Of a stretch of DNA of 64,000 nucleotides, positions 1 to 64,000 are shown piece by piece (position 1 is the first letter of the stretch; every line of letters begins with the position of its first letter). This stretch comes from Henckelia pumila. Its lineage: Eukaryota; Streptophyta; Magnoliopsida; Lamiales; Gesneriaceae. A program made the position numbers and the translations under genes. The notes beneath the pieces were generated by a model. It was not told the DNA's origin. It made no database searches and saw only the letters and a program-made list of their open reading frames with translations. The stretch is taken from contig NC_133122.1 of NCBI RefSeq assembly GCF_033568475.1, forward strand, positions 183,787,449 to 183,851,448. Reading direction: 5' to 3'.

Positions 1-835
1 GTTAGAGCATCCATTTCCAGAAAACCAACTTTCTTTTCTCTCCTGTTGTCTTGCCAACCAATATTGCTTTCAGCCATATTTGAAATGATTTCGAGTGTTG
101 CTGCAGGAGTCTTTCTATAGAGGCTGTCATTGGCAGCTGCATCAAGCATAGAACGGACAGATAAATCAACTCCATAGTAGAAAGTTTCTACTTGTTGGCC
201 TATGGAGAGATCATGTACAAGACACACACTCGTCATCTTTTTAAATCTCATCCATGCGGCATTCAGTGATTCTCCATCTTTCTGCCTAAAAGACATGATT
301 TCATTCCACAGTTGTGTAACTTTAGTTGGTGGAAAATACTTGTGCATGAAGACTTCAACCAGACCATCCCAAGTAGTAATTGATCCTTCTGGCAAATCTC
401 GAAGCCACTCTATCTCTTTTCCTTGTATTGAAAACGGAAATAGCCTTAGTCGAACAGCATCAGAAGTCACTCCATTGAATTTGAAGGTGTCACAGATTGA
501 CAAGAATTGCTCCAGATGAGCATTCGGATCCTCAGAAGGTGTCCCTCCAAATCTAACTTGCATTTGAATCATCTGGATAATGGATGGTTTGAGTTCAAAA
601 GTGTTCGCCTGAATTGCAGGGCGAACAATGCTGGATCTGTATCCTCCAACTAATGGTCGATGAATGTCCATCAGAGTACGGTTATTCTCTTTTTCAGCAT
701 ATCTTCAAACTCCTCTTCAGATTCAAAATTAAGAGCCAAGTTATGCTTCCTTCGATCTCTACGTATACGACGAAGAGTGCTTTCAATCTCCAAATCAAGC
801 GGTATGAGGTCGTCAGAATCTCGAGCACGACTCAT
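1..835 (-). pseudogene. Athila-type gag, partial at the edge and frameshifted
   Basis: Structural Gag protein, which forms the virus-like particle of the retrotransposon. The minus-strand ATG at 835 opens with MSRARDSDDLIPLDLEIE, a usual start for this group. That frame hits a stop after MLKKRITVL, while the neighbouring frame continues as NNRTLMDIHRPLVGGYR and stays open to base 1, so there is a one-base frameshift near 690-700. The retrotransposon Gag core is visible as KEIEWLRDLPEGSITTW, FMHKYFPPTKV and FRQKDGESLNAAWMRFK. The product continues beyond the window. The frameshift may be real decay or a sequencing slip; everything downstream of it is intact here. Confidence 0.85.
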
Positions 836-962
836 GTAACATGAGATATACTCCTGAAATCAAAAATAAAAAGCACAAATCAACCACTTGAATAAAAATT
901 AAAGAAAATAAAATAAAAAATTAGTCTCAAATAAATAATCAATCCTAATAGTAAACAAATAG

Positions 963-980
963 TCCCCGACAATGGCGCCA
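963..980 (-). other. Primer binding site (tRNA-Asp type)
   Basis: The minus strand reads TGGCGCCATTGTCGGGGA, close to the complement of the 3' end of plant tRNA-Asp, the primer used by Athila and Tat elements. It lies 6 bases inside the LTR edge at 987. Confidence 0.85.
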
Positions 981-986
981 AAAACT

Positions 987-2583
987 TGACCGACGATTTC
1001 GGTTGGGAAAATTCTAGCAATTGAACTAGGTCAAGTTATAATATAGTTGGACATAGTCTAAGTCGATCCCACATAGACTAATATTTAAATACTAAGATAT
1101 AGATTATTCAAATTAATCTAGGCTAATTAAAATAAGGGATTTTTATAAATTAAATACTAATTAAACTAAACTAAATTATTCTAAAGCAGAAATTTTTATT
1201 AAATTAAAAGAGCAGAATAAATTTACGACGGATTCAAATTTCAAAAAAATGACCAGGAACACACAAAGGTACCAGACATCGATGATTGTCACGTATTGGA
1301 TTTAATCAAGCAAAACTCATTCATATTCACGACGATATTTTTTAAAATAATTATTAATCTATTTTTAGAATTAACAATCCTATTTTCATTTCATAGTCCA
1401 ATTATTTCTAATTGAATTTAATTAAACAAAAACACATTTACGAGTTATGAAATTTCAGCTTTCGCCTAAAATCGCACACTGAAACCGAATACTATTTCTA
1501 GTCGGTTTAACCATGTGTTGATTAATATTTTTTAAACTAATTTCAATCTTTTCTTTTTTAAATCCATATCGAATAACAGACATGCAATTAATTGTCCAGA
1601 TTAAAATCAAGAATTATGCACAAATATCAATCAATAAATATTTCATAAATCAGAAATCAATCATTCCATTCCATAAACAAAAATCAATAGTCTGGCCCTA
1701 TTGTGGCCCCGGTCAAAGGAAGGCTACTCCATAATAATAAAATCAAACAAAAGTTTCATGTTTGAATTCATGACAAAATAAAACAGAGAAAGAAAAATAT
1801 AAAATTATCAGCAATAGTGCCGAATCTTGCTTGTGTTGTGCGCTTCTTCTTCTCTTTAAGCTCTAGCCGTCAGTTCTGAAATTTGGAAAAAGTTCAGCAG
1901 ACAAAAGTCCTTGTCAATTTGGGCTTGATTTTATTTATATTTCTCTCCAAAAAACCTTCAATATTGCCCAAAATAATCAGAGTCTCAAAATTTTCAAATT
2001 CTGACAATATAATTTTTTTCCAAATCCGCGAATGGCACGGATCCTGGACAACCTCCGGATATTTTTTCAAGTTGTGAACAGTAACCACACGGACCCCGGA
2101 TACGGGGTCCGTGTGCCCCTCCGGAGGTCTTCTGTCTCGGATTTCTTCATTTAAATGGGCACAGAGGTTGATCCAGAAATGGCACGGGTCCCGGACATTT
2201 TTCTGGGTTGAATCTTCATTTTACACAATATGCACGGATCCCCTTCCAGAGAATATCCGGGGTCCGTGTATTATCCTGAACCGAATCCTTCTTCTTCCTT
2301 AAATGCACGGACCCCCTTCCAGAGCAAGCCCGGGGTCTGTGTATTATTCTTCTCTCATTATTCTTGGCTTCTTAGGATTTTTTCGTTTTTTCGGCCAAGT
2401 TTCGACGTGGCATCGCATTGTTTGACTTTTTTCTTCAATATTTAAGTCTTCTCAACTTTTAGTCAAACCTACAAACACGTAAAAGTATGATGATTTAGGC
2501 GCAAAATTCGGAATAAAAATGTCAGATAAGCACGAATACGACAAAATAAAGTATCAAATAAACGATATAATTTGTGCTTATCA
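987..2583 (-). repeat. 5' LTR of the Athila-type element
   Basis: On the minus strand the LTR starts TGATAAGCACAAATT and ends AATCGTCGGTCA, so the TG...CA ends are present (1597 bp). Much of it matches 42100-43556 on the plus strand, including the shared endings around ATCCAATACGTGACAAT and CCGAAATCGTCGGTCA, which independently supports the boundary. Confidence 0.85.
2028..2350. repeat. Cluster of GGTCCGTG palindromes inside the LTR
   Basis: A perfect 13-bp arm hairpin (CACACGGACCCCG, loop GATA, CGGGGTCCGTGTG) occupies 2086-2115. Imperfect versions of the same dyad follow at about 2230-2265 and 2303-2345, and half-sites at about 2035 and 2180. The related solo LTR near 42340-42470 keeps the same kind of module. 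Confidence 0.75.
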
Positions 2584-3487
2584 AGGATCAATCAAGAACC
2601 ATTATTACAATCAAGCTCATTATGATGAAGTAAGAAATGAATTGAGTTAATATTTCATTTCATTTGTGGGTGCCTAACTGCTCATTTACATTGTGAAAAA
2701 ATTTTGGGGTTTAATTGAATACATGTGGATACATGTTTTGGGTCATTGTTTGAAGATTTTAGTGGCTATGAATAACTTTGATTGGGTTACAAAATTATTC
2801 AAATCTCGACATCTAGTATATTCTTTATTTCTTGGGTGTGAATAATTTTGGGCTACACATTATATTATACATTATATGACTTAAAATTACAAAATCATCT
2901 CTCCACTTTATTTGAAAAAACTCTTTAAAAAATACATTAAAACTAGTCATGTAATTTCAAGCATAGTATTTAACTCAATATGTAATTCTCCGTGTGCATA
3001 TAACATCACCCTAGTTAATTTTACTATAGTTATAAATAGCAAGACATGCAGTCAAATCTGGAAAATGTTATAGTTTCTTTAAATTTTGGTATGCATGCTA
3101 ATGAGCATAAGTTAGCATGAAAATGCATGAAATAATTTAGTCAAACATTAACATGAAAATAATTGATTGGTCATCATCGAAAGAAGGAAAAGGTGCATGG
3201 AGAGAGTTCTCTTTGGGCAGAAAGAGTACTACTAGAACTCACATATATATATATCATCTCCTTCTTGCTAGTAGGAGACAATTAGAGGTTACGTACATTG
3301 TCTCTTTTACCAGCTTTACCGGTCTCGTTAATTCCTCCACATTTGACTAGCACCCGGTCGATCTTCAATTCATATCATACACTGCATTGCGTGTTCTCGT
3401 TTGGTACGAAAGATGACTCAAATTTAACGCCGTTGCAGTATTTCTCGTATGACTCAAATTTATCGTTTCGTAAAAATCACGAATCAA
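2584..3487. other. Intergenic, no gene seen
   Basis: AT-rich DNA with only short ORFs of unlikely amino-acid content and no recognisable protein, RNA or terminal repeat. Confidence 0.5.
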
Positions 3488-4190
3488 ATGTAGGGGTGAT
3501 CAATTTTTTTCAAAAACCGTCCGCACCGCACCGCTGTATCTCATTTTTTAAAATAACCGCGATTTAAAAAAAAAAAAAAAGGAACCGCCCCGCCGCCACG
3601 GTTCGGTTATAATTTTTGGCCCAAACCGTCTCGCACCGCACCGCCGTGTCTAGTTGTATTTAGATAAAGTTATATTTATAGCACATTGTGTATATATACA
3701 TTATGCACAATAGATTTCTATGTCGCATCCACTCACTTTTTTCCCAAATCTTCTTAAAAAAAATTTCCCCTCCTTTTCTCTTGTTAATCTATTTACTATT
3801 TCTCTATACAAATATAAATTTTCAACCTTATTTTATAACAATGAGCAAAAATGAAAAAACCATATGCTCGATTGGTTGTGGGTTGTTTTGTTATGTCTAA
3901 ACATATTATAGTTGATTAACTTTATTTTGTCGTTTGATTATTATTTTATTTAATTTTAGTTTGTTTATTATAGTTTTCATTCTTTGTTCTAATAATTTGA
4001 ATAATTTTATTTTTTTTGTTTTACTTATTATTTTAAAAAAATTGCGAACCGACCGCAACCGCTTAAAACCGTCAAAAACCGCAAAAACGATTTTACATAT
4101 AAAATCGCAACCAAAAAAAATAAAATATAATCGAACCACAATGGCAATTGGGTTTGAATTTCTTACGGAAAAACCGTAAGTGATTATATA
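3488..4190. repeat. ACCGC-rich degenerate repeat, possible hAT-like remnant
   Basis: The segment opens with GTAGGGGTGATC and holds many ACCGC/AACCG words at 3510-3645 and 4040-4130, separated by AT-rich DNA. Non-autonomous plant hAT elements often begin TAGGGGTG and carry such simple internal words. I could not find a matching right terminus or an 8-bp duplication, so the class is uncertain. Confidence 0.35.
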
Positions 4191-4424
4191 AATGTTACAT
4201 TCACTTTCTTCTTTACACAACGAATGATGAGTCTCGACATCTAGTATATTCTTTACTTCTTGGGCGTGATATATATGCATATAAACTGGGAAACTGTCAT
4301 CATCCCAGATGCATGTCGTTGCTTTTGAGGAATTTCAGAATCTCAAAAAATGTTTGTGTGTAAGTAATACATATCTATGATTAATTATTATTGTACAATT
4401 CAAATTGGGTCACGCATTTGATTT

Positions 4425-4449
4425 GCATGCATGCATGCATGCATGCATG
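4425..4449. repeat. (GCAT)n microsatellite
   Basis: About six GCAT units in a row, a self-complementary alternating tract. Confidence 0.95.
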
Positions 4450-5471
4450 GGGTGAGGCCATCGAGTGCCACGTGGAACGTGGATTAACGGCAATGATTAG
4501 GCCTTTTTTGGGTTTCTGTTAAAGAAGATTTCATGTTATTATTATTATTTTGAGGTTTTTGGAAACTTGGTCCAGTTTTGGTATCCCCCAGAAAGATCAT
4601 TATATTATTATTATTTTTTATTTTTAGATATAATTTCTATATATGCTCCCACGTATCTTGTATAATTTTTGTTCTAGGATTTTTTTAAAATTAATTACCA
4701 TTATTTCAAAAACTCTCATTCAAAATTCGCATTGTATTCTCTAACAATCGCAAAACACATCGAAACATAGAAATCAAACTTCAAAATTTCGAAATTTAAT
4801 GAAAAATAGGCGTAATCTATTAATACGTTGTATTTATATTCAATATATTTTTTTGAAAAAGGCTACATGTACACATTTAGTTACACATTGGGTTACACAC
4901 TACACATGAAATTACAAAATTATCCCTCCACTTGATTTGAAATTTTTTTTTCCAAAATACATTAATAATATTTATGTAATTTCAAGTGCAACGTGTAACC
5001 CTCCGTGTAGATGTAGCATCACCCTTTTTTTTATATAATGTTTTTTTAAACACTGATTCCAACTACGCGTACTTTTATTAATTCTTCAGAATGTACGTGT
5101 TTTCCACTAATTACTGATTTAATAATTTTATTTTATTTGATGAAAGAAGATTCATAAAATAATTATATATTTTTTTTGCGAAATTCATATAAATTTGATA
5201 GAATTATATACTTAATTGCTTCCATGAAAATCAAACCATACTTGCACCCCTAGCTATGGGTCAAAGATTTGATTAAACCCACAAACGAATAGTGCTGCCC
5301 TGATGATTACAGAGTCACTTTTTGGTATTGTCCCCTATGTAAGTATGAATTTATTAATACATTCAAAGATCTTCTATTCTATTCTTTACATAATTTACAC
5401 ACCTTGCGAGGAAATGGAGAAACGCAACTTTTTGTCCCACATTTTTTACGCTTTTCTTTGAATTATTTAAT

Positions 5472-5516
<45 letters not shown>

Positions 5517-5930
5517 GTATGAAAATGAGAGATATATTTTACAGTCAAATTTTCAAACTTTATGCTTATGTATATTTCTCTGTTTTTTTTTCAAAATGAC
5601 AGATTTAATTATATCCAAGTATGGACAATTCCTACAAGTGGTCGGCATGCATAGGCCTAATGTACGTACATATATATGATTGCATCCTTGAATTTTACTT
5701 GGAATAAAATCTTACCCCATCAACCTTTAGTCTTTCAAATATCAAATATATCCCATGGATCACGATGTCAAAATATAATGAAAACAAGTTATTTTACCAA
5801 GTTTGATACATTATACTTGAGACCAATATAAATTAAATCACCTCGTGATCGAAGCTAGAATACACATCAATGGAAGATTGTTTTCTCCCGAGTCACGTGG
5901 GTTCTTTTGACTGGCCAGTCACTCGACTTT
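4450..5930. other. Intergenic, no gene seen; (AT)20 tract at 5475-5514
   Basis: No coding exon recognised. The clearest landmark is a pure AT dinucleotide run at 5475-5514. Confidence 0.6.
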
Positions 5931-5960
5931 ATTGAGATATATATATATATATATATATAT

Positions 5961-6129
5961 AGATTTTTTTCAGTTGTCCGCTTATCATGTCCACTATCAC
6001 GTCCACCAATTATGTGACAATATTTTATTGGACCTAGCTATAATTTATCATTTTTTTATCACATCCAATAAAATAGTGTCACATCATTGTGGGCATGATA
6101 GTGGGCATGATAGGTGGGCAGCTGAAAGA

Positions 6130-6133
<4 letters not shown>
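5961..6133. mobile_element. MITE-like inverted repeat between two AT tracts
   Basis: About 70-bp arms at 5961-6033 and 6061-6133 are imperfect inverted copies: CATGTCCACTATCAC and ATTTTATTGGAC in the left arm pair with GTGGGCATGATAGTGGGCATG and ATCCAATAAAAT in the right. Both arms end in TA runs (5936-5960 and 6133-6161), as if the element inserted in a TA microsatellite. It lies about 0.7 kb upstream of the GATA gene start. Confidence 0.7.
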
Positions 6134-6163
<30 letters not shown>

Positions 6164-6270
6164 TTGATCACATTGACAACCACCATGGACAACTACGTGA
6201 GCAAACGTGCCATGTGATCGAAACTCTATATATATATATATATATATATTTGTGTGTGTGTGTGTGTGTG
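6133..6270. repeat. AT and TG microsatellites upstream of the GATA gene
   Basis: TA runs at 6133-6161 and 6227-6249, the latter continuing into a TG run at 6250-6270. Confidence 0.95.
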
Positions 6271-6818
6271 AATATATGTATATCCGAGACTATCATCTAT
6301 ATATACACACACAAATTCTGTAAGAAATATTCCTTTGTTTCATTAGATTACACACTGCAAGCTGTAATCCGTGTAATTTTGCTGTGTATCCAGTTTGACG
6401 TAACTTTACTGATAGTTTTGTTCTGCTTATGCAATATAGCAGCAAGATCAGATATTGGGCAATCAATCTGAACGTGGAATATTGCTACAGATTTCGACTG
6501 ACATTTCACCATTTCATTAGCTTTAATAAAGCTAACAGACAAATATATATCCCTCATCTGTCGTACACTCGAACCAGCTCTCTGTTCTATGTTGTTGTTG
6601 TTGTTGCTCAAACATTGTATTATTATCCATATCATACATCACTTTCGATTCACTATTTGCCCGTACCACCTTCTCCTTAATTTCCTCATTATAAGATTCA
6701 CTCATTAATTCCCATTTTACTTATTCTTCTTCCTGCTTATTCCAAGAAAACCCAGCTAATTGTGTTTTAATTAAATCCAAAATATATAGTTGGGATCGAT
6801 ATATTTTGAGTAGAAAAC

Positions 6819-7626
6819 ATGATGCACAGTTGCTGTATGGTGGGGGGTTGTACGTGTGGCATGTACCATACAACTACTCGAGGGAGTTCATTTTCAATGC
6901 TTTTCTCCAAGAACAGCGAAGCATATCTTGAATTCGATGATCAAGGGGAAATGTACTCTTTTGCGGCTAATTCTCCGCCTAATTCTTCTGTTGATTGTAC
7001 TCTTTCTTTGGGCACGCCTTCCACTCGTCTCAGTATTATTAATGATCAGAAGATCAAGCCGCCGTCTGCAGGCTTTGGATGGAACAATAATTTTCCAATG
7101 TCTCCGCCGCCGTCCGCCGTCAAGAGCCACCGTGGGGGAAGTAATATATTTAATGGACACTCAGCGGGCAGGGATCCTCTCTTGGCCCGCCGATGTGCTA
7201 ATTGCGACACCACTTCTACTCCTCTCTGGAGGAACGGTCCCAGAGGCCCTAAGGTACGTACTCATAATTAACAATGCACCTAGCTAGCATATAACTTATA
7301 ATTATTATCATATCAATTTATATATATTTAAAGCTAATTTGTAGCACTGTTGCTTAGCTAGTAATTTAATTGAATACATGCATTATTAATTCTTGCTGCA
7401 GTCACTGTGCAATGCATGCGGGATACGTTTCAAGAAAGAAGAGAGAAGAGCCACGGCAGCCGCCTCCTTCGCCAACGACCCTCAGACCGTGATGATGAAT
7501 GAATCTCCGGTGCCACCTCAGAGAACGCTCTATTACCCATCTAATTCCTACACAAACGAGTTCCGGTTCGCAGAACGGTTCAACGTGGCAGACAGGCCGA
7601 GTCTTGTTCACAACTTTACGTCATGA
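6819..7626 (+). CDS. HAN: HAN-like GATA zinc-finger transcription factor (GATA18/19 type)
   Basis: Class B plant GATA factor; family members (HANABA TARANU and HAN-like) bind GATA DNA motifs and set boundaries in shoot and flower meristems. Two exons: 6819-7253 and 7402-7626, with a 148-bp GT-AG intron, giving 219 residues. The intron splits the single zinc finger after GPRGPK: CANC is in exon 1 and CNAC in exon 2, so the finger is C-X2-C-X18-C-X2-C. Further marks of the HAN group are the N-terminal Cys-Gly-Met-Tyr-His segment, the CTLSLGTPSTRL block (about residues 65-76) and the C-terminal NVADRPSLVHNFTS. All three are visible and no defect is seen. The start is the first ATG of a doublet before HSCCMVGG. 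The upstream DNA holds a MITE-like repeat and several microsatellites. The exact orthologue within GATA18/19/20 is not decided. Confidence 0.93.
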
Positions 7627-8752
7627 ATTGGAGTTCTTAAAATTAAACCAATTATATTTATATGAATCCCGCCGTTTGATGGCGACCGTTGGTCAAGAAA
7701 TCTAATGTTTAAGCTGTTTCTTTTTTGGTCCCCATGGGTGGAGTGAAAAATGAGTTAATTCTATGTTTGCTACATTGCTTTCGTTTTCTTTTGTTACAAC
7801 TTTCACTTTTGTTGTATGTTATTCGTACCTTTTTTCTGTTTGTCTGATCAGGAGATATAATATTTTGTACTTTTCTTCTTATTGATATATCGATTTTACC
7901 CTCCCTTAATGTATATGACAGGTTTGAGACCAATGGTTTTGCTTAGCAAGCGACAGTTATATTTTCTATGTATTCTGATGTTCTCTTAACGATTATACTA
8001 TATATATTAAAAAAGTACGCTTTTGTTGTCATTTGTTGGACCGTACGTTGGAGATGGCTTGCAATTGCAACCTTGTACAATTAGTTGGATTTTGTCTGGA
8101 AAATTACGATTACCAAATTGGAGGAAAAAAATTGCTATGGAAATCATTTAATTTCCATGATATATACATTAATATATGTAATGGATGCAATCTTAAAAAT
8201 TCAAAACCAACCACATTAGCTTCAGAGCTTGAATGTACGTAAGTGGTTAGAAATTAGAATGAAGTCGCAAAGTTTGCTGCTTGTCCTATTTGTACTTGTA
8301 ACCTATTCTGTATATAAGACCCTTTTATTGGGCCACTTTGGATCACGAATCATTGGTCCCTCCACTTGCTGGGCCATTGCTTCTTAATAGCTCCGTGCCC
8401 CTTTTCCAAGTTTGATCTTGGCCCATTGATTCAAACTTTGGTCAAAATGTACTGTGCACGTGAAACAAATCAGCGTTATCAGTCCAACACTGAGCATTGT
8501 TTATTCCATTACTCAATGGACGAGTATTTGAGTTCTTTGACGTGCATGCTCAGCCTCTCTGTTGCTAGTTTGATTAAGTTTTCATTTATGGACAATGGGT
8601 AATTTGGAATTCAGATATGAATCTTAGATCGTCAAAGAAGAAAGGGGCAGGCTATGTGTCGCAAAAAACTTAAGCCGAAAAAGTACATGATTCTGTTTTT
8701 ATTTCTTTCAAGAGGCAGATGAAGAAGTTGAGTTTCTAAAATCAAACAACTA
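7627..8752. other. Intergenic, no gene recognised
   Basis: Contains the probable 3' UTR of the GATA gene. No exon, RNA gene or terminal repeat was recognised. Confidence 0.5.
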
Positions 8753-9274
8753 ATGGATTCGCTAGTTCGTCAAACCACTTCATGTGCTATATGGCTGTTG
8801 CTGCTTTTTCGCCTTTTAGCTATGATTCACTGGCTATTAAAGATGAATCAAACTCTTCTGGATATCTATCTTAATGGAGAGTGTCAGGCTACGAATAATC
8901 AAACAACTTCCATCACTAGACATTCCAACCCCAACAGCTTGCCGTATTCATCATCAGACTCTCCCTCCCCGTGGCCATCACCGGTGCTGTATTCATCATC
9001 AGACTCTCCATCCCCGTGCCATCACCGTCACCGAACTTGCCAGCACCTTAATTCAGATGCTTCAACTCCAGTACCATTCCCAGATTTGCAATCCCCATCA
9101 CCACACACCAGCGCCATCTCCATCGGGCCCGACTGCTCCAACACCATCACGCTTTTCTTTTTGTTGCTGATTACTCTTTTGTGTTGGTTTATTATTCTTT
9201 CCCCTGAAATCAATGTTTCTTATGTTGGTTATTCATGTTTGACACTCACCCTTTTTTGCCTAGAATTCACATGA
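8753..9274 (+). pseudogene. Possible broken arabinogalactan-like (AGP) gene
   Basis: The open frame encodes 173 residues with a hydrophobic N-terminal stretch (WLLLLFRLLAMIHWLL), a Ser/Pro-rich middle (SPSP, SPSPHTS) and a hydrophobic tail (TLFFLLLITLLCWFII). That is the outline of an AGP with signal peptide and GPI-anchor signal. AGP-like Pro patterns are scattered over different frames, however: PAPSPSGPTAPTPS lies in the +3 frame near 9100-9160. Frameshifts in a decayed gene would explain this. About 45 bp around GTATTCATCATCAGACTC are duplicated in tandem at 8943-9030. It could equally be a chance ORF, and I am not sure of any function. Confidence 0.28.
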
Positions 9275-9361
9275 ATTAAGGCCAACATAATAAAATGTTA
9301 AGAGAGTTGAAAATTGCGAAATTGTTTGGCCAAATCTACAGCAGCAGCAGCATAATTTGAA

Positions 9362-10117
9362 TCACTGAGAATCCAATTTTACACTAGCCTTCCTTACAAA
9401 TGTATAAACTTTCACACCAACTCTGGCCCCATTACAGGGGTTATCAGTATACAAAACCTTAACGTCAAAGAACTTGTTAGCCTTCTTGAAGAAAGCCGAC
9501 TCCTTCTTCCACCTCTTCAAATGTGCCATCAAGAAAACCATTTCTTTCTCACTTCCCAGAAGAAAAAACTTTAGGGTCTGAATCAAAGGCTCGTAGAGAT
9601 GATCATGGTACACCACATCAGAAGCCAGAATTATATCGTACTCTCTGCCAATGGTCTCCATCTCTCCAACGTCCCCCCATGATAGCGGCGCCGAGTTCAC
9701 ATCACCGCCGCGTAACCCCAAGATTCCGGCGTTTGCATCAATATTATATCTCATATTAGGGAGTACGTGAGAGAGATCCGTGACAGTTACACTAGCTCGG
9801 AGCAGAGCTGCCGCTGCGATTCCTACCACTCCGGTGCCGGAGCCCAGCTCAAGAATACGGAGGCGGCGGTGTTGGTGGGCGTTGGCGTCGAGCAAGGAGG
9901 AAAGAGCAGAGGCGGTGGAGTCGCCCGCACGGCCGCGGTCTAGGAGGGTGACGAGGGTGGCGGCGGCGGGCCAGAGTTGGAAAGAGAGGCCTTGTGAGGG
10001 GAGTTGTCTGATGAGAATGGTGGAATTGATGGAATTGAGATGGAAGATTTGGTGAGATTGTCGATCCAAATGAGTTTCTTGTTCTTCATCTGAGTCGAGT
10101 GGGATTGGTTGGGACAT
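9362..10117 (-). CDS. METTL21-type protein lysine methyltransferase (methyltransferase family 16)
   Basis: Predicted S-adenosylmethionine-dependent methyltransferase of the seven-beta-strand family 16, whose members methylate lysines on proteins such as chaperones and elongation factors. One uninterrupted exon of 251 residues, normal for the family. Motif I is ILELGSGTGVVGIAAA (about residues 88-103), followed by VTVTDLSHVLPNM and by the post-motif block DIILASDVVYHDHL (about 160-173). A Trp in PLSWGD precedes it, as usual. The N-terminal part has LSFQLWPAAATLV, the common lead-in to the fold. The start at 10117 gives MSQPIPLDSDEEQE. The gene is convergent with nothing obvious nearby, and the antisense ORFs over it are shadows. 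The specific substrate cannot be told from sequence. Confidence 0.9.
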   Translation of the reverse strand: MSQPIPLDSDEEQETHLDRQSHQIFHLNSINSTILIRQLPSQGLSFQLWPAAATLVTLLDRGRAGDSTASALSSLLDANAHQHRRLRILELGSGTGVVGIAAAALLRASVTVTDLSHVLPNMRYNIDANAGILGLRGGDVNSAPLSWGDVGEMETIGREYDIILASDVVYHDHLYEPLIQTLKFFLLGSEKEMVFLMAHLKRWKKESAFFKKANKFFDVKVLYTDNPCNGARVGVKVYTFVRKASVKLDSQ

Positions 10118-10575
10118 TGCTAATATCGGCGCATCAGTGATAGGGTTTCACCCTCTTGTAACAAATTATTTTGTGCTTAAGCAAACCTTTTTAGAGAAAT
10201 TGTCACAATTGTCTCTCAACACGTGATTTTGACTGATAACCTTACTATCATGTGAGTTACAAGTTATCCGTGTCAAAATAATATATAATAATTGCTATAG
10301 AAATCGCAAGACTATATTACTTTTTCACATTTAAAATTTTTTTTTATGATATGATCTCACATATCAATTTTCTAAAACAAATATGTTATTTAATCTAAAC
10401 CATGAGTAAATAAACTTTTTATATCAGAAAATGGTATTTTTCATCTCTTATACTTTTTAGTTCAATGGTTTAAAACTGGCATGAAGAATAAATTTGTTTT
10501 CATTAATTTTTAGAGTTGTCACCAACAAACGGTTTTATTAGAACTTGGTAGTTAATAGTTATTCGCATAAGAGTA

Positions 10576-10750
10576 TGTTTTTTGTGAGATTGTATCATGG
10601 GTATATGTCTGTGGATGGATCAATCAGACTTATATTTTCCATGAAATTTAATATTTTAGGCATGAAAATCAATCTTTTTTCATTATTTGGGTCAGGTTGA
10701 TATCGTCTCACGAAATTAACCTGTGACACGATCTCACGAGAGTTTATCGT
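10576..10750. mobile_element. MITE-like element with GTGAGA...TCTCAC ends (diverged)
   Basis: The left end reads TTTGTGAGATTGTATCA and the right end GACACGATCTCACGAGAG, imperfect inverted repeats around an AT-rich core containing TTATTTGGGTCAGGTTGA. It resembles a repeat family I associate with Lamiales genomes, but this copy is worn and I saw no clear target duplication. Confidence 0.45.
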
Positions 10751-11440
10751 CGCATAAATGAGCCCGTGGTTCATAAAATAGTTATAATTTGGTGGTTCCA
10801 TTAATTTTGGTTATTTTAAATGGGAAAAAAGAGAACTATATTAGACCAGAGGAAAAATATTTTTTCTTTATATAAGTTTGATCTATTATTTATATTAGTA
10901 ATCCACACACGCAAAAATTCACGTTCTTAAATTTTTATATTACATCTAAAAATAATGAATATATTTTTATATTTTTAAATTAAAAAATATAATTGAAAGA
11001 AGGTAGTTATAAGTAGCAAAAACATTTTTGTCCATTCATTAATTTGATCAATATGGTTATTTTAAGGGGTTCATGCATTATTATATTGTATTAACAACAA
11101 ACCTACAAAATGCTTGTTTTATGTAATTTTTGTAAAAAAAAAAAAAAAAAACTCATATAATGATTTTTCTTCTAGAGTAACGAGAACATAAAATTTTCTC
11201 TTTCTTCACAGTTATTATTTTCTCTCTTTTTTTTTTTGTTAACAAACATTTTTCTTAGTTTAATTGAAGTAGAGGAATATAAACATACATTCGGTTAGAA
11301 CTTAGATGTTAGACTTAAATCAATTATTATATTTGCTCGGGTTTATTTAACAGTATAGAATTAATTTAGTTGTTTCCTATAATTTTCCATCATTAATATG
11401 AAGATATATAATATATATTCTTTAATCCCGTACGTGAAGT
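10751..11440. other. Intergenic, AT-rich, no gene seen
   Basis: Poly-A and poly-T tracts and AT-rich DNA; nothing coding was recognised before the tRNA gene. Confidence 0.6.
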
Positions 11441-11512
11441 GGTCCCATGGTCTAGTGGTGAGGACATTGGACTCTGAATCCAGTAACCCGAGTTCAAATC
11501 TCGGTGGGACCT
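11441..11512 (+). tRNA. tRNA-Gln (anticodon CUG)
   Basis: A 72-nt cloverleaf. The acceptor arms GGTCCCA and TGGGACC pair perfectly, with discriminator T at 11512. The anticodon loop is CTCTGAA between stem arms TTGGA and TCCAG, giving anticodon CTG for Gln CAG codons. The internal promoter boxes A (TGGTCTAGTGG) and B (GAGTTCAAATC) are intact, no intron and no encoded CCA are present, and a TTTT terminator for RNA polymerase III lies at 11518-11521. It ends only about 100 bp before the start codon of the Maf-like gene. Confidence 0.97.
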
Positions 11513-11613
11513 TTATATTTTGGTTTTTTGAATTCTTTGCGGCTTTTCTCTGTTCAATTCAAATCTAAGCTTATCTTATTTTGGAGTTTAACCAACTCCA
11601 CCCAGCAAACAGT

Positions 11614-14227
11614 ATGGCCCCGAAGAACCAGACGTTTGAGGTGTTTTATGCTGTATATATATATATATACATTTTCAAGAAACACTATTACTTTTGCGAT
11701 GTAGTACATAATCATGGCTGCTGCTGTTCTGTTTGCTGTTGAAGATAATTTTAGGTTCATCTTCACTCGCTCGTCGACAAATCCTTGCTGACATGGGCTA
11801 CCATTTTCAAATCATGGTATGTTTACTTTTTTGTAATTCATTTTTGGGTATTCGTAACATGAGTGTGTTAGTTTGTGTTTCGTGAGTTATGGAGGTATGG
11901 AGCATATTCTTATTTTGGTCGATCTAATTATTACATATTTTGGAGAGCTAACTCTGTACTGCTGAATTGCAACTTGAAATTGACAAGAGAAAAAACCTTG
12001 TTTACGGTGTGAAGTAGTGTTTGAATGGCTTCCTGGATTATTTTTTCACAAATTTTCTCCTTTTAGTTATTCCAGTATTTGTAATTGCAAGTTGCAAAGA
12101 TGTTATTTTTGTTCGACAATTGAATGTGGATGAGTAAGATGGTAACTTCTGGAGATGAGTTTTAGGTAGTGTTTGGGAGAACTTCTAGGAAGCTTTCCCA
12201 AACACTACCTTAGTGCACTCATGCTGAGGGTATACAATATTATTTAACAGTATCTGCGTTCCAAGTTCCACTTATAATGAAGACATCGTATGAATAAGTT
12301 GAATTATATATATAGCGATTTTAGTCTGCAGATATCGATGAGAAAAGTATCAGGAAGGAAAAGGCAGAAGATCTTGTGATGGCCCTTGCTGAGGCCAAGG
12401 TATGATATTTAAACTCTATGTCGATTTAGCCGGAAGCAGTTTCTGATTAATTTTCGAGTTTAATCAATCCATCTTTTAGACATTGTAAGCCACAAAGGGT
12501 ATTCTAATGTGGGGTTGGTAAATATACCTAGCAGCACCTCGCACAATTTTCAAGCTATGTAAGGCTTTTTTCATGGGGGATCTCAAACTTCTCCAGGAAA
12601 AAAGTTAACATTTTATGCTTCTTGTAATCTTTGTATATAGTTGTGGGGATGGAGAATCAAAATAGTTAACATCTCTTTGAAGTTGAGAGGTCATGCTAAT
12701 TGACGCAATGCCTCTAGGCAGCTTCTTGTTATTTAAATCTTGCGCTTGGATGATAATTCGGTTATTTTTACCCTGAAGGCTGATGCGATAATGTCGAAGC
12801 TTCAGAATAGAGACCAATTTGCGGCCATGTCGTCTCACACACTGCTAATCACGGCAGATACAGTATGCTTTCATATCCCTTTCGCCAAAAGTTTTTCTTG
12901 ATCATTTACCTTTAGTGTTTCTCCGAAGGTTTGTTTCTACCGTCATGTAACGGCTAAATAGTTGCATTTCTTGATTTGCTGCAATTTTCTTTCATCATGA
13001 ACGGCTAAGTTTGTCTTGAATTTAAATTTCTTTAAAGGGACAAGGTCAAGAAGTTTAGGATTTCATATCACTTATGGACCAGAGCAATGCTGCATGAACT
13101 CACTTCCCTGACAATTTTTGTGTCGCTATATGGTTCCCTATCATTAGGAGATGGATTCATGGATTTGTTACTTCTATAACTGTGGACAATGTACATAAGT
13201 TTAGCCTAGATTTTTGTATATTCTTTGCGTCTAGGTTCTACGTTGTTGCCTCCTTCAATTTCTTACAAGATATCGATAAGATGTATCCATTAATTTTATA
13301 GTGGTTGATCCAATCTGCTGGTTTTCTCTAGGTGAGGGATTAATTTTTGAAGGTAAGTTTAATTGCATCTAATTGGTGTCAAGGTTGTGGTGCATGAAGG
13401 GGTTGTCAGAGAAAAGCCGTCGAGTAATGATGAAGCAAGACAGTTTATTAGAGGTCAGTTTACTAATTTCTCAACAGCCAGCCCTTACAAGTTACACAAG
13501 GCATCCGATTCTTGTTCACGACTTGTTTTGCAGACTATTCTGGCGGTTCCACTAGAGTGGTTGGATCAGTTGTTGTCACCAACCTGGTTACTGGTTGTAG
13601 AAAAGGAGGATGGGAGAGCGCGGAGGTAGGGACATTACCAGTTCTACCTGGCGTAACATAGACTTGGTACAATATTTGCATGCATAGTTATCTCATATAC
13701 TGTTGATATAAATTATTCAATATGTTTTGGTTGGTTTCTATAAAGAGATTACTAGTTGTGTGTGGCGTAGCATAGACTTGGTACAGTATTCGCACGAAAC
13801 CTATTTATTTTGCTCCCACTTTTCTATGCAGGTTTATTTTCTTGACATACCAGATGAAGTCATTAATAGTCTGGTAAGTTGCTGGAAATAACTGAGCATT
13901 GAGTACTTGGTTTATATTACATTTGCTCATTAGTAATATGGTGTTTTCTCAGATTGAAGAAGGAATGATATTGAACGTTGCCGGGGGTTTAATGCTCGAA
14001 CACCCACTCACTTTGCCTTTGATAGACACCGTGGTTAGCCTCTCTGGCTCGAAGTCACGTCATTTGAGCATACCTTAACAAATGGTTACCTTATTTATAG
14101 TCTCTTGAAACATGAAATATACCATTTTCACGATAACTCTTGTGATGTTTTACAGATAGGAACTGCCGATTGTGTAATGGGACTTTCGAAATCGCTGACA
14201 GAGAAGCTCATTCAGGAAGCTCTATAG
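11614..14227 (+). CDS. Maf-like nucleotide pyrophosphatase, nine exons
   Basis: Predicted Maf/HAM1-type house-cleaning pyrophosphatase, which hydrolyses non-canonical or excess nucleoside triphosphates to monophosphates. Exons read from GT-AG borders: 11614-11640, 11745-11816, 12325-12399, 12779-12862, 13384-13453, 13534-13625, 13832-13873, 13953-14033, 14156-14227. The joined product is 204 residues, the usual size. It runs from MAPKNQTFE through IILGSSSLARRQILADMGY (substrate loop with the conserved SSSxxRR), SADIDEKSIRKEKAEDLV, LLITADT (catalytic Asp), VVREKPSS, YSGGSTRVVGSV and NVAGGLMLEHPL to the end MGLSKSLTEKLIQEAL. All family blocks are present and all phases agree. The first exon is only nine codons, so its start is the least certain part. 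The tRNA-Gln lies in its promoter or leader, and a 46-bp hairpin MITE sits in intron 2. Confidence 0.93.
12165..12210. mobile_element. Tiny Tourist-like hairpin MITE in a Maf intron
   Basis: Perfect 14-bp inverted ends GGTAGTGTTTGGGA and TCCCAAACACTACC around an 18-bp centre, flanked on both sides by TTA, the target duplication of PIF/Harbinger elements. Relatives lie at 41836-41931 and 56446-56539. Confidence 0.75.
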
Positions 14228-14944
14228 CGCATTGGTTATGGCCTATGACTATACACTATCACAATAGATCTTCCCAAATATTTTGTTGGATTTTTACTGG
14301 ATATTTTCCAGATTAAAAGCAACTCGCTGTTCCTTTATAATCATTGTTATGGGTCTCGTATTTTTGAATTCTGATTGCTGAATTTACCACGTGTGCTTCT
14401 ACCTTTGCATGTCTATTGCCTAACATCGTTGCCTTGCTATTCACATCCTAAGTCACCGGAGAAAATTAAACCCGAGAAAGGCGAAAGGAAAACTAAGTAT
14501 GAAAAGCTACATATCATGCATTATGATCCACAATTATGGTTTGCTGGAAGTTATTTAATTCTTCTATGATTTTTTTTTTCCATTGAGCCACTTGCGTGTC
14601 AAGTTTGCTGCATTTTAACTCTAAAAGAGTTACTGGATCATGGGAATGTTAGCTTCTTTTTTTTTTTTGAGTGAATATGGGAATGTTAGCTTTGTCATTG
14701 AATGTGACTAGAGCAAGTGATAAGCACTTTATTTGTTCACATTGTGAAAAATGGAAAAAACCATACAAAAAGAAATGTCTTAGCAGTTGAAACAAGATTG
14801 ACGTGTAATGTGTACTGGTTTCAGAAATTACTCGTTGCTTGTTAAATGGACTTCTTGTAATCCAACAACTATAATTGTGTTGTCTATGCATGGTCACGTT
14901 TTTTGTCTTGGGGCACAGTAATTGTCAAACTTTTTTACTTAAGT
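14228..14944. other. 3' flank of the Maf-like gene, no further gene seen
   Basis: Likely 3' UTR and intergenic DNA; short ORFs here do not resemble known proteins. Confidence 0.5.
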
Positions 14945-15166
14945 AGGGGTGGTTTTTCGGTATACTTTACCATAAATATTGGTATGAAAAAAATTTATAC
15001 CGATATCGATAGTAAAATTCCAAAACTTTAGTACGAAAAAAATCCATATTGATACCATATAGATATCGAAAAAAATTCGGTATATCGAAAAAATGTCTGT
15101 ATATCAAAAAAAATTCGATACGATATGCCAAAATTCCGGTATTTCGATATGGTATGTCAGTCCTAG
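14945..15166. mobile_element. Non-autonomous hAT-like element with 8-bp target duplication
   Basis: The 222-bp body is rich in CGGTAT and ACCGATATCG-like words. It is flanked on both sides by ACTTAAGT (14937-14944 and 15167-15174), an 8-bp duplication typical of hAT insertion. The ends are AGGGGTGG on the left and CAGTCCTAG on the right, only weakly inverted. Confidence 0.7.
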
Positions 15167-15174
15167 ACTTAAGT

Positions 15175-15856
15175 TCAAATTTCAATGTTGATGCTTGCCA
15201 CTTTCTTCTTTTTTTCTTATATTATTGTGCTTTGTGTTGATCAATTCGGAATACTATTTTATTTCTTGATGCTATAGTGTTTTTTAAAATGATTTCTTAA
15301 GCAAGAATATAAACTTTCTTGCGAATTATGCATCCATTTTTGTAGGTGGAAAGTTATAATTTTCTTGTAATTGAGTTGAGGCAGCCAGATAAACTGATAA
15401 TACGGAGTGCAAAGACTGGCATGTTCAAGACTTTTTGTCAAAAGTCTTGGTCTCTTGACATGGTGCCTTGGTCTCGACAATTCACAGTCGTAGGAGAAAA
15501 AAAAATTAAAAAAAAAGTAAAATCAATTACAAATATATAGAAAAAATAAAAAGAAATAAAAAAATATCTCAATAGCAAACAAGAAAAAAATGAGAAAAAT
15601 AAAATTAATATTAAATTTTTTTTTATAAAATAATAGTCCAAACACATTCTCAATTATTTTTAACTTTAAAAATATTTTTATAAAATAGTTGACCAAACAT
15701 ATTTTTAACTATAAAAACATTTTTTTTATAAAACAGTTGTCCAAACAAATATTTATTTTTAAAACAAATTTTAAAATATTTTATAAATTTTTTTTGAAAA
15801 ACACTTTTATGAAAATGTTTTTAAAGTTGTTGTTCAAACGCAGCACACGCAAATCG
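15175..15856. other. Intergenic; AT-rich repeat with CCAAACA words
   Basis: No gene recognised. From about 15650 to 15840 the words GTCCAAACA and ATTTTTATAAAA recur, like AT-rich MITE remnants also seen at about 44650-45010. Confidence 0.4.
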
Positions 15857-16322
15857 TGTGCAATATAATATATATTAATGATCGTGACACATGATTTTCA
15901 CATGCTTGATAATTTGATATATAAATTAGAGAGAAGTTGTAAAAACATTTTGTAAATAATTTAATAAAAATTGATAAATGATGAAATTTGAAAAAAGAGA
16001 TAAACATAAAAGGAGATAAAGCTGTTAGAGAAAAGCGAGGATAATTTAGTCATTTAAAATCTAGCATAAAATCGATATGTGTTAAAGCATGTGCAATATA
16101 ATATATATTAATGATCGTGGCACATGATTTTCACGTGCTTAATAATTTGATATATAAATTAGAGAGAAGTTGTAAAAACATTTTGTAAATAATTTAATAG
16201 AAATTGATAAATGATGAAATTTGAAAAAAGAGATAAACATAAAAGGAGATAAGGCTGTTAGAGAAAAGCGAGGATAATTTAGTCATTTAAAATCTAACAT
16301 AAAATCGATATGTGCTAAATTT
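15857..16322. repeat. Tandem duplication, two copies of about 233 bp
   Basis: The segment starting GTGCAATATAATATATATTA at 15858 repeats at 16091 with only a few differences and without a gap. Both copies end around TAAAATCGATATGTG. No coding potential was seen. Confidence 0.9.
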
Positions 16323-17420
16323 AGGGGTAAAATGAGAAGAATTCTTGGTGTAGTTTGACACACCAAAATCGGTTAGTTTAAGGGATTGAACTATTAGTGA
16401 AACGACCCTAACTCTCTAATAAATAAATATGCGGAAAATTTTTTTTTTTTTTTATACTACTAAATAAATATATGTACATATATGCCCATACATATATGCA
16501 CAGAATAAAATAATTAAAATAAATACACGACTAAATAAATAAATAATTAAATACTTAAGAAAAATGCATTCTTTTAAATAACCATCTGAGTCAAAACAAT
16601 AATTAAAAATATACTGCATAAATAAAATAATTAAAATGTGTGCATGCACTAAAAATATTTAATAAAATATTCCAATAAACCTCAACCACTAAAAATATTA
16701 AAATGTATCATGACAACATGCACGGTGACTCAGAAGCTGTCACGGTCACGGGGCTACTGCAGCGCTGCTCATACATCCTCACCACCGGTAGGAGTAACCT
16801 GCTCCTCTACGTACTCACCTGCACCATAACAGTGTAGTGAGCCTAGAGGCCCAACATGCATACTAACAAGGGTTTAAAAATAATTTAAATCAATTTAATA
16901 CTAATACATACATATACATGAATGAGCATGCTTAAAAATTACATAACATAACTTACATAAATAAACATACATAACATACATAATATCATACATACTAGAG
17001 TTGTTGAGCATTTATTTTCTTAACATCGAATGGTCCTATCCGTAAGTGTGACCCATAGTGCGACTGATCAGTCTAAGAAACCATCGTACGAGGCTGGTGG
17101 CGAACCACCCATACATAAATGGCAGAAAACTGCCCATACATAAATGGCAGAAACTGCCCATACATAAATGGCCACACTACTTCAATTTCCACCTGAAATA
17201 TTTTATTTGCTCAACCATAGAAATTCAATCATAGCATAAAAATTGATTTCATGAATGCATGTACTTAAATAAATTGTGTGTCCTTCATTTATATTTAATT
17301 TATTTTTTAATATCATATAAATATTCAAATAACTTTTCATGCATAAAAATAATTAAATATAAACTCGGGACACACGCAAATTTCTCATGGTTTGATACAG
17401 CTGCTGGCCCTAGACATGCA

Positions 17421-17560
17421 AGCCCATTAACTTAAGACTTGGCCCATAAATCAACCAAAGCCCATTAAGACTAAATTAGGCCCAATAACACTGTCCCTGA
17501 CCCAATGGGCCCAAAAGCCCAATAATAGGCCCAATAACTTTCATGGGCTCCCAAGCCCAT
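17421..17560 (-). promoter_or_regulatory. Cluster of site II (TGGGCC/T) motifs in the LTR
   Basis: About nine TGGGCC or TGGGCT words (minus strand) in 140 bp, repeated in the other LTR at about 24939-25078. In plant promoters such site II elements bind TCP factors and are linked to expression in dividing cells. The motif cluster is seen; promoter use is inference. Confidence 0.5.
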
Positions 17561-17875
17561 AAAAATTTCTGGCCAACTTAAAAACTTAAATAAAAATTAT
17601 TAAAAGCCCAGAAATAACTAAAATAACCCAAAATAATTTAATGGAACCCAAATAAATTAAATGGTACTAATTAAATTTTTGGAAATTTAATTAGTCCATT
17701 TAATTCCTAATTAACTTAAAGACTTAAAAATAAAAATACCCGAGCCCAATTAAAATAATCCGGACCCGGACCCACTTAACTTAACCCATCTTATTTTAGA
17801 CCCGACCCGGATCCAAGTCAAACCCTAGAACCCGAAACCCTACCTTACCTTTCCCTCCTTGTCTCGGCCGCACGA

Positions 17876-17962
17876 GCAGCAGGCCTTCACGGCCTGCTGC
17901 AGCCCAGCTCCGGCCACCGTGGCCGGAGCCCCGCCGGCAGGACCTCCCCAGGGTCCTGCCGG
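17876..17962. repeat. Three consecutive GC-rich hairpins in the LTR
   Basis: GCAGCAGGCC/GGCCTGCTGC, GCTCCGGCCA/TGGCCGGAGC and CCGGCAGGACC/GGTCCTGCCGG are adjacent perfect inverted repeats with 3- to 8-nt loops. They are unchanged in the other LTR at 25407-25493. Confidence 0.9.
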
Positions 17963-19069
17963 TTCGAACCATACCCTGGCCCGAACCCCATGCTATCCCC
18001 TTAGCCTACACCGAAACCTCTTCCACGAACCCTAGCCTGCGCAGCAGAAAACGGGCAGTCATGGTTCATCTCGAACCAGACCGGTCCTAGCCCGTTCCAA
18101 CCCGTGTCTGACCCTGCCACTCGACCCTAGGGACCCCAAAGAACCTTTCTAACCATGGACCAGCAGCCCACCTAGCCATGGACATGAAAAACGTGAGCAT
18201 GCAATCACAAACCAAAACCGAGTGCTTGAGAGAACAAATTTTGAAAGAAACGTGCTGTCAAAAAGATGAGTCTCGGTACTACACACCCACACACATACAT
18301 ACACTGATATAGGATTAAAAAGTGAATAGAAACATGCCTTAATACCGATTTATAGAGCTAAAAGCGTGTACGACGGGCTTCGGGACGATGGGACGACGAC
18401 GGGATGCCTTGGCTTGCTTGGAACCTTCGAAAACCGACCTCCTATGGAGTTTTAGGGCTGAAGACCGATTGGAGAAGATGATGAACAGTGGGGTGACGGC
18501 TGGGAGCTTGGAGTGATCGGCTAGAATAGGGTTTTAGGTAGAATAGGTTTTATTTTTTGGTGTTAATTAAAATATAGGTTAAATAATTAAATATAAAAAG
18601 GTTTTAAATAATTAATATACAACTTAAACCCCTAATTAAACTAAAAAAAATAAGATAACATAAAATAAATCTCGAAATATTAATTTAGGGGAATTTTAAA
18701 AATACTAAAAAGTCAGTATTTTGACTAATTTTGGATAAAAATGACCCCTAAAATTAAATAAAATTAAATACTTAAAATTTTGAGATAATAAAACTCAAAA
18801 TAATATTTTAAGGCTCTAAAAAGGCTCATAAAATAATTTGGGTGGAAAGTCGTCATCTCGTCCGTCCACGGTCCCGTCTACGCGATCAAATAATAAAAAT
18901 ACTAAAAATCATAAAAATTACTAATTATGGGTTAAATGCTTAAAAATGAATTAAATCATGCATAAATAATTCACATAATTATTTAACCCATAAATCATAA
19001 AATTTAAATAATTAATTATCCTAATTATGCAGGCGGATTTATGTAATTAAAAATACCGGGTGTTACAAT

Positions 19070-19081
19070 TCTCCCCCTCTT
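19070..19081 (-). other. Polypurine tract of the Tekay element
   Basis: The minus strand reads AAGAGGGGGAGA just before the 3' LTR start TGTAACACC, the usual place for plus-strand priming. Confidence 0.9.
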
Positions 19082-19112
19082 AAATTGAATTTCGTCCTCG
19101 AAATTAAAGTAC

Positions 19113-22100
19113 TTACCCGAACAACTCCGGGTAGCGAGTCCTCATATCCTCCTCGGTCTCCCAAGTAGCTTCCTCCTCCGAGTGATTCAGCCACTGGACT
19201 CTGACCATCGGTATGACCCGCGTCCTAAGCCTCCGCTCCTCTCTAGCCAAAATCCGCATTGGTCTCTCCTCGTAAACAAGATCTGGTGGCAACTGTAAGG
19301 GCTCGAAATCCAACACATGCGACGGGTTGGAGACATATCTCCGAAGCATGGATACATGGAAAACGTTGTGCACTGCCGCTAGCCCTGGAGGTAGAGCTAA
19401 ACGATAGGCCAACGTGCCAACTCGCTCCAAGATCTCGAATGGCCCTATATATCTCGGATTAAGCTTGCCTCTCCGTCTAAAACGCGCTACTCCCTTCATA
19501 GGTGACACCTTCAAGAATACGTGATCACCTACAGCAAACTCCAAATCGCGTCGTCTGTCATCTGCATAACTCTTCTGCCGACTCTGCGCAGTCCTCATCC
19601 TCGCTCGGATCTGCGTCACGATGTCAGCTGTCTGCTGCACAATCTCTGGACCCAACAAAATCCTCTCACCAACCTCATCTCAATGCACAGGAGATCTGCA
19701 TCTCCTCCCATAAAGTGCTGCATAAGGAGCCATACCTATAGACGACTGAAAGCTGTTGTTATAGGTAAACTCCACTAATGGCAGTCTAGTCTCCCAAGAT
19801 CCTCGAAAATCGATGACACAAGCTCTCAAAAGATCCTCGAGAACCTGGATCACTCTCTCGGACTGACCATCTGTCTGGGGATGAAATGTTGTACTGAACA
19901 AAAGTCTAGTACCCAAAGCTGTGTGCAGACTCTTCCAAAACGCTGAGGTGAACCTCGGATCTCTGTCTGACACGATAGACACTGGTATGCCATGCAGTCT
20001 AACAATCTCTCTGATGTAAAGCTCTGCATACTGTGTCAAAGTGTAAGTAGTTCTTACCGGCAAGAAATGAGCTGACTTGGTGAGTCTATCCACAATCACC
20101 CAAATTGCTGTACACCCTCTGGTACTCCTCGGTAAGCCAACCACAAAGTCCATCGTAATATTCTCCCACTTCCATTCCGGAATAGGGAGAGGTCTAAGAA
20201 GTCCTGCTGGACGCTGATGCTCTGCTTTGACTTGCTGACAAGTCAAGCACTCTGACACCACTCTCCCGATGTCACTCTTCATCCCAGGCCACCAATACAA
20301 TAACTGCAAGTCTCGGTACATCTTCGTACTTCCGGGGTGAATGGAGTACGGAGATGCATGAGCCTCTGCTAGAATCTCGGCTCTCAACTGATCAACGTTC
20401 GGTACCCACATCCTCCCACGGTACTGAACGATGCCATCCTCCACTGTATACAAGAGATTACCTCTGGCCTCATCTCTCTGTCTCCATCGCTGTAGCTCCT
20501 CATCAGTGGACTGTCCCTCTCTAATCCGATCTCGCAGAACTGGCTGCACCATCAACACTGACAAGCTCGGTGCATGGCCACTCGGATAGCACTCCAAACC
20601 AAATCTCTGAATCTCGGTCTGTAGTGGTAACTGTACAGTCAAACATGATACCACTGACGACTTCCGACTCAAAGCATCTGCCACTACATTAGCCTTACCC
20701 GGATGGTAGCTAATGTCACAGTCATAGTCCTTAACAAGCTCAAGCCATCTGCGCTGCCTCATGTTCAACTCCTTCTGGGTGAAGAAGTACTTGAGGCTCT
20801 TGTGGTCGGTGAAAATCTTGCATTTCTCGCCGTAAAGATAGTGCCTCCAGATTTTCAACGCAAATACCACTGCTGCAAGCTCCAAATCATGCGTCGGATA
20901 GTTCTGCTCATGAATCTTCAACTGTCGCGACGCATATGCGATAACTCTGCCACTCTGCATAAGTACTGCGCCCAAACCAAGCTTGGACGCGTCGGTGTAC
21001 ACCACTAACTCCTCATGTGGCACTGTCATAGCTAACACAGGTGCTGAAGTAAGTGCTTCCTTCAGCTGATCAAAGCTCCTCTGACAATCTGGACTCCAAC
21101 TATACTTCGCGTTCTTCTTGGTTAAGGAAGTCAAGGGTACTGCAATAGAGGAAAAACCCTTGATGAACTTCCTATAGTATCCTGCCAAACCCAAGAAGCT
21201 ACGAATCTCCGAAGCATTCTTTGGAATCCCCCAATCCTTCATTGCCTGCACCTTGGACTGATCCACTGCAATCCCATCCTTAGAAATAATGTGGCCTAGA
21301 AACGCCACTTGCTCCAACCAAAACTCACACTTACTGAACTTTGCAAACAGTCGATGCTCTCTCAAAGTCTGCAAGGCTGTATGCAAATGCTGTGTATGCT
21401 CCTCAATGCTCCTCGAGTAGATCAATATGTCATCAATGAATACAATGACAAACTGATCTAGATACGGCTGGAAGACACGATGCATGAGATCCATAAAAAC
21501 TGCTGGAGCATTGGTCAACCCAAAGGGCATCACTAAGAACTCGTAATGCCCATATCGTGTCCTAAAGGCAGTCTTAGACACGTCTGAATCCCTGACTCTC
21601 AGCTGATGGTAACCAGATCGCAGATCGATCTTGGAGAATACCGAAGCTCCCTACAACTGATCGAATAAATCCTCTATCCTCGGTAGTGGATACTTATTCT
21701 TCACTGTGACTCTGTTGAGTTCCCGGTAGTCGATGCACAATCTCATGCTGCCGTCCTTCTTCTTCACGAACAACACTGGAGCTCCCCATGGAGAAAAGCT
21801 AGGACGAACAAAACCCTTCTCCAACAGCTCCTGAATCTGCTCCTTCAACTCTCTCATCTCTGTAGGAGCAAGTCGATACGGTGCCTTAGAGATAGGCACA
21901 GTATCCGGCAACAACTCAATACTGAACTCCACCTCTCTCACTGGTGGAACTCCTGCAACATCGTCAGGAAAAACATCTGGATAGTCACGTACCACCTCTA
22001 TATCTGATAAAGATCTGCTAGAAACATCTGAGGTAGTGACCACACTAGCAAGAAAACCCTGACATCCATGGCGCAACAGTTTCCTCGCACGAACAAGTGA

Positions 22101-22486
22101 TATCATCTGAGGAATACTGCTAGACTGAGATGCAAAGAAAGTAAACATCTCACCTCCTGCTGGCTTCACTGACACTGTCCTACGTCGGAAATCAATCGAA
22201 GCTCCATTAACTGATAGCCAGTCCATACCCAGAATCAAGTCAAACCCAGTCAATGGAAGAACCACTAGATCTGCTCGAATGGAGTGTCCCTGCAACTCCA
22301 ATTCCAGGTCCCTGATGACACTAGTGGTAGTGATAATCTGTCCGGATGGCATGGTAACATCGTAACCACTGTCTACAACCTCTGGTGAAATGCCTATCCG
22401 TCTGATAAAATCCCGGGAGATAAACGAATGCGTGGCTCCTGAATCTAGCAACGCAAACGTGGAGTTGCCTCCAACTAGAATTCTCC
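19113..22486 (-). pseudogene. Tekay pol: protease, reverse transcriptase, RNase H, integrase, chromodomain
   Basis: Enzyme polyprotein of the retrotransposon. The frame opens right after the probable intron ([22 protein letters not shown]). Protease has DSGATHS. Reverse transcriptase spans [30 protein letters not shown] and the active site FIDDILIYS (near 21440). RNase H has [14 protein letters not shown]. Integrase shows the HHCC finger ([10 protein letters not shown]...CLTCQQVK), [18 protein letters not shown] and [11 protein letters not shown]. The C-terminus RVIPMVRVQWLNH...EEATWETEEDM is the degenerate chromodomain of the lineage. Two in-frame stops break it: TAG at 21649-21651 after EDLFDQL, where the family has Gln, and TGA at 19678-19680 after RRCRSPVH, where it has Trp. 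Both look like C-to-T or G-to-A changes. No frameshift was seen. An ORF start at 22451 is only a TTG and is not the real start. Confidence 0.92.
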
Positions 22487-22682
22487 CTGCACGCAGAAGA
22501 TTCCCAACAATTCACACCACTATGCTCCCAAGGTTAAAACACTAAAATCCTTAATTCTAATCACAAAGAAACAAAATTCTTATTCTAGCATGCTGATAAT
22601 TAAACTCATGTAACAGACATTCAGATATAATCGCAATTAAACAAAAGCAAAGAATTGAAAAAGTTCTAGGGGTTAGGTATAC
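22487..22682 (-). other. Probable 196-nt spliceosomal intron between gag and protease
   Basis: On the minus strand the segment starts GTATACCTAACC after exon end ATCACCG and finishes GCGTGCAG before GGAGAATTC. Joining across it turns ITG-IPNP-stop into [17 protein letters not shown], the continuous Gag-Pol sequence expected in Tekay elements. The segment is strikingly AT/T-rich next to GC-rich coding DNA. It holds stops in the pol frame and a branch-like TTTTAAC about 50 nt before the acceptor (22533-22540). Splicing itself is inferred, not shown. Confidence 0.75.
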
Positions 22683-23730
22683 CGGTGATCAAGGAGGTAT
22701 CTGGGTCTGCCTCCTCTGCCTGCATCACATACACTCGCCCACTGACGTTCTGCCTCTGCGGGCAGTTGGCAATCTGATGCCCTGGCTCCTTGCAGCGATA
22801 GCAGACTCCTGCTCCCAATAGACACTGCCCGAAATGCATCTTCTGGCACTTCGGACATACTGGATATCTCCCTGGAGTAGGGGCCCCGCCCCTAGTCTGC
22901 TGCTGTGGCTTCCCCTGAGGCCTCTGCTGATTCGGGCCCTTAGATGGCCCTGTAGACTGCTTCTTCGCAGGTGGCTGCGAAGATGGTCGCTGATACCCTG
23001 TCTGCATAAACTGCCTCTTACCCTGCTGCTCTCTATGTATCTCTCTCCGTCCCTCCTCGGAACGCAAGGCCCTGCTGACTGCAGACTCATATGTAAAGAC
23101 GTCTGCCATACGCACGTCATGCCTGATCTCAGCCTTCAGGCCCTCCACAAACTGTCGCAGCTTCTCCTGCGGACTATCAGCAATCATGGGCACAAAGTGA
23201 CAGCCCCTCTCAAACTAGCTCACGTACTCCACAACAGATCTGTCCCCCTGACGGAGACTCATGAACTCCCGGATCATGCGACTGCGCACATCCTCAGTGA
23301 AATACTTGGCGTAGAAGATACGCCTGAACTCAGCCCACGTCAGTGTAGGTAGATGGACCCCTCTAACTGCACCCTCCCACCAAAGGGCTGCATCGCCTCG
23401 CATCATGTACATCGCACAGCTCACCCTGTCGATGTCTGTGATCCCCATATAGTCGAAGATGGACTCAAGAGAGCGAATCCATCCCTCAGCCACCAAAGGA
23501 TCGGTGGTCCCCAAAAACTCCTTAGGCCCCTTCTTCTGGAACCTCTCTGCGACGTCCTCCTCATGGGACAGTCTGGGACGGGCAGCCTGCTGCTCCAACA
23601 GAGCAGTAATACCCGCCATCATCGTGGCACTGGCCTGCTCCAGTGTTGTCATGGGGTGCTGCTGAGGTGGCGGTGGAGGTGGAGGTGGATGTGGAGGTCT
23701 CCCACGTCGGTTCACTTGTCTGGGAGGCAT
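22666..23730 (-). pseudogene. Tekay gag with one in-frame stop
   Basis: Capsid/nucleocapsid protein. The likely start is MPPRQVNRRGRPP at 23730; the ATG five codons earlier adds MWWCR, which is atypical. The capsid region is KEFLGTTDPLVAEGWIRSLE, ALWWEGAVRG, TWAEFRRIFYAKYF and FMSLRQGDRSVVEYVS. A TAG at 23213-23215 interrupts it just before FERGCHFVPMIADSP, where relatives read VSxFERG without a break. The nucleocapsid has a proline/glutamine-rich basic stretch and one zinc knuckle CYRCKEPGHQIANC. Unspliced RNA ends translation at GIPNP (22666); spliced RNA would continue into protease. Except for the TAG the frame is open throughout. Confidence 0.92.
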
Positions 23731-23897
23731 TCTGCACCACCACATATTTATTTACGTAAATCGCCATGCATAACTAAGTGTTTAAAATTAAGGCTAACTT
23801 TAAATTCTTGAAATTAAATCATACTATAAACATTAAAACTTACAGACCGGTAGCGTGGATTTCTGAGCTAGCATAGCAGTAGTGACCCCTCCAAGGA

Positions 23898-23913
23898 CCG
23901 TGCTCTGATACCA
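23898..23913 (-). other. Primer binding site (initiator tRNA-Met)
   Basis: The minus strand reads TGGTATCAGAGCACGG two bases after the 5' LTR end; TGGTATCAGAGC matches the complement of initiator tRNA-Met. Confidence 0.92.
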
Positions 23914-23915
23914 AC

Positions 23916-26598
23916 TGAAACGACCCTAACTCTCTAATAAATAAATATGCGGAAATTTTTTTTTTTTTTTTATACTACTAAATAAATATATGTACATATA
24001 TGCCCATACATATATGCACAGAATAAAATAATTAAAATAAATACACGACTAAATAAATAAATAATTAAATACTTAAGAAAAATGCATTCTTTTAAATAAC
24101 CATCTGAGTCAAAACAATAATTAAAAATATACTGCATAAATAAAATAATTAAAATGTGTGCATGCACTAAAAATATTTAATAAAATATTCCAATAAACCT
24201 CAACCACTAAAAATATTAAAATGTATCATGACAACATGCACGGTGACTCAGAAGCTGTCACGGTCACGGGGCTACTGCAGCGCTGCTCATACATCCTCAC
24301 CACCGGTAGGAGTAACCTGCTCCTCTACGTACTCACCTGCACCATAACAGTGTAGTGAGCCTAGATGCCCAACATGCATACTAACAAGGGTTTAAAAATA
24401 ATTTAAATCAATTTAATACTAATACATACATATACATGAATGAGCATGCTTAAAAATTACATAACATAACTTACATAAATAAACATACATAACATACATA
24501 ATATCATACATACTAGAGTTGTTGAGCATTTATTTTCTTAACATCGAATGGTCCTATCCGTAAGTGTGACCCATAGTGCGACTGATCAGTCTAAGAAACC
24601 ATCGTACGAGGCTGGTGGCGAACCACCCATACATAAATGGCAGAAAACTGCCCATACATAAATGGCAGAAACTGCCCATACATAAATGGCCACACTACTT
24701 CAATTTCCACCTGAAATATTTTATTTGCTCAACCATAGAAATTCAATCATAGCATAAAAATTGATTTCATGAATGCATGTACTTAAATAAATTGTGTGTC
24801 CTTCATTTATATTTAATTTATTTTTTAATATCATATAAATATTCAAATAACTTTTCATGCATAAAAATAATTAAATATAAACTCGGGACACACGCAAATT
24901 TCTCATGGTTTGATACAGCTGCTGGCCCTAGACATGCAAGCCCATTAACTTAAGACTTGACCCATAAATCAACCAAAGCCCATTAAGACTAAATTAGGCC
25001 CAATAACACTGTCCCTGGCCCAATGGGCCCAAAAGCCCAATAATAGGCCCAATAACTTTCATGGGCTCCCAAGCCCATAAAAATTTCTGGCCAACTTAAA
25101 AACTTAAATAAAAATTATTAAAAGCCCAGAAATAACTAAAATAACCCAAAATAATTTAATGGAACCCAAATAAATTAAATGGTACTAATTAAATTTTTGG
25201 GAATTTAATTAGTCCATTTAATTCCTAATTAACTTAAAGACTTAAAAATAAAAATACCCGAGCCCAATTAAAATAACCCGGACCCACTTAACTTAACCCA
25301 TCTTATTTTAGACCCGACCCGGACCACCTGACCCGACCCGGATCCAAGTCAAACCCTAGAACCCGAAACCCTACCTTACCTTTCCCTCCTTGTCTCGGCC
25401 GCACGAGCAGCAGGCCTTCACGGCCTGCTGCAGCCCAGCTCCGGCCACCGTGGCCGGAGCCCCGCCGGCAGGACCTCCCCAGGGTCCTGCCGGTTCGAAC
25501 CATACCCTGGCCCGAACCCCATGCTGTCCCCTTAGCCTACACCGAAACCTCTTCCACGAACCCTAGCCTGCGCAGCAGAAAACGGGCAGTCATGGTTCAT
25601 CTCGAACCAGACCGGTCCTAGCCCGTTCCAACCCGTGTCTGACCCTGCCACTCGACCCTAGGGACCCCAAAGAACCTTTCTAACCATGGACCAGCAGCCC
25701 ACCTAGCCATGGACATGAAAAACGTGAGCATGCAATCACAAACCAAAACCGAGTGCTTGAGAGAACAAATTTTGAAAGAAACGTGCTGTCAAAAAGATGA
25801 GTCTCGGTACTACACACCCACACACATACATACACTGATATAGGATTAAAAAGTGAATAGAAACATGCCTTAATACCGATTTATAGAGCTAAAAGCGTGT
25901 ACGACGGGCTTCGGGACGACGGGACGACGACGGGATGCCTTGGCTTGCTTGGAACCTTCGAAAACCGACCTCCTATGGAGTTTTAGGGCTGAAGACCGAT
26001 TGGAGAAGATGATGAACAGTGGGGTGACGGCTGGGAGCTTGGAGTGATCGGCTAGAATAGGGTTTTAGGTAGAATAGGTTTTATTTTTTGGTGTTAATTA
26101 AAATATAGGTTAAATAATTAAATATAAAAAGGTTTTAAATAATTAATATACAACTTAAACCCCTAATTAAACTAAAAAAAATAAGATAACATAAAATAAA
26201 TCTCGAAATATTAATTTAGGGGAATTTTAAAAATACTAAAAAGTCAGTATTTTGACTAATTTTGGATAAAAATGACCCCTAAAATTAAATAAAATTAAAT
26301 ACTTAAAATTTTGAGATAATAAAACTCAAAATAATATTTTAAGGCTCTAAAAAGGCTCATAAAATAATTTGGGTGGAAAGTCGTCATCTCGTCCGTCCAC
26401 GGTCCCGTCTACGCGATCAAATAATAAAAATACTAAAAATCATAAAAATTACTAATTATGGGTTAAATGCTTAAAAATGAATTAAATCATGCATAAATAA
26501 TTCACATAATTATTTAACCCATAAATCATAAAATTTAAATAATTAATTATCCTAATTATGCAGGCAGATTTATGTAATTAAAAATACCGGGTGTTACA
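23916..26598 (-). repeat. 5' LTR of the Tekay element
   Basis: 2683 bp, nearly identical to 16398-19067. The 13-bp length difference comes from a 19-bp extra ACCTGACCCGACCCGG-like copy near 25320-25340 here and a 6-bp extra CCGGAC-type unit in the other LTR. Confidence 0.96.
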
Positions 26599-26602
26599 AT
26601 TA

Positions 26603-27538
26603 GGTTGTGTTTACTTAGTGAGATTAATTATATATAGATAAATAATACTAAGACTATTAAACTAATTTTATAGGATGTTGAATAATGATGCATATACGGG
26701 CGGACCCAAGGCCAGCTCCACTCGGGCTTTAGCCCGGGTCGGCCCGAATTTTTTTTAAATTTTGTATATAAAAATTTTGAATAATTTTGGTTTAATTTGG
26801 TGGTAGCCCGGGTAGTTCAATTCAAAATATTAAAGGTTGCGAGAGTTCAGAATTTTAGCCCGGGTAAACTAAAAATTCTGGGTCCGCCATTGGATGCATA
26901 AGCAATCACATGTTTACTTTAATGGATCCATTTTGTGATTGATACTATGATTAAATGACGAGTTACAATTTTGTCCTTTGTGTATAATATATAATATTAT
27001 TTTTAGTTTTTATTTGTAAAATTGGGATTGTAATTTTTATTGAAAAATATAAATTATTTTAATTGACAAAAATTATTGAGTATAAATATTATTTATTTTT
27101 TAAAAAAATTAAAAAATTGAGTTAAATTTTTTCCCCATGAATAAGGATAAATTTTAATGAAATGTATTAATCATATATTAAATTATTAGAATTTTTTTTT
27201 CATGTTTTATAATTTTTAAATGGACATTTCTTATATTTAAATTAAATGAAATGTATTAATATATCTTAAAGTATTTGAAATTTATATCCATGTTATATAA
27301 TTTTTTAAAATGAGATTTTCACATATTATTTTTTTGAAAATTAAATGAAGGATATTAGTGTAATTTTTTCAATTAAAAACATAATGATTATTTATCATAC
27401 CATTTATTTGTGATAAATAATCAAAGTTTAAAATATTAATTAAGTAACTATGGATGAACTTTATGAGTTAATACGGACCCTAAACAAACAAGTAAACTTA
27501 ATATAATCCTATATTTATCACAGCAAGTAAACACAACC
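26603..27538. mobile_element. Tourist/PIF-Harbinger-like element (non-autonomous)
   Basis: 936 bp with 14-bp perfect terminal inverted repeats GGTTGTGTTTACTT and AAGTAAACACAACC, each flanked by TTA (26600-26602 and 27539-27541), the target duplication of PIF/Harbinger transposons. The interior is AT-rich without coding capacity and contains a hAT MITE. Its left TTA is part of the Tekay target duplication ATTAG, so the Tekay element inserted at its very edge. Confidence 0.85.
26695..26892. mobile_element. hAT MITE nested in the Tourist-like element
   Basis: 198 bp with ends TACGGGCGGACCCA and TGGGTCCGCCATTG, flanked by the 8-bp duplication GATGCATA (26687-26694 and 26893-26900). GGCGGACCCA is a common hAT terminus in plants. 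The interior repeats TAGCCCGGGT. Confidence 0.88.
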
Positions 27539-27554
27539 TTATAGTATAGATTAT

Positions 27555-27925
27555 GGGTGCAAACGAGCCGAGCTACTCGTGAGTAGCTCGGTCAAAACTC
27601 GACTCGAGCTCGATTTGACCGAGCTCAAGCTCGAGCTCGAAAACATACCATCGAGCTTGAGCTCGAGCTCGAAATATATGTGCTCGAGTAGCTCGCGAGA
27701 TACTCGAAAACACATATAAATATAAAATATAATATAAATATATATATAAATATAATGTATATAATATTTTATTTATTTATTTATTCATATAATTTTTTAT
27801 TTATATATATTTATATATAATTATATATAATTTTCGAGCTCGAGCTCGAGCTCGAGTAGCTCGAAATATAGACGAGCTCGAGTTCGAGTACGAAATTAAC
27901 TACTCGATCGATTTTTGCACTTTAT
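27555..27925. repeat. GAGCTCGAGCTCG-rich element, probably hAT-like
   Basis: The left end GGGTGCAAACGAGCCGAGC and right end GATTTTTGCACTTT are loosely inverted. The interior holds GAGCTCGAGCTCGA tracts at both sides of an AT core, making a large imperfect palindrome. No certain target duplication was found. Confidence 0.5.
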
Positions 27926-28084
27926 CATGGTTAAATAAGTGGAAATAAATCGTTGGTAAAAAAATAATAAAAAAGTGGAAATAAATCCGAAGTCACATTT
28001 TTGCACTTTACTATGAAATTAATAAATGATTTATTCTAAAAAGAATAAATGATTTATTTTCTTAATAAAAAATATATATTGGTA

Positions 28085-28443
28085 ATCGTTAATCTCCTCT
28101 CGGCCCTCGCTCAGTCTCTCCTCCTTACCATCGGCCGACTCCACTTTCCAAAACCCCAACACCATTTCGCACCTTTGACCGCCGATCTACGCCGCCACGC
28201 CGACACGTCACCGGAAAATCGAAAGGATATATACTTTCGGAAAGCTCTGGTCGAGGGCTATCTATTGGTACCACATCACTGGAGAAATATCATCGACCTC
28301 CGTCGAACCAGTCGCCTCCCCTTGTTCATTTCCGGAGAGTTTGCCGCCCTCCGCCGCCTGTCACCATCCAGTCTAGTTTAGCTTCGATTTGTGAAGTTTA
28401 AACTCGATTTTCCAGCTCTTTTGTTCGATCAGGAGGCTGCTCG
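28085..28443 (+). other. Probable 5' leader exon of the mitochondrial RPL6 gene
   Basis: A C-rich, GC-balanced stretch after long AT-rich DNA, ending GGAGGCTGCTCG before GTGAGATAATTTG, a good splice donor. The next acceptor TTGTTTCCAG ends at 30160, just before the RPL6 ATG, so a 1717-bp leader intron (28444-30160) is likely. The 110-codon ORF across this stretch looks like nothing known. It could instead be a first exon of another transcript. Confidence 0.45.
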
Positions 28444-30179
28444 GTGAGATAATTTGCCCGTTTCGAATTATTTTTGTTTTAGTTCATTGTTAGCTTTATA
28501 TTGATTATATTATTGAGTTAATGTCGTAGGTTCAAAATTTGTCGAGGTATAATTCGAAAAATTCCTGCTTGTATAATGTGGTAGCTTGTATAATATGGTG
28601 ATTTTTATTTTTAGAGTTGAATAATTCAATATTTGGATGTTAAGATGCATTGGAAAGTTTACATGTTCATTATGGAATTTATTGGCAATATTCGGAAAAT
28701 ATCAAATTTATTAAAATTGGATATTTCGACTATTAGCATCGAGTATTGCAAGGATATTGTTATGCGGTGTATAAAATTTGAAAACCTTATTTCGATCTTC
28801 GAAACTAGTTTCGAAGATTTGTGAATTGGGAGGGGAGGGGCAGTTGTGGGGCAGTGAAAGAGGCTAAAGAAATTTAATTGCCTGGTCACATTTCAAGCAT
28901 TCATTGTTCGCATTTTTATATCAATATGCTTAATTGGTTATTTTTGTATAATGCTCCGGAGCAACCACTAAGTTTAACTCACACCTGCTACAGTAAATTT
29001 TTGCTTGGTTGAATTTCATCTTTGCACTGTAAGAGCTATCATTTTCTATTGATAGGCTGCGGGATATAAGATCTGAATAGAGACATGGAAAAGTGGTCTG
29101 CAAGTTAAGAATTTAGTTTTGCATACAATCACATATGCTATGGTTCATCGATTTTGTTTCATAGAATATGATTGCATCTTGCATGTACTGTTAGGTTATA
29201 AATCGATAATTGATTTGTTCATTTTCTGTTGGCACTTGCTGTTTAGATCTTCCAACGTAGTTAGGCATCCGAATGCACTGTTGCGTGAGGCAAAGAAAGG
29301 TGCAGCCGTGCAAACCTTGTGCCCTTATTATGGTTGAAGACTCGGTGGCTCCATGATTTGCATGCCTTTGCATTTTTGAGAATGCTCAAGATTTTATTTC
29401 AAAAAAAGAAAAGAAAAGAATGGAATGCTCAAGAATTAATGACATAAACATTCCTTGTTGCAAGAAAAACCATTAAAAAATTAGAACTTTTAAGGGAAAA
29501 CAAAATATAGAGTTTATTAGTGGTCAGAGTAATCATCTCTTGACTACACATTATTAGTCTGCAGATGTTCTCACCTAATCCCTTTTTTCTTCCGTTGTTC
29601 CCCTTTCCTTCTTTTACCGAGTTGACAATCGGCTTCTTGTTCTCTTTGGTTTTATATTGTGATTTCCGTCACTTACCCTCCTCCTTCATGTTGGACGCTT
29701 GTACTCTTTTACTTTGTTCGATACGCTTTTTGTTCAGAATGAGAAAAAAGATGGTTATTTTTGTGGATATGAAATGTTAAATATATCAGTTGGCATCTTG
29801 AGTTCTATTACATCCATAATTAGTTTTCCCTGACTGCTTTGTTCGCATATCATGTCGTCAAAATCGATTGGATGAAGTTTAGGTTACAGTTGGTTCTTAC
29901 CGAAATTAAGTGAAATTTCGTATGGAACTGCTCAAACTCCAGAGTGTTTTATGTACGTTCCAGTGATTTCAGAAAATTTATTGTTTGTTCTTCTGTTTTC
30001 ATTTCCTTTGTTTACTATGGATGATTGTATTGCGTTTAGTTTTTGTCACGAGGAGTTGTTTCAATGTTTCGTGTTTTGTCAATCTTCTCTGGAATCCCTT
30101 GTTTCTTCAGTATTTTCGTTTATATTTCACATTCTTGACGTCATCCGTACTTGTTTCCAGGTTATTAATATTTGCTAAA

Positions 30180-30488
30180 ATGGAAGCCAAGTTCTTTCGC
30201 TTTCTTAAGATTGTTGGTGTTGGTTTTAAGGCTAGAGCAGAAGCCGAAGGCCGTCTGTTGTACTTGAAACTCGGTTATAGCCATGAGGTTGAATTGACGG
30301 TGCCTCCGGCTGTTCGTGTTTTTTGCTTCAAAAACAATGTTGTCTGCTGCACTGGGATTGACAAGGAGAGGGTGCATCAATTTGCGGCTGCCGTTCGTAG
30401 TTGCAAGCCTCCCGAAGTATACAAAGGCAAAGGCATAATGTACATTGATGAAGTGATAAAGAAAAAGGATGGGAAGAGGTCTAAATAA
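30180..30488 (+). CDS. Mitochondrial 50S ribosomal protein L6 (uL6m), nuclear-encoded
   Basis: Component of the large subunit of the mitochondrial ribosome. The coding exon gives 102 residues starting MEAKFFRFLKIVGVGFKARA and ending VIKKKDGKRSK, the short form of uL6 kept in plants. GIDKERVHQFAAAVRSCKPP and YKGKGIMYIDEVIKKK form the conserved C-terminal uL6 domain. The family start is the ATG at 30180; the longer upstream frame from 29985 reads through leader sequence and intron. The acceptor at 30160 lies 19 bases before the ATG. No separate targeting peptide is visible, as in plant homologues I recall. The gene appears intact. Confidence 0.92.
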   Translation: MEAKFFRFLKIVGVGFKARAEAEGRLLYLKLGYSHEVELTVPPAVRVFCFKNNVVCCTGIDKERVHQFAAAVRSCKPPEVYKGKGIMYIDEVIKKKDGKRSK

Positions 30489-30732
30489 AGGGCGGAATTT
30501 TGTTTCCCTGCGGATAAAATCGATTTAGAATATGTTATTCGATCGTTCAGAATGTTTCATCCAATTTCAAGAAAATGGTATTTCAGATTAATCAACTTTG
30601 AACAATGCAAACAAGTACCTAGTGTGTTGCTACAATTTCGATGTTCCATTTGTGTGATTTCTTCACTTTTTTAACGTGCAACGTAAGTGTTTGTTTCACT
30701 GAGGAAGATGATACAAACTGAACTATAAATAA

Positions 30733-30978
30733 CTCGATTAACGCTGGTGGTTCACGCTAAGGAGAGGCACGCGGCCCGCATGGACGACGACTCGAAATCT
30801 ATGATATCCTTCTCCCATTTTCGATTTGGGTCATGTATTGGATTCAATTTCAATGCGTGTGTGTGATTGAATACATGTGAAGGATATAAGAGATCCAGAG
30901 CATCCGTATTCACTGGAGCAGCTCAGCGTGCTTTCCGAGGAGAGTGTCACCGTGGCTGAGAAGCTTGGACGAATTCTG
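30733..30978 (+). pseudogene. Fragment of an AE7/MIP18-like gene (cytosolic iron-sulfur assembly)
   Basis: The intact family (AE7, AE7-like; DUF59) helps deliver iron-sulfur clusters to cytosolic and nuclear proteins. Only N-terminal pieces are here: VVHAKERHAARMDDDS (about 30745-30795, frame shifted relative to the preceding INA) and, after an AT-rich gap ending in GAAG, DIRDPEHPYSLEQLSVLSEE...VTVAEKLGRIL at 30886-30978. The second half of the protein, with HCSMATVIGLCLRVKL, was not found downstream. The fragment stops exactly where a Copia LTR seems to begin (TGTAAGTAG at 30977), though the same bases also look like a splice donor. Most likely a truncated duplicate. Confidence 0.75.
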
Positions 30979-31199
30979 TAAGTAGTTGATTTATACATTC
31001 AAAGGAAATGTAATCTATTCTGTTATATTATTACAACAGATCATTCTCCAAGCTTCCAGAAGCTATCATATTCCATGCGAGCTGCTGAAATATATATATA
31101 TATATATACAAACGTGCCATGTATTTTCCACGTGTGAGCTGCTGATGATGTAGGTGTCAATGAACCATGAATATGAATATTTATATTACTTAACTTTCC
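30977..31199 (-). repeat. 3' LTR of a broken Copia element
   Basis: On the minus strand the LTR follows the purine tract GAGGGGGAAAG and begins TTAAGTAATATAAATATTCA, ending about CAACTACTTACA. The first 88 bp recur at 41403-41492 as the stub of the second LTR. The outer dinucleotides have decayed (AG where TG is expected), so the edges are approximate. Confidence 0.65.
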
Positions 31200-31202
31200 C
31201 CC

Positions 31203-33290
31203 TCAAGCTCAGTGAAGGATGAGGCACAATGCAGAGCTTGGATGGCAAGCGAGAAAACGAGTCGGCAGAAAGTGGCTTCGTTAGAATATCTGCAGTTTGA
31301 TCATGTGAAGGAACATGATGGACCTGTAAAGTTTTGGCCAAGACCTTTTCCCGAACAAAATACAAGTCAAGCTCAAGTGTTTAGTTTTGGAGTGTAAAAC
31401 AGGATTTGCACTAAGAGATATATATAGTGCTGATATTGTCGCACCAAATGGTAGGAGCATCAACTGAGGAAACATGAAGTTCGGTAATAAGAGATTGTAT
31501 CCAAACCAATTCAGAGGTAGCATTAGCAAGGCTCCGAAACTCATCCTCCGTGCTTGAACGAGAGACTATCAGTTGTTTCTTGGAGCTCCAAACAGCAGGA
31601 GAATCACCTAGACACCAGCAAAAACCACTTGTAGACCGTTTATCATCCGGGTCATTTCCCCAATCAGCATCACGAAACTTGGAAAGACTGATCCTTGGAT
31701 TGACATTGAGACATATGCCAAGGAGATTGCATAAATTGACAAACTTTGTTTACACTGTACACAATGTCTGGCCTTGTTATCGTCAAATACCGAAGAGCAC
31801 CAACTGTGCTGCAATACAGAGTAACATCTTGAAAAGTTTCACTAGCTGTTGTTGATCGCTTGGCACTCCTAACCATAGGAGTAGGAAGAGGTTTAGCATT
31901 ACTCATGTTTGTCTTGGCAAGAAGATCCTTAATATATTTAGTTTGAGAAAGAAACATCCCATGATCAGAAAACTTTGACACTTCAATGCCGAGAAAGAAG
32001 GACAGAGAGCCAATATGCTTCAAGGAGAATTGACAATGCAATTTAGTGATAAGCTCATCAAATTCAAGTGAGTTGCTGCCTGTAACAAGAATATCATCAA
32101 CATGGACAAGAATATAGATAACCGACGTCGTAGTCAACTTGATAAAAAGAGAAGAATCAGCTTTGGATTCAACAAATCCAAGGTGCTTGTTTAAGGCCAT
32201 AGATCACCTTATTAAGCGGACAAACCAAATATGTGTCTGTATTTATATGTTCAAAGCCAGGAGGCTGGCACATAAAGATAACTTCATGAAGATCTCCATT
32301 GAGAAACGCGTTGTTGACGTCAAGCTGTTGAATAGACCATCCTTTTGATAAAGCAATGGTGAGAATAACATGTATAGTGACCGGTTTAACCACAGGGCTA
32401 AAGGTCTGTGTAATCAAATCCAAGAGTTTGAAAATATCCCTTGGCAACAAGGTGAGTTTTATAGTGAACCACTATACCATCCTGATTATTTTTAACCTTA
32501 AAAACCCATTTGCAACCAATCGTAGGAGTCTCAATTGGAGCAGAAACCAAAGACCATGTGTTGTTGCGAACTAATGCATCATATTCAGTTTGCATTGCAT
32601 TACGCCATTCTGGTATAGACAGAGCTTCATTGACAGAGGATGGTTCACACACAGTAGGAAATTGAGTAACAAAAAGTTTTGGATGAAAGATAACAGCCTT
32701 GGACCGAGTAACCACTAGTGAACATTCATTGGAGATGACTCTGTTTGCCAAGAGGATGAGGAAGAAATGGCAGGTTGTGAATTATTAGAGGATTCTGGAG
32801 TAGTAGAGGCAACAGAGTGTGTTGGAGCGGAAGGTGAAACTGATGAATTGATGAGTGAGCTAGATGAATTATCAGATTGACAAGCAACAATAGAAAGATA
32901 AGAAAACGTGGAGGAAGACAAGGAAGGCCAAGAAGAGACAGATTCACGTTTAAGAAAAGGTACCTGAAACATAAACTCGACCACCATCACTAAGACAGTT
33001 ATAACCTTTGTGTTGACTGCTATACCCAAGAAATGTACAAGGCTTTGATCGAAAAATCAAACTTGTGAGAGTTGTAAACACGCAAATATGGAAAACATAG
33101 ATAGCCAAATATCCTAAGAAATTTATAATCAGGTACAATATTATATAACTTAGTGACAGGGATAGTACCTTGACTACCCGAAGATGGAAGACGATTTATA
33201 AGGAAAACAGTAGTGGAAAAGGCATCATCCCAAAAGGAGAGTGGCATATGAGCATGAGCTAACAAAGAAAGACCCAACGTACTATAGGAA
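31203..33290 (-). pseudogene. Copia pol remnant: integrase end, reverse transcriptase, RNase H
   Basis: Minus-strand pieces in order: integrase C-part (HMPLSFWDDAFSTTVFLINRL, CTFLGYSSQHKGYNCL), reverse transcriptase ([42 protein letters not shown]...GLKQAP, then HVDDILVTGS with the active-site DD, FFLGIEVSKF) and RNase H (VGALRYLTITRPDI, SANPVLHSKTKHL). Frames change several times and stops interrupt it. Gag, protease and the integrase N-terminus are absent; at about 33290 the sequence switches abruptly to Helitron helicase on the other strand. Confidence 0.88.
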
Positions 33291-33294
33291 GAAA

Positions 33295-34330
33295 AGAAAA
33301 GTCATTGGCCGCATAAATGCTGCAAATTCCGTTGAAGGAGAAATGTTTTATTTGAGACTCTTGCTAAGTCATGTAAGGGGACCTATTTCTTTTGATTATT
33401 TGCTAATAGTTAATCTTTAAAAGAATAGACACATAAAAGGGAATTACTTGAATCTGATCGAAGTAATTTTGAATATATGAATGAAGTTGTTATCTTCCAA
33501 ATGCCACATTCTTTGAGAAGATTATTTGCAACAATTTTGATGTATTGTGAACCAGCTGATGTGAGATTGTTATGGGATACATATTTTGAAGCAATGTTCG
33601 AGGATTTTCAAAGATAATTTCATCAGAACCAAGAGTTCTTAGTCTAAAAAACACTTCAAAGTATAAATTTAATTTTGGATAGCATGGAAAAGCACATTGG
33701 TGTTTTTGATCTTTCATGAGTATCTCAGGACATGCGTCAGTCCAATGGAACATTTTTTAGAGAAATAGAACAAGCAAAGTCTATACAAATCTCAGACGGT
33801 GATTTTTAGGTTGAATTCAAGTTAAATGCTATACAACATGAAGCCTTTGGAAAAAATTCTCGAGTGTGTGGATTTGGAAAATGATGGCTTATTTTTTGTA
33901 AATGAACCCGAAGGAATTGGACAGACGTTTTTATATAGGCGTTGCTGACAAATATCAGAAAAAAATGATTTTTCTAGCTACAACCACTTCAGGAGTTGCA
34001 GCTTCAATATTACCAGGTTGTCGAACATCTCATTCTCGCTTTAAAATTCCAATTGATTTACACGAAGAAAGTTATTGCTCAATATCAAAACAAAGTGGTC
34101 TAGCGGAATTGTTACGAGAAACCAATCTAATTATATGAGATGAAACACCAATGGTAGAAAGGGAAGCAATTTAAGCAATTGATCGAACTTTACAAGACAT
34201 AACCGGAATTCAAAGGTTTTTTTGTGTGGAAAAGTGGTTGTTCTTGGCGGGATTTTTATGCAAGTTTTTCATGTACTTCTAAAATCTAATGTCCAAGAAG
34301 CTATAAATGCAAGACTTCACAATCCGTATA
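33295..34330 (+). pseudogene. Helitron RepHel helicase (PIF1-type) pseudogene
   Basis: Helicase part of the Helitron rolling-circle transposase. Pieces in order: VIGRINAANSVEGEMFYLRL and LSHVRGPISFDYLL (33303-33415), FQMPHSLRRLFATILMYCEP and LLWDTYFEAMFEDFQR (about 33495-33615), the ATP-binding region GLFFVNEPEGIGQTFLYR (33886-33939), then in another frame TTTSGVAASILPGCRTSHSRFKIP and SISKQSGLAELLRE (33980-34135), DETPMVEREAI and TLQDITGIQRF. The Walker A loop, GPGGTGKT in working copies, reads EPEGIGQT, so the catalytic Lys is lost. At least two frameshifts and several stops are present. Confidence 0.88.
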
Positions 34331-34410
34331 ATGTTTAACGTCTCTTATGTCACTCGATTGTAGGCCGCAACTTCACAATCCGCATAAAGTTTAACGTCTC
34401 TTATGTCAAG
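34305..34410. repeat. Direct repeat of about 55 bp
   Basis: ACTTCACAATCCG followed by TTTAACGTCTCTTATGTCA occurs twice, about 34314-34354 and 34370-34408. Confidence 0.8.
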
Positions 34411-34904
34411 ACTACAAACACAATCTTTAACGTCTTTGTGTTAAGACTCTCACTCAACTAATATTTCAAAGTACATCTCTTGTATGTGTGTGAGTGAGCT
34501 CTTTTCAACTGATATACAAAGATATTGATCATGGAAGAGTGTTCTATAAATTGGGTTTGGTGTAAAGGAGTTGGCAATGAATGCTCATTTTTATTCTTGT
34601 TCTTCACGCATTGGGGTTTGCTCTTAACTTAGCTAATTTCTTCAAGTAGGTTGCCCATGATTTGAATCCCCTTCAAAAGCTTGTATTTAATCTTCAAGAT
34701 GTTTTATTTATAAGTTCCAAGAATAATATAGCCGATAGACACAAAAATAGAGTCGTTAGAAGATTTCTGTAATGTTTCTGGATCTAAACTAAACTTGGAG
34801 TACTGTAGCAGTTTGGGTAGCAGTTGAACAATCTTCAGTTTGGATAGGTAAACTGATCTTTGCTAACTTCAGTTTTGGAGCGAGACCAAACTTGGATTTC
34901 AACT

Positions 34905-35000
34905 GAACTTTGGTGCGAAACTGATCTTGAAGCTCAACTGAACGAAACTAAACTTGGAGCTCAACTGAACGAAACTGATCTTGGAGCTCAACTGAAGTAA
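34905..35000. repeat. Three tandem units of about 30 bp
   Basis: CTTGGAGCTCAACTGAACGAAACTG-type units repeat three times with small changes; no coding meaning seen. Confidence 0.85.
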
Positions 35001-35039
35001 TGTAGCAGTTGAGCAAACTCAGTTTCATAGCAGACTAAT

Positions 35040-35360
35040 CTTGACATGATTCGTTGATATCTGGGAAAATTGATGAACATGAAAATTGTAGCTCTTTGTC
35101 TGTCTTTTCACAACATCAAGAATCACTCAGTTTGGATTTCATATGAGAGAGTTAAGCTCGAAATACCAGATCTCCAAAACAGTCGAGCACAAAAACAGTC
35201 GAGTGAATATGGTTCAGTTGAGTGTTATATCTCTTGATTCGTTGATTTCTAGGCAAAGTGGTAAACATGAAAGTTATATCGCTTTCTCTTAAATTTCCAC
35301 GGAATCAAGAATCACTCCATTTCGAGTTCATATGAGAGAACTATGATCAAATACAAGACT
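35040..35360. repeat. Two diverged copies of a roughly 120-bp unit
   Basis: GTTGATATCTGGGAAA...ATCAAGAATCACTCAG...CATATGAGAGAG at 35052-35153 matches GTTGATTTCTAGGCAA...ATCAAGAATCACTCC...CATATGAGAGAA at 35241-35340. Probably part of an unrecognised transposon. The remaining DNA to 36400 shows no gene. Confidence 0.65.
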
Positions 35361-36410
35361 GTGCCAGAAATTCTGCTCTGCAAAATTTCAGTTCCGAACT
35401 AGAAATTTCAATGCAGTTTAGCAGCTCCTTATGCTCCAATTCAGACTTTGACTTGTAAATATAATTTGTAGATCATTGGCTTAATTTTTAATTTATGCTG
35501 AATCGTTCCATTTGGATAACCAAGCTGCAAGATATGGCCAAAATATCAAAACTGCTCAAGGTTAACTGCTTCTGTTTTCTTGCTCAACTGATCAAATTCC
35601 ATATGGCATTGAGACGTCAGTTTGATCTAGATAACATCCGTGTTTGCTCAACTGACGTGCAATATAATATGTTCCAAATTGAGTTTTCTATATATTCATC
35701 TTGGCATCTAATCAATTTCATCACTGAGTTGTGACATATCATCAAAACACTAGAACTCGCCAGAAATTCAATTTGGCTAAATTTCAATTTTGGCTTCCAT
35801 CTTGAGTTTAACAACTTCACATTGGAGTAAATATGTTAGAAATACAATAAAAGGTTTTGTTATTATCAAAATCAAGATTGCTTATGTTTCACAACCCAAC
35901 AACGTGATTGTAAATTACAATTCTCAAGTTTCCATATTTACGGGTTACATGATATAATATACATTGAAAAAATATGATAACATGATCAAGGCGAAGAAAA
36001 AATCGCGAATACTCTTGACCACCCAATCAAGGTAGAACATACATTTGATTTCATGATGGATAAAGAACTTAGTAAAAAGAAGAAGCCCCTTTGTATTGTG
36101 GTGTAAGGGTTGAAAAACCATTGCAAAAAAACTTCGAGACTGAAACGTCGAGAGAGCAAAGGACACCAAAGAGGAAAAAAATAAAGATTCACCAAAATCT
36201 ACAAACAAGAAAAAAGATGTGCAACTACCAGAACAAGCAACGACTGAATCCATTTACATCGAATATGACGAGAAACTGGCTGCATTTACTCAAAGAAAAA
36301 GACACATAATAACACAAAGAATGGATCAGGTGCCAAAGTCTTTGGGGTGAAAAAAGAAAAAAACTATGAATATTTATTTTGTTTATCATTTTTAGTATGA
36401 CTAAAAAATT

Positions 36411-36428
36411 GCACGTGCAACGCACGTG
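36411..36428 (+). other. Helitron-type hairpin (first copy)
   Basis: GCACGTGCAACGCACGTG, a 7-bp stem with loop AAC. It is in the same orientation as the upstream helicase pseudogene. Confidence 0.55.
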
Positions 36429-36440
36429 ACACGCTATAAT

Positions 36441-38055
36441 AATTTTATTAGTTGATTGCTTTTTTTTTTTTAATTAAGTGTTATATATTGTACTATCAAT
36501 TTCAAACTTCGATTATAATCATTTGATCTCTAATTAGTTATTGAAGTGAGAACATTTTTTCTTTAATTTTTTTTTTACGATCGATTTGTGGTATCTAATA
36601 AATGCTTTTATGTTTTATACATTGGCTTTAATTTATTTTTTAATTAATGACTTTAAAACAATAACATATGTTATATAACTGTCGAGAAATGTAAAAAAAT
36701 ACATTGATTTTTTATAAACCGTAGGACCGAGCGTTTTGAATTTTATTAAAAGCTATATATAGTTGATATATAATTGTACAATTAAAATATTTTAATCTGT
36801 GTAACAATTCAAACACTACATTTTGATTGTTTTACATAGCAAAAATATAATTATTGTACCCAATAATCTCTTTCCCAATAATTATGCTCGCAATCAATGT
36901 GAATCGAAGTCATAACCTTCACTTTGATACATATTGTATGGTCAAATGCTTATTGCATTTTCAAAAATTATAGTCATTGTAACAATACTAATCTAATATT
37001 TTAAATTATGTTGTATCTCAAATATCATGTTTCGATTGTTCTTCTCAGTATGAATAGTTATTGCACTTCAACAAAAGTAATATATATTAAATAATAATTT
37101 ACTTCTATTGATTTGCAAGTTAAAACAGTAATTTATTTGGAAAAAAATAATTTGTTTGTTCTATTAACACGTCACATTTTGATTTTTAGTCAATTGATTT
37201 GTCAAATTTAAGTTTTGATACACTAACTTTTAATTTTGACTATTTTTAATTCAATTGTTGACATAACATCTAATAAGTCAACAATTTTTTAAGTTGCATC
37301 ATTTTTATAATGACCATGTCAGTATTTTTCGATGCAAAATAAGCATTTTTCATTGTCACCACAACAATTAGGTGTAAATAGATTAAAATAAAATTTATTC
37401 TTAAAAAAACAAATTTTGAAAACTTAGTGACCAAAACCTAAGATTTAAAAAGTTAGTGAAAAATAATAATAATTTTTTAATTTAAAAGTTTTAGTTAAAG
37501 ATAAAATTTGATCTTCTATGAATAAAGTGTATCTAAATCATATATATTTTTTACGTCTGATAAAACATGATGTCCATATGACTTGCTTTGATTTTCAAGT
37601 TTTTTGCTCATGCATAATACATTCACAATTTTGTATATATTTTCTAGCATATTGAATAACTTTGTTTCTTTAGCTTTGAAAATCAAATTTAATATACATT
37701 CAATAATATTTAGCATATAAAATAATTAATGTCCTAACAAAAATACAATACAAAATAAATTTTTCTAACATAAACTCTTATGTTGAGTATTAAAAAATTT
37801 ATGTCAAAAAATTAATTTAGTCATACAATTATTTATTTAATTAATGATAAACATAATTGTTTCATAAGTTTGTCATAATCTTATTTTAAAATCTAAATTA
37901 TTAATATGTAGTAAATGTCTCTTTTTTTTTTATTTTTCTGAATATTTATATACATATAATATGCCATAATCAAGGTAAATTTTTTTATTTCTTCAAATCA
38001 TATAATATTTTTTTTTCAGTAAACTATCATAGTTAGATTACATAGTCATCACCAT
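36441..38055. other. Very AT-rich DNA, no gene seen
   Basis: Long stretch of AT-rich sequence without exons; short ORFs are of the Lys/Asn/Ile/Phe type expected from composition alone. Confidence 0.6.
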
Positions 38056-40015
38056 TAGTTTTATAATATTATTCCTACAATCTGGAATACCAAAAATTTT
38101 AGTTAGATTACTAAATTCAAAAATAAAAAATAAACAAACTAAAACGAATTGATTGGATAAAATAGGATAATATCTTTCATTTATATGTGATATATAGTCT
38201 CAATTATTTATTATCTGATTTTACTTGACTTGAACCAGATGACTAAGTTAATGATTCAATTTATTTCTTTTCACAAAACTATAATGACCGAAATATTATG
38301 TTTAAAAATTTAGAAGACTAAAACATAGCGATGCTGATAAAGGTTGAAAGTAAGTTGTCAAATTAATATATATATTTTAGATTAAAATAGCTTTCAATTA
38401 GTAAAACATTAACTTTAAAACATGAATTAAATATTAATAATTAATTCACATAAATAAATAAATAAATAAATATACATAAATTAAATACTCATTGAAAAAA
38501 CTACAAAATGACATAAAAGAAGCTTGAAAATGACAAAAATTTAGTCATTAAATTAAATAAAATAAATACAACATGTAAATTCATAACTAAATAACCACTT
38601 TTATATAGATAAATATTATATTATAATGTAGTTCAGACATCAACATGAAATTTAGTTATAATTATATATTTTTTAATTTGGACAAAAAAATATCAGTGTT
38701 GATTACACTTTTAGTTCAACACTAAAATATTTTTAATCCCTAAAATTTTTTAAAGCATTACATAGTTAGTTATCACCATTATTTTTGTAGTCCCCCTTCT
38801 TAAAAAATGGAATACCAAAGATTTTTGTTAGATTACCAAATGCAAAAAATAAGCTAATTGACTGAATAAAAGAGGGTAATACATTTCTTATTTAAGTGAA
38901 ATAAAATCTTGATTTATGATATGATTTTATTTATTTTGAACAAGACGGTAAAAGTTAATAACTCGATTGAAATTTTTTGTTTTATAAAAATTTAATACTA
39001 AATTAAGTTAAAAATTTTAAAAGACTAAGAACATAGCGATTGAGATAAAGCTTGACAGTAAGTTTAAAAAATTAATAAATTTTGAAGATTTATAGACAAA
39101 TAAAAAAATATAGCTTTCAATTGATAAAACTTTTGTTTCGAACATGAATTAAATATTAGCAATTGATTTTATCTATAATAAATACATAAATACAAAGTAA
39201 ATACTCATTGAAGAAAACTATACAATGAATAAAAAACCTCAAAAATCTTAAAAATGACAAAACTAATTATTAAATTCATAAATAAAGTGCTAGTTTTATA
39301 TAGATATAGATATAGATAAATTGTCAGTTATATATACATATATATATATTATTAATAAGTATTATACTGTAGTTCAAACATCAACATGAAACTTACTTAT
39401 AATCATATATTTGTTTACCTTCGATAAAAAATATAAATGTTGTTGATTACACTTTTATTTTATCACTGAAATATTTAGTTAGACATCACTGTTAGTTTTA
39501 AAGTTATTCTTCCTAAAAAAAGGAATACAAAAAGTTTTAGTTAAATTACCAAATTCCAAAAAATAAACGAATTGATTGAATAAAATATGAGATACATTTT
39601 CTATATAAGTGGAATAAAATATTGATTTATGATTATGATATGATTCTATTTCTCTTGAATCAGATGATTAAAATAAATGATTTGATTTAATTTGTTATTT
39701 GTTTAAAAGTTTAATAATCAAAATATTAGGTTAAAAAATTTAGAAGAATGAAGACTAAAAGCAAAGCGTTAAAGATAAATGTTAAAAATAATTTCACAAA
39801 AATAATAAATTTCTTTGATGTAGAGAAAAAAATGTTAATATAGCTTTCAATTAATAAAACTTTAATTTTAGGACATAGGACGTTAAATATTAGCAATTAT
39901 GTTTACTTAGAATAAATAAATAGATACAAATTAAATACTCACTAAATAAAACTATAAAATGACAAAAAAACATCTAAAAACCTTGAAAATTTCAAAAAAA
40001 TAACCATTAAATGAA
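38056..40015. repeat. Diverged tandem array with a period of about 720 bp
   Basis: Marker words recur at regular steps. GGAATACCAAAAATTTTAGTTAGATTA-type sequence is near 38086, 38810 and 39522. AATATAGCTTTCAATT is near 38387, 39110 and 39839. The phrase TCAACATGAAA(A/C)TT is near 38640 and 39382. Units are clearly related but differ by many substitutions and indels, so the array is old. Confidence 0.8.
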
Positions 40016-40510
40016 ATAAAATTGAGGATATTAATAAAAATAATTTTAGGATATGAATTAAATATTAGCAATTAATTTTATCTATAATAAAATAAATAGT
40101 CATAAATTAAATACTCATTGAATAAAACTATAAAATGACATAAAAAATTTCAAAAAGTATTTGGAATGACAAAAATTAACCATTAAATGAAATAAATTGA
40201 GAATAAAAATAAAACTTTAATTTTAGGAGATGAATTAAAATAAATAAATAGTGACAAATTAAATATGCATTGAATAAATCTACAGAATGACCTCAAAAAC
40301 TTCAAAAAGTCTTGGAAATGACAAAAATTAACCATTAAATGAATTAAAACGATGAAAAAAATGTAAATTAACAACTAAACTTTAATTTTAGGACATTAAT
40401 TAAATATTAACAATTAATTTTACCTAAAATAAATAAATAGTGACAAATTAAATAAGCATTGAATAACTCTATAGAATGACATAAAAAATATCAAAAAGTC
40501 TTTTGTATTT
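40016..40510. repeat. Short-period continuation of the array, about 170-bp units
   Basis: The part of the long unit around TTTAATTTTAGGA...AATGACAAAAATTAACCATTAAATGAA is repeated three times (about 40040, 40210, 40380), as if a sub-segment amplified separately at one end. Confidence 0.75.
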
Positions 40511-41370
40511 TGTTTTTACTACGTTCAATTTGATTTAAGAATTTGATTGATAAACGCACTATCGCTTATCCAATTATGTTTTATTTTTCGTTTTATTTTT
40601 TAATTTAATTTAATTTAATTTTTAATATTAATGCTTTTGTTTTTTTAAATAATTTAAAGTTTTCTTTGAGTACGTATTTTTTGTTTCTGTTTTTAAAAAT
40701 AAATTATTATTATTTACATGTACATATTGAACATTCGTTTGTTTATTTTATTTCATGATTTTATTTAAATTAATTTATTTCTTAGTTATGCGTCTTTCCT
40801 ATTTGTTCTCCATTTTCGTTTTGCGCCGATTAATTTCAAATTGTTTTTGTTTATTTAGTTTGCTTTGAGTAGAATGGATTCAAATTTGTACGAATTACAT
40901 TCGTAGACACATTTTTATGAGTAATAATAACTGTTTATATCTTTTCTTTTTTTTGGTAATTATTATTTGTATTATAAATTCTGCATACTCGCTTATTACT
41001 CATTCTTTAATGGCTTATTACTCATTTTTTAATTGCATATTCATTTAAGTTTTTTACACCTTTTTCTGATTCTGATATAACTTAATAGAAGTTATTGGAA
41101 TTCCAATGCAGACATATAGGAAATAAGCGGTGAACTTTAGTAAAGCAGCTAAGAGTCACGATGTAATTACTTATATAACCTCGAAAACTAAGGAAAAGGT
41201 GTGCAATTTATTTAATATAAATTGGCCAATATGGAAATTCACAATTGTATGTGAGACTTTTATAGATATATAGATGTGAACGTTCAAATTAGATTCATAA
41301 ATCTTATTGTAATGAATACATATTTTTTTTAATTTTCTCATCCTCGTTTTTTTTACTTTATATATGTTCC
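40511..41370. other. AT-rich DNA, no gene seen
   Basis: No exon or terminal repeat recognised between the array and the second hairpin. Confidence 0.6.
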
Positions 41371-41387
41371 CACGTGCAACGCACGTG
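41371..41387 (+). other. Helitron-type hairpin (second copy)
   Basis: CACGTGCAACGCACGTG followed by CCTATTACAAGT, reminiscent of a Helitron 3' end (hairpin about ten bases before CTAGT-like bases). Directly after it the Copia LTR stub begins. Confidence 0.55.
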
Positions 41388-41402
41388 CCTATTACAAGTA
41401 AA

Positions 41403-41492
41403 TATAAATGTGCCATGTATTTTCCACGTGTGAGCTGCTGATGATGTAGGTTTCAATTAACCCTGGATATGAATATTTATATTACTTAATTA
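41403..41492 (-). repeat. Stub of the second LTR of the broken Copia element
   Basis: GTGCCATGTATTTTCCACGTGTGAGCTGCTGATGATGTAGG and the following bases repeat 31109-31197 with few changes. Only the first part of the LTR (minus orientation) is left; the rest is missing next to the Helitron-type hairpin. Confidence 0.8.
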
Positions 41493-41629
41493 GCTAACTG
41501 GTTTAGTTGACTGGACCTTCTACTTCATGGTTTAGCGATGGAATTGGTCATTTACGAATATTAGTGAACATTATGAGAATATCTGCTGCATGCTGAGGTA
41601 TGGATAGAATTGGAGATCCTACACATATA

Positions 41630-42044
41630 GAGTCAGTTTGGATACATAAGTATTTTATTTTAAAAAATATTTTTTTGAGTTGTCTTCAAAAAATAAATTT
41701 TTAAATAAAAGCTGTAATAATTTTGTGTTTGGATACATAGATTGAAAATATTTTTTTCAAAGTTGAGTTATAAAAAAGCATTTGGAAAACTATAAATATG
41801 AACTTTTAAAAAAACACTTATTTTGGTTTAATTATGGTAGTGTTTGGGAGAACTTCTAGGATGCAATTCTCATATTTTTTAAACAAAATTTAAGCGAGAA
41901 ATGCTTTTTATAAGTTCTCTCAAACACTACCTAAGTGCTTTTAAAAACACTGCAAATCTATCGAAACACATTTGAAACAATAAATCACCTTTTTTTATTA
42001 AAAAAAACACATTTTCTATTTTGGCTTCTTAATCCAAATGCACT
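41630..42044. mobile_element. MITE with GAGT(C/G)(A/C)(G/A)TTTGGAT ends
   Basis: The left end GAGTCAGTTTGGATACATAAG and the inverted right end GAGTGCATTTGGATTAAGAAG match at most positions, with an AT-rich interior. A second MITE is nested at 41836-41931. Confidence 0.7.
41836..41931. mobile_element. Tourist-like MITE nested in the previous one
   Basis: Inverted ends GGTAGTGTTTGGGAGAACTTCT and AAGTTCTCTCAAACACTACC. Flanks TAT and TAA fit a TWA target. Same family as 12165-12210. Confidence 0.75.
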
Positions 42045-42099
42045 CATAACTATTGCTTGATGGGTTTTTTTTTGGGTCATTTCTTCAGTTGCAACATTG

Positions 42100-43556
42100 A
42101 GAACAATCCTATATCATATTTAAAAATTTATTTGTTCCTATTCGTGCTTATCTGGTGTTCCTGTCCCGAGTTTTGCGCTTAAATCATCATATTTTTTTTA
42201 TTGTTTGTAGCTTTAACTGAAACTATAAAGCCTTAAATATTGAAGAGAAAGTCAAACATTGCATTGACGCGTTGGAATTGGGTTGAAAAGCAAGGAAGAC
42301 TTATAAGAAAAACTCCAAGAAAAATCAAGAAGTAGAATGCACGGACCTTGTATGTGGTTTGGACCATGGTCCGTGCATCGTAAAAACAACCTCGAAAAAT
42401 TTGCAAAAAAAATAAAATAAAACATAGACCCGTGTTCGGACCTTGCACGGATGTGGCACGGACCCTGTGTCCTTATGCGAAAAGTTTTCTTATTTTGTGC
42501 AGAATTTCGGAATTTTTGGGAACTTTGGATTACAAACAGTTTTTATTCCTTCTTGGCCACGAATTAAAGGGGGAAATCGGGTTTTTATGAAAGGATATAA
42601 AAGAAAACCACGATCCAACTAGAAAAGGACTTTTTGACACTTTTTCAAGACGACGGCTAGAGCTTGGAGCAAGAGGAGAAGAAGATGCACTTCACACGCC
42701 ATCACTCACATTCTTTCTCTTTTCTATTTTTATTTTTGTTTCAATTTCTTTATTTCTCACGATTTCAAACATTAAATTTTGTTTAGTTTTGATTTTACGG
42801 AGAACTCATCTTTTGACTGGGGTCACGATAGGATAGGGTTAAACTATTGATTTTTGCTCATGTATTGGATTGATTAATGTTTTGATTTATTATATGTTAT
42901 TGATTAATATTCACATAGATTTCATGCTTTAATTTGACCAATTAATCGCATGTTTGTTGTTTGATCTTGACTAAAACGAGAATAGATTTCAATTATCTTC
43001 AAAAAAATCGATCAACACATGGTTAAACCGATTAGAAATAGTATTCGGTTTATCAGTGTGCGATTTTAGGCAAAAAACTGAAATTTCATAGCTGTTGAAT
43101 GTGTTTTTGTTTAATTAAATTAAATTATAAATAAGTGTACTGTTAAATAAAAATAAGATTATTAATTCTAGAAATAAATTAATAATTAATATAGATAATT
43201 TCATCGTGACTGTAGATAATTCTTGTTTGATTCAATCCAATACGTGACAATAATTGATGTTTGGTATCGTGCTTGTGTGTTTCCGACCATTGTTTTGAAA
43301 TTTGAATTTGTTTTGAGCTTATTCTACCAGTTAAATAATTAAATTTTTGCTTTAGAACAATTTAGTTTATTTTAATTAATTTAAGTAGTACATAAAATTA
43401 TTTCTCTTATTTATCTTAGATAGTTAGATTAAATTAAAGAATTTACATCCTAGTAATTAGATGATAGTTCATGTAGGATTGACTTAGATTTAATTCAAAT
43501 ATATTATTACTTGACCTAGTACACTTGCTATAATTTTTAATCGAAATCGTCGGTCA
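42100..43556 (+). repeat. Solo LTR of the Athila family (5' edge worn)
   Basis: Plus-strand match to the minus-strand LTR at 987-2583: TATTCGTGCTTATC, TTTTGCGC(C/T)TAAATCATCAT, the CACGGACC palindrome block, ATCCAATACGTGACAAT and the end AATCGTCGGTCA. No primer site or gag follows, so it stands alone. The expected start TGATAAGCAC is not recognisable, so the left border is approximate. Confidence 0.82.
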
Positions 43557-43649
43557 AACATCTATGCCAACCACACACTACCCACAAAGATAATATAATC
43601 AATAGGATAAAAAGAAGAATGGAAAGTACAAACTACAATCTGATGCATA

Positions 43650-44290
43650 AAAGGGTAATGTCGATGATACCCATAGGATATTATCCCATAGATAGCGTGA
43701 CGGATTTTGATTGGTCCAAATCAGTGGGCTCTACGTGGGACCTACTGATTTGGACCAATCATGAAGAGCCACGTTGTCTATGGGATAGTACCCCATGAGC
43801 AGCATGAGACCCACTGATTTGGACCAATCATAGAGGGACATGTTGTCCATGTAGTACTACCCATAAACAACATGTAGAAAACCACATAAAATGATGTCTA
43901 TCTTGAGGATATGTCGATGCCACCCTGAGGGTGGCGTGTCAGTTTATTATTGGCCACTCATGTGGGACCCACACATGGGTCCCACAAAAGTGGCCAATAA
44001 AAAACTGACACGATGCTATCCTAAGTGTACCCTCAGGGTAGCATCGAATTTTCCCTATCTTGATTTGGGGCCCACTGATTTGGACTAATCATGAAGAAAC
44101 ACGTTATCCATGGGGTAGTATCTCATAGGCAGCATGTACAAAACCACATAGAAGGATGTCTATCTTGATTTGCTGAGAAAATAATCTGTGTAGCGGATGA
44201 GTGAGACCCACTGATTTTGACCAATCATTGGGTGACAAGTTGCCCGCAGAGTAGTACACTGCGGGCAGCATGTACAAAACCGTGTATAGG
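43650..44290. repeat. Cluster of related MITE halves
   Basis: CCACTGATTTGGACCAATCAT followed by CACGTTGTC(C/T)ATGGG(A/G)TAGTA(C/T) and CATGTACAAAACCACATA recurs about four times (near 43745, 43808, 44069, 44207). The first copy also has an inverted partner (GATTGGTCCAAATCAGTGGG at 43710-43730), so it is a folded MITE with partial copies around it. Confidence 0.75.
43915..44046. mobile_element. Inverted-repeat MITE inside the cluster
   Basis: CGATGCCACCCTGAGGGT...GTGTCAGTTTATTATTGGCC and its inverted copy ending ACCCTCAGGGTAGCATCG, joined at GTGGGACCC-ACACAT-GGGTCCCAC. No clear target duplication. Confidence 0.8.
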
Positions 44291-44408
44291 ATTGTTATTT
44301 TTAAATCGTAACCGTAGATTCTTTTGTAGCATTGTTGTTTAAATCATAACCGTAGATTCTTGTGTAGCATTGTTGATTTTTAAATCATAACAGTAGATTC
44401 TTGTCTAC
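44291..44408. repeat. Three tandem 40-bp units
   Basis: TTTAAATCATAACCGTAGATTCTTGTGTAGCATTGTTG-type unit three times in a row. Confidence 0.9.
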
Positions 44409-45162
44409 GTGTAAATCAGCAACCATCTTATTGATTTTTGTTTTAGCTTGTACATGGATTAACAATCACTTGGCAAACTTTTGCAATCTAGAATGAAAAT
44501 AAATAAAGCAACGCCGTCGAACCTGCTTAAGCTTGTAGCTTCTAGGATTCTTGTTAAGAACATTTATATAATGCTTGCTTCTATTTCATCACTCAAAAAA
44601 CAGTTGAATGCATGATAAAAAGAAAGTGTCGCTGCTGCATCATAGAATCATAGGTTCGTAAATCGTTTGAACGTGTACTTATAAAATATTTTTATAAATG
44701 TTTTTTTAAAAAAAATTATAAAATGTTTTAAAAATTATTTTAAGCATAAATATGCGTTTGAATAACTATTCTATAAAAAATATTTAATATTTCAAAAATA
44801 ATGTTATTAATCTTTTCATTCCATAGTCTCATTTTAAAAAATCTAAAAAAATCTTTCAAGTATTCTTTAAAAATTATACTTGGAGAACACTTTTTTTAAA
44901 AAATATTTTTCAAAACCATTTTTCAAAAATTTTATCCAAACACATGCTTTATGTTTTTTTTTACTTATAAAACACTAAAAATATTTTTAAAGTACATGTC
45001 CAAACGAAACCTGATCTTCGTCAACTTGTCGAAGAATGCCTTTATTCTAGTGAAATTTGAGCACTAAGTTGGTACAGGTTGTCCTCGTGTTCTTGCGTAT
45101 AGCAAGACTTTGTTGTATTTTATCTGATGCTGAATTACTAGTGGTTTTACGCTATCCTTTTC
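44409..45162. other. Intergenic; AT-rich MITE remnant
   Basis: No gene recognised. Between about 44655 and 45010 GTTTGAAC...GTCCAAAC words suggest a worn AT-rich MITE. Confidence 0.4.
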
Positions 45163-45976
45163 TGAAAGGAATATTTTATTTCTTAAAATCAACCTATTTT
45201 GAAAAGATTTTATTTAATATATTTTGCCTTTCTTGGACATGAATTAATCTTATATAAGTTATTTATTTCCTTGATTAACTTGATTTGTGATATTATTGAC
45301 TTTATCATATCATATCTAATGTGTATCGTTTTTCTTATTGTGCAGATTTGATATGATCAAATCTCAAGACTTCTACTTCTACAAGAAAAGATGTTGAAGA
45401 ATGACTCTTGCACTATTTAAGGAGATAGGCGTGCAAAAAGAAAAGGATCGACCAAAACATATAGAGATCGACTGAGAGAGTTTATAAAAAAAAGCTTCAT
45501 ACACGTACGTTAAGAGAAGAGCTTCTGAAGTCTGTATCGGTCGTGTTCACTTTATGCTTGAAGAACACTTGAAGATCATTGATCAAAAAGTGTTTTCATC
45601 TCTACAAGTTTTGGCGTCAAGAATTTCAACTCCTTGATCTATTTTCTTTATTCTATTTCATATAGAATTTTTAAGAGTTATTTTTAATCGCTTTATTTTC
45701 TCATATGTTGGAGAAAATTGATTTTACAATAATAACTAGTTTTAGGGTTTGTAAAACTCTTTGAATTATTTTCTAGTAAAGTTTTGCCCTGAGGCGCTGC
45801 AAGAGTATTTTATACTCTTGTTTAATTCATTTGAATCTATTTATTTGGTTTCTTGTTTATTTTATTCACGTTTTAATTATATTTCGCTGCAAATTACTCA
45901 AGGTGTTATTGTAGGTGTTGTCAACACCATTGGACAACACCTCAAACTATTTATGTGCAACCCCCATTCCCTTACA
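45163..45976 (+). repeat. 5' LTR of the SIRE-type element
   Basis: 814 bp, TGAAAGGAATATT to ATTCCCTTACA. One copy of the dyad module lies at 45914-45943, near the LTR 3' end. Confidence 0.95.
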
Positions 45977-45978
45977 AG

Positions 45979-45991
45979 TGGCATCAGAGCC
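45979..45991 (+). other. Primer binding site (initiator tRNA-Met)
   Basis: TGGCATCAGAGCC two bases after the LTR; one mismatch from the usual TGGTATCAGAGCC. Confidence 0.85.
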
Positions 45992-46048
45992 ATATTCTTG
46001 ATACACTAAGAACTGATCTTGGTTTGTTTATTTTATTCAGGGAATAAG

Positions 46049-47932
46049 ATGGACTCATCGCCTGTTGTGAACTCGTTTTTGAAACCTCCGGTCCTTGATG
46101 GCATGGATTACGCAATATGGAAGACTAGGATGTGATATACTATCAAAGCGATGGATGTTCGCGCTTGACAAAGTATTCTGACTGGCTGGAATCCTCCAAA
46201 GATATTAGATCCAGAAGAAGACTATATTATCAAGCAAGAAGAATCTTGGACTGCCGAGGAAACACAAAGTTCAAGCCACAATGCTAAAGCACTCAATGCA
46301 ATTTTTTCATCTGTGGATATGAGGATGTTTGGAATCATATCTGACTGCACTGTTGCTAAGGATGCATGAGATTCTCTTCAAGAACACTATGAAGGAACTG
46401 ATAGCGTGAGAAGAACATGATTGAGATTGTTAAACGCAAAATTTGAGAATATCAGGATGGATAAGAATGAGACTATTGCTGATTATGATAAGAAACTTAG
46501 GGAGATAGCTACAGAGGCGCATGCTCTTGGAGGACCTATTGCTGGTGAGAATATGGTGAACAAAGTTCTTCGGTCTTTGCCAAATAGATTCAATGGGAAG
46601 ATTTGGGCGCTTGAGGAGATAAAAGACACCTCAAAGATAAAGATGACTGAATTGATAAGTATCCTTCAAGTATTTGAGATGAACTATACAACACAAGAGA
46701 AGGATAAAGGAAAATCAATAGCACTTCAAGCTTCAAAGCCATCATACGAGGAGTATGTTCAATTTCATCAAGAAGTTCATCAATCTGATCTAGAAGATGA
46801 TTTGATCTCTCTCATGACTAGGAAATTCAATGATTATCTGAAGAAGATGAAAGAGACTAGAAAAACGAATCAAAAGCTCAAGGCTCCAATGTTTACTAGC
46901 AAGCCCTTGAGAATTACTGGACCAGAACAGTCACCAAGGAAGCTTACTGAAACTCCTAAGCCTCGCCTGATGTTGGAAGGAAAGAAGAAGATAGTTCCAA
47001 AGAAGTTAGACACAGTTCAATATCATGCTTGTCAAGGATTTGAACATTATGCAAATGAGTGTGCTAATACGCTTAGAAAAGGTATGAATACGTCATTAAG
47101 TGATGAAGAGTCTGATGAAGAAGAACAAGAGGATGAAGAAAGCCACACTGCCTTATCTGCTCTACTAGAAAACAAAAAGAAGTTTCAAGTCAATCCATTA
47201 GGTGTTGCCGCAGGTGTTGCCATACCTAGTCGTAACACCTCCCAAAGGTTAGTCTGTTTAAATTCTTCCATTACTGATAATGTGTGTGATAATGATTCAG
47301 GTGATGATATTATATCCATGGAAGAAGCTCGGATGATGTTTGAAGAATTACATACTGATTGGATTGAAAGGAATAAGTTAAACATCATTCTTTCAAAAGA
47401 AAATTCTGATCTGAAGGCTGATATGTCAAGACTTGAAGTTATGCTGAGTAAGAAAGACATGGAGTTAAGTAAGGTAAAGGAAGAACTTGGAAAGGCAAAA
47501 GCTACATTGGCTAAGTTTAATTCAAGCACGTCCATGCTTGATTCGTTGCTCATGATGGGAAGAGATGGTACGGCTGATTTAGGTTTTGAAAACATTAATT
47601 TGAGGTTGGTGAAAGTTCTAAAGGTCTTGTGTTTGTCAAGGAAAGTAGCAGTACTGAAAGCTCAAGCAAAAAGGCCTTACCAATTGATCCTCCAAAACCA
47701 AAGCCACAACCTACTGCTCCATTTGTGTCTAGAAGAAAACGTAAGTACATTTGTCACTACTGTCATAAACCTGGTCATATTAAACCATATTGTTTCAAGC
47801 TGCAGGAAGACTACAGGTATAGATCTGCATCGAAGGTGTTGCCTAAGGTGTCATCAACACCTCCCCACAACATCTCCAGAACAGATCTTATGTCAGAAAG
47901 GTTTGGGTACCAAAAGCTGATAATCAATGTCA
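46049..47932 (+). pseudogene. SIRE-type gag, broken
   Basis: Capsid and nucleocapsid protein. The start MDSSPVVNSFLKPPVLDGMDY at 46049 is the usual one. Four in-frame TGA stops fall before 46421, three of them at positions where the family has Trp (RM-stop-YTIKAMD, VRA-stop-QSILTGW, KDA-stop-DSL), so they are G-to-A changes. From 46421 the frame is long: LLNAKFENIRMDKNETIADY, LRSLPNRFNGKIWALEE, then a coiled-coil-like acidic stretch (MEEARMMFEELH...LSKVKEELGKAKATL). A frameshift near 47605 moves the end to another frame carrying the zinc knuckle CHYCHKPGHIKPYC. An upstream half-knuckle ACQGFEHYANEC lacks one Cys. Confidence 0.88.
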
Positions 47933-47933
47933 T

Positions 47934-50900
47934 ATGATCTATACTGATTTGAGAACTAATGTTTCAGGTGCTTGGTACTTTGATAGTGGCAACTCTTGTC
48001 ATATGACGAGTTCCAAGAAGTTTCTCACTGATTATGTTGAACAGATAAGTGGAAAAGTAACCTATGGAGGAGGTTTGAAGGGAAACATTGTTGGAAAAGG
48101 AACTCTGAATGTTGCTGGTTTGCCAAAACTTCGCAATGTGCTTCATGTTGAAGGACTAACTGCAAATCTAATAAGCATAAGCCAACTTTGTGATGATAAT
48201 TTGCATGTGCAATTTGATAAGAAATTATGCAAAGTTTTTGATGTTTCTAATTTGTGTGTCATAACAGGTACCAGGTCATCCGATAACTGCTATCAACTCG
48301 AAGAAGAGATGACTTGTAGGCACACAAAAGTGAATGAGTTTGATCTATGGCATTAAAAATGGGGTCATGCAAATTTTAAGACATTAAAGAACCTAAGTGA
48401 GTTAAATGTTGTCAGAGGTATTCCTAACTTAAAATCTGGTATTTCATTTGTGTGTGAAGCGTGTCAGATAGGGAAGCAGACTAGGGTGTCACACAAGGTG
48501 TTGCAAACATCTATGACAACACGCTGCCTTGAGCTTATACATATGGACTTGATGGGTCCAATGGATGTTGAAAGCTTTGGTGGTAAGAAATATTCCTTTG
48601 TTTATGTGGATGATTTTTCACGATATACTTGGGTAAACTTTTTGAGAGAAAAATCAGACACATTTGATGCCTTCAAGAAACTGCTCATAAAGATTTCGAA
48701 TCTACATAATCTGAAAGTAATCCGTATTCACACTGATCATGGTAAGGAGTTCGAGAACTCTTCTTTTGCTAGTTTGTGTGATAAGAAAGGTATTTCTCAT
48801 GAATTTTCTGCTCCTAAAATCCCACAACAAAATGAAATTGCTGAAAGGAAAAATAGGACTTTGCAAGAAATGGCAAGAGTGATGTTGAGTTCGAAAAATA
48901 TTTCAAAATATTTTTGGGCTGAAGCCTTGAATACTGCATGTCATATTTCAAATAGAGTTTATTTGAGGAATGGTACTACTATGATATCCTATGAAATTCT
49001 CATGGGAAAGAGGCCAAACCTTAAATATTTTCATGTTTTTGGATGTGTATATCACGTTTTGAATGACAGGGATCATCTTGCTAAATTTGATGCAAAAAGT
49101 GATAAGTGTATGTTCTTGGGATATTTTTCAAATAGCCGAGCCTATAAGATGTATAACTTGAGAACAAGGACTATTTTTGAGTCTATTAATGTTGTATTTA
49201 TGATTTTGCAGATCTAAAGAAGAAAACAGCTGAGGATGAAGTTGATGATCTGCTAGATAATTCTGAAAATTCAGATGTTGTCCAAGGAGTGTTGCCAACA
49301 CCTCCGACAACACCCTCTGCGGAAATTCCAGAAACAAAAATAGAAAAATCTACTGATGAGAATGTTGATGAGGACAGTGAGGTAAACGAAGCTGGAAAGA
49401 ATGTTCCAAGAAGAATTCAAAAGAATGACCCAACCTCACAGGTCATTGGAGATGTGCATGGAGACTTGCAAACTCGAAGGAAAGAGAAAGTGGATTATCG
49501 AAAGATGGCAGGATTAATATGCATGAGTTCTACATACTCTCAGGTAAAATTTTCTTGTTTCGTGTCAAACATTGACCCCAAAAAGGTTGAAGAAGCTTTA
49601 AAAGATGAATTTTGGGTCAATTCTATGCATGAAGAGTTAGAACAATTTGTTCGAAATGATGTTTGGTACTTGGTACCGTGTCCTGCTCATGGTAATGTCA
49701 TAGGAACTAAATGAATTTTCAAAAATAAAACTGATGAGTCGGGAAACATCATTAGAAATCAAGCTAGGTTGGTAGTTCAAGGGTATACACAGGTTGAAGT
49801 GGTAGATTTTGATGAAACCTTTGCTCCTGTAGCCCGTATTGAGTCAGTCCGACTTTTGCTCGCTATTTCATGTAACATGGGAATGAAATTTTTTCAAATG
49901 GATGTAAAAAGTGCCTTTTTGAATGAGATCCTAAATGAAGAAGTTTTTGTGAAATAACCTAAAGGGTTTGAGGATCCAAATCATCTTGATCATGTGTATA
50001 AATTGAAAAAGGCACTATATGGATTGAAGCAAGCACCACGTGCATGGTATGGAAGATTAACCGAGTACTTGCTCAATATTGGCTTCAAAAGAGGTGAAGT
50101 AAATAAGACTTTGTTCGTGCAAAAGTCTCAAGGTAATATCTTAATTTGCCAAATTTATGTAGATGATATAATATTTTGTGCTTCAAATGACAAACTTGTT
50201 GATGATTTTGTGAAGTGCATGTCTCCTACATTTGAAATGAGCATGGTTGGTGAGTTAACTTATTTCTTGGTCTTGCAAGTGAAACAAATGCATGATGTTA
50301 TATTTTTGTGTCAAAGCAATTATGCTAAGAATCTGGTGAAAAAGTTTCTGAATAACAACACTAAACACATGCGCACACCTATGAGGTCTAATGAAAAACT
50401 GTCTAGGGAGGATGTTGCCGAAGATGTTGACAACACCCTCTACAGAAGCATGATTGGTAGTCTTTTGTATTAAGTGCTACTAGACCTGATATCATGTATA
50501 GTATTTGTTTGTGTGCTAGATACCAGTCTAACCCAAAAATTACTCACTTAAAGGCCGTAAAACGTATACTGAAATATGTGGCAGGTACTTTGAATTTGGG
50601 TTTGTGGTACACTAAAGAAACCAATTCGAATTTGGTAGGGTTTAGTGATGCTGATTGGGCTGGGGATTTAGATGAGAGAAAGAGCACTTCGGGAGGATGT
50701 TTCTATTTGGGGAATATTTTAGTGTCTTGGTATAGTAAAAAACAAAATTGTGTCTCACTTTCTACTGCCGAGTCTTAGTATGTTGCTGTTGGTAGTTGTT
50801 GCTCACAACTCCTTTGGATGAATCAAATGCTAAATGATTATGGTATTAAGAGTGATACTCCTATTGTGTACTGTGATAATTCTAGTGCCATTGATATATC

Positions 50901-51096
50901 CAAAAATCCAGTACAACACTCTCGAACCAAACACATTGACATTAGACATCACTTCATTCGAGATTTGGTCGAGAAAAACATGATCTTAATTAAATTTATT
51001 GGAACAAATAACCAATTAGATGATATATTCACAAAAGCTTTGGATTTCGAGAGATTTTCCAATCTAAAAAAGTCTCTCAGTATGTGTGCATTATAA
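47934..51096 (+). pseudogene. SIRE-type pol: protease, integrase, reverse transcriptase, RNase H
   Basis: Copia-order polyprotein. Protease: WYFDSGNSCHMTSS, with Asn-Ser where working copies have Gly-Cys/Ala. Integrase: HANFKTLKNL, CEACQIGKQTRVS, LELIHMDLMGPM, HTDHGKEFENSSF, HEFSAPKIPQQNEIAERKNRT. Reverse transcriptase: NDVWYLVPCP, ARLVVQGYTQ, DETFAPVARIESVRLLLA, MDVKSAFLNE, LKQAPRAWY and the active site YVDDIIFCAS. RNase H: GFSDADWAGD, KSTSGGCFYLG, PIVYCDNSSAI, HSRTKHIDIRHHFIRD. Stops at 48354 (after FDLWH), 49712 (Trp in the family), 49955 (Gln) and 50776, and one-base deletions near 49193 and 50472, break it. Dyad-module copies lie within integrase (48484) and between reverse transcriptase and RNase H (50411) without changing protein length. 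Confidence 0.92.
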
Positions 51097-52139
51097 TTAG
51101 AACTGAAATATTGTCAGGTGTGTTGCCAACACCCTGTGACAACATCTTTTCATTCATGTGCATTTTTAGGATCTTAGGCATATTGCATTCATGCATACAC
51201 TCTGTTTTATGATGTGTTTGATACTTTGTAACCATCCACTGGTTTTCACTCAGGATTTTGTGCAAAATGTTTTACAGTTTAATATGGAAAAATTAAAGAA
51301 AAGTTCTGAATAAGTCACGAAGTAGTGGAGGGATGTTCGTGTAGTCCATGATCTTGTCCCAAATGAAAGTGACTTTGCAAAATCAGATTCTCAAAAGAAC
51401 AAGAATGTTTAAGCTTGAATTGAGTCAATCATCAAATTTGATTGATAATCAGAAGCAAATGGAAAAAGCTACCTAAAGGGGTCCATTTGAAGATCGTTCC
51501 TTTAGTGTGCAGGCTACCACTTCTGCAAATATAATGAATTGTATACCAAACTTTCTCTGAATCCTGAAGTGTTGCTGGAAGATGTTGCCAACATCGTGGA
51601 AAACACCTCACTTGTCAACATATTTTTGTGCATTTAATTGCATTTTATTTTTATGTCACATTCTGTTTTAGACATAATTAGGACATGCATATTTTTATTT
51701 GTGAATATCTTTGGCCGAAAGGTTATGAATTCTGATCAAACAAAATTTTTTGAATTTTTCCCTATCATCTGAATTTTTGAATTTGAATGAGATTGGATTT
51801 TGTTTCAGTGGTGTTATATTCTAATGAGGAGTTAAACTTGAAAATATTTGGTGAAATATTTGGGCCTAGATTATCGGTAAAAATTAAAGAGATTTGTTTC
51901 CTAATCGAATTAGAGTGCCGTTAGGATTAGGATTTGTTACCGTTGAGATTTTCTTACCGTTAGCAAGGCTGTAAATACGAGTGAGGATAGGAAAGGCTGA
52001 GTGTTTTATATATTTGGGTATTTATCTGTTTTTGTAAATACATTAATTCCTTGTGTCAATCCTCGCTTCTCATTATCTTCATAGCCTCTGCTCACATTTT
52101 GCCCAAATTTCCTCTCTGATTTTCACTCGTGAAATTCAA
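51097..52139 (+). other. Spacer between pol and the third ORF
   Basis: Non-coding, about 1 kb, with two dyad-module copies (51117, 51568). A TATATAT run at 52007-52013, followed by a CT-rich leader before the ATG at 52140, could be an internal promoter for the third ORF; this is inference. Confidence 0.45.
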
Positions 52140-54137
52140 ATGGCAGGAAAAGGTTTTGATCCCCAAGATATTCGATCGGATATGGGCTATACAGAGGATG
52201 CTGCGGAAGGTGTTCCAACACCTATGTCACCACACCCAGTGGTTGAACAAGCCCTGATCCCTGTTACTGAAGAACCAATGCCCCTAGACTCCATCACTCC
52301 AGGAGAGCCAGGAAATGAGATTGATGTGGAAACTTTGCCAGATATGAGCGTGCTGAATAAGGTGTTTCCTTCAAAACCCTTGACCCGTAGATCCAAGAGA
52401 CAGGCCGGATATGATCCAGACTTCACTGCATCCAAAAGATTTTGAGGGAAAGGCCAACCTTCAAGACCTTCTCTCGTGGACACCGAATTTTCCTCTAGTG
52501 ATGCAAGCTCCGATGAAGACTTGAAGTTGGTACATCGAAAAAGGGGAAAGAAGAGTGCCATGGAACCCTCTGTTCCAACCATCTCCGTTTCGTTTGAATC
52601 TGAGGAAAAATCAAATGGGAGTTCATCTTCTAATGATGAATCCACAGAATTAGAAACTCCACTTGTTGCTACTGAAGAGAAAGATGCACCTGCCTATATT
52701 CCTACTGTTGAGGAACCATCATCTGCTGCTCCTCCTGAATTTTCTGATGATGAAGAGATGTCTATAGCTCAGTTCATGGCTAAAATGAAGAAATCAAAGG
52801 GTAAGAAAGTAGCAGGGCCTACTAGTGAATCTAATGAAGAACCTGATGAAGAGATGCTCTAGGAATTTGCTGATAACCGTCCTCACCCCTCTGATAGTTC
52901 CAGCTCTGATTCGAGTAAAGATTCAGATGCTGAGAAAGAATTGGAATAAGAGTCAGATTCTGATGACTCTGAGAAAGAAGAATAAGATGTTGAGGAAGGT
53001 GTTGCCGACACCCTGGACAACACCTTGGGTGAAGACTATCGGGTAAATGAGTCTTATTCCTCAACTTTTTATTCCAAGAAAATTGCTGATTGCTGGGATA
53101 AATATTCTGATCGTGAGTTCCTTGAGGAACACAATATTGATGTGGAGAGCTATGGAGCTCAAAATTTGGTCAGATTCTTTGAGGTAAGAAATCTGCTGGC
53201 CACTGTCTCCACTGCTGGTCCATATTGCAGGGAAATTGTTCGAGAATTTTATTGTAACTTGACTGAAGCTGTGAAGGATCCAAGATATGTCAAGTATGGG
53301 AAGGTGTATGTGCGAGGACAAATTTTTGCCTTCAGTCCTGCTATGATCAATGGATTCCTCCATACACTTACTGGTGATGATGCTGCAGTACCAAATTTGG
53401 ATGAGATGATTTCTGTCATCACATGAGGGCAAGTCACTGTATTTCCAGCTCACCCTATGAAGTTGCAGGCTGCCAAGCTCACTTCCTTCTACTTTGTTCT
53501 ACACAAGACAACTGTCAAGACATGGACTCCATCTGGGAATTCTACTGTTGTTACCAAGCATTAGGCTCCAGTCTTGTACGCCATTGGCACATGAATCAAT
53601 TTCAATTATGGCCGACTGGTGTTTGACACAGTCATGACCTTTGCAGATTGTGATCAACCGACCCTGAAGCTTCCATATCCTTCTCTGATCTATGCCATGA
53701 TGCTATATCAAGAGATTGAAAATGATGATGATGAGCTACTTATAGAGCCTGGGGAGTTGTTAAAGATCACACCTGCATTACTCAAAGGAAATAGAAAGAT
53801 AGACCTTCCTTGGTCTGAATCAGATGTTGCCGCAGGTGTTGTGGCAGGTGTTGCCAACACCTCCTCTGCCACAGCTGTTTTTGTACCCCCATATGCTGCT
53901 CAAGATATTGATCCTACTTTTATTCAAGCTCAACTGCTGCATGCTGAGCAGAAGATTACCCAAGCTAAGGCTGATTTAGCCTATTATGAAGGGTTTAAGG
54001 CTCACTACGAGTCACTACTACGTGGAGCTGGCCCTTCTGAACAAAAAGAGGGAGAAGAAAGTAAAGATAAAAAGGAAGAGGCTGATGGCTCATCCGAGAG
54101 CAATCAATTCTTGTTTTGTTTGTTTTGGTTTTGCTAG
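52140..54137 (+). pseudogene. Third ORF of the SIRE-type element with a plant-transposon-protein domain
   Basis: One reading frame of 665 codons from MAGKGFDPQDIRSDMGY to QFLFCLFWFC. It has in-frame stops (about 52443, 52861, 52947, 52983, 53424, 53562, 53592) but no frameshift. Residues 1-290 are acidic, Ser/Glu-rich and low in complexity, with basic patches such as RRSKRQ and KKSKGKK. The middle (about 300-430: YSDREFLEEHNIDVESYGAQN, LVRFFEVRNLLATV, EIVREFYCNLTEAVKD, KYGKVYVRGQIFAFSPAMING) matches the domain annotated in plants as putative plant transposon protein. Towards the end, AEQKITQAKADLAYYEGFKAHYESLLR looks like a coiled coil. SIRE elements often carry a third gene at this place, usually called envelope-like; the true function is unknown. 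Confidence 0.8.
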
Positions 54138-54413
54138 TTTAGTTTCAGTTGATGTTAGTCTTAAGTATTGTGTTTTTGCTCTTATCCTAATCAAAACTTG
54201 TTTTTGATGTTAGCTCTGATATGTTTTTTCTTGTTTCTGTTTCTCCAGCTTGCACTTATGTTTTCTGATCTGAAGTGTCGTAGCTAGATGTTGCCAACAT
54301 CTCGTGACAACACCTATGTTATACTTAGGGGGAGAATCTATTTAGGGAGAGTTTTGATTAAGGGGGAGTTAAGTTGATTTGTTCATGGATTAAATGTGTT
54401 TTGTCCAGAAAGG

Positions 54414-54427
54414 AAATAAGGGAGAGA
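54414..54427 (+). other. Polypurine tract
   Basis: AAATAAGGGAGAGA directly before the 3' LTR. Two other purine runs, AGGGGGAGAA (54328) and AAGGGGGAGTT (54359), precede it. Confidence 0.75.
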
Positions 54428-54428
54428 T

Positions 54429-55240
54429 TGAAAGAAATATTTTATTCTTTAAAATCAACCTATTTTGAAAAGATTTTATTTAATATCTTTTGCCTTTCTT
54501 GGACATGAAGTAATCTTATATAAGTTATTTATTTTCTTGATTAACTTGATTTGTGATATTATTGACTTTATCATATCATATCTAATGTGTATCGTTTTTC
54601 TTATTGTGCAGATTTGATATGATCAAATCTCAAGACTTCTACTTCTACAAGGAAAGATGTTGAAGAATGACTCTTGCACTATTTAAGGAGATAAGCGTGC
54701 AAAAAGAAAAGGATCGACCAAAACATATAGAGATCAACTGAGAGAGTTTATAAAAAAAGCTTCATACACGTACGTTAAGAGAAGAGCTTCTGAAGTCTGT
54801 ATCGGTCGTGTTCACTTTATGCTTGAAGAACATTTGAAGATCATTGATCAAAAAGTGTTTTCATCTCTACAAGTTTTGGCGTCAAGAATTTCAACTCCTT
54901 GATCTATTTTCTTTATTCTATTTCATATAGAATTTTTAGGAGTTATTTTTATTTGCTTTATTTTCTCAAATGTTGAAGAAAATTGATTTTACAATAATCA
55001 CTAGTTTTAGGGTTTGTAAAACTCTTTGAATTATTTTCTAGTGAAGTTTTGCCCTGAGGCGCTGCAAGAGTATTTTATACTCTTGCTTAATTCATTTGAG
55101 TCTATTTATTTGGTTGCTTGTTTATTTTATTCACGTTTTAATTATATTCCGCTGCAAATCACTCAAGATGTTATTGTAAGTGTTGTCAACACCGTTGGAC
55201 AACACCTCAAACTATTTATGTGCAACCCCATTCCCTTACA
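54429..55240 (+). repeat. 3' LTR of the SIRE-type element
   Basis: 812 bp, TGAAAGAAATATT to ATTCCCTTACA, about 96-97% like the 5' LTR by eye. The dyad module lies at 55179-55208. Confidence 0.95.
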
Positions 55241-55923
55241 CTTTCATACAGGGAGAACCCCTTTGAAAGCCATACCACACTTTCCATGAATAACGTTCAA
55301 TTATGATAGTTTTGATCAGAATTTTATTCTAGTTATAAGGAGCTTGTCTTCTATATTAAATATCAAAATATCACACTTATTCATAATCAAATGTTGTTTC
55401 ATGTTTTGATTGGTTTATTGACTTGGTCGGAAATACGATAGCATGCTAAAACTAAATTGAAATTTGACAACATTACGACTTAAATCATAAAGTGACAAAT
55501 ATATGAAATCGAATTGCAATTTCCCTTCTACACGTACACGTCATCTAAAATTCGTAAAAATAGATATGATATTTATACTATTACAACAAAAAGAAACAAA
55601 ATTTCAAATTCAAGTCCATATGAATTCTTCTTTTACCAAAAAACTTTGAATAAAATATTAAAACAGTACGTATTATCTATGGTCAATGGAGATCAACATT
55701 ATATAATATCATGACCGAGTGTCATAATCTCTATAATATCCAACGAGCATCTATGTGCAAACATTCTTATAATCCAAATGGGGTTTCGTGGAACTAATTA
55801 TCAACGCATGAAAGCCAAAATAAAGATTGATATATCCTGTAAAATGAAGCATGAGTCCGCTGGAAAAAAAGCTACTTATGGTTACAGCAAGTGAAATATG
55901 TAAGTCGAGGGATTTTCTCAGCC
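55241..55923. other. Intergenic, no gene seen
   Basis: Right flank of the Copia element and 3' flank of the SEC14-type gene; nothing recognisable. Confidence 0.5.
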
Positions 55924-57590
55924 TCAATCGCTCTTGTTCTCAACCAGAGTCTGCTCATCTGATCCCACAACGGCAAGTACTGGCTTCATTGTCACCACCG
56001 GTGTAATGTTTCCGTCAGTTTCGTCGTCAAGTTGCCAGAATTTAGCAGTTTTGACATCTTCTTGGACCATCAATCTTGAAAACTCTTCATGATCGTAGTT
56101 CAGAGTAGCTTTTCCTCCAAATTCACTGGGTAGGTTCTCAGCATCAAAAAAGGTCTTCATTAGCTCCGCACTTTCTTTGTTATTTGGGTACACAAACTTT
56201 ATTTTCTGAAATGTCTTCTGATCCACAAAGTATTTCACAACCTGCAAAGAGTTATTCCAGTCATTCCATCTCATGACTTTTCACATTTAAATACTTATAA
56301 AATTTTATTAATAAATCAAAACTCCGAGCTATCAGGCAAATTGTTGGATCTCAATCCATTAATGCAAATCAGATCATATATTCAAGCCAGCTCAATTCAT
56401 TTGCATTATCACTCAAACCAAGCACGAAATCCAAAAACAAACTACGGTGTGTTTGCAACTTCTAAAAATAAGTGATTATGAAATTTTTTTTTAAGAGAAT
56501 CTCCATAATCGCTTATTTTTAGAGGTTGCAAACACTACCTACAACTGATACTGATAGCATACCTTCCAAAACGCCTCGAAAATTTTAGGTGGACTGTAGA
56601 GAACAACAATAGCAAGCCTCTCAGGGTAGTGGTTTTGTAAAATGTAGATGATATCTCTGGCTGTTTTAATGGGGACATTGGTATTCAATGACCATCCATT
56701 GAAGTCTATGAGCCATGACATTTGTTCTTGCTCTTCAGGCAGGTTCAGGATAGCATTCTCCATAAGATACACGAGATGGCGAATATTTCCTTCTGGGGAT
56801 GATGTGTTCTGTAATTGATTATCAATGGAGCATGAGACGAATCCTAACGAACGAGACTATGAGGAGTGTGACTGATTATTTATTTATGCAAAAAAAAAAA
56901 AAAAAAAATCACAGAAATTGAACAGACCAACCTGTTTTCCTGGCCTCATTATGAGGACGGTTCTACCCTTTCGGTCATGAAAATTGGCTTTGGAAACCTT
57001 CCCTGTTTCACCTTCATGAGCTACTTCATGCTGGTATGGCAAATACGTCTAAAGTCACAATCTTTACTTTATGATGATGAGAAACATGTGCTATGCAACA
57101 TCAGAAATCTAAATCGATACGATATGATATGATATATGCTTTCATAAAAAAACATACCCAACGAATCTCTTCTGGCTTATAGGTGGCCCTCCATTTAAGA
57201 GATTCCTCCAACATTATTTGAGCTTTATCCACATTCCAGTTTCGAGCTTCTAAATACCTCCTCAGACACGGGTCGGTACAAAACTTTAAACTTGGACCTG
57301 ATACTTGTCCAAGAGCGTCCCTTAGTTGTTGAACCTGAAATATCAGGTTCATTTATATGCTTATTGGGCTAAAACAAAAACGTGGTTTTGCCGTGTGTGT
57401 ATTGTTAAGGTAAATAGTCAGTCAAATTGTCATGTTTTCTATTTTCGTATTCTAACTTATCAAATTTGATAAATGTGAGCAAAAGTTTAGAAAACGAAAA
57501 CAGAAAATGCGACAACTTATTATATACCTTTTCACCTTTGTCTGTAATACCATGAGTCTCCTTATTGTTCTGATTCCTTCTTCTAAACAT
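55924..57590 (-). CDS. SEC14-like CRAL-TRIO lipid-transfer protein, five exons
   Basis: Predicted phosphatidylinositol/phosphatidylcholine transfer protein of the Sec14 family, acting at membranes in the cytosol. Exons on the minus strand, all with GT-AG borders: 57528-57590, 57158-57334, 56932-57048, 56563-56808, 55924-56241. They give 306 residues in consistent phase. The CRAL-TRIO N-terminal helix region is SLKFCTDPCLRRYLEARNW and MLEESLKWRATYKPEEIRW. The lipid-binding domain follows with RKGRTVLIMRPGKQN, MSWLIDFNGWSL, ARDIIYILQNHYPERLAIVV, YSPPKIFEAFWKVVKYFVD, KIKFVYPNN and LPSEFGGKATLNYDHEEF. These are the standard blocks, with Glu and Gly of the gate region present. A TA-rich motif near 57995-58005 could serve as TATA box. 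A 94-bp MITE sits in the last intron. Confidence 0.93.
56446..56539. mobile_element. Tourist-like MITE in the last SEC14 intron
   Basis: 94 bp with inverted ends GGTGTGTTTGCAACTTCT and AGAGGTTGCAAACACTACC, flanked by TAC on both sides (56443-56445 and 56540-56542). Confidence 0.85.
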
Positions 57591-59849
57591 GGCGACTGCC
57601 AAGTTTATCAAGAAAAGCACCAAATTAGGTTGGAAAAACAAGAAAGAGATCAGAAGAAAAAATGTTTCTTGATTAAATGTGCTCTCAAACAAAATAGACT
57701 TGTCAGAAAAATTGAAGGCAATTAATTGGTAGTTAGTTGATCAGTACTGATAGCTCATTAGCTATATTAAGAACATAACAATCTGTGAAATGAAAATATG
57801 AATTTCACACAACATGAACTCAGACAAAAACAATCTTAAAATCTAAGTGGGGTAATTTGACCACTTGGGTGTTACTAAGAAATCAAAAGGAGGAGGTTTG
57901 TTTGACGGGAAGAGATTCAAATCCCAGAAAACGTAAAAGAACTGAATCGACATTGAAACCTGGATTCATCGCTGGAGTTGAGACGAAAACTGAAAACTGA
58001 AAAGTATATATTATATGAATGAAAATGGCGAATAGAAATTAATGGAGGAGTGTGAGAATTTAATGTAGTATGACTTTGCAGCTGGGCCTTTCTCTCCTCG
58101 TTTTACACCTTCTGAATTGATATCTTCCGCTGTATATTATTATTTTTTAAGTACAAAAATCAACGTCGAAACTTCTGCACGACAATTATTATACGTGTTA
58201 ATTTGGTCAGACGAAATTTTGTTTAAATATATTCATGAAAAAAATATTATATTTTATATAAAAATAAAACTTTTATAAGAGTCTACCCAAAAATATATTT
58301 AGCACCTGTTAAAAAAATTCTCGTTTTCTAGAAAAAAAAAATTTTCGTTTTAAAATTTAATTAAATAATGCACTCACCTAATTTGAAAATTCGGAGTATC
58401 TTTGAATTCGATTCTGGCAACCCTTGAGAAGTCCTGAAAGTTGACTTCTTTTTTTCTTTTTCTTTTTTTATTTTTGTTTCGATTTTGTCAAATTAAAGTA
58501 CTGATCGTGGCTCCAGATTGAATGAATAATTTGTGGAGTAAGTATTGCCAAGGATGCACTTTGTTTCTTTCAAATGATTTTTTTTTCAAGAAAAATAATT
58601 TAAATAAAGTAACGACTTTTTAGGCTTTTAAAAGCTTTAGATTGCCTTTAAATTCCACTAGCATATGACCCCGCTGCAGGGGAATAAAAAATTAATTTTG
58701 ACATGAGCTGATACGAAAATTAACGATTTAGGAGTTTTACGGTTTGGATCAGATTAGGTTGTACTCAAAATTTGAGTCGAAAAAAAATGTGGTTGGATTG
58801 AATTAAAGTTGATCTGGATCATTCATCAACCCGAAATCACTCGATCTATGGCCCATCTAATTTATTTATATCTTTTTAAGGTTTGGCTAGTACAAAAAAA
58901 GTATAAAACGATAGAAAAATGAAACTTAAAAAAATATTTTATGATGATTAAAACTTTTTTTTAAAATTTTATATTGATATTATAAATTTTCATAATGCAA
59001 TTTTTAATTGTGAAATATTTAAATTTTCTAAAAAATTATTTATTTGTGGAATAATTAATAGATCATACGATTAAATTCTTAATTTAAATATTTCAACTCA
59101 TAAAATATAATTATTTTTTTTGTCATATTGAATCGAGATTTTAATATCAAGTGTTTAAATTAAAATATTATTATCATTATTATTATTTGTTTTGAATTTT
59201 TATTTAATTATTTCTTTAAAAATAAATAAATAATGCTTCGTTGGCCGTTGCATAACATGATATCAGGTTGGTGCATGTTCGGGTTTATAATTTTAAAGTT
59301 GGTCAAGGATCGGAGTCGGATCACCAGGCTGTTTTTAAGCAATTTTTTTTCCCCAAGTATGAACTACAAAGTATAAATTATCATTTTCTTGAATAACCAT
59401 ATTTTTTAATTTTACCAAAAAAACTATGATTTTTCATTTTTTAAAAAAATGCAGGATAACAAGCTTTGCCCACTGAGTAGTGAGTACTGAAAGCCTATGC
59501 ATGCGTTATACAACTTTGTTTTACTGTTTTTTTTTAAAAAAAATAATAATAAATTTTTGCGTAAACTATATGCATGAAAGCAGTATATATAAAAACTTAA
59601 ATTGTATAGTATATGAAAAAGTTTGTTAAATTTTCTGATTGAATTTATTGGCATTAAAATACAAGTCATATTTATTAATTAATATAAAATTAAGAAATAT
59701 ATTCGACACGCGTAAACATACCACCGAATACATTTATCTCAGTTCAAATATAATATAGCAGCCCGCAATATACGATGATATCAAAAATTTACTTCAGCAT
59801 CGATCTAGTAGAGCGGATCTTCAAATCTTTTACAAAGCGGGTTGGGTAT
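57591..59849. other. Upstream of the SEC14 gene and AT-rich intergenic DNA
   Basis: About 57600-58080 probably holds leader and promoter of the SEC14 gene: TTGGCAG just before the ATG could be an acceptor of a leader intron. From 58100 on the DNA is AT-rich with no gene. A TCGGGTT/AACCCGA-type worn repeat lies near 58700-58850. Confidence 0.45.
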
Positions 59850-60320
59850 GACGTGGTTCTTGACAGACCGAAACTTTGTTAGGAGGCGCCCAAGGTGTTT
59901 TCGGCGTGATCCATCCGATGTCCGATGCCTAAATCAGTGCTCAGAAGATGAAGAGATCAATAAAACAAGAATAAAAATAAGCGAGTATGTGAGCAAAAGT
60001 GAATATGTTAAACCATAAGAAATACCTGATAATAAAGGCTGGAGGCGTGAGTTACCTTCTTGAAATAGAACTCTAGTTACGACAAAACTCTACCAAGGTA
60101 GAAGAATAAAGTAGGTAGAACTCAATTACCATGGCGGGCCGACGACTAAGAATCTTGAGCCGACATAAAATTCAATCAAATCTCGAATTTGTTGTAGCTT
60201 ATCTTTATTTGTTGAAGATTCTCAAATATTTCTGATTATCCAAGCTTTCATATGTTGGGCCCCGGTCGGGCCTCCACATTACCTAGCATGGGCTCGGTAC
60301 ATTGGGTTCAGCAGCTAGGA
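59850..60320 (-). repeat. Probable LTR remnant of a Tat-lineage Gypsy element
   Basis: On the minus strand CTTCTGAGCACTGATTTAGGCATCGG and the GC-rich GGAGGCCCGACCGGGGCCC resemble the R/U5 parts of Tat/Retand LTRs. Borders are not clear. The call leans on the Tat protease fragment to its right. Confidence 0.4.
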
Positions 60321-61340
60321 CTTGAATTAGAAATATTATGTTTGAGCACGCGTGTTTAAAACGCTACTGGTTTTTCTATTTTGGTTTTTACTTGTTTTTA
60401 GGGTGATCTATTTTCTCACTTTGTTGAAAAAATTAGTTTTTTTTAACAATCACTAGTATTACTTATCGTAATCTGAATATTTTTTTAGTGATTATTTTAC
60501 CATGAAACATCGCAAAAGTACTGGTTACTTGTGCATAATTATCTCCGAGATATTTATTGTTTAAGTTTATTTGTTCAACTATATGTTGTCTTGAAGTGTT
60601 GACAAAACATGAGAAACAAAACTTACTCTAAAATTTACAGTTATTTACTCCTGTTAAGATGTCAAAACCTTTCAAGTCATTAGTTCATCATGAAAGTTGG
60701 ATTCACTAGTTCTTTTTATATTTCAAGCTATGGGTGGTTGGCTTGTTTTAGCGGAATGATAGCTTTGTGGAAATATGTTGATGTTGTGTACACTCAGATC
60801 ATTAATGGAACCTTCTACCAGACATGAAACAAATATCAAAGCCATGATTTGGAGAAAATTCTAAATAGGCGGGAGACGAGTAGAATTGATCATGAAAAGC
60901 TAAACCATTGATCATTTAATATTTTTTTGGCATAAGAAACTTGCAAGTTGATTTTTTTGTTATAATTTTTAGGAACCTAATAACATTGCGAATATGAGTG
61001 ATTATGTTCAAAATTATGTTGAGGCATTATCTGAAAGCTAGGAAGACACGGTATGACACATCCACAAAATTGCACTTTTAACTTTTTGTCGTTCGTTTTT
61101 TTTTGTCACTCAAAATAGATTGTAGAAGGAAAAAATATGACTGCAGGACCAAAATTTTCTACATTAACAGTGTCCTCTAACAAATTTCATTCCTCTTTTT
61201 TTTTTTCTTGCAATTCAAGTTCATAACAATCTCATTTACAATATTTATTTATTTATGATTAATAAGTTTCGTGTTTGGAAAATCAAGTGCATTATAGCAT
61301 CCATACAACTGGATTAACCACTACGGTGAAATAAAAATTG
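60321..61340. other. No gene seen
   Basis: AT-rich DNA without recognisable coding sequence; possibly decayed interior of the Tat element. Confidence 0.4.
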
Positions 61341-61387
61341 TTATATTATATTATATTATATTATATTATATTATATTATATTATATA
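61341..61387. repeat. (TTATA)n microsatellite
   Basis: About nine TTATA units in a row. Confidence 0.95.
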
Positions 61388-61410
61388 TGTATATATATAT
61401 GTTGACACCT

Positions 61411-62215
61411 CTATATATAATTGGATCTGGTTCGACTCGAACCTGATACGGGACATTTTCTTCTAGGATGTTCACCTGCTCCCGACCTCGTAGTCCAGGT
61501 GACCATTTTTTGTTCTATCCGAACTTCTTCTACACAACATTTTCGAGAAGTTTTCTGATCTCGTTGCACCTCACCGACCTCATTACCTACTGGAAATTTT
61601 ATTTTCTGGTGCAGGGCTGAGGCCACAGCCATGAAGGTTTTCATGGCTAGTATTTCTAGAATGGCGTTGTATGTTGATGGTGCGTCCACAACAATAAAAC
61701 TAACGATCCTGGTCTTTCGGATGTGTGCATTGCCCAAAGTGAGTGACAAGTTAATCAAACCTATGAGAGGGATCGCATGCCCGGTGAACCTGAACAATGC
61801 AGCTACCACCGGTTCCATCTTATATTCTCCCAAATCCATCTGATTTATCGTTTCTTGGAAAAGTGCATTAACCGAGCTTCTCGAATCCACAAAAATATGA
61901 GCCACATCATAATTAGCTACCATGGCTCGGATGACTAGTGCATCATTGTGAGTGTCGGGTATACCTTTCAAATCTTTCGGGCCAAAGAAAAATTGGGCTT
62001 GTTCGAATCACATGGTCGGCGATTTTCATATTGGTCAGCTTCCGACCACTCGTCTTTATTGCTCTGTTGGAATCCCCATCTGTTGGTCCTCCAGAGATCA
62101 TGTTAATAACTCTTTTCGCGGGAGGGGGTGGCCTTCGATTGTTACCTGGCTGGTTTTGATTTGGACGTTGAGGCTGATCCTGGGAAGGGTCAGACTTTTT
62201 CCTTTTTAATACGTC
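61411..62215 (-). pseudogene. Tat-lineage Gypsy gag end and protease remnant
   Basis: On the minus strand the nucleocapsid end is marked by RPPPPAKRVINMISGG and PTDGDSNRA, a hallmark of Tat elements. After frameshifts comes the protease: DLKGIPDTHNDALVIRAMVANYDV, HIFVDSRSSVNALF, GLINLSLTLGNAHI, FIVVDAPSTYNAIL. The catalytic DSG/DSS triplet reads DSR, and the LGR after NAI is changed, so the enzyme is dead. RT and later domains are missing on the left side. At 62215 it is cut by another LTR. Confidence 0.85.
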
Positions 62216-62532
62216 TGTACCTCAGTAATATACTCCTAGGTGCCCCGCATCTACGGTCCAACACTATAATTTAAAATACCCATGCATCAGTAATCATGCT
62301 CTAAAATCCTTAACTAAGTTATTAAATATTCCATAATATTTTTAGGGAACTCGGACCATACTTGTGTCCATCTTCAGCCCGCTGATGGCGACTGACCTGC
62401 AACTTGGGCACTACTCCGGAGACTGTCCGCGAAATCCCGGACCCGCCTAGGTGACTAGAAACACCTAAAAACACTACTAAAGAAGAGAGGAAGAAAGTTG
62501 AAAGGTTCACCAAATGAGGCTCTCAGACCTCC

Positions 62533-62540
62533 TATTTATA
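62533..62540 (-). promoter_or_regulatory. TATA box of the Gypsy LTR promoter
   Basis: The minus strand reads TCTATAAATAGG, a strong plant TATA context, with a TC-rich leader about 40-70 bases downstream. This places U3 to the right (62545-63088). Confidence 0.75.
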
Positions 62541-62546
62541 GATGAA

Positions 62547-62930
62547 GTTCAGATGGTCCGAACTCCCCATTCGGATCATCCGATCTCTACATGTGAGCCA
62601 CTTGTCCTGCCAAAACTTCGGATCATCCGATCTTTACCCTCGGACGGTCCGATCTCCTCTACGCATCCAATCAAATGCATGGATTCTATGCACCTGTTCT
62701 GGTGACACATCGGGCTCCGATCCTTCTCTTTGGATCGTTCGATCCCAAAATAATACGGCATCCATGATGTCATTACAATAATTGATATTGGAAACATGTC
62801 CGCCTTGAGTTCAAATTGTCCAAACTTGCAATCGGATCGTTCGATCCCTTCGCAGCTTCCGAACTCAAGCTACCCTTCCGAACTCAATTACTTCGGATCA
62901 TCCGATCCTTGGTTTCGGATCTTTCGATCC
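62547..62930. repeat. Seven or eight TCGGATCRTYCGATC palindromes in U3
   Basis: Copies at 62571-62585, 62618-62632, 62640-62654, 62730-62744, 62832-62846, 62893-62907 and 62915-62929, and a diverged one near 62547. All share TCGGA...CGATC dyads and lie within 400 bp upstream of the TATA box. Confidence 0.88.
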
Positions 62931-63088
62931 CTCCGAGATCTAGAAACCCACTGGACCATTTTCAAGTGTTCTGAATTCATTTTTCAACTCCTTAGACTCA
63001 TAAGGAATTTTCTTAATCTATTTTTCCCCAATCTAAACACGATTACACCACTAATCAAGAATTAGATATTAATTTAGGATTCGGGTCA

Positions 63089-64000
63089 CTAAATTCTCTC
63101 TCTTCCCTTAAAATATTTTGTCTTCAAAATCTAGGGAAATCCTGATAATGTAACGCACAACCTAACTTATCACATTCACCAATAGCTCCGATCTAATCAA
63201 CATTTGACCGAATAGCCTTCGACCAATCAGACCCAGCAAAAACCTACATGGTTGATCCCTCACTGAAACACATCAATCTCAATGACAAGATTGAAGCCTA
63301 ACCTCGGTTCTAACTCCACTCTGCCATCGAGAACCCAAAGATAGCGTTGAAATCAATTTCCTGACAAATTTCTACTGCTGCAATTCAAAAATCCACTAGA
63401 ATATTAAACAGCACAACTAACGAAAATTATAATCATTGACAACTTTGAATGAAAATCTAACAGATCACTCAGAAATTTACGTCAAACTTTCTACACAATT
63501 AGTATTATTATGCAATTCCTGAGACTCCAACAGATCTCTAAGTACTGTTGATTATCAAAATAGCTGCTAACCATCTATTAACACGATCCCTATGATATCT
63601 AACCCGAATATCACGAGGTTCCTGTAGTATTCTAACTGCCCACCGGATACCAACTTTAACTAAAACAGCGACGCTGACTGCGAATCTTAGCGATGAAATT
63701 TCTTGCTAACACCATAACTTATCATCAACTATCTTCCAGATACGCACAATCTCTTCCACTATAATCTATCTACATCAACGAAAAGAGAAGACAGGATACA
63801 TGTATACTGTATCGCTAACTTTCCTGTCACTGTCATCGCATGGCGACCACATCGCTGCACATCACTCATTCTTATCTAAAAACTTTAGATTACCTTTCTA
63901 GTGGTATGATTACAATCATGCGGTATACTTGAACTTATTACGACCAGTCCTGATCCTAATACCTGAATCTCATTACTGAAGATGTCATCCAATTGATTCT
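63089..64000 (-). other. Interior edge of the last Gypsy element, coding part not recognised
   Basis: By position this should be the end of pol of the minus-strand element. I could not find a chromodomain or integrase motif. The region has stops in all frames and may be decayed or a non-coding spacer. Confidence 0.4.

Follow-up and report, generated by a model that had tools for sequence, protein, structure and literature searches.

Two questions are, to our knowledge, open in plant Sireviruses: what the additional "envelope-like" open reading frame (ORF) does, and what the palindromic repeats do. The available portion of PMC2829016 (Bousios et al. 2010) describes palindromic repeat motifs (RMs) that cluster in LTRs and linker and that, in two elements, also lie where ENV begins; RMs are not universal, occurring in 13 elements of the Sirevirus set, and in all of these but Tnd-1 they have a CGG-CCG core. 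According to the same portion, all 9 repeat-bearing Sireviruses that carry an ENV gene have linker repeats, and none of the 4 that lack the gene does. The targets of VANC proteins, as given in the accessible text of PMC5735166 (Hosaka et al. 2017) and PMC10398659 (Sasaki et al. 2023), are dense tandem arrays in a single orientation, mainly within non-coding DNA of a DNA transposon.

We analyzed a 64-kb stretch of the Henckelia pumila genome (the window), which contains a 10.2-kb SIRE-type Copia element. The original prediction that a dyad module recurs about 13 times through this entire element, in LTRs, coding regions, and spacers alike, was borne out. A profile built from 11 modules found 13 sites with E values below 1e-3, two of them outside the building set, and beyond these 13 it found none below E = 1 in the window. 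The thirteen modules span 45,898 to 55,209 and occupy the LTRs, gag, pol, the spacer, ORF3, and the 3' UTR. They are listed here with the landmarks of the element (E, profile E value); copies of the element were picked either by their reverse transcriptase (RT) protein or by the dyad.

45163..45976, + strand: 5' LTR-homologous stretch, 96.7% identical to 54429-55240; initial bases possibly missing; 3' end a C-rich tail followed by CA
45898..45944, no strand assigned: module 1, in the 5' LTR close to its 3' end; E 1e-10; dyad in 9/9 aligned dyad-picked copies
45979..45990, + strand: primer-binding site TGGCATCAGAGC, with a Sirevirus-like junction by comparison with the available portion of PMC2829016
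46421..47920, + strand: gag reading frame (PF14223), interrupted in the window copy
47200..47242, no strand assigned: module 2, in gag; left side with two good half-sites, right side degenerate; E 1.7e-4, outside the profile-building set
47830..47877, no strand assigned: module 3, end of gag; E 2.4e-8; dyad in 11/12 RT-picked copies
48481..48529, no strand assigned: module 4, in integrase between the gag_pre-integrs and rve matches; E 4e-8; 11/12 RT-picked copies
49270..49319, no strand assigned: module 5, integrase-RT linker; E 1.1e-8; 10/12 RT-picked copies
49958..50473, + strand: reverse transcriptase piece (PF07727, E 2e-33)
50408..50455, no strand assigned: module 6, after the RVT_2 match; E 1.1e-8; 12/12 RT-picked copies, the module lying within the RT query used to pick them
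51104..51149, no strand assigned: module 7, directly past pol, non-coding; E 1.1e-7; 11/12 RT-picked copies
51565..51613, no strand assigned: module 8, spacer; E 8.5e-9; 10/12 RT-picked copies
52140..54137, + strand: ORF3, in the "ENV-like" position, broken in the window copy; pieces resemble PF20167 proteins of the host
52194..52237, no strand assigned: module 9, at the beginning of ORF3; degenerate and lacking one base; E 5.5e-5, outside the profile-building set
52983..53029, no strand assigned: module 10, ORF3, before the PF20167 match; E 3.1e-10; dyad in 4/6 aligned dyad-picked copies
53823..53871, no strand assigned: module 11, ORF3, past the PF20167 region, with an extra left half-site; E 1.6e-8; dyad in 4/5 aligned dyad-picked copies
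54271..54319, no strand assigned: module 12, 3' UTR; E 7e-8; dyad in 5/5 aligned dyad-picked copies
54360..54368, + strand: polypurine tract (PPT) with AGGGGGAG, the octamer given in the available portion of PMC2829016
54429..55240, + strand: 3' LTR-homologous stretch; the LTR may start about 50 bp earlier
55163..55209, no strand assigned: module 13, in the 3' LTR close to its 3' end; E 6.9e-10

Two signatures in the Sirevirus definition, as set out in the accessible part of PMC2829016, are present in the element. The 5' LTR/primer-binding site junction, defined there as CA-A(T/G)TGG-TATCAGAGC, reads CA-AGTGG-CATCAGAGC at 45975-45990, with a primer-binding site that differs by one base; the multiple PPT octamers are represented by AGGGGGAG, which occurs twice near the 3' LTR, at 54327 and 54361. 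The count of the RM pattern CGG-N0-8-CCG across the element was zero. The window RT is 54 to 77% identical to 22 aligned plant-type Copia RTs, a set with no named Sirevirus reference among them.

Each module comprises two TGTTG and two inverted CAACA half-sites in about 45 bp. The two inner half-sites overlap and form a single 15-bp dyad, GRTGTTGNCAACAYC, with the core TGTTG-N-CAACA, and the outer half-sites lie 12 to 13 bp from the inner ones. The strict 12-bp phase originally proposed is corrected by this to 12 or 13 bp. Two modules, at 47,213 and 52,210, are degenerate, with no dyad even when up to two mismatches are allowed. An even dispersal, put beforehand at one module every 450 to 1290 bp, was confirmed by measurement (440 to 1,299 bp; mean, 772; coefficient of variation, 0.33) and is evener than random placement (P = 7e-5).

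Concentration of the motif in the element is pronounced. All 18 exact matches to GRTGTTGYC in the 64-kb window fall at 45,914-55,206 (shuffle mean, 1.15; largest, 5). The dyad GRTGTTGNCAACAYC occurs in the element 5 times exactly, 10 times with at most one mismatch, and 11 times with at most two, and in the remaining 53.8 kb of the window not once at any of these settings. The earlier statement that the module was not seen elsewhere in the window holds for dyads and for exact GRTGTTGYC; single half-sites with one mismatch do occur there. Across 1,000 dinucleotide shuffles of the element, dyads with at most one mismatch averaged 0.008 and never exceeded 1. Only fifth-order Markov strings of the element (300 strings; mean, 0.86) reached as many as 4, which is expected because such strings preserve the 6-letter words of the element and, with them, much of the motif.

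Could the modules be a by-product of the encoded proteins? Eight of the 13 lie in reading frames, where they use no fewer than two codon phases (or three, with degenerate module 9 included), and the ORF pieces hold 5 dyads with at most one mismatch, against a mean of 0.10 and a maximum of 2 after synonymous recoding (2,000 draws, either scheme). Because several codon phases are used and dyads exceed the recoded expectation, an origin as a protein repeat was rejected. The module site in RT shows no insertion relative to other elements. Among the 92 listed RT relatives that span this site (the near relatives P0002 and P0025 stop short of it and are excluded from the count), DVxxxVDNT was found only in P0001, the best match; it displaces a D present in 88/92 and a G present in 78/92. 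P0001 is also the sole relative possibly from elsewhere in which the module is visible at the protein level.

The modules recur in other copies of the family. In the 885-Mb H. pumila genome we counted 4,044 exact dyads, compared with 4 for the reversed pattern. Of the 50 dyads listed, all of them on one contig (C1), 37 lie in the 20 regions that we fetched; every one of these regions contains this transposable element (TE) family, and two distant Copia stretches of the same genome (4.2 kb each; RT identity, 57 to 61%) contained no dyads. By the genome count, the fetched regions, and the distant-Copia control, the motif is enriched in a single TE family. Twelve copies picked by RT protein, and hence unselected for the motif, carry 65 dyads with at most two mismatches, all at module sites of the window. 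Viral contigs contributed one 5.6-kb locus (L001; 96-base match), which was used for one half-site count only; an alignment query and two motif patterns run against viral contigs returned no locus. A literature search on the core letters gave no relevant title among the matches listed. Because the counts greatly exceed those of dinucleotide shuffles, of recoded ORF pieces, and of the reversed pattern, and because the modules recur in other copies, chance, a coding repeat, or an assembly artifact is refuted as a source of the modules, and the probability we leave to it is negligible. The two outcomes that were to count against the original prediction, other copies without the module and counts no higher than in shuffled sequence, were not observed.

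Within these copies, the half-site cores are kept, whereas intervening bases and flanks have drifted; this is true of coding and non-coding sites alike. In the RT-picked copies, identity to the window is 97.0% for half-site cores, 86.2% for the remainder of the module, and 90.5% for flanks (62 copy-site pairs); at non-coding sites the contrast is 97.0% versus 88.7%, seen in 18/18 pairs. The 20 dyad-picked loci gave 94.6, 77.7, and 81.5%, respectively (74 pairs). An outer half-site with at most one core mismatch stands at 12 or 13 bp on at least one side in 130/132 modules (chance, about 9%) and on both sides in 71/132 (chance, about 0.2%). This is a family-wide array at the nucleic acid level, and, as had been proposed, functions of gag, pol, LTR, or primer do not account for it. 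The conserved multi-half-site geometry and the even spacing, with its 440-bp minimum, would also suit modules whose task is not to oppose silencing but to organize chromatin or recombination, whether as insulators or in tethering, nucleosome phasing, or integration targeting, a reading we consider quite improbable.

Alternatively, the modules could act in RNA: for packaging, dimerization, or protection, Gag would bind the hairpins or paired sites that the inverted half-sites form. The modules are self-complementary and mostly in transcribed DNA, 5 of the 13 fold with z below -2, and held-out profile scores favor the + strand at 10. That preference is not decisive: 3 of the 13 score higher on the - strand, so module orientation is not fixed. 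Predicted folds vary among the 13 modules (z, 0.05 to -4.79), and the inner pair, being one base apart, closes only by opening adjacent pairs. Nor are known packaging signals spread evenly over 9 kb, as the modules are. The hairpin reading is weak, and an RNA role seems to us rather improbable.

A sister subfamily, represented by two copies, has mostly AGTGTTG half-sites. AG is found in 12/16 of its inner half-sites versus 16/102 (Fisher 3.5e-6; two sister copies only), although one sister module retains GG/TG half-sites in both copies. Its ORF3 has diverged to 41 to 46% identity, compared with about 80% for RT. The motif thus changes together between related elements, as judged from these two copies, and the link between ORF3 and half-site dialect draws on three lineages, the sister lineage with its two copies among them. 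Comparison establishes presence of the modules in many copies, conservation of the cores, a half-site change shared within a subfamily whose ORF3 has diverged, and, for the window copy, even spacing; that selection acts on the module sites is well supported.

A host transcription factor, of the RAV/TEM type or another, might instead bind the modules and make the element a strong distributed enhancer of its own transcription. The CAACA core is the target of the RAV AP2 domain, and the TGTTG core stays constant even between subfamilies that differ in more than half of ORF3; a fast-evolving ORF3 beside a constant core would equally fit a conserved host binder. The B3 half-site of RAV factors, however, is CACCTG, and CACCTG/CAGGTG is present in only 7/132 modules; with 20/20 dyad regions containing this one TE family, the earlier suggestion of RAV factors as binders is not supported. 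A W-box, TTGAC(C/T), was rejected as well (1/132 modules). Sites serving a promoter have no need to run evenly through gag and pol, and the outer base is altered alike at many half-sites of one subfamily. Repeats of Sireviruses were earlier proposed as stress-factor sites (PMC2829016, available portion), which speaks for a host factor; on balance we hold this explanation to be unlikely, though a serious contender.

We tentatively favor, at slightly below an even chance, modules that serve as operators for a sequence-specific protein, likeliest the element's own ORF3 product (PF20167), with a VANC-like anti-silencing effect. Strung along the element, the modules may then dock a DNA-binding protein, which in turn may help it evade silencing. 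Such a protein would bind as a dimer of dimers: at the dyad two inverted half-sites touch, and two more sit one helical turn plus 2 to 3 bp outside. With one module kept per ~770 bp over its whole body, the integrated element could be coated by the protein, and the most likely outcome would be a local loss of silencing marks spreading between modules, as VANC brings about on VANDAL elements. The linker repeats that accompany ENV in Sireviruses, and the nuclear location predicted for a PF20167-like Athila protein (PMC11728184), fit this reading. Sunflower SIRE elements show a strong drop in CG methylation between their LTRs, but CHG methylation remains high, unlike the loss caused by VANC (PMC12844716, accessible text).

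ORF3 offers mixed evidence as the candidate binder. Its relatives carry PF20167 (Transposase_32), and the window copy matches the domain at 38.8 bits, under the curated 45; P0121-P0126 are ORF3 proteins from the host's own genome and therefore represent family copies, not cross-species evidence. No recognized DNA-binding domain was found in ORF3, sequence search gave no PDB relative, and two structure predictions had low confidence (mean pLDDT, 41.8 and 44.2). NLS-like clusters are present in the N-terminal window pieces, P0121, and P0123 and absent from P0122, P0124, and P0125. Peak 19-residue hydropathy is 1.58 (P0123), barely below the usual membrane cut-off of 1.6. More broadly, the "envelope-like" ORF3 of Sireviruses could be a nuclear, sequence-specific anti-silencing factor, each lineage having a dispersed operator array in its own dialect and protecting its whole length, genes included, through a private protein-DNA code; we think this possible but would sooner bet against it. 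The present family is rich in copies, has sharply defined half-sites in a conserved geometry, and comes in natural dialects; it turns both Sirevirus questions into one about the half-site preference of ORF3. Were each ORF3 to prefer its own half-site, the system would represent a VANC counterpart in a retrotransposon and a model for embedding regulatory DNA in an element's own coding sequence.

Among described systems, sunflower Athila is likewise an LTR retrotransposon with PF20167 in an extra ORF, and its PF20167-like protein is predicted to be nuclear; unlike the present Copia element, Athila is Gypsy, and the available portion of PMC11728184 mentions no cognate motif array. Like the Sirevirus RMs in the accessible part of PMC2829016, the modules are palindromic, repeated, element-specific, and present in LTRs and linker, where the copies accompany an ENV-like gene; they differ in being TGTTG-N-CAACA with outer half-sites, running through gag, pol, and ORF3, whereas RMs are CGG-CCG clusters of LTRs and linker. 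VANDAL and VANC, the precedent named at the outset, remain the best functional analogy, given the concentration of the dyad in one TE family, the conservation of its short half-sites relative to flanks, and the concerted half-site change in a subfamily. VANC targets are tandem and mainly non-coding, whereas here single dyad modules are dispersed through coding and non-coding retrotransposon DNA and the binder is putative. In both, as far as the available text of PMC5735166 and PMC10398659 goes, a short motif is enriched in one TE family and shifts jointly between related families, and the element has an extra ORF as a candidate gene for the binder.

The element is a SIRE-type Copia retrotransposon of about 10.2 kb, in which the following parts were located.

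45,163-45,976 and 54,429-55,240: LTR-homologous stretches, 96.7% identical to each other
Within the element: gag, protease-region domain, integrase and RT pieces, by Pfam matches
RNase H: position assigned from gene order only
Downstream of the gag-pol part: third ORF (ORF3, "ENV-like")

Reading frames are interrupted in this copy, and the first bases of its 5' LTR may be absent, because the 3' polypurine tract suggests an LTR start about 50 bp ahead of the paired stretch. The C-rich LTR end, PBS-like TGGCATCAGAGC and two AGGGGGAG tracts seen in the element fit Sirevirus landmarks published in PMC2829016.

Aligned sites define a module with the approximate consensus GRTGTTG-N5-GRTGTTG-N-CAACAYC-N3/4-GACAACAYC, whose 15-bp dyad is the overlap of the two inner half-sites. 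The original prediction of some 13 modules, confined to the element within the window and evenly dispersed through LTRs, coding DNA and spacers, was borne out. A profile search of the window returned 13, two of them held out from profile building; 2 lie in LTRs, 8 in reading frames and 3 in spacer or 3' UTR. Neighboring modules are 440-1,299 bp apart, more regular than random placement (P = 7e-5). The element contains 5, 10 and 11 dyads at up to 0, 1 and 2 mismatches, respectively, and the remaining 53.8 kb contains none at up to 2. In an unbiased 5-mer scan, the top inverted pairs in the element were combinations of GTGTT, TGTTG and GGTGT; the neighboring Gypsy element gave a single pair below 1e-5, AT-rich, and elsewhere in the window the scan picked up AT repeats plus two clusters of unrelated palindromes. 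Half-site geometry was measured in 132 modules (no more than 1 mismatch) drawn from 33 sequences: when at most one core mismatch was allowed, an outer half-site stood at 12 or 13 bp, on the left or right, in 130/132 (chance, 9%) and on both sides in 71/132 (chance, 0.2%).

Other repeats were seen in the window. A palindrome cluster of TCGGATC-N-TCCGAT type at 62555-62935, adjoining a TATA-like stretch, resembles a CGG-CCG repeat clustered in the LTR promoter of another element. Dense GAGCTCGAGCTC-type repeats occupy 27604-27890, an inverted pair of about 0.9 kb (986-1881 and 42643-43557, some 41 kb apart) is 75.6% identical, and the Gypsy element at 16398-26601 has 2.7-kb LTRs that are 98.8% identical.

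A whole-genome search of the 885-Mb host assembly found 4,044 exact dyads, versus 4 for the reversed pattern. Two sets of copies were compared: 20 dyad-picked regions of 10 kb, covering 37 of the 50 listed dyads (all 50 on contig C1), and 12 of 150 scored RT matches, chosen regardless of motif with an RT query that itself contains module 6. Other copies, to which the original prediction had pointed for a check, do carry the module: the RT-picked copies, one with an alignment spanning only 1,260 nt, held 65 dyads with no more than 2 mismatches, every one of them at one of the 6 module sites covered.

Dyads by site in the window: number in the 12 RT-picked copies; fraction among dyad-picked loci aligned across the site
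45,914: dyad-picked 9/9
47,847: RT-picked 11; dyad-picked 5/7
48,497: RT-picked 11; dyad-picked 7/9
49,288: RT-picked 10; dyad-picked 1/6
50,423: RT-picked 12; dyad-picked 9/9
51,119: RT-picked 11; dyad-picked 3/4
51,581: RT-picked 10; dyad-picked 6/8
Module 10: dyad-picked 4/6
Module 11: dyad-picked 4/5
54,287: dyad-picked 5/5

Dyad-picked loci aligned across the degenerate sites had no dyad at 47,213 (0/7) or 52,210 (0/2). All 20 dyad-picked regions show DNA similarity to the window element. Their 73 dyads (up to 2 mismatches) comprise 55 at window module positions, 1 new and 17 in DNA unalignable to the window element, of which 2, with 2 mismatches each, are in or beside other Copia sequence. 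Full modules persist within such unalignable stretches of divergent copies. In some copies the LTR dyad is accompanied by another one roughly 150 bp away, in sequence unalignable to the window LTR (regions L014, 4852-5018; L023, 3728-3893; L024, 5809-5974).

Half-site cores are the best-conserved part. Across 62 RT-picked copy-site pairs, 3.0% of core columns differed from the window, versus 13.8% in the rest of the module and 9.5% in flanks. Core identity exceeded flank identity in 59/62 pairs, including 18/18 at noncoding modules, with P values from such pairs being optimistic because they have the window and some loci in common. The 74 dyad-picked pairs gave identities of 0.946 (core), 0.777 (rest of module) and 0.815 (flank), and the core still exceeded the flank in 39/43 lacking an exact dyad. 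Since 3 of the 27 differences between the two LTRs of the window copy fall inside the module, it does not look protected there after insertion.

Could the coding modules reflect a protein feature? Their mixed codon phases (phase 0, n = 4; phase 2, n = 3; phase 1, n = 1, the degenerate module 9) and their excess over synonymous recoding rule this out: the ORF pieces (5,812 nt) contain 5 dyads with up to 1 mismatch, versus a mean of 0.10 and a maximum of 2 after recoding (two schemes, 2,000 draws each). We also compared the RT module site in 92 relatives spanning it, from the best 120 listed of 7,822 matches. DVxxxVDNT occurs there only in the best hit, and the residues replaced include a D common to 88/92 and a G common to 78/92. 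The site has equal length but different residues in other elements; therefore, substitution seems to have created the motif there, with some cost to the protein.

No dyads (up to 2 mismatches) were found in the Gypsy element or in 4.2 kb of each of the two best P0008 hits in the host genome; these Copia controls share 57% and 61% RT identity with the window piece, and one is alignable to the element over RT and RNase H only. In two sister-subfamily copies (RT 80% and 81%), dyads occupy positions that correspond by homology to modules of the window, with mostly AGTGTTG half-sites: AG occurs in 12/16 inner half-sites, versus 16/102 in the RT-picked copies (Fisher 3.5e-6, half-sites of one element not being independent). 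A third lineage (L015, L016 and L022) has CG in 5/20 versus 0/102. RT identity to the window element is about 80% for the sister subfamily and 64-78% for matched pieces of L016 and L022; ORF3 identity to the main subfamily is 41-46% for the sister and 43% for the third lineage.

Selection by an oligomeric DNA-binding protein with sequence specificity would be expected to yield such a module, conserved, with four inverted half-sites and differing in dialect between subfamilies. The putative binder is the ORF3 product, although a host factor is a possible binder instead. For ORF3, PMC2829016 reports linker repeats in 9/9 repeat-bearing Sireviruses with an ENV-like gene and 0/4 without (13 elements). 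Host relatives of ORF3 carry PF20167 (Transposase_32), to which the window piece scores 38.8 bits (curated threshold, 45); the domain is likewise present in an Athila ORF for which a nuclear location is predicted (PMC11728184). Basic NLS-like clusters occur in some of the ORF3 pieces; none of the pieces has a clear membrane segment, with P0123, an annotated ORF3 protein, coming near. Structure predictions for ORF3 were of low confidence. The annotated proteins P0122 and P0123 are without the segment starting at the ORF3 module (window 53823-53861), perhaps because gene prediction took a GGTGTT half-site for a splice donor.

No account of an array like this turned up in a literature search of open-licence PMC papers; a later study reportedly dealt with palindromes in maize Sirevirus LTRs. 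The array may belong with the repeated motifs of Sireviruses as a variant form, and may work in the way VANC targets do. In sunflower SIRE elements, CG methylation is strongly lower between the LTRs and CHG methylation stays high (PMC12844716). Taken with this drop, the analogy with VANC, the anti-silencing protein of VANDAL DNA transposons described in PMC5735166 and PMC10398659, suggests that ORF3 binding to the modules would have an anti-silencing effect.
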